Below, in pieces: positions 1 to 35,290 of a DNA stretch of 35,290 nucleotides. Each line of letters opens with the position of its first letter. The stretch's first letter is position 1. Origin of the DNA: Nocardioides sp. (GTDB lineage Bacteria > Actinomycetota > Actinomycetes > Propionibacteriales > Nocardioidaceae); the NCBI GenBank assembly GCA_003519585.1, contig DOWL01000242.1, positions 6,453 to 41,742 on the forward strand, in the 5' to 3' direction. The position numbers and the translations under genes were made by a program. The notes beneath the pieces were generated by a model that did not search any database, was not told where the DNA came from, and saw only the letters and a list, made by a program, of their open reading frames with translations.

Positions 1-148
1 AGCCCGGAGGCGCGCCAGCGCCGACGGCGTCGAAACCTCCGCAGCGACGGCACCTGCTTAACCACCGTCAATCACTAGGACGGGCTATTAACCGCCCTCC
101 GGGCGCGTGCCAAGGTGAAATTTCGTCCATCGATTCGTCGGGCTTCTC

Positions 149-925
149 ATGGCAACGGACCAGCGATGGGGGGAGGGTGGGGCAGCGGGGCGCGCCCTCG
201 AGTGCGTGGGCCGGGTCCTGGACCTCCGGGCCGCGACCGCCGATCGGGCAGACGGGCTCTCGATCGTCTGCCGGTTCGGCGCCGAACTGGTCGACGCGGC
301 CGCCGTCGGGCACGTCCGTTGCGACCGGCCAGGGCGGGCCAGCCAGCTGTGTGTCTGGCGGGGGAGCAGCCCCGAGCACACCCACTGGGAGGAGCGCGCC
401 GAGAGCCCGGAGGATCCCGGGCCACGGGACTGGTGGGCGCACAGCCCCAGCCGACCGCGGCTCTACGACCTGCTCGACTGCGACCACCTGGCCGAGCTCC
501 CGCTCTCGACCCACGACGCGACGCCGAGCCTGCTGGTCCTGGCTCGCACCGATCCCTTCGACGAAGCCGACAGCGACCGGTTGGCCACGGCTCGCGACTC
601 CCTGATATTGATCGAGCGGCTGGTGGACGTGCTCCTGCCGGCGCCGCCGCGCGACACCACGGACCGCTCGCCGGCCGACACCAACGACGAGGGCGCGGCC
701 CTGACCGCACGCGAGCGGGAGGTGCTGGAACTGCTCGGCCAGGGGCTCCTGGCCCGCTCGATAGCCACCAGGCTCGAGGTCTCCGAGCGCACCGTGCACA
801 AGCATCTCGGCAGCATCTACCGCAAGCTCGACGCCCACGACCGGCTGCTCGCCGTACGCCGCGGCGAGTCGCTCGGCCTGATCTCTGCGACCCAGGAGCG
901 CGAGTCGGTCGCGACGGGGTGGTAG
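149..925 (+). CDS. LuxR-type HTH transcriptional regulator
   Basis: A 258-aa DNA-binding regulator. The C-terminal part (about residues 184-245) is a LuxR/GerE helix-turn-helix with the family hallmarks LTAREREVLELLGQG, then SERTVHKHLGSIYRKL. The N-terminal 150 residues look like a small sensor domain, possibly GAF-like, with no aspartate-receiver signature, so this is not a classical response regulator. Residues about 165-183 form a hydrophilic linker. No strong Shine-Dalgarno precedes the ATG, so the start is the least certain part. It lies 45 bp upstream of, and on the same strand as, the block of unusual genes that begins with the S8 peptidase, which makes it the natural candidate to control that block. 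That role is inferred from position alone. Confidence 0.85.
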   Translation: MATDQRWGEGGAAGRALECVGRVLDLRAATADRADGLSIVCRFGAELVDAAAVGHVRCDRPGRASQLCVWRGSSPEHTHWEERAESPEDPGPRDWWAHSPSRPRLYDLLDCDHLAELPLSTHDATPSLLVLARTDPFDEADSDRLATARDSLILIERLVDVLLPAPPRDTTDRSPADTNDEGAALTAREREVLELLGQGLLARSIATRLEVSERTVHKHLGSIYRKLDAHDRLLAVRRGESLGLISATQERESVATGW

Positions 926-970
926 TTCTACGCATAGCCGCCCCGCGGCCGCCGCCGGACACTCGCAGAC

Positions 971-2278
971 GTGAAGCACCACCTCGTGGTGAAGATGCGT
1001 CGTCGGCTCCCGGAGCCGCCGCGCATCCCCGACTGGATCACCTTCATCACCGACAAGTCGTCGGTGGTGACGTCGGTGGACGCCCAGGTGGATGCGGTGC
1101 TTCGCGCGGCCGGCCGGCTGTTCTGGGTCACCCACGAGTACGCCCCCGCACTGGACGGCTGGGCCGCGCTCGAGGTGCACCACGGGCTGGACCGGACCTA
1201 CCGTCTGGTCCTGCAGCAGGGCGAGGACCGGCTCCCCGACGAGGTGCTCCTCAAGCTCGCTGCACAGCCGAGCGTCGAGAGCGCACACCAGTTGGAGGTG
1301 GGGGGCGCCGACCTGCCCGACAACCTGCCGGTCGCAGTCGCGACCGCGCGGGGCGTCGACGACGGCGGCCGCGGGCTGATCGGGCTCGACTTCGCGCGGG
1401 CCCTGTCGCGGGGTCGGCGCGACGTCCGGGTGGCCGTGCTCGACACCGGCATCAACCTCGACCACCCCGAGCTGCGCGGGAAGATCGTCGCGAAGGCCGA
1501 CTTCGTCGATCTGCAGGGCCTCGACACCTCGTCGTTCGTGGGCGACTTCCTGGGCGCCGATGACGACCCCGAGGACGAGCTGGGTCACGGCACGCACGTC
1601 GCCGGCATCATCGCCGCCGAGGGTGTGGGGATGGACCCGGGGATCGCCCCTGGCTGCAGCCTGATGGCGGTCCGGGTCCTGGCCACCCTCCGCTCGGGAG
1701 GCCGCGACCAGGGCGCGGGCGTGGTCGACAACATCAACCCTGGGATCAAGTTCGCCGCCGACAACGACGCCGATGTGATCAACATGAGCCTCGGGATCCG
1801 GCACGTCGGGGGCGGGCTACCGCACGAGGACGTGATCCGCTACGCGCTCGCCCGTGGCGTGACCGTGGTCGCGGCGAGCGGCAACGACGGCACGGACACC
1901 AAGTACTACCCCGGTGCCCTTCCCGGTGTGGTGGCGGTCGGCGCCGTCGACGGCGAGGGCCGGGTCGCCTCCTTCACGTCGTACGGCGCGCAGATCACGG
2001 TCGTCGCGCCCGGCGTCAACATCCTCTCCAGCTTCGCCCACGGCCGGTACGCCGTCGCGTCGGGGACCTCCCAGGCCTCGCCGTGCGTCGCCGGTGCGGT
2101 GGCGCTGCTCAAGTCCTTCGCCCGCGACAACGGGGTCCGGCTCGGGCCCGACGACGTGCTCCGGATCCTCCGCGAGACGTCCGACCGACCGGACCGCCGG
2201 CTGCGCAGCACGCACGCCGGATACGGGGTCCTCAACATGACCGACGCCTTCAAGTGGCTGATGGCCTCTCTCAACTGA
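971..2278 (+). CDS. S8 (subtilisin-like) serine peptidase without signal peptide
   Basis: A 435-aa subtilase. The full catalytic set is visible: Asp158 in VAVLDTGI, His206 in GHGTHVAGI, oxyanion Asn305 in AASGND and the nucleophile Ser367 in SGTSQASP, so the enzyme should be active. Residues 1-130 precede the peptidase fold and resemble a propeptide-like or adaptor region. There is no Sec or Tat signal and no membrane anchor: the N-terminus MKHHLVVKMRRR is charged and runs straight into a soluble sequence. An S8 enzyme that stays in the cytoplasm would have to be restrained or used for maturation or regulation. The GTG start lacks a clear Shine-Dalgarno; an in-frame ATG eight codons later is an alternative. 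It opens a plus-strand run of eight close-set genes. Confidence 0.93.
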   Translation: MKHHLVVKMRRRLPEPPRIPDWITFITDKSSVVTSVDAQVDAVLRAAGRLFWVTHEYAPALDGWAALEVHHGLDRTYRLVLQQGEDRLPDEVLLKLAAQPSVESAHQLEVGGADLPDNLPVAVATARGVDDGGRGLIGLDFARALSRGRRDVRVAVLDTGINLDHPELRGKIVAKADFVDLQGLDTSSFVGDFLGADDDPEDELGHGTHVAGIIAAEGVGMDPGIAPGCSLMAVRVLATLRSGGRDQGAGVVDNINPGIKFAADNDADVINMSLGIRHVGGGLPHEDVIRYALARGVTVVAASGNDGTDTKYYPGALPGVVAVGAVDGEGRVASFTSYGAQITVVAPGVNILSSFAHGRYAVASGTSQASPCVAGAVALLKSFARDNGVRLGPDDVLRILRETSDRPDRRLRSTHAGYGVLNMTDAFKWLMASLN

Positions 2279-2337
2279 TCACCGAACCACTGACCGCCGC
2301 ATTCGACCAGGCACGCACTCGGCACGCAGGAGCTCTC

Positions 2338-4389
2338 ATGACCACACTTGACGGGTTCACCATCCCGCATGGATTCCGGATCAGGCGCGCCGACGCCACG
2401 ATCAGCGGCATCGCCCCAACGGTCGACGAGCTCGCGGCGAAGCGGCTGGTCGAGCTCGACGCCCTGCTGCGCAAGCGCGTCGTACCCGTCGGTGAGGGCG
2501 CCGACGACACCTTGCTCGAGTGGCTGAAGCTGCCGCTCACGCCACGGCGGGCGACGGTCGACGACAACTGGGACGACGACACGCTGGCGGCCCGGCTCCA
2601 CAGCGAGCGCGAGGCGGGTGCCGAGGCGACGTTCCGCGAGGTCATCGACCGCGACCCGGCGCTGGCCAAGATGCGCTACCGGTTCGACGAGAGCGTCGAG
2701 GACCGTTGGAGCTCACTCGACTTCAACACCCGCTCGGTGCTGGCGCTCTCGAGTGTGCGCGACCTGATCGTGCTGCGCGCGGCCCGCACGTTGGGCATCA
2801 CCCAACAGCCCGCACTGGTCAACTTCGCGTTCGCCAACGCACGCGGCGCCAAAGAGCTGGTCACCTACGCGGTGATCAGCGCGGCCCGTGACCACATCAA
2901 GGCCCGCGGGCTCAACGTCCGCGACCTCAACACCCTCGGCAGTGCGTCGGTGACCGCACTCCAGAGCGCGAACCTGAGCCTCTCCGAGGACGCGCTCGCG
3001 CCGGGCGCCATCAAGGTGGCGACCGGCTTCATCGAGGAGTCGAAGTACGACAAGCTGATCAAGCTCGGGACCGACAAGCCGATCCCTGTCGACCTCCGGC
3101 CCCGCTTGGTGCAGTACATCCGCGAGTCCACCGTCGAGGTCACCGAGGAGAACGCGCCGTTCCTGGTGCCGCTCTACCTCGCCCGGGCCGCCACCACGAC
3201 CACCACGTCGAGCGGCGTGGCCGGCGACGACCCGTTCGCGGTGAGCTTCTTCGTCGACGACGCCGACACCCTGCAGGTCTCCACGGCCGCCGTGAAGTGG
3301 GCGGCGCAGCTGTTCTACGTGATGGTGCTCGGCGACGAGCTCGGGGTCTTCGACGCCGTCCGGTTCTTCACCCACCGCTACCTGTTCCGCGACGGCTTCG
3401 CCGTGGAGGATCCGAAGCTGCGGCGCGACCTGGAGAACTACGTCTTCTCCGAGCAGTTCCCAGGCCTCGACCGCGAGACCGGCGAGACCCGCACGATGCG
3501 GTGCACCCGCGACGGCGAGCGGCGCTCGTTCTACCGGCAGGTGTTCAACCACGGCTCCGAGCCGGTCCCCGGCGACGGGATCCCCAACTCCGACTTCGCC
3601 CGGCTCTGGAAGATCCTGATGCTGGAGTCGGCGCGCTACCTCGAGCGGGCCCAGTCCAGCCCGCACCCGGACAACTACGTGTCGCGACAGAACGTGATGC
3701 AGGCCGTCGAGGACCTGCAGTACAACCTGTCGGTCACCTGCGTCGGCATGTCGACCGTGATGACCCCGCTGATGTACGCCGAGCTCGACTTCGTCGTCGA
3801 GCGGATCCTCGGCCACCCCGAGGTCCGCAAGCACCTGGTGCCTTCGGGCGGCTCGTGGTGGAAGGTCGTCGAGAAGCTGCAGGCCGGCCAGGGCCGGCGG
3901 GCGCGAGCCTCGGTGCTGTTCAACAAGGCACGCCTGGGCTACACGCTGATCCGCGCGATCGCGGAGTACACGCCCTCGCGGTTCGAGCAGGACGACCCGT
4001 TCGCGGCGTTCATCAGCAACGTGGATGCGTTCATCACCACCCAGTCGATCCTCCAGGAGGAGGCCACCGGTGCTGGCGATCACGACACCGAGGGCTCGTC
4101 CTACGACGACGAGGGCTACGACAGCGGTTACGGCAGTGGGTACGGCAGTGGGTACGGCAGCAACGGCCACGACAGCGGCTACGGGAGCCAGGAGAACGGC
4201 CAGAACGGCTACGGCAGCGGCGCCCTGCCAGGCATGCCCGACCTCTCGAAGCTCCCGGGCATGCCCAGCATCCCTGGCGTCAGCGCGCCGTGGCCGGGCT
4301 CGGGCGGCGGGTCCAACGGCACCGGAGGCTCCGGCATGGGCGCCCCGTCGCCCACGCCCGGTGGCTCCGGGGACGAGTGGGACTTCTAG
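2338..4389 (+). CDS. Protein of unknown function, 683 aa, Gly/Ser-Tyr-rich C-terminal tail
   Basis: I do not recognise this family. The start is well supported: AGGAG at 2328-2332 precedes the ATG by 5 bases. Residues 1-575 read as a mostly alpha-helical soluble protein with no signal peptide or convincing membrane span and no nucleotide-binding motif. Residues about 590-630 change abruptly to a low-complexity tract in which GYGS/SGYGS units recur about seven times with Asn, Gln and His. This is followed by a Pro/Gly/Met/Ser-rich segment with a repeated LPGMP motif and a GGSG-rich stretch, ending in acidic DEWDF. Such [G/S]Y[G/S] tracts are typical of proteins that self-associate. The gene is 59 bp after the S8 peptidase and 48 bp before the next gene, so all three are probably co-transcribed. 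Confidence 0.8.
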   Translation: MTTLDGFTIPHGFRIRRADATISGIAPTVDELAAKRLVELDALLRKRVVPVGEGADDTLLEWLKLPLTPRRATVDDNWDDDTLAARLHSEREAGAEATFREVIDRDPALAKMRYRFDESVEDRWSSLDFNTRSVLALSSVRDLIVLRAARTLGITQQPALVNFAFANARGAKELVTYAVISAARDHIKARGLNVRDLNTLGSASVTALQSANLSLSEDALAPGAIKVATGFIEESKYDKLIKLGTDKPIPVDLRPRLVQYIRESTVEVTEENAPFLVPLYLARAATTTTTSSGVAGDDPFAVSFFVDDADTLQVSTAAVKWAAQLFYVMVLGDELGVFDAVRFFTHRYLFRDGFAVEDPKLRRDLENYVFSEQFPGLDRETGETRTMRCTRDGERRSFYRQVFNHGSEPVPGDGIPNSDFARLWKILMLESARYLERAQSSPHPDNYVSRQNVMQAVEDLQYNLSVTCVGMSTVMTPLMYAELDFVVERILGHPEVRKHLVPSGGSWWKVVEKLQAGQGRRARASVLFNKARLGYTLIRAIAEYTPSRFEQDDPFAAFISNVDAFITTQSILQEEATGAGDHDTEGSSYDDEGYDSGYGSGYGSGYGSNGHDSGYGSQENGQNGYGSGALPGMPDLSKLPGMPSIPGVSAPWPGSGGGSNGTGGSGMGAPSPTPGGSGDEWDF

Positions 4390-4437
4390 GCGAGCCACGG
4401 ACAGGTCAGACACGAGCGGATGAGCACGGAGGCCCGG

Positions 4438-5475
4438 ATGAACGACATCGTGACCCCCGACGGACAGATCCTCGGGCAGGCACGCAGCATCGCCCAAGGC
4501 TGGCTGTCCACCAGTCAGGCGTTCGCCAACCTGCCCTGGGACGAGCAGCAGAAGGTCTACCTCGACACGGTCCATCGCGAGGCCAACCGGCTGTCGACGG
4601 CACAGGGTCTGCCCGACCAGTTCTCGCGGCCCCAGGCCACCGATTCGGGCAAGGAGATGGGCTTCAAGGGCTACGACCCTGGGTTCCAGGGCTCGACCCA
4701 GGCCTTCAACGAGCTCGTCGACTCGGTGGACTTCCCGGCGTTCGTGGCCGACCTGCTCAAGGCCGTGTTCAACGCCAACCTCAAGGTGATGAAGGAGCAG
4801 ACCGACTCCTACATCAAGCTGATGAAGGAGTGCACGAAGTCGACCGCGGACTTCATCAAGAAGATCAACGATGACGACACCTTCGCCAAGCTCGCCGAGA
4901 GCAAGAGCGATCAGTACAACGTCTCGACCGAGCAGCAGCCCGACGGCTCGATGAAGCTCAACCTCACCAACCCGCAGGGCGACAAGGTCGACCCGGAGGA
5001 CTCCGAGGTCAAGAAGGCGATCCTCGAGACCAAGCTCAACATGGCCAAGGAGCACCGGGCCGCCCTGCGTGAGGTGCTGCTGATGGGCGTGACCCGGCTC
5101 GTGGTCGACAAGGGCGTGGTCGAGGCCGGCGTGGAGTTCATGATCACCGCGAACCGCAAGAGCACGGCCATGCACCAGGACCAGAACATCAACACCACGT
5201 CGATCCAGATGGACTACGACCCGCCGCTGTTCGGGCTCTTCGGTGGTCCCAGCGGGTCGATGTCGATGACCAACACCAACATCCAGGTCAACACCTCTCA
5301 GAAGGAGGCCACGGACACGCTGTCGGCCAAGCTCACCGGCAAGGTCAACATCCAGTTCAAGACCGACTACTTCAAGCTCGACAACTTCGCCAACATGTAC
5401 GCCGACGGTGGCGTCGCCGCTCTCAAGCCGGCGCCCGGCGCGGCTGCCGGCCCCCCCCCGCCCCCCGGCCGCTAG
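4438..5475 (+). CDS. Protein of unknown function, 345 aa, helical N-half and Asn/Thr-rich beta C-half
   Basis: Unrecognised. The ATG at 4438 is preferred because GGAGG at 4428-4432 lies 5 bases before it; an in-frame ATG at 4420 would add six residues. Residues about 90-145 are strongly helical (repeated MKEQTDSYIKLMKE-like pattern), and about 185-205 form another helix. From about residue 210 the sequence becomes beta-rich and unusually dense in Asn, Thr, Gln and Met (NINTTSIQMDYD, then MTNTNIQVNT). It ends in an Ala/Pro tail with a run of five prolines encoded by a C9-G-C6 tract at 5451-5466. There is no signal peptide. The alternating polar beta pattern would suit a structural or self-assembling protein, but that is inference. 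Confidence 0.75.
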   Translation: MNDIVTPDGQILGQARSIAQGWLSTSQAFANLPWDEQQKVYLDTVHREANRLSTAQGLPDQFSRPQATDSGKEMGFKGYDPGFQGSTQAFNELVDSVDFPAFVADLLKAVFNANLKVMKEQTDSYIKLMKECTKSTADFIKKINDDDTFAKLAESKSDQYNVSTEQQPDGSMKLNLTNPQGDKVDPEDSEVKKAILETKLNMAKEHRAALREVLLMGVTRLVVDKGVVEAGVEFMITANRKSTAMHQDQNINTTSIQMDYDPPLFGLFGGPSGSMSMTNTNIQVNTSQKEATDTLSAKLTGKVNIQFKTDYFKLDNFANMYADGGVAALKPAPGAAAGPPPPPGR

Positions 5476-5489
5476 GCCCATGACCCGCC

Positions 5490-7922
5490 ATGGCCCTGGC
5501 CCTGCTCCGGCTCGACGACAGCACCGAGACCGAGGTCTCGTTCACCGTCGACACGGGGACCAGCAGCCACTTCCGGCTCCACCTCGGTCAGGAGGTCCGA
5601 CGTGAGGACGGCATCGATATCCTCGACGGTCCGTACTGGTCCTCACCCCTGCAGGCCAACCCGGCCGCGGGCCGGCACATCGACACCCGGACCACCTACC
5701 AGCTGCCGCTCTCTTTGGTCACCGAGCGGGGCACCCTCGCTCAGGTGGAGTCCTGTCGCGGCCCGGACGGCCGGGGGCCGGCCTGGTCCCGCCCCGTCCG
5801 GCTGCCCGTCGCGGTGCCCTTGCGTTCGGTGCTCACCCCGCTGGACGACGGTCCGCGCGCTCGGGCTCAGCGGCGGGTGATGAGCATGTCGATGTCCGGA
5901 GCTCCCGTGACTGCACGCCCGTTGGCCCACCCGCTGGTGCGGCCGCGGACCGTCGCCGTACGCAGTGCTCAGGAGACGTTCAGCAGGCCGGCCAGCATCG
6001 CCGATCTGATCGGGACCATCGTGCAGGCGGCCGCGCCGGTCGTCCTCGACGTGCTCAACAAGGCGGTGCCCGCTGCGGCGCCCGGCGCGGCTGCGGCGGG
6101 CGGCGCCAAGGCGACCGCGGACCCGACGGCCGGACTGCTCGCGGACCTGCTGCGCACGGTGCTGGGCTCGCTGGCCCACCCGCCCTCCCCGACGGCTCCG
6201 GCGGCGGCCGTCACCGCACCGGCGCCGGTCGCCACTGCTCCAGTCCCCACCGCAGCGCCTGTGCCCGCCGCCACGACGACCGCTCCCGCACCGGCGACGA
6301 ACGTGGCCAAGCCGGCCTCGCTCCAGGTGCGCGAGGCGAATCGGTTCCTGCCCTCGTCGTACGCGCGGCCGATGATCTTCGGGGTCGACGACGCCCTCAT
6401 CGCGGCGGTGGCCGGGCCGGCGCTGTCGAGCGTCGTGGGCCCGCTGGTCCAGGCGTTGCCGCAACTGCTCAATGCCGCGAACGCGCAGAAGCTCGCCCGC
6501 CAGAAGGAGACCGACAAGCAGGTCACCGACCTGCTCTCCGAGGTGAACCGGTCGATGCTCATGCAGCAGTTGATCTCGGCCCAGAACCAGCCGGTCAACC
6601 CCGGCGTCACCTCCTCCGACCTCGCCGCGATCGGCTCGCTGCTGCAGCAGGTCGCCACGACACCGGCGCCCGCGGGGACCCCCGCCGGCGCGCTGGCCGG
6701 CACCGTCGTCGGCTCCCTCGTCGGCGGCCTCGCCCGCCCTGCCACCGTCGATGATCCCCGCGACCAGCCGATCGCGAGCCGCGCCACGCTCACCTCGGTC
6801 ACCGGGCCGGAGGTGACCCTGCTGGGCGCACCGAAGATCGCCTTCGCCCAGGGGCAGGCGACCACGCTGCGCTACCGCCTCGAGGTCGGTGCTGACGGCC
6901 CGACGGCCGCATTGCCACGGGCGATCCTGACCCTCTGTATCCGCGAGCCGGGCGGGGCCGCCGACCTCTGCACGCGCACCGAACGGCTGACCGACGTGGC
7001 TCCGGGCCAGGAGCTCAAGGTGGTCCTGACCCCCGAGGAGTGCGCGGCGCTGCCGGCCGACACCGATCTCGAGGTGCTCGCGTCGCTGCGGTGGAAGGGC
7101 GCCCGCGGGAGCTACCAGTCCACCTGCTGCCACCGCGTGGTCGTGATGACGCGGGTGCAGGTGCGTGACCGCGGTGCCGTGGTCGGTACGCCGGTCGAGC
7201 TGACCGACATGAGCCGCTTCCGCGGCTTCTGGAACCAGGTGTGGGCCTCGTCCGGCACCGGTCCGGGCGGCGAGATCTCGCCGCTCTGGGGCGTGGATGT
7301 GGCGCTGCGCTACTCGGTGGTCGCGGTGCCCGGAGAGCGTGGCAACGGCCTGATGGAGGCGAAGCTGCAGCCTCCGCCGGCCGACCCGGACGACTCTGGC
7401 GCCGACGGGCTGCGGGTCTCGACGAAGGGCCGGCTCAAGAGCGGTCTCGAGGTGAGCGTCCACGAGCTCAACAAGCTGCTGCCGCTGTGGGCCGGCGAGC
7501 AGCCGCTCACCGACGCCGACCTCACGGCGTTCACCGCGCGCGGCTGGCTCGCCGGTCAGGGCGGAGACGCAGTCACGCAGGTGCGGATGGAGGGCAAGCG
7601 CGGCACTCGGGGCGTGCTATGGGTGGTGCCGGTCCTGCGGCTGCGCGAGTTCACCCTGGCCACGGTCTCGGACGTCGATCCCTATGGGCAGGTGATCGGC
7701 ACCCAGGACCGGCCGGTGCACTTCCCCGTGGTCGAGAGCGTCCGGGTGCTCGGCCTCGCCTCGCTGCGGGAGGCCGCCGACCCCGGCGACGCCGCCGAGG
7801 TCGACGGTGCCCAGGACGCCGCGGGCGCACCGGCGTCGTACCGCTTCGACGGCTACGACGTGGTCCTCCAGTCCCTGGTCGGCCTCGAGCCCGCCGTACC
7901 ACTGCCGCGGAGCGGGAGCTGA
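5490..7922 (+). CDS. Large protein of unknown function, 810 aa, with Ala/Pro-rich linker and beta-rich domains
   Basis: Unrecognised, and very likely a real gene because codon bias holds throughout. Residues 1-110 look beta-rich (LRLDDSTETEVSFTVDTG). Residues about 155-275 are an Ala/Pro/Thr-rich, low-complexity linker containing a short helical hydrophobic segment. Residues about 280-390 are helical and include an apolar stretch (DDALIAAVAGPALSSVVGPL) that could be amphipathic or membrane-associating but is not a clear transmembrane helix. Residues about 430-810 are beta-rich and could hold one or more immunoglobulin-like folds, with several cysteines in residues 485-550. No signal peptide and no known catalytic motif was found. 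It starts 14 bp after the preceding gene and ends 5 bp before the next, consistent with one transcript. No good Shine-Dalgarno is visible at the ATG. Confidence 0.8.
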   Translation: MALALLRLDDSTETEVSFTVDTGTSSHFRLHLGQEVRREDGIDILDGPYWSSPLQANPAAGRHIDTRTTYQLPLSLVTERGTLAQVESCRGPDGRGPAWSRPVRLPVAVPLRSVLTPLDDGPRARAQRRVMSMSMSGAPVTARPLAHPLVRPRTVAVRSAQETFSRPASIADLIGTIVQAAAPVVLDVLNKAVPAAAPGAAAAGGAKATADPTAGLLADLLRTVLGSLAHPPSPTAPAAAVTAPAPVATAPVPTAAPVPAATTTAPAPATNVAKPASLQVREANRFLPSSYARPMIFGVDDALIAAVAGPALSSVVGPLVQALPQLLNAANAQKLARQKETDKQVTDLLSEVNRSMLMQQLISAQNQPVNPGVTSSDLAAIGSLLQQVATTPAPAGTPAGALAGTVVGSLVGGLARPATVDDPRDQPIASRATLTSVTGPEVTLLGAPKIAFAQGQATTLRYRLEVGADGPTAALPRAILTLCIREPGGAADLCTRTERLTDVAPGQELKVVLTPEECAALPADTDLEVLASLRWKGARGSYQSTCCHRVVVMTRVQVRDRGAVVGTPVELTDMSRFRGFWNQVWASSGTGPGGEISPLWGVDVALRYSVVAVPGERGNGLMEAKLQPPPADPDDSGADGLRVSTKGRLKSGLEVSVHELNKLLPLWAGEQPLTDADLTAFTARGWLAGQGGDAVTQVRMEGKRGTRGVLWVVPVLRLREFTLATVSDVDPYGQVIGTQDRPVHFPVVESVRVLGLASLREAADPGDAAEVDGAQDAAGAPASYRFDGYDVVLQSLVGLEPAVPLPRSGS

Positions 7923-7927
7923 GGACC

Positions 7928-8188
7928 ATGGACGAGGCGTTCGTGCCGCTGGCCGAGCTGGTGCCCGAGCTGTTGCCCGCCGTACCCGACCTGTACGACG
8001 AGGACGCCGGCGTGCGCACCTGGGTGACCGGCTACGAGGTGGACACCCCGGTCGAGCTGGCCATCGGCGTACGCCCCGACGGCACGGTCGAGCTGGGGGC
8101 CAGCCCGCCGATCTACCACGTGGCCACCGCCCAGCTGCCGGTCTTCCACTCGATCCGGGTGGTCGCGGTCCGCGAGGAGGTGCCCTGA
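7928..8188 (+). CDS. Small acidic protein of unknown function, 86 aa
   Basis: A short acidic ORF embedded in the operon. It starts 5 bp after the 810-aa gene, with GAGGA directly upstream of the ATG, and its stop overlaps the start of the next gene (TGATG at 8186-8190). This tight coupling is the main reason to accept it as real. The sequence has a helical N-terminus rich in Glu, Leu and Val, then an apparent beta-rich half (TPVELAIGVRPDGTVEL, then FHSIRVVAV). It matches no family I recognise. Its size and position suggest a small structural or chaperone-like subunit that works with one of its neighbours, but nothing in the sequence proves this. Confidence 0.75.
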   Translation: MDEAFVPLAELVPELLPAVPDLYDEDAGVRTWVTGYEVDTPVELAIGVRPDGTVELGASPPIYHVATAQLPVFHSIRVVAVREEVP

Positions 8189-8955
8189 TGTCCTCGGCGC
8201 TCCAGGACGAGGTCGGGCCCGCCTCGGCCAATGTCTCGTGGCGGCTCAACGACCTCGTCGACTCCATGGCCGTCGAGCTCGACCGCAGTCGCGAGACGCT
8301 GGCTGTCAAGGCGATCAACAAGAAGCTGAGCTACTCGGTCAAGGAGGTCGCCCTCGACGTCCACGCGTTCTTGACCTACGACGGCGACGCGGTTCGCTTC
8401 GTCACCGCCCAACCGGGTCAGGAGGGTGCGTCGAAGCTGACCATCCAGCTCGGCTCCATCACCGACCAGCAGGTGCGCGCGACGGCGAAGGTCGCCGAGC
8501 CCGGCGCGCCCCGGGAGAGCCTGGGTGAGCTCGACGTGGACGAGAAGACCAAGTCCAAGCTGCGCAAGATCGGCGTCAGCTCCGTGGACGACCTGAAGGA
8601 TCTCGAGGCCCGCAAGGTCGACCTCAAGGAGGCGACCGGCACCGACATCGACTACAGCAGCCTGGCCCGCAAGATCGGCCAGTCCCGCCGGGCCAAGGCC
8701 GCCCCGTCGATCGACGGGGTGAGCCTCTCGCAGACCGACGGCGAACCCTGCCTGCTGGTGGAGGGCCGCAACCTCGGCGTGGACCCGACCTTCCCGCCGG
8801 TGGCCGTCGTCAACGACCACCTGGTCGAGGTCCTCTCCAGCGGCCCCGGCCACGTGGCGCTCCGGCTGGATCCGGATCATCCGCTCCGCGAGGACAACGA
8901 GGTCGTCGTGACCTTCGACCCCTACGCGGTCGTCAAGGTGAACGTGAGGGCGTGA
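8188..8955 (+). CDS. 255-aa protein: trypsin-co-occurring-like domain, helix-hairpin-helix-like segment, IPT-like C-terminus
   Basis: The start is strongly supported by GAGGAGG at 8174-8180 and translational overlap with the preceding gene. Residues about 10-95 (an LNDLVDSMAVEL helix, then SYSVKEVALDVHAFLTYD and SKLTIQLGSI strands) follow the pattern of the trypsin-co-occurring domain Trypco2, described by Kaur, Aravind and colleagues in bacterial conflict systems next to peptidases. That assignment is by eye. Residues about 114-165 (KLRKIGVSSVDDLKDLEA) resemble helix-hairpin-helix repeats. Residues 172-255 (PSIDGVSLSQ, LLVEGRNLG) resemble an IPT/TIG immunoglobulin-like fold. No signal peptide is seen. 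With an S8 peptidase and a caspase-like protein in the same operon, a role as adaptor or peptidase partner is plausible. Confidence 0.8.
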   Translation: MSSALQDEVGPASANVSWRLNDLVDSMAVELDRSRETLAVKAINKKLSYSVKEVALDVHAFLTYDGDAVRFVTAQPGQEGASKLTIQLGSITDQQVRATAKVAEPGAPRESLGELDVDEKTKSKLRKIGVSSVDDLKDLEARKVDLKEATGTDIDYSSLARKIGQSRRAKAAPSIDGVSLSQTDGEPCLLVEGRNLGVDPTFPPVAVVNDHLVEVLSSGPGHVALRLDPDHPLREDNEVVVTFDPYAVVKVNVRA

Positions 8956-8959
8956 GGCG

Positions 8960-11161
8960 ATGTACGCGCGACCAGCAAGCCGCGACCAGGACTTCGACCA
9001 GCTGCTGAAGACCACCTATGGCCTCCCCCCGGCGGGGCGGCGCGGCCGTCCGCGTGGTCGATCGGTGACCATGACCGCCGACACCGGGGTCGAAGTTGTT
9101 CCGCAGCCGGGCCTCCCGCCGGTCCCACCCGAGGAGGCCACCGAGCTGCTGGAGTACGTCGTCGACCGCGAGCCGGTCGACGTACCCCAGCCGACGGAGC
9201 CCCCTCCCGCGCCGCTCCCGGCGCCGGTCCTGCCAGCGCCGCCCGCAGGTGACCTGCCACCCGCGCCCGCGCCGACCCTCCCGCTCGAGCCGAGCCCGGC
9301 ACCCGTCCCGGCCGTGCCTGCCACCCCGGTCACAGGTCCGGCAGCAGCCGCACCGGTCGCCACTCCTGCTCCGGCGACGACGACTCCCGCGCCCGCAGCC
9401 GCGACGGCACCGCCGCCAGCGCCGCCCGCGGCGGCCGGGGCACCGGCGCCAGCGGCCGCAGACCCGGTCGCGCTCCCGGCCTCGCTGGCGGCCTCGCCGC
9501 TCACCTCCGACGACCTCGCCGCCGACCTGCGCAACATCCTGTCCGGAGCTGCGTCCACGCCCGGTACGTCGGCCGCGGCGCCCGAGTCCGAGCCGGCGGT
9601 GCCGGACCCCGGCCGGCCGATGCCCGACAAGCCCAACGAGCAGGCGATCTTCGACAAGATCGCGCAGAGCATGGAGTACGCCAACAGCTTCGATCTCGGC
9701 AACGTCGACCTGCGTCGCCGGTTCGATCAGTTCGACCGGCAGGACGACGCCCGTCGGTCCCCGACGACGACGGCACCGATGAGCGCCGCCCAGTCGGTCG
9801 CCGCTCCGGCGGTCGACGAGGCTGCGCTGTTCCGGCGTTCGGTGCCGTTTGGATCACTGTCGAGCGTGCCGCTGACCGGTGGTTGTGTCACCGGCATCGG
9901 CGCGCTCACGCCCGGTCCGGAGCGGAGCGTCCCGATGTACGACACGGGGGAGCACGTTCAAGCGGGCGGCGATCTCTATCCCGACCAGCTCAACGTCAAC
10001 GGGGTGCTCTTCTCCTACGGCCAGATCGTGGCGATGGGCGATCTCTACAACGACGTCAACGACCTGCGGAGCGCGTCGGCGTCGGAGCTGAACGCCCTCA
10101 AGGCATTGATCGCCGAAGACACCAAGCACTACACCGGCGGCGGTGGCTCCGGGGTCTCCAACAAGCGCTGGAACGACGCGACCTCCAAGCGCTACCTCGA
10201 GCTGGCCGAGGAGAACTACGCGCACTTCTCACCGCCGACCGTGCTGGGCATGACGGATTCGACGTCGCGGCCGACCAACCGATCGGAATGGGAGAGGTAC
10301 CACGAGCAGGCCATCGAGGAGATGAGGACGCTGGTGGCCGCGAGCCCCAACGCCAGCGTGGCGCCGTTCGGGCCGCTGACCACCAACGCGTTCGGCGACC
10401 ACTTCCTCACCGACGCGTTCGCCGCTGGCCACCTGGTCAACAAGGAGGTGGTGATGAGCCGCGTGCGGGCGGCGTTCTACTCCAGTGGTACGACGACGAC
10501 CTCGGCCGGCGCGGACTTCCTCAAGCGCTTGGCGGCGGCGTGCTGGGCCCGCACCCCGGTGCGCAACGTCTTCAGCCCACTCGAGCAGTACGACGGGGTG
10601 CTGGGCATCAAGCACTTCAACTTCGACACCGTGGGCATGTTCCAGAAGCTCCTCGAGGGCATCGCCGAGCAGGCGCCGGCCAAGGTCGTCAACCTGCCGC
10701 TGAAGGCACTCCACGACCACCTCAACGAGGTGGGCGTCGAGGTCACGAACGACGCGGGCGACGCGCCGTGGCACCTGAAGGGCGACGGCCATCTGGCCGA
10801 GACCACCACGTTGCCGATCATGAAGCGCGCGGTCCAGCAGTCGATCGACAACATCCTCTCGCCGGAGATCCTGGTGAGCGAGGCGGACCGTGGACCGTTG
10901 TCGATCTCGTCCCATCCGGCCCTGCTGGCCCGGGTGTGGCAGCACGTGCCCTACCCGACCGCGGCCGGCCGCGCGCAGGCGGTCGCCGCACTCACGACGT
11001 ACACCGACCTCGCCTCCCCCGTGCTGCTCAACGCGGCGGCCGAGGTGATCGAGAAGCAGGCACCGTTCATCGCCCAGGAGCTGATCGACCGCAAGATCGT
11101 GCGGCACGAGGACGGTCCCGACTACGAGTGGAACGGCAGCGCTTGGCAGAAGCGCCGTTAG
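8960..11161 (+). CDS. 733-aa protein with Pro/Ala-rich N-terminus and phospholipase C / P1-nuclease-like zinc motif
   Basis: Residues 1-40 are basic, 44-175 are a Pro/Ala-rich linker, and about 222-262 form a compact charged module (IFDKIAQSMEYANSFDLG, then LRRRFDQFD). The remainder is a globular domain. Its central motif, GDHFLTDAFAAGHL, places His481, Asp485 and His491 in the exact H-x3-D-x5-H spacing of zinc-dependent phospholipase C and S1/P1 nuclease (B. cereus PLC His118, Asp122, His128). A second H-x3-D pair follows at His552/Asp556. The family's N-terminal Trp ligand cannot be the first residue here, so the match is to motif spacing rather than overall sequence. No signal peptide is seen. 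GAGG overlapping the upstream stop serves as a weak ribosome site. The stop codon abuts the inverted-repeat element at 11159-11323. Confidence 0.78.
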   Translation: MYARPASRDQDFDQLLKTTYGLPPAGRRGRPRGRSVTMTADTGVEVVPQPGLPPVPPEEATELLEYVVDREPVDVPQPTEPPPAPLPAPVLPAPPAGDLPPAPAPTLPLEPSPAPVPAVPATPVTGPAAAAPVATPAPATTTPAPAAATAPPPAPPAAAGAPAPAAADPVALPASLAASPLTSDDLAADLRNILSGAASTPGTSAAAPESEPAVPDPGRPMPDKPNEQAIFDKIAQSMEYANSFDLGNVDLRRRFDQFDRQDDARRSPTTTAPMSAAQSVAAPAVDEAALFRRSVPFGSLSSVPLTGGCVTGIGALTPGPERSVPMYDTGEHVQAGGDLYPDQLNVNGVLFSYGQIVAMGDLYNDVNDLRSASASELNALKALIAEDTKHYTGGGGSGVSNKRWNDATSKRYLELAEENYAHFSPPTVLGMTDSTSRPTNRSEWERYHEQAIEEMRTLVAASPNASVAPFGPLTTNAFGDHFLTDAFAAGHLVNKEVVMSRVRAAFYSSGTTTTSAGADFLKRLAAACWARTPVRNVFSPLEQYDGVLGIKHFNFDTVGMFQKLLEGIAEQAPAKVVNLPLKALHDHLNEVGVEVTNDAGDAPWHLKGDGHLAETTTLPIMKRAVQQSIDNILSPEILVSEADRGPLSISSHPALLARVWQHVPYPTAAGRAQAVAALTTYTDLASPVLLNAAAEVIEKQAPFIAQELIDRKIVRHEDGPDYEWNGSAWQKRR

Positions 11162-11323
11162 GCCATGTCTCCCAAGTCCCGGCGGCGCAGCCGCCGCCCA
11201 GATCACGCGCTGGCGGCGTTGCCGTCACTCGCTGGACGTACAAGTAGAGCTTCGCTCCGGCGCCTTGCCACCGCGCGCCTGGACGACGCCTGCATCCACC
11301 GCTACTTGAGAGACACGGCCTAG
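11159..11323. repeat. MITE-like element with 17-19 bp terminal inverted repeats
   Basis: The left end TAGGCCATGTCTCCCAAGT (11159-11177) and the right end ACTTGAGAGACACGGCCTA (11304-11322) are inverted copies matching at 17 of 19 positions. They enclose a GC-rich core with a small GGCGGC/GCCGCC hairpin at 11181-11195. Both ends are flanked by TA, the target duplicated by IS630/Tc1-mariner elements, though two bases are weak evidence. A 52-codon ORF beginning with the ATG at 11165 in the left repeat reads through to a TAG just past the right repeat (Arg-rich start, ending LDDACIHRYLRDTA); it may be incidental. No transposase is encoded. The element starts in the stop codon of the phospholipase-like gene. 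Confidence 0.6.
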
Positions 11324-11333
11324 GAGACCAGAC

Positions 11334-13397
11334 ATGACATCCATGACCGGCACCAGCACGAACAGGTTCCTCGAGACCCGCCGCTACTACGGTGGCCGGC
11401 ACGACGTGCTGGCCCGCCCCCGCCGCGGCCACGCCTGGGCGGTCCCGGCTTCGGCCGCCGACCGGGTCCTGGTCGTGCTCATCGAGAACGGCGGCATCGA
11501 CCTGGGACTGCCGGACCTCGTGGACAAGCTGATCAGCGAGATCCCCGGCGCCTCGTCGGTCATCAGCGACAGCATGAAGGCCCAGCTGGTCTCGGGACTG
11601 AAGGATTGGCTGCTCAAGACCACCGACCACCTGATCGAGTCGGCCGAGCTGGCGCTGAACCGGTATTCGGCGACCAAGCCCGACACCTACGGCGACGTCG
11701 TCGTCCTGCGCGACTCGACGGCGACGTTCGGCGAGCTGAAGAACGCCCTGTTCACGGCCAGCCGGGCCGGCAAGGTGATCGACCTGGTGATCCTGACCCA
11801 TGGCCGCAGCGACTACATCTCGGCCGACAACGGCATCGACGGCGCCCGGATCCGCGCCCTGGCCCGCGAGTACGGCGGCCCGCTGAACATCCGCTCGGTC
11901 TACATGATGAACTGCGTCGGCTCGAGCCTGAACCAGGCCTGGCTCGACATCGGCGCCCGCACCAGCGCGGGCAGCCACGAGAACAACTACCTCCCCGAGC
12001 CGACGACGTACTTCTTCTTCTCGGCTTGGAAGGACGGGCAGACCTTCGAGTCCGCGGTCACCGGTGCCTACCGACGCACCGTCGACGACATGAACGCGGC
12101 GCTGCGCGGCCTCGTGATCGGCCTGGTGCCCTTGGCCGGTGCGGCGCTGGCCGGCCAGATCGACGTCAGTACACTCTCCTTCGTGGTCGCCAGCCGGCCC
12201 GAAGTGGTGGGGACCGGCTCGGTGACGATCTCGACCGACGCACTGCCGCCCGCCACGAGCGGCACCTCCACGGGGCAGAGCCTGGTCACGACCGTCGTAC
12301 CGACCCGGACGCGTGCGCTGGTGCGCACGATGTCGGTGCCGCGGACCGTGTCGCCCAGTGGACGCACCTTCATCCAGCGCTGGGAGCTTGCCGGGCCGCA
12401 ACTCGACCAGCGGATCCTCGCGGTCGAGGCGTTCCTGAGCGACCGCGTCGCCACCCCGCTGACTCAGCCGCAGATCGACGCGCTGGCGAGCTTCGGCGTC
12501 GGGATCGGCGCTCCGGCGCTGCTGCGCTCGACGTTGCTGAAGATGCTCGACGCGGGCGACCTGACCTCGATCCCGGGCGAGATGCGCAAGTGGACCAAGA
12601 TCCGCCGCGACGGCAAGGTCGTCGAGGACGAGCGGCTGCTCGAACGGCGCCGTGCCGAGGCCGAGCTGTTCGGTGGCGGTCCGCTATCCCTCGTCGCCGT
12701 ACCGGCCTCACGTGAAGTGCGCGAGTACTCCTACCAGCAGAACCCGGCGGCCGCCGCGATCGGACTGGCCGAGGTCGTCGAATGGGGACTCGCCGCCGGT
12801 GCGATCGTGCAGTCCGGGGTGCAGGACGCCGCCGGCTCGTTCAGCCTCACCTACGACGACGCGCACCGACTGCTCACCCCCCAGGGTCGGCTCGGGATGC
12901 CGGGGGTCGCCGCCGCCACGCAGTCCTATCGGCGTCGCTTCCTCACCGTCCCGCAGTTCCGTGCCGGCACCGCGCACGCGACGATCGACCTGGTGTGGAG
13001 CGGCAACGCGTACGGCGAGATCACGTCCGTGGTCTTCGAGCGGGTGCTCACCGAGTCGAGCGAGTGGTCGAAGTCGGACCTGCACATCACCGTCAACGCA
13101 CTGAGCCGGATCCCGGTGAGCAAGGACCCGCGCGAGTGGCCGATCACCTTCCGCTACCAGGGCACCTACGACCCGCTGGGCAACGGATACGTCGAGTTCC
13201 AGGGCGAGATCGAGGTCAACGCCTTCGGTGGGGTGCGCTGGATCAGCCCGCACCAGGCGGTCTCGCGGTCGCTGTCCGACTTCCTCCTCAGCGGAAGCCC
13301 GGAGGACTGGGTCCGGCGCGGCCCCGACGTCTGGCCGGCCACGCCGACGATCCCGGCCGAGCAGGCGGCGTTCCTGCGTCAGAACGTGCCGGGGTGA
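11334..13397 (+). CDS. Caspase-like (clan CD) domain fused to shortened GH24 lysozyme-like domain, 687 aa
   Basis: Residues about 105-235 show a caspase/CHAT-type peptidase pattern: the strand-helix VVVLRDSTATFGELKNAL, then DLVILTHG with candidate catalytic His156, then IRSVYMMNC with candidate Cys194, and a trailing segment ending FESAVTGAYRRT as in clan CD peptidases. A hydrophobic stretch follows at about 262-280. Residues about 342-446 match GH24 (phage T4-type) lysozymes: FIQRWE with Glu351, then PLTQPQIDALASFGVGIGA, TLLKMLDAGDL and RRRAEAELFGG. The 30-40 residues that normally follow the catalytic Glu, including the Asp/Thr of the active site, are missing. Residues about 455-687 are a further domain I do not recognise. 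No signal peptide. TAGGAG at 11321-11326 can act as ribosome site. Last gene of the block. Confidence 0.8.
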   Translation: MTSMTGTSTNRFLETRRYYGGRHDVLARPRRGHAWAVPASAADRVLVVLIENGGIDLGLPDLVDKLISEIPGASSVISDSMKAQLVSGLKDWLLKTTDHLIESAELALNRYSATKPDTYGDVVVLRDSTATFGELKNALFTASRAGKVIDLVILTHGRSDYISADNGIDGARIRALAREYGGPLNIRSVYMMNCVGSSLNQAWLDIGARTSAGSHENNYLPEPTTYFFFSAWKDGQTFESAVTGAYRRTVDDMNAALRGLVIGLVPLAGAALAGQIDVSTLSFVVASRPEVVGTGSVTISTDALPPATSGTSTGQSLVTTVVPTRTRALVRTMSVPRTVSPSGRTFIQRWELAGPQLDQRILAVEAFLSDRVATPLTQPQIDALASFGVGIGAPALLRSTLLKMLDAGDLTSIPGEMRKWTKIRRDGKVVEDERLLERRRAEAELFGGGPLSLVAVPASREVREYSYQQNPAAAAIGLAEVVEWGLAAGAIVQSGVQDAAGSFSLTYDDAHRLLTPQGRLGMPGVAAATQSYRRRFLTVPQFRAGTAHATIDLVWSGNAYGEITSVVFERVLTESSEWSKSDLHITVNALSRIPVSKDPREWPITFRYQGTYDPLGNGYVEFQGEIEVNAFGGVRWISPHQAVSRSLSDFLLSGSPEDWVRRGPDVWPATPTIPAEQAAFLRQNVPG

Positions 13398-13428
13398 CGC
13401 CGACGCCGGTTTGGGGAACCGTGGCTTC

Positions 13429-14907
13429 ATGAGCCTGCTGCGCACCAAGTCGATCGAGCAGTCGATCGAGGACACCGAGGAGCCGGAGCACAAGCTGCGC
13501 AAGGATCTCGGGGCGCTCGATCTCGTGGTCTTCGGTGTCGGCGTCACGATCGGCGCGGGGATCTTCGTGCTCACCGGCACGGTGGCTGCCACCAACTCCG
13601 GACCGGCTCTGGCATTGAGCTTCCTGATCGCGGCGATCGCGTGTGCGTTGGCCGCTCTCTGCTACGCCGAGTTCGCCTCGACGGTGCCGGTCGCCGGCAG
13701 CGCCTACACGTTCTCCTACGCCACTCTCGGCGAACTGGTCGCCTGGATCATCGGGTGGGACCTCGTGCTCGAGTTCACCATCGGCGCGGCCGCGCTCTCG
13801 GTCGGATTCTCCGGCTACCTCCAGTCGCTGCTGGACGGCACCGCGCTCGAGATCCCCGAGTCGATCGGCTCGGCCTCGGGCGGCGCCATCGACCTGCCCG
13901 CCGTCGTGATCGCGCTGCTGGTGATGGTGATGCTGGTGCGCGGCACCAAGTTCTCCAGCCGGGTCAATCAGATCGTCGTGGCGATCAAGCTCGCGGTCGT
14001 GGCCGCCGTCATCGTGGTCGGCTTCGCCCATGTCTCGCCGTCCAACTGGAAGCCGTTCATCCCCGAGTCGCAACCCGTCCCGGAGGGCGGCGGCGGCTTC
14101 GCACAGACGCCGTTGATCACGACGCTGCTCGGCATCGAGCCGGCGGTCTACGGTCTGGCGGGTGTCATCGCCGGTGCGGCGATCGTGTTCTTCGCCTTCA
14201 TCGGCTTCGACGTCGTCGCCACCACCGCCGAGGAGGCGCACTCGCCGCAGCGCGACGTCCCGATCGGCATCCTGGGCTCGCTCGTGATCGTCACCGTGCT
14301 GTACGCCGCGGTCAGCCTCGTCGTCACGGGGCTGCAGAACTACACCGAGATCGACCCGGAGGATGCCGCCCCGCTCGCCACGGCGTTCAAGGCCGTGGGC
14401 GTCGACTGGATGGGTGACCTGATCTCCGTCGGTGCGTGCATCGGCCTGGTCGTGGTCGCCATGATCCTGATGCTCGGCCAGACCCGAGTCGCGTTCGCGA
14501 TGGGCCGCGACGGACTGCTGCCCCGCTGGCTGTCCAAGGTGCACCCGACGTACGGCACGCCGTACCGCATCACGCTCATCACCGGCGTGGTGGTGGCCGT
14601 GATCGCCGGCTTCGTCGACCTCACGACCCTGGCCGACCTGGTCAACATCGGCACCCTGTTCGCCTTCATCCTGGTCAGCATCGGTGTGGTCATCCTGCGC
14701 CGGACCCGGCCCGACCTCCCGCGCGCCTTCCGGGTGCCGTTCGCTCCGGTCGTGGCGACGCTGGCGACCCTGATGTGCCTCTACCTGATGCTCAACCTCA
14801 AGGGCGATACCTGGGTGCGCTTCCTGATCTGGATGGCGCTGGGCCTGGTCGTCTACTTCGCCTACGGCCGCCGGCACAGCCGCCTCGAAACCCATCGAAC
14901 CGCGTAA
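13429..14907 (+). CDS. APC-superfamily amino-acid permease (CAT type)
   Basis: A 492-aa inner-membrane transporter with about 12-14 hydrophobic segments. The first helix carries the APC signature GVGVTIGAGIFVLTG, followed by the conserved PVAGSAYTFSYATLGE loop and FAFIGFDVVATTAEE. The N-terminal HKLRKDLGALDLV is typical of the cationic amino-acid transporter branch (TC 2.A.3.3), which moves amino acids in symport or exchange. The ATG at 13429 was chosen because the conserved N-terminus begins there; GGGGAA at 13413-13418 is a weak ribosome site. It starts 31 bp after the caspase/lysozyme-like gene and could be read from the same transcript, but its family is housekeeping and a functional link is not implied. 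Substrate is not deducible from sequence. Confidence 0.92.
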   Translation: MSLLRTKSIEQSIEDTEEPEHKLRKDLGALDLVVFGVGVTIGAGIFVLTGTVAATNSGPALALSFLIAAIACALAALCYAEFASTVPVAGSAYTFSYATLGELVAWIIGWDLVLEFTIGAAALSVGFSGYLQSLLDGTALEIPESIGSASGGAIDLPAVVIALLVMVMLVRGTKFSSRVNQIVVAIKLAVVAAVIVVGFAHVSPSNWKPFIPESQPVPEGGGGFAQTPLITTLLGIEPAVYGLAGVIAGAAIVFFAFIGFDVVATTAEEAHSPQRDVPIGILGSLVIVTVLYAAVSLVVTGLQNYTEIDPEDAAPLATAFKAVGVDWMGDLISVGACIGLVVVAMILMLGQTRVAFAMGRDGLLPRWLSKVHPTYGTPYRITLITGVVVAVIAGFVDLTTLADLVNIGTLFAFILVSIGVVILRRTRPDLPRAFRVPFAPVVATLATLMCLYLMLNLKGDTWVRFLIWMALGLVVYFAYGRRHSRLETHRTA

Positions 14908-14952
14908 TTGAGATCCCACATCTCTGGAGGGAGCGGAGCGACCCGGTCTTTT

Positions 14953-14990
14953 GCGGCGGAGCCGCGCGCCCGGCGAGCGTCGGCGAGCGT
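14953..14990. other. GC-rich gap with small hairpin and tandem decamer
   Basis: The gap 14908-15023 between the convergent permease and flavoprotein genes contains GCGGC-GGA-GCCGC at 14953-14965 and CGGCGAGCGT repeated at 14971-14980 and 14981-14990. It may serve as a bidirectional terminator. No gene is seen in it. Confidence 0.4.
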
Positions 14991-15023
14991 CGCCGCGGAC
15001 TCGGGCCGAGACTCGCCGGGGTA

Positions 15024-15902
15024 TCAGAGCAGCGCGACGAGTGAGGCCGCGGCGAGCTGACCTGAAGCCGCGGCGGTCACCACCGAGGCCATCGGCATCG
15101 GCAGGGCGGCGACATGGGCCATGTCGCCGGCCGCGTGCACGCCAGGCACGCTCGTCCGGCCCATGACGTCGATCTCGACGCAGCCCGACGGGTTGAGGGC
15201 CAGTCCGAGCTGCTCGGCGAACGGCGCCCGCTGCCGCAGCGTCGTCGAGACGAACAGCCCGGCCACCTCTTCGGACGGACCGTCGGCGAAGCTGACGGTC
15301 GCGCCCACCGGGCTCGGGCAGATGCCGGTGACCGGCTCCCGCCGCACCGCCACCGCGCTCGGGAGCTCCACACTCAGCTCCTCCCCGTCCGTGAACACGG
15401 TGACCCGCGAGGCGATGGGGCCGACCAGCCCCGGTAGGTGCCCGGCGCCCGCCACCCCGAGGACGCCCACATGCCCGCCCGCGAACTCGTGGCCGTGGCA
15501 GAACGGACAGTGCGCGACCACCGAGCCGAACAGCTCGGCCAGCCCGGGCTTGTCGGGGAGCACGTCGGCGACGCCGGTGGCGAGGACCACCCCGCGCGCC
15601 TCGACCGTCTCGTCACCGAGCGCTACCCGGAAGCCGGCGCCCTGGACGGCGATAGAGCTGACCGCTGCGTCGCGCACGGTCGCGGTGTCGTACGCCGCGA
15701 GCTCCTTGCGGGCCGCTGCACGGAACTCCGCCGGCGGCGTGCCGTCGTGGGTGACGACGTTGTGCATGTGCCCGGCCGGGTCGTTGCGGTAGCTGCCGGA
15801 GTCGACCATCAGCACCCGTCGGTGCACCCGGGCCAGCGTGAGGGTCGCCTGGAGTCCTGCCGGCCCGCCGCCGATCACGACCGCGTCGTACTGCTCGTTC
15901 AT
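15024..15902 (-). CDS. Thioredoxin-reductase-like FAD/NAD(P)-dependent oxidoreductase
   Basis: A 292-aa flavoprotein. The N-terminal FAD Rossmann motif VVIGGGPAGLQATLTLAR is followed by a CPFC pair (Cys132-Cys135) in the position of the redox-active disulfide of thioredoxin reductases. The middle NAD(P)-binding region has GVLGVAGAGHL, a variant of the usual GxGxxA/G. The C-terminal VHAAGDMA completes the FAD site. It resembles the small thioredoxin-reductase-like proteins of actinobacteria that sit beside regulators rather than trxA, so the disulfide substrate is open. It is transcribed divergently from the MerR gene with an operator-like dyad between them, which suggests MerR control, probably by redox or electrophile signals. 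Confidence 0.9.
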   Translation of the reverse strand: MNEQYDAVVIGGGPAGLQATLTLARVHRRVLMVDSGSYRNDPAGHMHNVVTHDGTPPAEFRAAARKELAAYDTATVRDAAVSSIAVQGAGFRVALGDETVEARGVVLATGVADVLPDKPGLAELFGSVVAHCPFCHGHEFAGGHVGVLGVAGAGHLPGLVGPIASRVTVFTDGEELSVELPSAVAVRREPVTGICPSPVGATVSFADGPSEEVAGLFVSTTLRQRAPFAEQLGLALNPSGCVEIDVMGRTSVPGVHAAGDMAHVAALPMPMASVVTAAASGQLAAASLVALL

Positions 15903-15948
15903 CTGTGCTCCCTGAGGTCTTGAACTTGTGTCAGCTACGAGGATGTGG

Positions 15949-15970
15949 CTTCATGTCGACATGAAGTCAA
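15949..15970. promoter_or_regulatory. Candidate MerR operator between flavoprotein and merR
   Basis: CTTCATGTCGACATGAAG at 15949-15966 is a perfect 18-bp palindrome. On the minus strand TTGACT (15970-15965) overlaps it and is placed as a -35 box for the flavoprotein gene, the usual geometry in MerR-controlled promoters, where the dyad fills a long spacer. No convincing -10 hexamer was found. The dyad also covers the proposed merR start codon, consistent with autoregulation. A second copy with the same TTGACTTCA-N8-TGAAG layout lies at 21124-21145. Confidence 0.6.
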
Positions 15971-16401
15971 GTCGCGACGACGACCAGCACGTCGACTGGT
16001 CGATCGGGGAGGTCGCTACCCGCTTCGGCCTGGAGACACACGTGCTCCGGCACTGGGAGGACATGCGGCTCCTCACGCCGGATCGCGACGCGGCGGGGCG
16101 GAGGCGATACGGCCGCGACGACGTCGTTCGGGTCGCCACCGTGATCCGCAGCAAGGCCGCCGGCATGAGCCTCGAACAGATCCAGGTGTTGCTCGACGGC
16201 GAGGCCGCCGGGCGGCACCAGGTGCTCGAGGCGCACCTCGCCGAACTCGACCGTCGGATGGAGGAGATGATTCGATCCCGCGCCATGACCGAGCACGCGT
16301 TGCGCTGCCGGGCTCACGACATCGCGACCTGCCCGCGATTCCGCGAGAACCTCGACGACCTGCTCACCGGCGAGTCCTCGACCTTCCCGTTCGTCCACTG
16401 A
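15961..16401 (+). CDS. MerR-family transcriptional regulator
   Basis: A 146-aa regulator. The N-terminal winged-helix signature WSIGEVATRFGLETHVLRHWE is followed by the RRYGRDDVVRVATV wing, then a long dimerisation helix (about residues 65-115). Near the end, Cys residues in LRCRAHDIATCPRF form a C-x8-C pair common in this actinobacterial MerR group; the SoxR iron-sulfur cluster spacing is absent. The ATG at 15961 gives the usual MerR N-terminus; an ATG at 15943 or a GTG at 15928 would extend it by 6 or 11 residues and move it clear of the palindrome that overlaps this start. It probably regulates the divergent flavoprotein and, judging by a matching operator, the quinone oxidoreductase at 21161. 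Confidence 0.9.
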   Translation: MKSSRDDDQHVDWSIGEVATRFGLETHVLRHWEDMRLLTPDRDAAGRRRYGRDDVVRVATVIRSKAAGMSLEQIQVLLDGEAAGRHQVLEAHLAELDRRMEEMIRSRAMTEHALRCRAHDIATCPRFRENLDDLLTGESSTFPFVH

Positions 16402-16414
16402 AGGACCCGATCGA

Positions 16415-16457
16415 CGCCGAGTCGGCGCTACTGATGTGCAGTAGCGCCGACTCGGCG
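16415..16457 (+). terminator. Perfect 19-bp stem hairpin after merR
   Basis: The arms CGCCGAGTCGGCGCTACTG (16415-16433) and CAGTAGCGCCGACTCGGCG (16439-16457) are exact inverted copies around a 5-base loop. It lies 13 bp after the merR stop and 30 bp before the next gene. There is no T-run, as is common for actinobacterial terminators. Confidence 0.75.
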
Positions 16458-16487
16458 GGTTCGGATCGCTCGGGTACAAAGGAGCGC

Positions 16488-18395
16488 ATGTTCTCGCGGG
16501 TGCTCCCCTCCGTGCTGACCGGCGTGCTCGTGGTCGGGTTGGCCGCCTGCACCGGCGACTCGGGCGACGACGGGCCGACCGCGCCCGATCCTCAAGACAG
16601 CCTCACCGCCCTCGGGTCGGGGTTGACCGCCCAGGACCTGTCGAAGGTGCCGTTCGACGACGCGACCGCCACCACCGCGCAGGCGTCGTACGACGACGTG
16701 ACGGCGCAGCTCGCCGACCTCGACCACACGGTCGAGACGGCCGGCGTCCGCGTCAGCGAGGCGGGCGAAGCCGCCACGGGCACGCTGCACTGGACCTGGG
16801 ACCTCGGCGGCGCCACCTGGGAGTACGACGCGCCGGTCGACCTCACGCTGCCCGCCGACGCCGAGGAGTGGCAGGTGGTCTGGGCGCCCACGGTCGTCGA
16901 GCCGTCGCTCGCGGAGGGTGACGCGCTGGGCGTCTCGTCGGTGCTGGCCGACCGAGGCGACATCATCGGCGCCGGCGGCGAGACGATCGTGACCGAACGC
17001 CAGGTCTCGCGGGTCGGCATCGACAAGACCCAGCTGGACGGCGCCGACCCGGTCGCGTCGGCTCGCGCGCTCGCCCGGCTGGTCGGCGTCGATGTCGGGC
17101 CGTTCGTGAAGGCGGTCAGGGCCGCCGGTGCCCAGGCGTTCGTCGAGGCGATCGTCTACCGCCGCGAGGAGCTCCCCGCGGAGGTGAGCAACGGCGTAGC
17201 CGGGATCGCCGGTGCGCGGATCGTCGCCGACACCCTGCCGCTCGCCCCGACCCGAGACTTCGCCGCACCGCTGCTCGGCCGGGTCGGACCTGTCACCGCG
17301 GAGGTGATCGCGGAGCACCCGGAGTACCACCCCGGCGACATGGCCGGCCTCTCGGGCCTTCAGGAACGCTACGACGAGCGGCTGCGCGGCACCCCCGGCG
17401 TGCTGGTGCAGGCGGTGCCGGAGGACGGGCCGGCCCGCGACCTGTTCCGCACCGAGGCGACCCCCGGTGACCCGCTGGTCCTGTCCCTCGACGTCGGTCT
17501 GGAGACCAAGGCCGAGGAGCTGCTCGCCGGCGTCGGCCCGGCCAGCGCGCTGGTGGCGATCCGCCCCTCGACCGGCGAGATCCTGGCCGCCGCCAACGGT
17601 CCGGGCACCGGGGGTCAGAACCTCGCGACGTACGGCCAGGCCGCACCCGGCTCGACGTTCAAGACCGTGAGCAGCCTCGCCCTCCTGCGTGCCGGGCTGA
17701 CGCCCGACACCACCGTGCCGTGCACGCGCACGATCACCGTGGACGGCAAGGAGTTCAAGAACTACTCCGACTACCCCAGCAGTGCCTTCGGCGACATCCC
17801 GCTCCGCACCGCCGTCGCCAACTCGTGCAACACGGCCTTCATCTCGCAAGCTGGGAAGCTGTCCGGCACGAACCTGTTCGACGCGGGCGTCTCGTTGGGC
17901 ATCGGCCTCGACCACGACCTCGGCTTCCCGGCCTACTTCGGCAACACCGAACCCGACCCGGACAGCGAGACCGGAGCCGCGGCCCAGCTGATCGGTCAGG
18001 GCACGATCCTCGCCTCGCCGATGGTCATGGCCACCGTGATCGCCTCGGTGCAGCAAGGCGCGCTCGTTGTGCCCCGGATGGTCGAGGGCGTCGAGGTCAG
18101 CGCACCCGACGGCGCCGCGCCACTCACCGAGGCCGAGGCCACCGCGCTGCGCCAGATGTTGCGGGGCGTGGTCACCGACGGCAGCGGCCGCGGGCTGGCC
18201 GACGTACCTGGTCCGCCGGTGATCGCCAAGACCGGCACCGCAGAGTTCGGCTCCGGCTCCGACGTACAGACGCATGCCTGGATGATCGCCGCCCAAGGCG
18301 ACCTCGCGGTGTGCGTATACGTCGACATCGGCACCTCCGGCAGCCAGACCGCCGGCCCGATCGTCGAGGCATTCTTGCGGGCCGCGAAGGCGTGA
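16488..18395 (+). CDS. Class B penicillin-binding protein, lipoprotein, PBP2a-like
   Basis: A 635-aa peptidoglycan D,D-transpeptidase. The signal sequence ends in the lipobox LAAC with Cys21, so the protein should be lipid-anchored on the outer face of the membrane. Residues about 40-150 match the NTF2-like MecA-N domain, 160-330 the dimerisation domain, and 340-635 the transpeptidase domain. All three active-site motifs are present: Ser389-T-F-Lys392, Ser446-C-Asn448 and Lys581-T-G. The ATG at 16488 is preceded by AAAGGAG. This architecture is widespread in actinobacteria and acts in cell-wall cross-linking; some relatives have low beta-lactam affinity, but nothing here proves resistance. 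Confidence 0.93.
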   Translation: MFSRVLPSVLTGVLVVGLAACTGDSGDDGPTAPDPQDSLTALGSGLTAQDLSKVPFDDATATTAQASYDDVTAQLADLDHTVETAGVRVSEAGEAATGTLHWTWDLGGATWEYDAPVDLTLPADAEEWQVVWAPTVVEPSLAEGDALGVSSVLADRGDIIGAGGETIVTERQVSRVGIDKTQLDGADPVASARALARLVGVDVGPFVKAVRAAGAQAFVEAIVYRREELPAEVSNGVAGIAGARIVADTLPLAPTRDFAAPLLGRVGPVTAEVIAEHPEYHPGDMAGLSGLQERYDERLRGTPGVLVQAVPEDGPARDLFRTEATPGDPLVLSLDVGLETKAEELLAGVGPASALVAIRPSTGEILAAANGPGTGGQNLATYGQAAPGSTFKTVSSLALLRAGLTPDTTVPCTRTITVDGKEFKNYSDYPSSAFGDIPLRTAVANSCNTAFISQAGKLSGTNLFDAGVSLGIGLDHDLGFPAYFGNTEPDPDSETGAAAQLIGQGTILASPMVMATVIASVQQGALVVPRMVEGVEVSAPDGAAPLTEAEATALRQMLRGVVTDGSGRGLADVPGPPVIAKTGTAEFGSGSDVQTHAWMIAAQGDLAVCVYVDIGTSGSQTAGPIVEAFLRAAKA

Positions 18396-18423
18396 ATCCC
18401 GTCTCCACCGTCGAGACGTAAAC

Positions 18424-18457
18424 GGACCCCCCGTCGCATGGGGTCGACGAGGGGCCC
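18424..18457 (+). terminator. Hairpin terminator after penicillin-binding protein gene
   Basis: The arms CCCCCCGTCG (18427-18436) and CGACGAGGGG (18445-18454) pair with one mismatch around an 8-base loop, extended by outer GG/CC pairs. A shorter CGTCTC/GAGACG dyad at 18400-18418 precedes it. The site lies between the stop at 18395 and the next start at 18558. Confidence 0.6.
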
Positions 18458-18557
18458 TTGCCGATTTCGCAGTGCTCCCTCCGAAGTCGACGATCAAAGA
18501 GAAGCACAACGGCAGCCCGCCTGTCATCTGTTTCGGGCCAGTGAGAAGGTGGCCCTT

Positions 18558-20012
18558 ATGAGCGGTCTCGACTTCCTGCAGGACGACCAGCGGCGCCTCT
18601 TCATCGGCGGCTCGTGGACCGATGCCGAGGGCGGCGGGACCTTCGACGTCGTCGACCCGGCCGACGGATCGGTGCTCTGCCAGGTGGCCGACGCGACGGT
18701 CGCCGACGGCCAGCGCGCGCTCGAGGCGGCGGTGGCGGCGCAGGACGACTGGGCGCGCAGCAACCCGCGTGATCGCGGCGAGATCCTGCGACGCGCCTTC
18801 GAGCTCGTGGCAGCGCGCAGCGGCGACTTCGCCGCCCTGATGAGCCTCGAGATGGGCAAGACGACCAAGGAGGCGGCCGGCGAGGTCACCTACGGCAACG
18901 AGTTCCTGCGCTGGTTCTCCGAGGAGGCGGTGCGGATCCACGGGCGCTACATGCAGGCGCCCGCGGGCGGCAGCCGGCTGCTGACCCTCAAGAAGCCCGT
19001 CGGCCCGTGCCTGTTCGTCACGCCGTGGAACTTCCCTCTCGCCATGGGCACCCGCAAGATCGGCCCGGCCGTCGCCGCCGGTTGCACGATCGTGGTCAAG
19101 CCAGCGCAGCAGACCCCGCTGACGATGCTGGCGCTGGCGGCGACCTTCGCAGAGGCGGGACTCCCCGACGGCGTACTCAACATCGTCCCGACGACGAATG
19201 CGGGCGAGGTCAGCGCCGCGATCATGGCCGACCCGCGGTTGCGCAAGGTCAGCTTCACCGGCTCCACCGGCATCGGGAAGATCCTGGTCAAGCAGGCCGC
19301 CGACCAACTCCAGCGGGTCAGCATGGAGCTCGGCGGCAATGCGCCCTTCCTCGTCTTCGAGGACGCCGACGTCGACGCCGCGGTGGACGGCGCGATGCTC
19401 GCCAAGATGCGCAACATGGGGGAGGCCTGCACGGCCGCCAACCGGTTCCTCGTGCATGCCTCGGTGGCCGACGAGTTCGCCAAGAAGCTGGCCGACCGGA
19501 TGGGCGCCCTCACGCTCGGCCGCGGTCAGGACGACGCCACCGACGTGGGGCCGCTGATCGACGAGAAGGCGGTGGCCTCGGTGAGCAAGCTGGTCGACTC
19601 CGCGGTCGACGCCGGCGCGTCCGTCGTGGTCGGTGGCCAGGCCCACGGCGGCCCCGGCTTCTTCTACCCGCCCACCGTCCTGGTCGACGTCCCCCACGAC
19701 GCCGAGATCAACCGCGAGGAGATCTTCGGTCCCGTCGCCCCGATCACGACGTTCGAGACAGAGGACGAGGCGGTCCGCAAGGCCAACGACACCGAGTACG
19801 GCCTCTCCTCCTACGTCTTCACCCGCGACCTGCAGCGGGCGATCCGGCTGGCCGAGGCGCTCGACTTCGGCATGATCGGGATGAACACCGGTCTGGTGTC
19901 CAACCCCGCCGCGCCGTTCGGTGGCGTCAAGGCCAGCGGGTTCGGCCGCGAGGGTGGCTTCGAGGGCATCGAGGAATACCTCGACACGACGTACGTCGCG
20001 CTCGCGCTCTGA
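18558..20012 (+). CDS. gabD: Aldehyde dehydrogenase, succinate-semialdehyde type (GabD-like)
   Basis: A 484-aa NAD(P)-dependent aldehyde dehydrogenase. Substrate and cofactor motifs are intact: TPWNFPLAMGTRKIGPA, the FTGSTGIGK nucleotide loop, general base Glu257 in MELGGNAPF and nucleophile Cys291 in GEACTAANRF. The GEACTAANRF context and C-terminal PFGGVKASGFGREG are typical of succinate-semialdehyde dehydrogenases, which oxidise succinic semialdehyde to succinate in GABA and polyamine breakdown. No gabT or GABA transporter is adjacent, so the exact substrate is inferred. The ATG at 18558 follows AAGGTGG. A hairpin precedes the gene and a palindrome cluster follows it, so it is probably monocistronic. 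Confidence 0.9.
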   Translation: MSGLDFLQDDQRRLFIGGSWTDAEGGGTFDVVDPADGSVLCQVADATVADGQRALEAAVAAQDDWARSNPRDRGEILRRAFELVAARSGDFAALMSLEMGKTTKEAAGEVTYGNEFLRWFSEEAVRIHGRYMQAPAGGSRLLTLKKPVGPCLFVTPWNFPLAMGTRKIGPAVAAGCTIVVKPAQQTPLTMLALAATFAEAGLPDGVLNIVPTTNAGEVSAAIMADPRLRKVSFTGSTGIGKILVKQAADQLQRVSMELGGNAPFLVFEDADVDAAVDGAMLAKMRNMGEACTAANRFLVHASVADEFAKKLADRMGALTLGRGQDDATDVGPLIDEKAVASVSKLVDSAVDAGASVVVGGQAHGGPGFFYPPTVLVDVPHDAEINREEIFGPVAPITTFETEDEAVRKANDTEYGLSSYVFTRDLQRAIRLAEALDFGMIGMNTGLVSNPAAPFGGVKASGFGREGGFEGIEEYLDTTYVALAL

Positions 20013-20021
20013 TGCGCTGGT

Positions 20022-20112
20022 CCCGGGTTTCGTCGGCTGGCCGACAAAACTCGACCTTGGACGACGCAGTTTCGTCGTCCAGGCCCGGGTTTCGTCGGTC
20101 GACCGACGAAAC
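20022..20112. repeat. Cluster of three dyads built on GTTTCGTCGG
   Basis: A direct repeat CCCGGGTTTCGTCGG occurs at 20022-20036 and 20084-20098. Each copy begins a 24-base dyad: 20027-20050 (arms GTTTCGTCGG/CCGACAAAAC, one mismatch) and 20089-20112 (perfect, arms GTTTCGTCGGTC/GACCGACGAAAC). A third dyad GGACGAC/GTCGTCC lies between them at 20059-20080. It follows the aldehyde dehydrogenase stop by 10 bp and could be a terminator array or an interspersed palindromic repeat. Confidence 0.65.
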
Positions 20113-20154
20113 TCGGCACTACCGCCACCGGCCCTGAGGAAGGATGGCGCCGCT

Positions 20155-21138
20155 GTGGAGCCGTACGCCGGCGTCCGTGACCAATACCTCCGCTTCGCCG
20201 ACGAGGCGCTGGAGGACTCGCCGACGTTTGTGGAGTGGGCGAACGGCGTGGCCGACGACGCCGACGTGCTCACCTGGATCGATGCGCTCCCCGGGCTGAA
20301 GAAGCAGCCCAACCTGGTCTTCGCTGCCGCCCGGTGGCACGGCGTACCCGCGCCCGGGCCGTACGCCGGCCTCCGGCGCGCGCTGCTGGCCGACGACGGG
20401 CCGATCCGCGCGACGATCCTGGCCCGGTCCACCCAGACCAATGAGGTCGGGCGGCTGGCCACCCTGGTGCCGGCGTTCGGCCTCGCGGTCCCGTCGGGAC
20501 CGGTGGCATTGATCGAGGTCGGGGCCAGCGCCGGGCTCAACCTCTACCCCGACCGGTGGGGTTATGCCTGGACCAGGCCCACGGACGTGAGTGAGCTGGG
20601 CGGGCCGCCGTACCTCGGCTGCCGGGTGACCGGCCCGGCGCCGCTCCCGACCGCGCTGCCGGAGGTTGCCTGGCGGGCCGGCATCGACCTGCACCCGCTC
20701 GACGTCACCGACGCCGACGCGATGGCCTGGCTGGAGACGCTGGTCTGGCCCGAGCAGGACGAGCGCCGGGAGCGGCTGGCCCAGGCGGTCGCAGTCGCGC
20801 GCGCCGAGCCGCCGCGGATCGTGGCCGGCGACCTGCTCGAGGAGTTGCCTGCCCTGGTCGGCGAGGCGGCGGCGTACGGCTCGGTGATCGTCTTCCACAG
20901 CGCCGTGGCGGCGTACCTGCCGGTGCCGGCCCGCGAGCGGATGCACGCGATGCTGACGGAGCTGGTCGACGCGGATCGGTGCCACTGGATCAGCAACGAG
21001 GCGCCGGGCATCTTCCCCCCGATCAGCGACGGGGCTCCCGCACCGAGTCCACGGCGGTTCGAACTCGCCCTCGACGGACGGGTGGTGGCGCACACCCACG
21101 GTCACGGCCACGACCTGAGGTGGTTGACTTCAAGTTAG
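20155..21138 (+). CDS. DUF2332 family protein
   Basis: A 327-aa soluble protein of the DUF2332 family, recognisable by PNLVFAAARWHG near the start, the glycine-rich ALIEVGASAGLNLYPDRWGY and VIVFHSAVAAYLP. The EVGASAGLNL segment resembles the S-adenosylmethionine-binding motif I of methyltransferases, but the family has no established activity that I know of. The GTG start is chosen because family homology begins there and GAGGAAGG lies about 11 bases upstream; the nearby ATG at 20144 is out of frame. The stop codon sits in the loop of the operator-like dyad at 21127-21146 that precedes the next gene. Confidence 0.85.
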   Translation: MEPYAGVRDQYLRFADEALEDSPTFVEWANGVADDADVLTWIDALPGLKKQPNLVFAAARWHGVPAPGPYAGLRRALLADDGPIRATILARSTQTNEVGRLATLVPAFGLAVPSGPVALIEVGASAGLNLYPDRWGYAWTRPTDVSELGGPPYLGCRVTGPAPLPTALPEVAWRAGIDLHPLDVTDADAMAWLETLVWPEQDERRERLAQAVAVARAEPPRIVAGDLLEELPALVGEAAAYGSVIVFHSAVAAYLPVPARERMHAMLTELVDADRCHWISNEAPGIFPPISDGAPAPSPRRFELALDGRVVAHTHGHGHDLRWLTSS

Positions 21139-21146
21139 CTTGAAGT
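21124..21146 (+). promoter_or_regulatory. Candidate MerR-type operator upstream of quinone oxidoreductase
   Basis: ACTTCAAGTTAGCTTGAAGT at 21127-21146 is an inverted repeat with perfect 8-base arms and a TTAG loop, overlapped on its left by TTGACT (21124-21129) as a -35 box. The layout resembles SoxR/MerR boxes (E. coli soxS site CCTCAAGTTAACTTGAGG). It shares TTGACTTCA-N8-TGAAG with the site at 15949-15970. No good -10 was identified before the GTG at 21161. Confidence 0.65.
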
Positions 21147-21160
21147 TGTCCCCTGGTCGG

Positions 21161-22150
21161 GTGCATGCGATCAGACTCCACTCCTTCGGCCCACCCGAGA
21201 ACCTCCGTCTCGAGGAGCTCCCCGACCTCACGCCCGCTCCCGGGCAGGTGCGGATCGCGGTCGAGGCGAGCGGCGTACACCTGCTGGACACCACGATCCG
21301 CCGAGGCGAGCCGGGGCCGTTGCCGCCACCGGAGCTGCCGACCGTGCCCGGCCGTGAGGTCGCGGGGGTGGTTGACCGACTCGGCCCCGACACCGATCCC
21401 GCCTGGCTGGGCGGGCGCGTCGTGGCCCACCTCGGCCCGGTGCCGGGTGGGTACGCCGATCAGGCGGTCACCGCGGAGCAGAACCTCTTCCGGGTGCCGG
21501 ACCACGTGACCTTCCCGGAGGCCGTCGCCGCGGTCGGCACGGGCCGGACCGCACTCGGGGTGGTCGAGCTGGAGCCGGCCACATCCGGTGACGTGGTCCT
21601 GGTGCTCTCGGCGGCTGGTGGCCTGGGCTGGTTACTCGTGCAGTCCGCGCTGGCTGCGGGCGCGCGAGTGGTGGCCGCCGCGGGCGGGTCACGCACCGGA
21701 GCCCTCGCCGACCTGGCCGCCGAGGCTGCCGCGATGACGATCGCCGACTACGCCGACCCTGGTTGGGCGACCCAGGTCGAGCAGGAGCTCGGCGGCGTCA
21801 CGCTGGCTTACGACGGTGTGGGAGGCGACATCGGCCGGGCCGCGCTCGAATTGCTGCGCCCTGGCGGGCGGCTCGTGATGTTCGGCTTCTCTGCCGGTAC
21901 GCCGACGCCAGTGACCACCGACGATCTCGTACGTCGCGGCATCAGCGCGGGTTGGTCGCTCGGCCCCCGGATGGCGGCGCTGCCGGGTGGGATCCCCGGT
22001 CTCGCGGGACGGGCTCTGGATCGGGTCGCGACCGGGGAATGGCGGCCTCTCGTCTCGACGTTCCCCCTCGCGGAGGCGGGTCGGGCGCATGCCGAGCTCG
22101 AGGGCCGCAACGCGCTCGGCAAGGTCGTGCTGGTGTCGGACCGGCAGTGA
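21161..22150 (+). CDS. Zinc-type NADPH:quinone oxidoreductase (MDR family)
   Basis: A 329-aa medium-chain reductase. The N-terminal GroES-like half (HAIRLHSFGPPENLRLEELP, VPGREVAGVVDRLG) is followed by a Rossmann domain with VLVLSAAGGLGWLLVQSALAAGARVV and the YDGVGGDIGRAALELL segment. Like other quinone-oxidoreductase/zeta-crystallin-type members, it lacks the structural-zinc cysteine lobe of alcohol dehydrogenases. It probably reduces quinones or alpha,beta-unsaturated carbonyls with NADPH. The GTG at 21161 matches the usual family N-terminus; an upstream TTG would add seven residues inside the operator. The upstream MerR-type dyad points to induction by redox-active compounds. Confidence 0.87.
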   Translation: MHAIRLHSFGPPENLRLEELPDLTPAPGQVRIAVEASGVHLLDTTIRRGEPGPLPPPELPTVPGREVAGVVDRLGPDTDPAWLGGRVVAHLGPVPGGYADQAVTAEQNLFRVPDHVTFPEAVAAVGTGRTALGVVELEPATSGDVVLVLSAAGGLGWLLVQSALAAGARVVAAAGGSRTGALADLAAEAAAMTIADYADPGWATQVEQELGGVTLAYDGVGGDIGRAALELLRPGGRLVMFGFSAGTPTPVTTDDLVRRGISAGWSLGPRMAALPGGIPGLAGRALDRVATGEWRPLVSTFPLAEAGRAHAELEGRNALGKVVLVSDRQ

Positions 22151-22212
22151 GGCACCGACAGAACCTCCGATGAATTCGGTCGAGGATGTCGGTCCGCATT
22201 GGCAGAATCGGC

Positions 22213-22254
22213 CAGTCGGGATCGGGCAGTCGGGATCGGGCACTCGCGATCAGG
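22213..22254 (+). repeat. Short 14-bp tandem repeat in MFS gene leader
   Basis: CAGTCGGGATCGGG occurs twice in tandem (22213-22226, 22227-22240), followed by a diverged third unit CACTCGCGATCAGG (22241-22254). It ends about 22 bp before the MFS start, in the otherwise featureless gap 22151-22276. Confidence 0.7.
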
Positions 22255-22276
22255 CATGCAGGAGAGGAGCTGAGTG

Positions 22277-23605
22277 ATGAGCGGGACGACGTCGATGACA
22301 GGTCGTCGGTTGCCGCGCGCGCTGACTCCCTTCCGGCACCCGGCGTACCGCCGGCTCGCGATCGCGCTCACCCTCTCGACCTTCGCCTCGGGTGTCTGGG
22401 TGGTGGCCCTGGTCTGGGAGGTCATCCGGCTCGGTGGCGGCCCGGCCCAGCTGTCGCTGGTCGCCACGGCGTCCTCGGTCGGCGTGCTGCTCCCCGCCCT
22501 GCTCGGCGGCGTCGTCGCAGACCGGATTCCGCAGAAGCTCATCCTGCTCGTGGTCGCGGGGGTCGAACTGACCGGCATGGCGCTCGTCGCCGTGCTCTCG
22601 CTGACCGACTCGACCACCCTGTGGCAGCTGGCGGCGGTCTCGTTCGTGACCGGCATGGGTATGGCGTTCTACTACCCCGCCTACTCCGCGTGGCTGCCCG
22701 CCCTGGTGCCGGAGTCCGACCTCCTCGCGGTCAACGGCTTCGAGGGAATGGTCCGGCCGACCGTCGGTCAGGCCATCGGGCCGGCCGTCGCGGGCGCCAT
22801 GGTCGGTGCCTTCTCCGCTGGAGCCGCGGTGACCGTTGCGGCGTCCGCGTCGCTGCTGGGGCTGATCGCCTTGGCCACCGTCCCGCTCACTCCGGTCCGC
22901 CGCGACTTTGCAGCCGAGGGGGAGCCCAAGCACCCGGTCGTCTCGGCTCTCATCGACATGCGCGAGGGCTTCCGGTTCATGGTGCGGACGCCGTGGCTGC
23001 TCTCCACGCTGCTCTTCGCCTCGCTGATGATCCTGGTGATCATGGGCCCGTTCGAGGTGCTGATCCCGTTCCTGATCAAGGACCGGCTCGACGGCGGGCC
23101 CAGTGACCACGCCGTCGTCCTCGCGGCGTTCGGGCTGGGGGCCGCCGCGGGCTCTCTCGCGATGGCGTCGATGCGGATGCCGCGCCGCTACCTGACGTTC
23201 ATGAACCTCACGTGGGGTATCGCCTGCCTCCCGCTGCTGGTCATCGGCTTCGCGACCTCGGTGTGGCAGGTCGTGATCGCGGCGTTCGTCATTGGTGTCC
23301 TGTTCGACGCTCCGATGGTCATCTGGGGCACGTTGCTCCAGCGGCGGGTCCCCGCGCACATGCTCGGCCGGGTCGCCTCGCTCGACTTCTTCGTCTCGAT
23401 CAGCCTGATGCCGGTCTCGATGGCCATCGTCGGGCCGGTCTCGGAAGCGATCGGGCTGCAGGCGACCTTCGCGATCGCCGCGGTCGCCCCGATCGTCTTC
23501 GCCGTCATCGCCGTGCTTTGGGGCCGGCTGCCGCAGGACGAGATCGCCCACCCGCTGCGCGACGAGGACGACGCCGCGGAGGCCGCCGAGACAGTGTCGG
23601 TCTGA
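22277..23605 (+). CDS. MFS transporter, EntS/MFS_3-like exporter
   Basis: A 442-aa membrane protein with about 12 hydrophobic segments. The opening FRHPAYRRLAIALTLSTFASGVWVVALVWEVIRL, the loop VVADRIPQKLILLV (MFS motif A position) and the mid-protein YPAYSAWLPALVPESDLLAVNGFEGMVR are typical of the MFS_3 group, which includes the enterobactin exporter EntS and macrolide-efflux-like proteins. The substrate cannot be told. ATG 22277 is favoured over GTG 22274 by GGAGAGGAG seven bases upstream. It runs convergently into the LtrA-like gene with only 16 bp between the stops and no evident terminator. Confidence 0.9.
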   Translation: MSGTTSMTGRRLPRALTPFRHPAYRRLAIALTLSTFASGVWVVALVWEVIRLGGGPAQLSLVATASSVGVLLPALLGGVVADRIPQKLILLVVAGVELTGMALVAVLSLTDSTTLWQLAAVSFVTGMGMAFYYPAYSAWLPALVPESDLLAVNGFEGMVRPTVGQAIGPAVAGAMVGAFSAGAAVTVAASASLLGLIALATVPLTPVRRDFAAEGEPKHPVVSALIDMREGFRFMVRTPWLLSTLLFASLMILVIMGPFEVLIPFLIKDRLDGGPSDHAVVLAAFGLGAAAGSLAMASMRMPRRYLTFMNLTWGIACLPLLVIGFATSVWQVVIAAFVIGVLFDAPMVIWGTLLQRRVPAHMLGRVASLDFFVSISLMPVSMAIVGPVSEAIGLQATFAIAAVAPIVFAVIAVLWGRLPQDEIAHPLRDEDDAAEAAETVSV

Positions 23606-23621
23606 GCAGCTTGAGCCTGCC

Positions 23622-24869
23622 TCAGTCCTCGATAGCGGTGAGGGCGTGCCCTAGCACCTCGGCATTGTGCCGATGCCCGACCGTCTCGTACCCGACCACG
23701 GTCACCCACGGCACCAGCGCGAGCACGGCCAGGCACCACACCATGTCCAGCCCTGCCCAGGCGAGGCCGACCGTGAGCACCAGCAGCACCGCGGAGCCGG
23801 CGATGAGCACGGTGTGGAACGGGTCGAGGGTGCGAGTCAGCAGGCTGTAGAGCAGGTAGAGCAGGGCGATGTACGCCGCCACGGGGACGGCGACGGTCAG
23901 CACGGTGCCGGTGGCGTCCAGTTCGGACTTGTCGTCGAGGTAGTACGCCGCGGTGTGCAGCCCGGCGCCCGTCGCCACGATGGCGCCGAAGACGAACATC
24001 TGGCCGTACCCCCACGCGAAGGACCGGTCGCGGTGCGCCGCGAGCAGGTGCCCGTGGGGGATCACGAAGTAGGTCCACCAGACCCCGAAGGTCAGCGCCA
24101 CTCCGGACAGGCCGAGCACCACGATGTCGAGCGACCAGCCCTCGGCTACCAGTGCCCCGAGCGCGGCGGTGGTGCCGAGCAGCCCCTCGCCCAGCGCGAT
24201 GATCACCATCAGGCCGTACCGCTCGGCGATGTGGTGGCCGTGCCACGGCGTACCGCCGTGCAGTCTCTCGGCCAGGAGCGGGCCGGCCAGCTCGATCCCG
24301 GCCAGCACGAGCACGATGACCACGGCCAGCCCCATCGGCGGGTTCGCGAAGATCATCAGCACCCAACCGACCTGGGCAACGACGAGCGGGCCGACCATCT
24401 GGGAGCACAGCGCCCGCCGTTCCGGGTCCTCGCGACCGGCACGCAACCACTGGAAGACCATCGGCAGCCGCATGATGACGTAGCCGACGACCATGAGCTG
24501 AATGTCGAGGTGCTCCTCGTGGTGGGTCACCGACGCGAACATGTCCGGGATCCCGAGCGCGAGCACCAACACGCCCACCATCTGCACCATGGTCGTGAGG
24601 CGGAACGGCCAGTCGTCGGTGTCGTACGCCGAGGCGAACCAGGTGAAGTTGATCCAGGCCCAGCTGACCGCGAACGTCGCCAGCAAGAACGCCAACACCC
24701 CGCCCCCGACATGGTCCTCGGCGAGGGCATGCGCGAGCGCGTCGGCGGCGGCGCCGAAGGCGATGACGAAGGTCAGGTCGAAGAGCAGTTCGAGCGGCGT
24801 CGAGGCGCGCCCCGACTCCGCAGGGTCGCGCCCGGTCATCCGGCGCACGGTGTGCAGGAGCTCCGGCAT
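23622..24869 (-). CDS. Low temperature requirement protein A (LtrA) family membrane protein
   Basis: A 415-aa polytopic membrane protein with about 10-11 hydrophobic helices. The family signature PLELLFDLTFVIAFGAAADA is near residue 25, followed by AWINFTWFASAYDTDDWPFR and HIAERYGLMVIIALGEGLLGT. LtrA was first named in Listeria for growth at low temperature; the biochemical function is unknown. The first residues have no cleavable signal, as expected for this family. It lies 44 bp downstream of the LuxR-type gene on the same strand and could be the last gene of that transcript. Confidence 0.9.
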   Translation of the reverse strand: MPELLHTVRRMTGRDPAESGRASTPLELLFDLTFVIAFGAAADALAHALAEDHVGGGVLAFLLATFAVSWAWINFTWFASAYDTDDWPFRLTTMVQMVGVLVLALGIPDMFASVTHHEEHLDIQLMVVGYVIMRLPMVFQWLRAGREDPERRALCSQMVGPLVVAQVGWVLMIFANPPMGLAVVIVLVLAGIELAGPLLAERLHGGTPWHGHHIAERYGLMVIIALGEGLLGTTAALGALVAEGWSLDIVVLGLSGVALTFGVWWTYFVIPHGHLLAAHRDRSFAWGYGQMFVFGAIVATGAGLHTAAYYLDDKSELDATGTVLTVAVPVAAYIALLYLLYSLLTRTLDPFHTVLIAGSAVLLVLTVGLAWAGLDMVWCLAVLALVPWVTVVGYETVGHRHNAEVLGHALTAIED

Positions 24870-24913
24870 GCCGGAGAGTCTAGGAAGCCATGGGCCCCCT
24901 GGTCAGACCGTGC

Positions 24914-25888
24914 TCAGACAGAGACGCCCAGCGTGGCGGAGAGGTTGGTGCGCGAGGAGATCCCGAGCTTGCGGTAGACGTGCGAGAGGTGCCACTCGAC
25001 GGCCTTGACGGTGACGACGAGTTCGGCGGCGATCTGCCGGTTGGTCAGTCCCTCGGCCGCCATCCGCGCGACCCGGCGTTCGGACGCGGTGAGGGCGGCC
25101 ATCGCCTCGGTCTGGACCCGGCGCGGCTGCTGACCGAGTCGGTCGAGCAGTCGGCGTACGCGTCCCTGCAGCGGCCACAGCTCCTGGCGCCCGGCGTGCT
25201 CCTCGGCCGAGCGCAGCAGGGCCAAGGCGCGGTCCTGGGCCTCGGGCGCGTGGGTCAGGAGCAGCAAGCCGGCCAGATCGGTGTCGATCTGGGCGGAGAG
25301 CCGGTCGGCCTCGGTGCCGGCGAGGACGGCCCGGGCGCGGAGCAGGTGCTGGATGCGATCCGGCCCGGTGTCGACCGCGGCCAGTGCCCGCAGGGCGCCC
25401 GCCATGGCGTACGGCGAGCCGCTGCGACGAGCAAGTTCGACGTGCTCGTGGGCCAGCTCACTGGCCGCCCGGGCGTTGCCGTTGCGCAGGTGGGCCAGGG
25501 CCGCGCTCGCCCGCCAGGGGAGCGCGTCGAGGGGTGCGTCGGGCGCCAGTTGGCCGGCCGCCGCGAAGTGTCCGACCGCGGCCTCGGTGTCGCCCAGGGC
25601 CGCCGCGACCTCGCCCTTGGCCAGGTGGGCGATGGCGCCGGTGAGCCCGGGTCCGGCCAGGAGTGGGGTCAACTCTTCGCCGGTGGTCATCGCATTGGCG
25701 AGGTCGCCGCGGGCCAGCCGGCAGTCGACCAGCGCGCTGAGCAGCGTCGCCAACTCGATGTCAGGCAGCGGCTCGGGCGAGTCCGGGCCGTGGGTCGCAT
25801 GCAGGGCCAGCAGCTGCTCCAGGCCCTCGCCGAGAGCACCGGCGCGGACGCGCGCGATGGCGCTCTGCAGCGACGGGACCCCAGCCAT
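24914..25888 (-). CDS. LuxR-type regulator with TPR-like helical N-terminal region
   Basis: A 324-aa regulator. Residues about 262-320 form a LuxR/GerE helix-turn-helix (LTASERRVARMAAEGLTNRQIAAEL, then KAVEWHLSHVYRKLGISSR). The preceding 250 residues consist of Ala/Leu-rich paired helices reminiscent of tetratricopeptide repeats, like the C-terminal half of large MalT/LAL regulators but without their ATPase domain. It is therefore either a shortened LAL-type protein or a separate small family. It begins 9 bp after the TIGR03086-family gene and appears to be in one operon with it and the sigma factor. Confidence 0.87.
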   Translation of the reverse strand: MAGVPSLQSAIARVRAGALGEGLEQLLALHATHGPDSPEPLPDIELATLLSALVDCRLARGDLANAMTTGEELTPLLAGPGLTGAIAHLAKGEVAAALGDTEAAVGHFAAAGQLAPDAPLDALPWRASAALAHLRNGNARAASELAHEHVELARRSGSPYAMAGALRALAAVDTGPDRIQHLLRARAVLAGTEADRLSAQIDTDLAGLLLLTHAPEAQDRALALLRSAEEHAGRQELWPLQGRVRRLLDRLGQQPRRVQTEAMAALTASERRVARMAAEGLTNRQIAAELVVTVKAVEWHLSHVYRKLGISSRTNLSATLGVSV

Positions 25889-25897
25889 GGGAAAAGG

Positions 25898-26532
25898 TTA
25901 GGAAGCAAGGCCCCTGCGCGTAGGCGGTTCGGCTCGATTGCCCACAAGTGGTTCAGTCATCCGGGGTGGAACCCGGCCGGTCCAAGCCAGCAGCCGTTGG
26001 TCGGCCGCAGCCACCGGCGGTGTCGGCCGCGGGTCGGCGAACCGTGGCCCCCGGTCGCTCTCGTCGATGACGTGCTGCGCCAGGGGGAGCAGCCCACGGG
26101 CCAGGTCGTCGGGGATCCGGGTCCGGCGGCCGGTCGCCTGACCGACGTCCCAGCCGTGCAGCGTGATCTCGAGCGCCGCGGTGGCGACGAGGAGCGGGCC
26201 GTCGAGGTCGAGGTCGCCGACCGCTACGTCGCGGGAGACGGGCCGGGGCGCGGCCCAGGCGCCCAGCAGCGCGCAGGCCTTCTCCTGGAGCGCGTCGACC
26301 CGGGTCTCGGTGGGCGGGACCGGGTCGACCTCGACCCGCCCAACCGCTGCCTCGGTGAACGCGTCGAGCGCGTCCTCCATGTGCGCGAGCAGCTGACCGA
26401 GGGTCCAGCCGGCGCAGGGTGTGGACCGGTCGAGCTGGTCGGGTGTCACGTCGACGAGCAGCACCCGCGTGTAGCCCAGCGATCGCTCGAGCAGCTCGAC
26501 GGCGCCGGAGAGCGCGGGGCTGGGCGCTCGGG

Positions 26533-26536
<4 letters not shown>
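25898..26536 (-). CDS. TIGR03086 / DinB-like (mycothiol-dependent maleylpyruvate isomerase N-terminal fold) protein
   Basis: A 212-aa member of the DinB/MDMPI four-helix fold. The motif DQLDRSTPCAGWTLGQLLAHM, with a candidate metal-binding His, and ALEITLHGWDVGQATG with a second His, are characteristic of the TIGR03086 group. Relatives bind metal and may use mycothiol, but most have no assigned reaction. The GTG start overlaps the sigma-factor stop by four bases (GTGA, 26536-26533), strong evidence of translational coupling. Pairing with an ECF sigma factor hints at a stress or detoxification role. Confidence 0.85.
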
Positions 26537-27630
<1,094 letters not shown>

Positions 27631-27721
27631 TCCCTGCTCCGTCCTCTCGCAGTCTGCCTGGAGGTACCGACAGCGGTCGAGGCGGAAACTCATCGGTGGC
27701 GGTGACCCCACCTGTCACTCG

Positions 27722-27805
27722 CGCCGCTTGTAACTGAGTGTTACGTCATCTACCCAGGCGTTCTAACGCCCAAGTAGAAGTCGTAACACTCAGTTACAAG
27801 CGGCG
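27722..27805. terminator. 84-bp extended hairpin downstream of glpD
   Basis: A perfect 24-bp inverted repeat, 27722-27745 against 27782-27805, encloses a 36-base centre that itself folds (TCTAC/GTAGA at 27749-27753/27774-27778; GGCGTT/AACGCC at 27757-27762/27765-27770). The right arm includes the last codons and the TAA stop of glpD. It is placed to terminate glpD transcription before the sigma-factor gene, but is far longer than a usual terminator. Confidence 0.7.
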
Positions 27806-29341
27806 GGCGGGGGCGGCCAGGGCCAGCGCCCGCTCGGCCAGGGGCACGGCGAGGGAGCGGTCGGCGGGGACGAGACCGACGCGGGTACGGCGATCGAGCA
27901 GGTCGTCGACGTCGGCTGCGGCCTCGTGGGTGACGGCGAAGACCAGTTCGGCGAGGGTGATCCCCTGCACGCCCGGGGCGAGCAGTTCGTCCTCGCCGAG
28001 GCCGGTGACCTCGCGGGCGGTGTTGAGCACCAGGCCGGCATCGGTGCCGAAGCGCCGGACCAGCCGCGCGGGCTGCTCGAGGCCGGTGAGGGTGACCCGG
28101 TCGGCGGCGCCGGCGAGCGGGAGCGTGCGGGTGCGGCACGGCCCGGCGTCGAGGCCGGCGTGGGCGACGGCGGCGTCGACAGCGTCCTCGGCCATCCGCC
28201 GGTAGGTCGTCAGCTTGCCACCGACGACCGTGACGACGCCGGTGCGGCTGGTCAGCACCGCGTGCCGCCGCGAGATGTCGGCGGTGCTCTGCGCACCATG
28301 GGCGGCGTCCGGTACGTCGAGCAGCGGGCGGAGACCGGCGAACGCGCCGACGACGTCGGTGCGGTGGATGGGGCGCTCGAAGGCCGCCGAGACCACGTCG
28401 AGCAGGAAGCCGATCTCGGGCTCGGTGGGTTGGGGTACGTCGGGCACGGGGCCTTCGGCCGGCTCGTCGGTGAGGCCGACGTACACCGTGCCATCGGGCT
28501 GGGGCAGGACCAGCACGAACCGGTTGAAGGTGCCGGGGATCGGCGCGTAGACCACGACGCGCAGGTCCGGCACGGTCTCTTCGCGCAGGACCAGGTGGGT
28601 TCCGCGGCTCGGGCGCAGACGGACCTCGTCGACCAGGTCGCCGGCCCAGACCCCGGTCGCGTTGACGACGGTGCGCGCGGTGACGGTGTGGGCCGCGCCG
28701 GTGAGCTCGTCGCGGAGCTCCACCGAGGTGCCGGTCGCCGAGAGCACCCGAGCGCGAGTGCGTACGTGCGCGCCGTGAGCGGCCGCCGTACGCGCGACCG
28801 TGGTCACCAGCCGGGCGTCGTCCTCGAGCTGGCCGTCCCAGCCGAGCATCGCGCCGCGCAGCCCCGGCCGGCGCAGGGACGGGGCGAGCTGGAGTGCCTC
28901 GGTCGGCGAGAGGTGCCGGGGTCGGGGGAGCGTGCGCACGCTGGTCCGCGCGCCGCGACGGAGCAGGTCGCCGGCCCAGGTCGCCGCCCGCGCCGCCACC
29001 GCCTGGTGGCCGGGCACGTTGGAGCTGAAGGGCATCAGCGTGGGAATGGCGTGGGTGAGGTGCGGGGCGGTGACCTCCATGAGGATGCCGCGCTCGACGG
29101 CGCTCTCGTGGGCGACGCCCACCTGGCCGGCCGCCAGGTAGCGGAGCCCGCCGTGGACCAGCTTGGACGACCATCGTGATGTGCCGAAGGCGAGGTCGTG
29201 GGCGTCGACGGCCAGGACGGTGAGCCCGCGGGTGACCGCGTCGAGAGCGACCCCCACACCGGTGATGCCCAGACCGACGACCACCAGGTCGACCTTGGTG
29301 GGCGCGCCGGCCAGTCCGGGCGTGATCCGGGTGGCGTTCAT
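27794..29341 (-). CDS. glpD: Glycerol-3-phosphate dehydrogenase/oxidase
   Basis: A 515-aa FAD enzyme that oxidises sn-glycerol 3-phosphate to dihydroxyacetone phosphate at the membrane face, passing electrons to quinone. The FAD-binding VVVGLGITGVGVALDA, the family motif GTSRWSSKLVHGGLRYL, VVNATGVWAGDL and the late VVGGKLTTYRRMAEDA are all present, and the length is normal. The ATG at 29341 overlaps the TetR stop by four bases (ATGA), so tetR and glpD are co-translated. Gene order with tetR, a flavoprotein and a lipid kinase matches Mycobacterium tuberculosis Rv2249c-Rv2252 as I remember it. The stop codon lies within a long hairpin. Confidence 0.93.
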   Translation of the reverse strand: MNATRITPGLAGAPTKVDLVVVGLGITGVGVALDAVTRGLTVLAVDAHDLAFGTSRWSSKLVHGGLRYLAAGQVGVAHESAVERGILMEVTAPHLTHAIPTLMPFSSNVPGHQAVAARAATWAGDLLRRGARTSVRTLPRPRHLSPTEALQLAPSLRRPGLRGAMLGWDGQLEDDARLVTTVARTAAAHGAHVRTRARVLSATGTSVELRDELTGAAHTVTARTVVNATGVWAGDLVDEVRLRPSRGTHLVLREETVPDLRVVVYAPIPGTFNRFVLVLPQPDGTVYVGLTDEPAEGPVPDVPQPTEPEIGFLLDVVSAAFERPIHRTDVVGAFAGLRPLLDVPDAAHGAQSTADISRRHAVLTSRTGVVTVVGGKLTTYRRMAEDAVDAAVAHAGLDAGPCRTRTLPLAGAADRVTLTGLEQPARLVRRFGTDAGLVLNTAREVTGLGEDELLAPGVQGITLAELVFAVTHEAAADVDDLLDRRTRVGLVPADRSLAVPLAERALALAAPARRL

Positions 29342-29994
29342 ACCCGGAGCGTCCGCTCGATCAACAGCGTGAGCTCGCCGTCGAGCTCGGCCTCGGAGGC
29401 ATCGTCGTCGACCATCGTGTGCACCGAGAGCACGAAGCCGTGGGCAGCGAGGAGCAGGCCGCGGGCGATCGCGACCGGGTTGCCCTCTCGGACCTCGCCC
29501 GACCGCTGTCCCTCCGCGATGGCCCGCGTCGTGATCGAGAGGATCAGCTCCTGCGAGCGGCCGCGGCGGGAGAACAGGTAGGGGAGGATCAGCTCGGGGT
29601 CGAGCTCGACGATGCGGACGAACAGCTCGTTGGCGCGCAGCTGACGCACGGTGCCGACGATCCCCTCGGCCAATCGCTTGATGACCTGTCGGCCGCTCGC
29701 GAGTCCGTCCGCGCCGCCGACGTGCTCGGTGGCGTGCTCGGTGACGTGCTCGGTGGCGTGCTCGGTGACGTGCTCGGTGACGACGGCCGCCCACTCCCGG
29801 GTCATCAGGTCGCCGAGGAGCGTCGGCATGTCGGCCCACGTGCGGTAGATGGTCATCCGGGAGACGCCGGCCCGGCGGGCGACCTCGGTGAGCGTCGTAC
29901 GGCGCCAGCCCACGTCGAGGATGCAGTCGCGCGCGGCGTCCAGGTAGGCGTCTCGCGGCTCCCGGTCGACCACATTGTGACGAAGTGACGACAT
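29338..29994 (-). CDS. TetR-family regulator with in-frame TEHV/TEHA repeats
   Basis: A 218-aa repressor-type protein. The N-terminal helix-turn-helix (LTEVARRAGVSRMTIYRTWADM) is intact. Residues about 72-91 are five tandem Thr-Glu-His-Val/Ala units encoded by a 12-bp repeat at 29721-29780, lying between the DNA-binding and ligand-binding parts and unusual for the family. The ATG at 29994 is the only start that gives a normal TetR N-terminus. The 17-bp gap to the divergent flavoprotein gene holds two TGTAACA repeats, the probable operator, so it likely controls both directions, including its own coupled partner glpD. Confidence 0.9.
   Translation of the reverse strand: MSSLRHNVVDREPRDAYLDAARDCILDVGWRRTTLTEVARRAGVSRMTIYRTWADMPTLLGDLMTREWAAVVTEHVTEHATEHVTEHATEHVGGADGLASGRQVIKRLAEGIVGTVRQLRANELFVRIVELDPELILPYLFSRRGRSQELILSITTRAIAEGQRSGEVREGNPVAIARGLLLAAHGFVLSVHTMVDDDASEAELDGELTLLIERTLRV
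29721..29780 (-). repeat. 12-bp tandem repeat, five units, inside tetR
   Basis: CGTGCTCGGTG(G/A) repeats five times without interruption on the plus strand. On the coding strand it reads as alternating TEHV and TEHA. Being a multiple of three, unit gain or loss would keep the frame. Confidence 0.9.
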
Positions 29995-29995
29995 A

Positions 29996-30010
29996 TGTAA
30001 CACTGTAACA
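29996..30010. promoter_or_regulatory. Candidate TetR operator between divergent genes
   Basis: TGTAACA occurs at 29996-30002 and 30004-30010, separated by one base; each copy is close to the palindrome TGTWACA. The site fills the 17-bp gap between the tetR start and the flavoprotein GTG, so both genes must have nearly leaderless transcripts or later starts. GTAACACT recurs in the hairpin arm after glpD (27783-27790). Confidence 0.5.
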
Positions 30011-30011
30011 C

Positions 30012-31604
30012 GTGAGTGAGCAGAGCAAGCTGACCGAGCAGGTGGAGATGCATCCTCAGCGCTGGGGCGACCCGGCCGCGGCCGCAGGTCTTCCCGACGC
30101 CGCCCGGGGTCTCGTCGAGCTGGCCTTCGGCCTCGACGAGACCCCGGCCCGCGACGAGGTGTCGGTGCCTCCTTCGGCACTCACCGACGAGCTGCTCGAC
30201 CCACTCCGGACGAAGCTCGGGGTCGAGCACGTGCTGGTCGACGACGCGACCCGCCGGCTGCGCACCCGGGGCAAGTCGACCCCCGACCTGCTCCGGGCCC
30301 GAGCCGGCGACCTGTCCGACGCCCCCGACGCCGTCGTCCGCCCCGGCTCACACGACGACGTGGTCGCCGTGTTGGCCTGGGCGGTCGAGCACCACGTCGC
30401 GGTCGTGCCGTTCGGCGGCGGGACCTGCGTCACTGGCGGGCTGGCGGCCCGGAGGGACGGGTTCGCCGGGCTGGTCTCGCTCGACCTGGTGCGGATGAAG
30501 CGGCTGGTCTCCGTCGACCACGAGTCCATGACCGCCGTCCTCGAGCCCGGGCTACGGGGTCCCGAGGCCGAGGCGCTGCTCGCGGCCGAGGGCGTGCTGC
30601 TCGGCCACTATCCCCAGTCCTTCGAGTTCGCCTCGATCGGCGGCTTCGCCGCCACCCGCTCCTCAGGCCAGTCCAGCGCCGGCTACGGCCGATTCGACTC
30701 GCTGGTCGTCGGCCTCCGGGTGGCCACCCCGCGCGGCGAGCTGCGGCTCGGCTCCGCACCGGCGAACGCCGCGGGGCCGGATCTGCGCCAGTTGTTCCTG
30801 GGCTCGGAGGGAGTCTTCGGTGTGCTCACCGAGGTCACGGTCCGCGTGCGCCGACTCCCTGAGCGCAAGGTCTACGAAGGCTGGCGCTGGGAGTCGTTCG
30901 CCGCCGGCGCCGACGCGATGCGCACGCTGGCCCAGTCGGGGCTGCTGCCCACGGTGCTCCGGCTCTCCGACGAGGCCGAGACGGCGATCAACCTGGCCCG
31001 CCCCGACGAGATCGGCGGGCAAGCCGCGGGGGGCTGCCTGATGATCGTCGGCTACGAGGGCGATCCGGAGACCGTGGCCGCCAAGCAGTCTGCTGTCACC
31101 GCGCTGCTGTCCGGACTCGGGGGTACGCCGGCTGGCGAGGGCCCGGGCGAGGCGTGGGTGCACGGCCGGTTCGCTGCGCCGTACCTCCGCGACGCGCTGC
31201 TCGACGTCGGCGTCCTCGTCGAGACGCTCGAGACGGCGACGTTCTGGTCCAACCGCGAGGCGCTGTATGCCGGCGTGAAGTCCGCGCTGGAGAGCTCGCT
31301 GGGTCAGGGGACGCTGGTCCTCTGCCACATCTCGCACGTCTACGAGACCGGCTGCTCCCTCTACTTCACCGTGGCGGCCAAGGAAGGTGCCGACCCGCTG
31401 GCCCAGTGGCAGGACGCCAAGGCCGCGGCGAGCGATGCGATCGTCGCCGCCGGTGCCACGATCACCCACCACCACGCGGTCGGCACCGACCACAAGCCGT
31501 GGCTGGAGCCCGAGATCGGCGAGCTCGGTGTGTCGGTGCTGCGCGCGGTCAAGGCCGACCTCGACCCCACGGGCGTGCTCAACCCCGGCGTGCTCATCCC
31601 GTGA
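30012..31604 (+). CDS. FAD-binding oxidase, alkyl-dihydroxyacetonephosphate synthase-like
   Basis: A 530-aa VAO-type flavoprotein. The FAD-binding half contains VVPFGGGTCVTGGL, SIGGFAATRSSGQSSAGYGRFDSLV and LFLGSEGVFGVLTEV. The C-terminal cap contains THHHAVGTDHKPWLEPEIG, where the tri-histidine run corresponds to the SHHHG catalytic motif of alkylglycerone-phosphate synthase; DPTGVLNPG closes the domain. In eukaryotes that enzyme makes the ether bond of ether lipids; actinobacterial relatives (Rv2251-like) are uncharacterised as far as I know. Start GTG 30012 has no ribosome site and would be nearly leaderless; an in-frame ATG at 30048 with GGTGGAG just upstream is an alternative. The stop overlaps the next gene by 4 bp. 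Confidence 0.88.
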   Translation: MSEQSKLTEQVEMHPQRWGDPAAAAGLPDAARGLVELAFGLDETPARDEVSVPPSALTDELLDPLRTKLGVEHVLVDDATRRLRTRGKSTPDLLRARAGDLSDAPDAVVRPGSHDDVVAVLAWAVEHHVAVVPFGGGTCVTGGLAARRDGFAGLVSLDLVRMKRLVSVDHESMTAVLEPGLRGPEAEALLAAEGVLLGHYPQSFEFASIGGFAATRSSGQSSAGYGRFDSLVVGLRVATPRGELRLGSAPANAAGPDLRQLFLGSEGVFGVLTEVTVRVRRLPERKVYEGWRWESFAAGADAMRTLAQSGLLPTVLRLSDEAETAINLARPDEIGGQAAGGCLMIVGYEGDPETVAAKQSAVTALLSGLGGTPAGEGPGEAWVHGRFAAPYLRDALLDVGVLVETLETATFWSNREALYAGVKSALESSLGQGTLVLCHISHVYETGCSLYFTVAAKEGADPLAQWQDAKAAASDAIVAAGATITHHHAVGTDHKPWLEPEIGELGVSVLRAVKADLDPTGVLNPGVLIP

Positions 31605-32509
31605 GCAGATCGTTCACGTTCCTGGTCAACCCCGCCTCCGGTGGCGGTGCCGCACCCGCCGCTGTAGTCCCGGTGGCTCGGGCGCTCCGGGAGGCGGGCG
31701 CCTCGGTTGACGTGACGTACTCGCCCGGTCCCCTCGCTATGGCCGAGCTGGTCACCGACGCAGTGGGGCGTGGCGACGTCGTGGTCTCCGTCGGCGGCGA
31801 CGGGATGCTCTCGTCGCTCGCCGGTCTCGTCTCGGCCGCCGGCGGCACCCTCGGCGTCGTACCCGCCGGACGCGGCAACGACTTCGCCCGGATGCTCGGT
31901 CTGCCGACCGCACCGGCCGAGGTGGCCGCACTGCTGCTGACCGGTGAGGTGCGCGAGGTCGACCTCGTCTCCCTCACCCTGCCGGGCACCCCCGCGCGGG
32001 TCGTCGCGGGCTCGGTCTACGCCGGCGTGGACGCCCGCGCCGGCGAGATCGTCGACCGCTCGCACCTCCTGCCGCGCCGGGCGCAGTACCCATGGGCAGC
32101 GCTCCGCGCGCTCGCGACCTACTCACCCGCGCGGTTCGTGGTCTCGGTCGACGGCGTCGAGCGTGCGTACGACGCCGCGAACGTCGTGGTCGCCAACTCC
32201 GCCTACTACGGCTCGGGCATGAAGATCGCGCCCGCGGCCGCGGTCTCTGACGGCGTCCTCGACGTGGTCGTCATCGAGGCCGCCTCCCGGGTGGCCCTGA
32301 TGCGCTCGCTGCCGAAGGTGTACGACGGCGGGCACGTCGACCTGTCCGAGGTCACGGTGCTGGCCGGGCGCCGGGTGGAGCTGCGCGCCGACGCGAAGGT
32401 GCCGGTGCCGATCGGCGGCGACGGCGAGCCGCTCGGCACGCTTCCGCCGTTGAGCGAGAAGCCCGCGGTGGTCGAGGTGCGGCCCGGCGCGCTCGCGGTG
32501 ATCTGCTGA
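31601..32509 (+). CDS. Diacylglycerol/lipid kinase
   Basis: A 302-aa DAGK-catalytic-domain protein that phosphorylates a lipid hydroxyl with ATP. The N-terminal FTFLVNPASGGGAAP, the nucleotide loop VVSVGGDGMLSSLAGLV (Met in the place of the usual Thr of GGDGT) and LGVVPAGRGNDFARMLG are diagnostic. The start GTG overlaps the flavoprotein stop as GTGA (31601-31604), showing coupling. The partner is orthologous by context to Rv2252 of M. tuberculosis, reported as a diacylglycerol kinase. With glpD and the AGPS-like enzyme it forms a phospholipid-precursor module centred on DHAP/glycerol 3-phosphate. Confidence 0.9.
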   Translation: MSRSFTFLVNPASGGGAAPAAVVPVARALREAGASVDVTYSPGPLAMAELVTDAVGRGDVVVSVGGDGMLSSLAGLVSAAGGTLGVVPAGRGNDFARMLGLPTAPAEVAALLLTGEVREVDLVSLTLPGTPARVVAGSVYAGVDARAGEIVDRSHLLPRRAQYPWAALRALATYSPARFVVSVDGVERAYDAANVVVANSAYYGSGMKIAPAAAVSDGVLDVVVIEAASRVALMRSLPKVYDGGHVDLSEVTVLAGRRVELRADAKVPVPIGGDGEPLGTLPPLSEKPAVVEVRPGALAVIC

Positions 32510-32574
32510 GCTGACTGACCCGAGCTCGCGATGAGTTCGCGATGAGTTCGCGTGTCGCCCAGGGTCGAGACGGC

Positions 32575-33180
32575 ATGGGACACGTACTCGCCACCATCAC
32601 CACTTCGCTCGACGGCTACGTCACCGGACCCGACGACGGACCGGGCTGCGGACTCGGCATCGGGGGTGAGCGGCTGCACTACTGGGTCATGGGTGGGCCC
32701 TGGACCTACGACTCCGAGCACACTCCCGGCGCCGGCATGAGCGGCGCCGACCGGGAGTACATGGACGCGATCACCGACGGCCTGGGCGCAGGGGTCTGCG
32801 GCCGCGGCATGTACGAGGCGGCCGGTCACTGGGGCGGCACCAACCCCTTCGACGGCACGCTCGTGGTCCTCACCCACCACACCGAGGACGCGCCGGACCC
32901 GGCGACCGGGTTCGTCTTCGTCGACGGCTTCGAGGCCGCGCTGGCGGCCGCCAGGGAGGCAGCCGGGGACCGCGGCGTCGGGATCTCCGGCGGCGCCGAC
33001 ACCATCCGTCAGGCCCTCCGGGCCGGCGTCGTCGACGTGCTCGCGATCTCCACCGCACCGGTCGTGCTGGGCGGCGGCAAGCAGCTCTTCGAGGGGTTCG
33101 ACCAGGAGTTGGAGCTCGAGATCGATCGGGTGTTCACCTCACCCTTCGCAACGCACAACGTCTACCGCGTCCAGCGCTAG
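32575..33180 (+). CDS. Dihydrofolate reductase / RibD C-terminal family protein
   Basis: A 201-aa member of the RibD C-terminal/DHFR-like reductase fold. The opening HVLATITTSLDGYVTGPDDGPG, the mid VCGRGMYEAAGHW and the NADPH-binding VGISGGADTIRQALRAGVVDVL with LGGGKQLF are typical. These small reductases are common in actinobacteria and are usually unassigned; it is not a proven folate enzyme. ATG 32575 fits the normal family N-terminus; an in-frame ATG at 32542, within a duplicated GCGATGAGTTC, would add 11 residues. No strong ribosome site is visible at either. Confidence 0.85.
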   Translation: MGHVLATITTSLDGYVTGPDDGPGCGLGIGGERLHYWVMGGPWTYDSEHTPGAGMSGADREYMDAITDGLGAGVCGRGMYEAAGHWGGTNPFDGTLVVLTHHTEDAPDPATGFVFVDGFEAALAAAREAAGDRGVGISGGADTIRQALRAGVVDVLAISTAPVVLGGGKQLFEGFDQELELEIDRVFTSPFATHNVYRVQR

Positions 33181-33194
33181 GAAGCCCGCGAAGC

Positions 33195-33854
33195 TCAGTC
33201 GAAGGACCAGATCAGCAGCTCGCTCGGCACCCCGGCGGTGAGCTCGTGGGCGGGCTCGTCGGTGAACAGGAACGCATCGCCGTCGTGCAGCGGCTCGGCG
33301 AGCGAGGAGCGCAGCAGCGCACCGCGTCCGACGAAGACATGGGTGCGCGGCGAGGCCGGGACGATGAGGGTCTGGTTGGCCTCCAGCCGGGCCATCGAGA
33401 AGGCCGCGCCGGGCTCCGGCTCGGCCACCCGCGCGTACGACCCGGGTGTGAGGTCGGGGGTGAGCACGGCGTACGACGGCGCCCCGCCGGGCTCGGCGGG
33501 CGTGAGCCAGACCTGCACGAACCTGGTCTGCGGCGCTGCTGCGACCTCGGAGTGCGTGATGCCCGCGCCGGTGTGCAGCACGGCCGCCTGACCGGCCTCG
33601 ACCCGGGCCGGCCCGTCTGGTCCGGTATGGGCCAGCGCGCCGGAGAGCACCCAGGTCACGATCACCAGGTCGGCGTGGTCGTGGTCGGGGAACCCCTCCC
33701 CGGACCGCAGCAGATGGTCGTCGTGGCAGATCATCGGCCCGAACCGCACGTGGTTCGGGTCGTACGTCGACCCGAACGAGAAGGCGTGCGCGGTCAGTCG
33801 ACCGGGCTCTCGTTCGAGAAATCGGTCGGTTCCTCGGCGGATCTCGACAGGCAC
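33195..33854 (-). CDS. Pirin family protein
   Basis: A 219-aa bicupin. VPVEIRRGTDRF at the start, HAFSFGSTYDPNHVRFGPMICHDDHLL, then FPDHDHADLVIVTWVLSGALAHTG and HTGAGITHSE show the pirin metal-binding cupin with candidate ligands in HDHAD and ITHSE. Family members bind iron or other metals, and some have quercetinase activity; the function here is unknown. The GTG at 33854 matches the usual pirin N-terminus, although in-frame starts upstream (33881, 33935) exist inside the divergent gene. It is 16 bp from the divergent beta-glucosidase start, with no Shine-Dalgarno on either side. Confidence 0.88.
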   Translation of the reverse strand: MPVEIRRGTDRFLEREPGRLTAHAFSFGSTYDPNHVRFGPMICHDDHLLRSGEGFPDHDHADLVIVTWVLSGALAHTGPDGPARVEAGQAAVLHTGAGITHSEVAAAPQTRFVQVWLTPAEPGGAPSYAVLTPDLTPGSYARVAEPEPGAAFSMARLEANQTLIVPASPRTHVFVGRGALLRSSLAEPLHDGDAFLFTDEPAHELTAGVPSELLIWSFD

Positions 33855-33870
33855 GTGAAAGATTGTCCAC

Positions 33871-35238
33871 GTGGGGGACACACTGCCCGACGGCATGCCC
33901 CGGTTCCCACCGGGCTTCCGCTTCGGCACGAGCACGGCGGCCTACCAGATCGAGGGCGCCGTCTCTAGCGACGGCAAGGGCCCCTCCATCTGGGACACCT
34001 TCACCGCGAAGCCGGGCGCGATCATCGACGGCTCGTCGGGCGCGCAGGCCTGCGACCACTACCACCGGTACGCCGAGGACGTCGCGCTCATGGGCGAGCT
34101 CGGCGCCAACGGCTACCGCTTCTCGATCTCCTGGCCACGCATCCAGCCCTCCGGCAAGGGCCGGCCGAGCCCCAAGGGGCTGGCGTTCTACGACCGGCTC
34201 ATCGACGAGTGCCTCGAGCGCGGCGTCCACCCCATGGTGACCCTCTACCACTGGGACCTGCCGCAGGCGCTCGAGGACGACGGCGGCTGGCTCAACCGCG
34301 CCACCATCGACCACTTCGCGGAGTACGCCGCGATCGTGGGCGAGCGGTTCGGCGACCGGGTCGAGCACTGGGTGCCGATCAATGAGCCCAACGTCGTCAC
34401 GATCCTCGGCTACGGGATCGGCATGCACGCCCCCGGCCGCGCGCTGCTGTTCGAGGCGCTGCCGGTGGCCCACCATCTGCTGCTCGCCCACGGTCGCGCC
34501 GCGATCGCGCTGCGCGAGAGCGTCCGCGGCCGGATCCCGAGCATCGGCTGCGCCAACAACCACGCCCCGATGTGGCCGGCCAGCGACGACGAGGCCGACA
34601 TCGGCGCGACCAAGCTGTTCGACGGGCTCTGGAACGGCTTGTTCATCGAGCCGATGCTGCTCGGCCGCTACCCCGAGGACTGCCTGCCGCTGGTCGAGGA
34701 CGTCATCCGCGACGGCGACCTGACCACGATCCGGCAGCCGCTCGACTTCTACGGCGTCAACTACTACAACCCCATGCGGATCGCGGCGACCGAGGCCGAC
34801 TCGGAGATGCCGTTCGAGTTCCGCGAGGTGCTCGGCTACCCGGTCACCGACTTCGGCTGGCCCGTCGTACCCGACGCGCTGCGCGAGTGGCTGGTCATGA
34901 CGCGGGCGCGGTTCCGCGCCGCGCTGCCCCCGCTGATGATCACCGAGTCCGGTTGCGCCTACAACACCGGCCCGGACGACAACGGCGAGGTCAACGACTG
35001 GGCCCGCATCGACTACCTCGAGGCGCACCTCGAGGCGGTTGCCGTCGCCATCGCGCGCGGCGTCGACGTCCGCGGCTACTACGCCTGGTCGCTCATGGAC
35101 AACTTCGAGTGGGCCGAGGGGTACACCCAGCGGTTCGGCCTGGTCTACATCGACTACGAGACCCAGAAGCGGATCCCCAAGCGATCCTTCGAGTGGTACC
35201 GCCAGTTCATCGAGACCCAGAAGCAACTCGCTGACTGA
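33871..35238 (+). CDS. GH1 beta-glucosidase
   Basis: A 455-aa glycoside hydrolase of family 1, close to the typical bacterial length. FRFGTSTAAYQIEGA at the N-terminus, acid/base Glu172 in INEPN, FYGVNYYNP, and nucleophile Glu359 in ITESG identify a retaining beta-glucosidase with complete catalytic residues. The C-terminal YAWSLMDNFEWAEGYTQRFGL binds the sugar. No signal peptide, so it should act on imported disaccharides. GTG 33871 is assigned; ATG 33895 is an in-frame alternative that begins right at the conserved domain. No sugar transporter lies within the window. Confidence 0.93.
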   Translation: MGDTLPDGMPRFPPGFRFGTSTAAYQIEGAVSSDGKGPSIWDTFTAKPGAIIDGSSGAQACDHYHRYAEDVALMGELGANGYRFSISWPRIQPSGKGRPSPKGLAFYDRLIDECLERGVHPMVTLYHWDLPQALEDDGGWLNRATIDHFAEYAAIVGERFGDRVEHWVPINEPNVVTILGYGIGMHAPGRALLFEALPVAHHLLLAHGRAAIALRESVRGRIPSIGCANNHAPMWPASDDEADIGATKLFDGLWNGLFIEPMLLGRYPEDCLPLVEDVIRDGDLTTIRQPLDFYGVNYYNPMRIAATEADSEMPFEFREVLGYPVTDFGWPVVPDALREWLVMTRARFRAALPPLMITESGCAYNTGPDDNGEVNDWARIDYLEAHLEAVAVAIARGVDVRGYYAWSLMDNFEWAEGYTQRFGLVYIDYETQKRIPKRSFEWYRQFIETQKQLAD

Positions 35239-35255
35239 ACCACCGAACGGTGGTT
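35238..35255 (+). terminator. Hairpin after beta-glucosidase, part of a palindromic repeat
   Basis: AACCACCG (35238-35245) and CGGTGGTT (35248-35255) pair exactly around AA, beginning at the last base of the stop codon. A second imperfect dyad (ACGCG/CGCGT at 35266-35279) follows, and the window ends in GTGTCGAA. TTAACCACCG and GTCGAAACC also occur near the window start (58-67 and 28-36), suggesting a genome-wide interspersed repeat. Confidence 0.6.
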
Positions 35256-35290
35256 GAGCCCGAAGACGCGTTAGCGCGTTCGGTGTCGAA

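Follow-up and report, generated by a model that had tools for sequence, protein, structure and literature searches.

A conserved six-gene core with exchangeable, often tagged cargo genes recurs in distant bacterial phyla and may form an effector-deployment machine

A block of nine co-directional genes (g1 to g9; 149..13397, forward strand) in a 35,290-nucleotide stretch of Nocardioides sp. DNA, hereafter the window, was found to combine a six-gene core (g2 to g7), recurring in order across distant phyla, with a downstream tail of exchangeable, often tagged cargo genes, to which g8 and g9 belong. We read this pairing of a constant core, comprising one protease and no other recognised enzyme, with exchangeable and often tagged proteins, among them many enzymes against wall, protein, or lipid, as pointing to a machine that loads and deploys them, and we put roughly even chances on the cassette being a self-contained, phage-tail-independent machine of this kind. 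A sequence-only reading of the same DNA had described a nine-gene block; the genes divide into core and cargo tail, and a homologue of the regulator gene g1 was detected at the same place only in loci L001-L003 (blastp).

Organization of the gene block

All nine genes were borne out as real, and their open reading frames (ORFs) displayed a marked codon-position GC bias.

149..925, +: g1, LuxR/GerE-type regulator (Pfam GerE, E 1.8e-15)
971..2278, +: g2, core, S8 subtilisin-like protease, no signal peptide seen (Peptidase_S8, E 7e-49)
2338..4389, +: g3, core, orphan of 683 aa, C-terminal tail rich in Gly (homologues in 13 of 13 loci of the GTDB scan)
4372..4386, +: extreme C-terminus of g3, DEWDF (WD[FV] end in 13 of the 15 g3 proteins listed)
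4438..5475, +: g4, core, 345 aa, most conserved orphan (882 relatives; alignment A1; start set by homologue starts)
5490..7922, +: g5, core, 810-aa orphan (predicted structure, pLDDT 73, pTM 0.60)
7928..8188, +: g6, core, 86-aa small protein (10 of 13 loci, L024, and four of four held-out loci)
8188..8955, +: g7, core, 255 aa, ends resembling Trypco2 (N-terminal, weak) and TIG (C-terminal), with a middle resembling a helix-hairpin-helix (weak)
8960..11161, +: g8, cargo, N-terminal adaptor region and C-terminal zinc-PLC/P1-like domain at about aa 301-733 (homologues, invariant ligand-type residues)
9647..9739, +: adaptor motif of g8, IFDKIAQSMEYANSFDLGNVDLRRRFDQFDR (recurs in cargo of other phyla)
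11334..13397, +: g9, cargo, tagged N-terminus followed by caspase-like, degenerate GH24 lysozyme, and C-terminal (g9C) domains (Phage_lysozyme match, alignments)
11358..11390, +: N-terminal tag of g9, TNRFLETRRYY (one of 16 training tags)

All nine lie where they had been described, the LuxR regulator and S8 peptidase with GerE and Peptidase_S8 matches. Intergenic gaps measure 45 bp (g1-g2), 59 bp (g2-g3), 14 bp (g4-g5), 5 bp (g5-g6), -1 bp (g6-g7), and 4 bp (g7-g8), with g3-g4 at 30 bp by the first start of g4 or 48 bp from the better start at 4438, which is favoured by homologue starts. The earlier description of very short gaps does not hold for every pair, as g8 and g9 are 172 bp apart. 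The gene following g9 encodes an amino-acid permease, and, a shared HTH aside, nothing next to the window block matches the ORFs that flank the cassette in Mycobacterium sp. (L001) and Agromyces (L002), so that the block itself represents the unit.

Within the window core, the S8 protease g2 was the sole protein to reach a curated family cut-off (g6 being covered by Pfam and PHROGs scans only). None of g3, g4, g5, g7, and g8 reached a curated cut-off in Pfam or NCBIfam, in agreement with the earlier description of g3, g4, and g5 as orphans, and g6 had no Pfam match at E up to 1 and no significant PHROGs match. Below E 0.001, a PHROGs scan of the block returned g9 alone (endolysin matches), and a PADLOC scan of the block, g6 left out, returned g2 alone (“subtilase” and one IetS model). 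No signal-peptide-like start was seen among the block proteins with a hydropathy heuristic, as previously noted; the accompanying claim that they lack a transmembrane anchor is likely rather than certain, because g5 (168-188, 302-320) and g9 (255-278, 474-492) contain moderately hydrophobic Ala-rich segments.

Features of the core proteins

The protease g2 carries a conserved N-terminal region of ~140 aa, and residues D158, H206, and S367, along with N305, are invariant in 15 of 15 sequences, such that the Asp-His-Ser triad of the S8 subtilisin family is present; its PDB matches are subtilisins, some of them intracellular. The DEWDF end of g3 may represent a docking-type short motif. For g4, 882 relatives were obtained at E<=1e-3 among 7978 candidates, and among the 120 of these listed, any source-given name was “hypothetical protein”. 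The alignment, in which TDYFKLDNF is invariant, and a low-confidence model (pLDDT 60, pTM 0.32) predict helices followed by two long strands, both with alternating hydrophobic residues; this model had no significant fold match. The g5 model comprises an N-terminal beta-sandwich, a middle of low confidence, and a large, beta-rich C-terminal half, with generic Ig-like matches. Finally, the Trypco2-like character attributed to g7 proved weak, with a Trypco2 match in one of 13 homologues (E 0.0098) and a TIG match in three (best E 9e-5).

The core is syntenic, co-varying, and rare

One scan of GTDB species genomes yielded 13 loci, with named hosts Mycobacterium sp. (L001), Agromyces (L002), Microbacterium, two Fulvivirga species, Sinomicrobium, Rhodonellum, and Calothrix, and metagenome-assembled genomes (MAGs) labelled Bacteroidetes, Thermoanaerobaculia, Novosphingobium, Eisenbacteria, and Oculatellaceae. 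Hosts hence include Actinomycetota, Bacteroidota, and Cyanobacteriota as well as the MAGs labelled Novosphingobium, Thermoanaerobaculia, and Eisenbacteria, and span both envelope types. The order g2-g3-g4-g5-g6-g7 is kept across loci (tblastn, blastp), and individual genes were found in 12 (g2), 13 (g3, g4, and g5), 10 (g6), and 11 (g7) of the 13, where L005 starts inside g3 and has a partial g7, L006 and L012 have a truncated g5 and a contig end before g6, and L011 has no detectable g6. All six core genes were also present in a Tolypothrix plasmid (L024), with an IS701-family transposase gene directly after g7, and, in order, in four of four loci from scans of the Fulvivirga order (L040) and the Calothrix order (L041-L043). 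Overall, the core is complete in 14 of 18 loci, and three of the remaining four run off a contig end. The sequence-only reading had proposed co-occurrence of at least five members in distant genomes as a check, and this is what was observed, with the orphan genes co-localising with the S8 gene.

Loci of Fulvivirga, Sinomicrobium, Rhodonellum, Calothrix, Oculatellaceae, and Tolypothrix include an extra gene between g2 and the shorter or g3-like gene; in L013 and L024, this extra gene carries a PG_binding_1 domain. Pairwise distances of g2, g3, g4, g5, and g7 correlate with r of 0.62-0.96 (16-18 loci), the observed value being reached in none of 1000 permutations for each of the 10 pairs. The core genes thus vary as a set, whether through co-transfer or shared descent, two origins that distance correlations cannot separate. 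The MAG loci L004 and L006 are nearer to the actinobacterial set than their labels predict, which may reflect transfer or misbinning. A divergent set on a Burkholderia plasmid (L025) comprises S8, g7-like, g3-like, and four g4-like genes, along with a protein combining Amidase_2, C92, and C70 domains.

Occurrence is sparse in the taxa sampled. Counting seeds, the cassette was found in two of 396 Actinomycetota species and two of 296 Bacteroidota species (the second one distant in each), one of 60 in the Agromyces genus, one of 301 in the Mycobacterium family, three of 241 in the Fulvivirga order (one very weak), and seven of 195 in the Calothrix order (three weak). This rare and sporadic occurrence is the pattern of a mobile cassette. 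Relatives of g4 were found in four plasmid records, in none of 50,697 phage records, and in none of IMG/VR by pattern scan.

Exchangeable cargo in the window and elsewhere

In g8, H481-x3-D485-x5-H491 (A10 fragment positions 181, 185, and 191) and other His are invariant in seven of seven sequences, with an HxxxDxxxxxH spacing that we take to be that of the zinc ligands of phospholipase C/P1 nuclease. The phospholipase C/P1 signature proposed earlier is hence borne out at the level of conserved residues and their spacing, but not of a family match, since g8 had no Pfam match at E up to 1, PF00882 model included. In the caspase-like domain of g9, HG (156-157) and Cys194 are invariant in six of six members. 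Its Phage_lysozyme match spans profile positions 40-125 only, and the GH24 domain has kept its Glu and is devoid of the Asp/Thr loop, which carries the catalytic Asp and Thr of intact relatives, in all three actinobacterial copies compared (window, L001, and L002). Because of this absent loop, the lysozyme domain of the caspase-lysozyme fusion noted earlier is probably inactive, and the active cargo in this host would be the caspase-like and PLC-like domains.

Genes downstream of g7 differ between hosts. L004 encodes an M15_4 peptidase on an adaptor and a protein with C70 papain-like, GH24, and PLC-like domains, L007 and L009 cargo includes weak NlpC/P60 matches (with GH24 and VanY also in L009), and L040 cargo includes DUF4347. 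Caspase-like domains are also found among the cargo of other loci, and the g8-type PLC-like domain is joined to a caspase-like protein in each of L007, L008, and L010, and to the papain-lysozyme protein in L004. Similarly, g9C is also present on other wall-hydrolase proteins: a search with an L008 protein (mostly g9C) returned 67 proteins, considered as single sequences, among which the eight with precomputed domains carry C70 (four), GH24 (three), or Tae4 (one), with the same result for the five that were rescanned. Cyanobacterial cargo consists mostly of unrecognised proteins, and the five cargo-region proteins scanned from L041-L043 had no significant Pfam match and no recognised enzyme (the Pfam scan of cargo left out L013). 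Overall, a cargo tail appears usual after the core, and many cargoes, judging from their domains, are putative wall-, protein-, or lipid-directed enzymes. The lysis, cell-death, or antagonism role first suggested fits the Actinomycetota, Bacteroidota, and divergent Burkholderia cargo and the g9C relatives; the cyanobacterial cargo has no recognised enzyme.

A shared N-terminal tag and adaptor

Many cargoes have in common an N-terminal tag, NR[LIF][LIF]-x-L-x-x-x-L. A strict form, NR[LIFV][LIFV] in the first 30 residues, picked by eye on L001-L013, was found in 12 of 22 cargo ORFs vs none of 219 other ORFs, where the 22 leave out two L002 cargo genes with uncertain starts, whose called ORFs are counted among the 219. 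These counts include orthologues, with three cargo types in common between L007, L008, and L010, so that the bearers represent about seven architectures. The strict tag is absent from the other 10 cargo ORFs and apparently also from g9 of L002, whose start is uncertain.

We then scored 299 ORFs from 18 loci with a matrix built from 16 tags (L001, L004, L007-L010, L013, and the window). Eight held-out ORFs scored above 11, all of them cargo of L040-L043, and the best ORF outside cargo scored 7.3. Eight of the 10 cargo-region ORFs that we had assigned in held-out loci thus passed, with L040 5390-6019 and L041 3312-4913 failing; the g8-like proteins of L041-L043 show distant homology to matrix training proteins. 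The Tae4 protein P0231 starts with MNNNRLLVLEQKV. The adaptor motif, centred on IFDKIAQSM..ANS(F/Y)DLG, forms another shared element and is also visible in P0215 and P0218. A shared tag and adaptor of this sort would be expected if a common part recruits the cargo, and we infer that such recruitment may occur here.

A candidate machine for effector loading and deployment

In the loading and deployment machine that we favour, g3, g4, g5, and g7 would assemble in the cytoplasm into a particle, with g4 as a multi-copy ring or tube bearing long beta-hairpins, g5 as an Ig-like scaffold, and the WDF tail of g3 together with g7 as docking parts. Tagged cargo would be packed via its N-terminus or via a g8-type adaptor, and the S8 protease would mature the particle or free the cargo. 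As the proteins showed no visible secretion signal, export of the whole assembly would most likely depend on lysis, and would deliver wall- and membrane-attacking enzymes to other bacteria as the putative target. The cassette yielded no recognisable gene for secretion, lysis, or receptor binding, and no immunity partner was noticed next to its cargo. These two points count against the particle, which is a proposal drawn from the genes, as do the poor g4 model, the 10 of 22 cargo ORFs devoid of the strict tag, the degenerate window lysozyme, the L041-L043 cargo with no recognised enzyme, and the L024 transposase directly after g7.

The hydropathy heuristic showed no export signal and either envelope type occurs among the hosts, which leaves two main readings: lytic release of the assembly, and lysis directed at the producer. 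In the second, the cassette would be a self-destruct device assembled in the cytoplasm. Once triggered, its S8 and caspase-like proteases would turn the enzymes against the producing cell, for programmed lysis, as a phage defence, or to release common goods, and g4 might form a membrane hole. We consider this unlikely yet the most serious competitor: the intracellular S8 proteases among g2 matches, the caspase-like cargo, the presence of filamentous cyanobacteria (Calothrix, Tolypothrix) among hosts, and the lack of any noticed immunity gene near the cargo are all consistent with it, but the only PADLOC model that covers part of the core is the generic “subtilase” (g6 left out), and such broad cargo turnover is more typical of weapons. 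Delivery to other bacteria is favoured over self-directed lysis because the Tae4, papain-like, and amidase domains resemble interbacterial effectors.

Compartment cargo typically has short targeting tags and disordered tails. As these, along with the lack of export signals by heuristic, would fit an inclusion or compartment that stores or organises enzymes inside the cell, with cargo serving normal wall turnover, we also considered this option, which appears improbable given cargo domains that, where recognised, are lytic or proteolytic and exchangeable, and given the sporadic distribution.

If a deployment machine is confirmed, a new kind would join a short list and work in both envelope types, its short tag would let further effectors be found by sequence search, and five core families with no curated family match (g3, g4, g5, g6, and g7) gain a context. 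A role in self-lysis would instead make the cassette a widespread device of a kind so far unrecognised.

Comparison with known systems

Extracellular contractile injection systems (eCIS) of the Afp/PVC/MAC type are described as scattered across distant phyla and recruiting cargo through N-terminal signals (PMC11495950). The cassette is similarly scattered, and its cargo has a shared N-terminal tag with a putative loading role. Unlike eCIS and type VI secretion systems (T6SS), however, the window block has no match to sheath or tail-fibre families and none above cut-off to tube, baseplate, or AAA ATPase families, in line with the earlier observation that ATPase, sheath, and tube are lacking. 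Genome-wide, a sheath match was found in six of 12 host genomes, five of them over the cut-off, and not in the other six, which include Mycobacterium (L001) and Agromyces (L002) and of which three are MAGs. With no sheath family in the block and half of these genomes devoid of a sheath match, the cassette is not a contractile system, and the alternative that it supplies payloads to a T6SS or contractile injection system encoded elsewhere, which the six sheath-positive genomes would accommodate, seems quite doubtful. Nor did the block show the tail-tube or tape-measure proteins of a non-contractile tailocin or prophage remnant: PHROGs gave only the g9 endolysin matches at E 0.001, and the phage records and the IMG/VR pattern scan gave no relative of g4.

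A mycosin-bearing, variant type VII-like secretion locus is suggested by the score of g2 on the mycosin model (185.2 bits), but this is below the equivalog cut-off of 278.75 bits, no EccC secretion ATPase or WXG100 family was found in the nine window genes, and the cassette also occurs in Bacteroidota and Cyanobacteriota, which together make this origin highly implausible. The conflict systems with Trypco2 and caspase domains of Kaur et al. 2020 (PMC7159879) resemble the cassette in its weak Trypco2-like domain and in its caspase-like and S8-type peptidases, and differ from it in that the cassette has no NTPase match in the window block, a structural-looking core, and wall hydrolases as cargo. 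For NTP-dependent conflict systems, no NTPase family (STAND, MoxR-vWA, others) was above cut-off in the block.

With polymorphic toxins and T6SS effectors (Tae4, GH24, M15, papain-like), the cassette shares a constant module joined to exchangeable enzymatic domains, here a tag or adaptor linked to different enzymes. It departs from them by its own six-gene core, by the absence of VgrG, PAAR, and Rhs matches in the window block, and by the immunity partner not noticed in the cassette. The two long strands with alternating hydrophobic residues in the low-confidence g4 model recall beta-barrel pore-forming and podovirus collar proteins, both kinds being included among its non-significant fold matches; g4 differs from these in having no sequence match in the PDB, and any membrane activity is putative. 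Taken together, we tentatively propose, as a less than even prospect, that the cassette represents an undescribed class of delivery machine that operates without phage-tail parts, contraction, or NTPase, in which a g4 barrel or tube on a g3/g5/g7 scaffold would be matured by its own subtilisin and loaded, through a tag (NR[LIF][LIF]xLxxxL plus basic residues), with wall- and membrane-degrading effectors, the cassette being swapped between Gram-positive and Gram-negative bacteria.

Additional genes and neighbours of the cassette

Cyanobacterial cassettes carry an additional uncharacterised gene between g5 and g6 of the six-gene core, at the following positions:

L013, 13321-16785
L041, 8766-10061
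L043, 10068-11363
L024 (Tolypothrix plasmid), 18331-19641

At another cyanobacterial locus, L042, an SBBP beta-propeller protein is encoded between g3 and the S8 gene (1700-3310), which is the position of the peptidoglycan-binding protein in L013 and L024. The Tolypothrix core copy (L024, 1-22106) is flanked on both sides by IS701-family transposase genes with an identical protein accession, the right-hand one lying immediately 3' of g7.

Immediately downstream of the Fulvivirga marina cassette (L007) lies a LuxR-type regulator gene (19559-20248), whose product displays weak similarity to the regulator g1 (E 1e-5). Downstream of the Nocardioides nine-gene block lies a tRNA gene:

Window 17598-17696, minus strand, tRNA-Ser

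Divergent and partial relatives

A divergent relative of the system was identified on the Burkholderia pyrrocinia plasmid pBPJTT (L025):

4128-19868, four g4 paralogues with S8, g7-like and g3-like genes
Within 4128-19868, Amidase_2, C92 and C70 protein (1254 aa)

Tandem g4-like genes, assigned from one match together with similarity judged by eye, were observed at loci L018 (9203-12269, followed by a protein with a weak helix-hairpin-helix match) and L019 (5265-6906), with no further core genes detected close to them. In three Nostocales loci (L044, 5454-9430; L045, 5727-12962; L046, 5556-9387), a distant g4-like gene is located near an S8-like gene, accompanied in L045 by a g7-like gene, and these loci possibly represent a second class.
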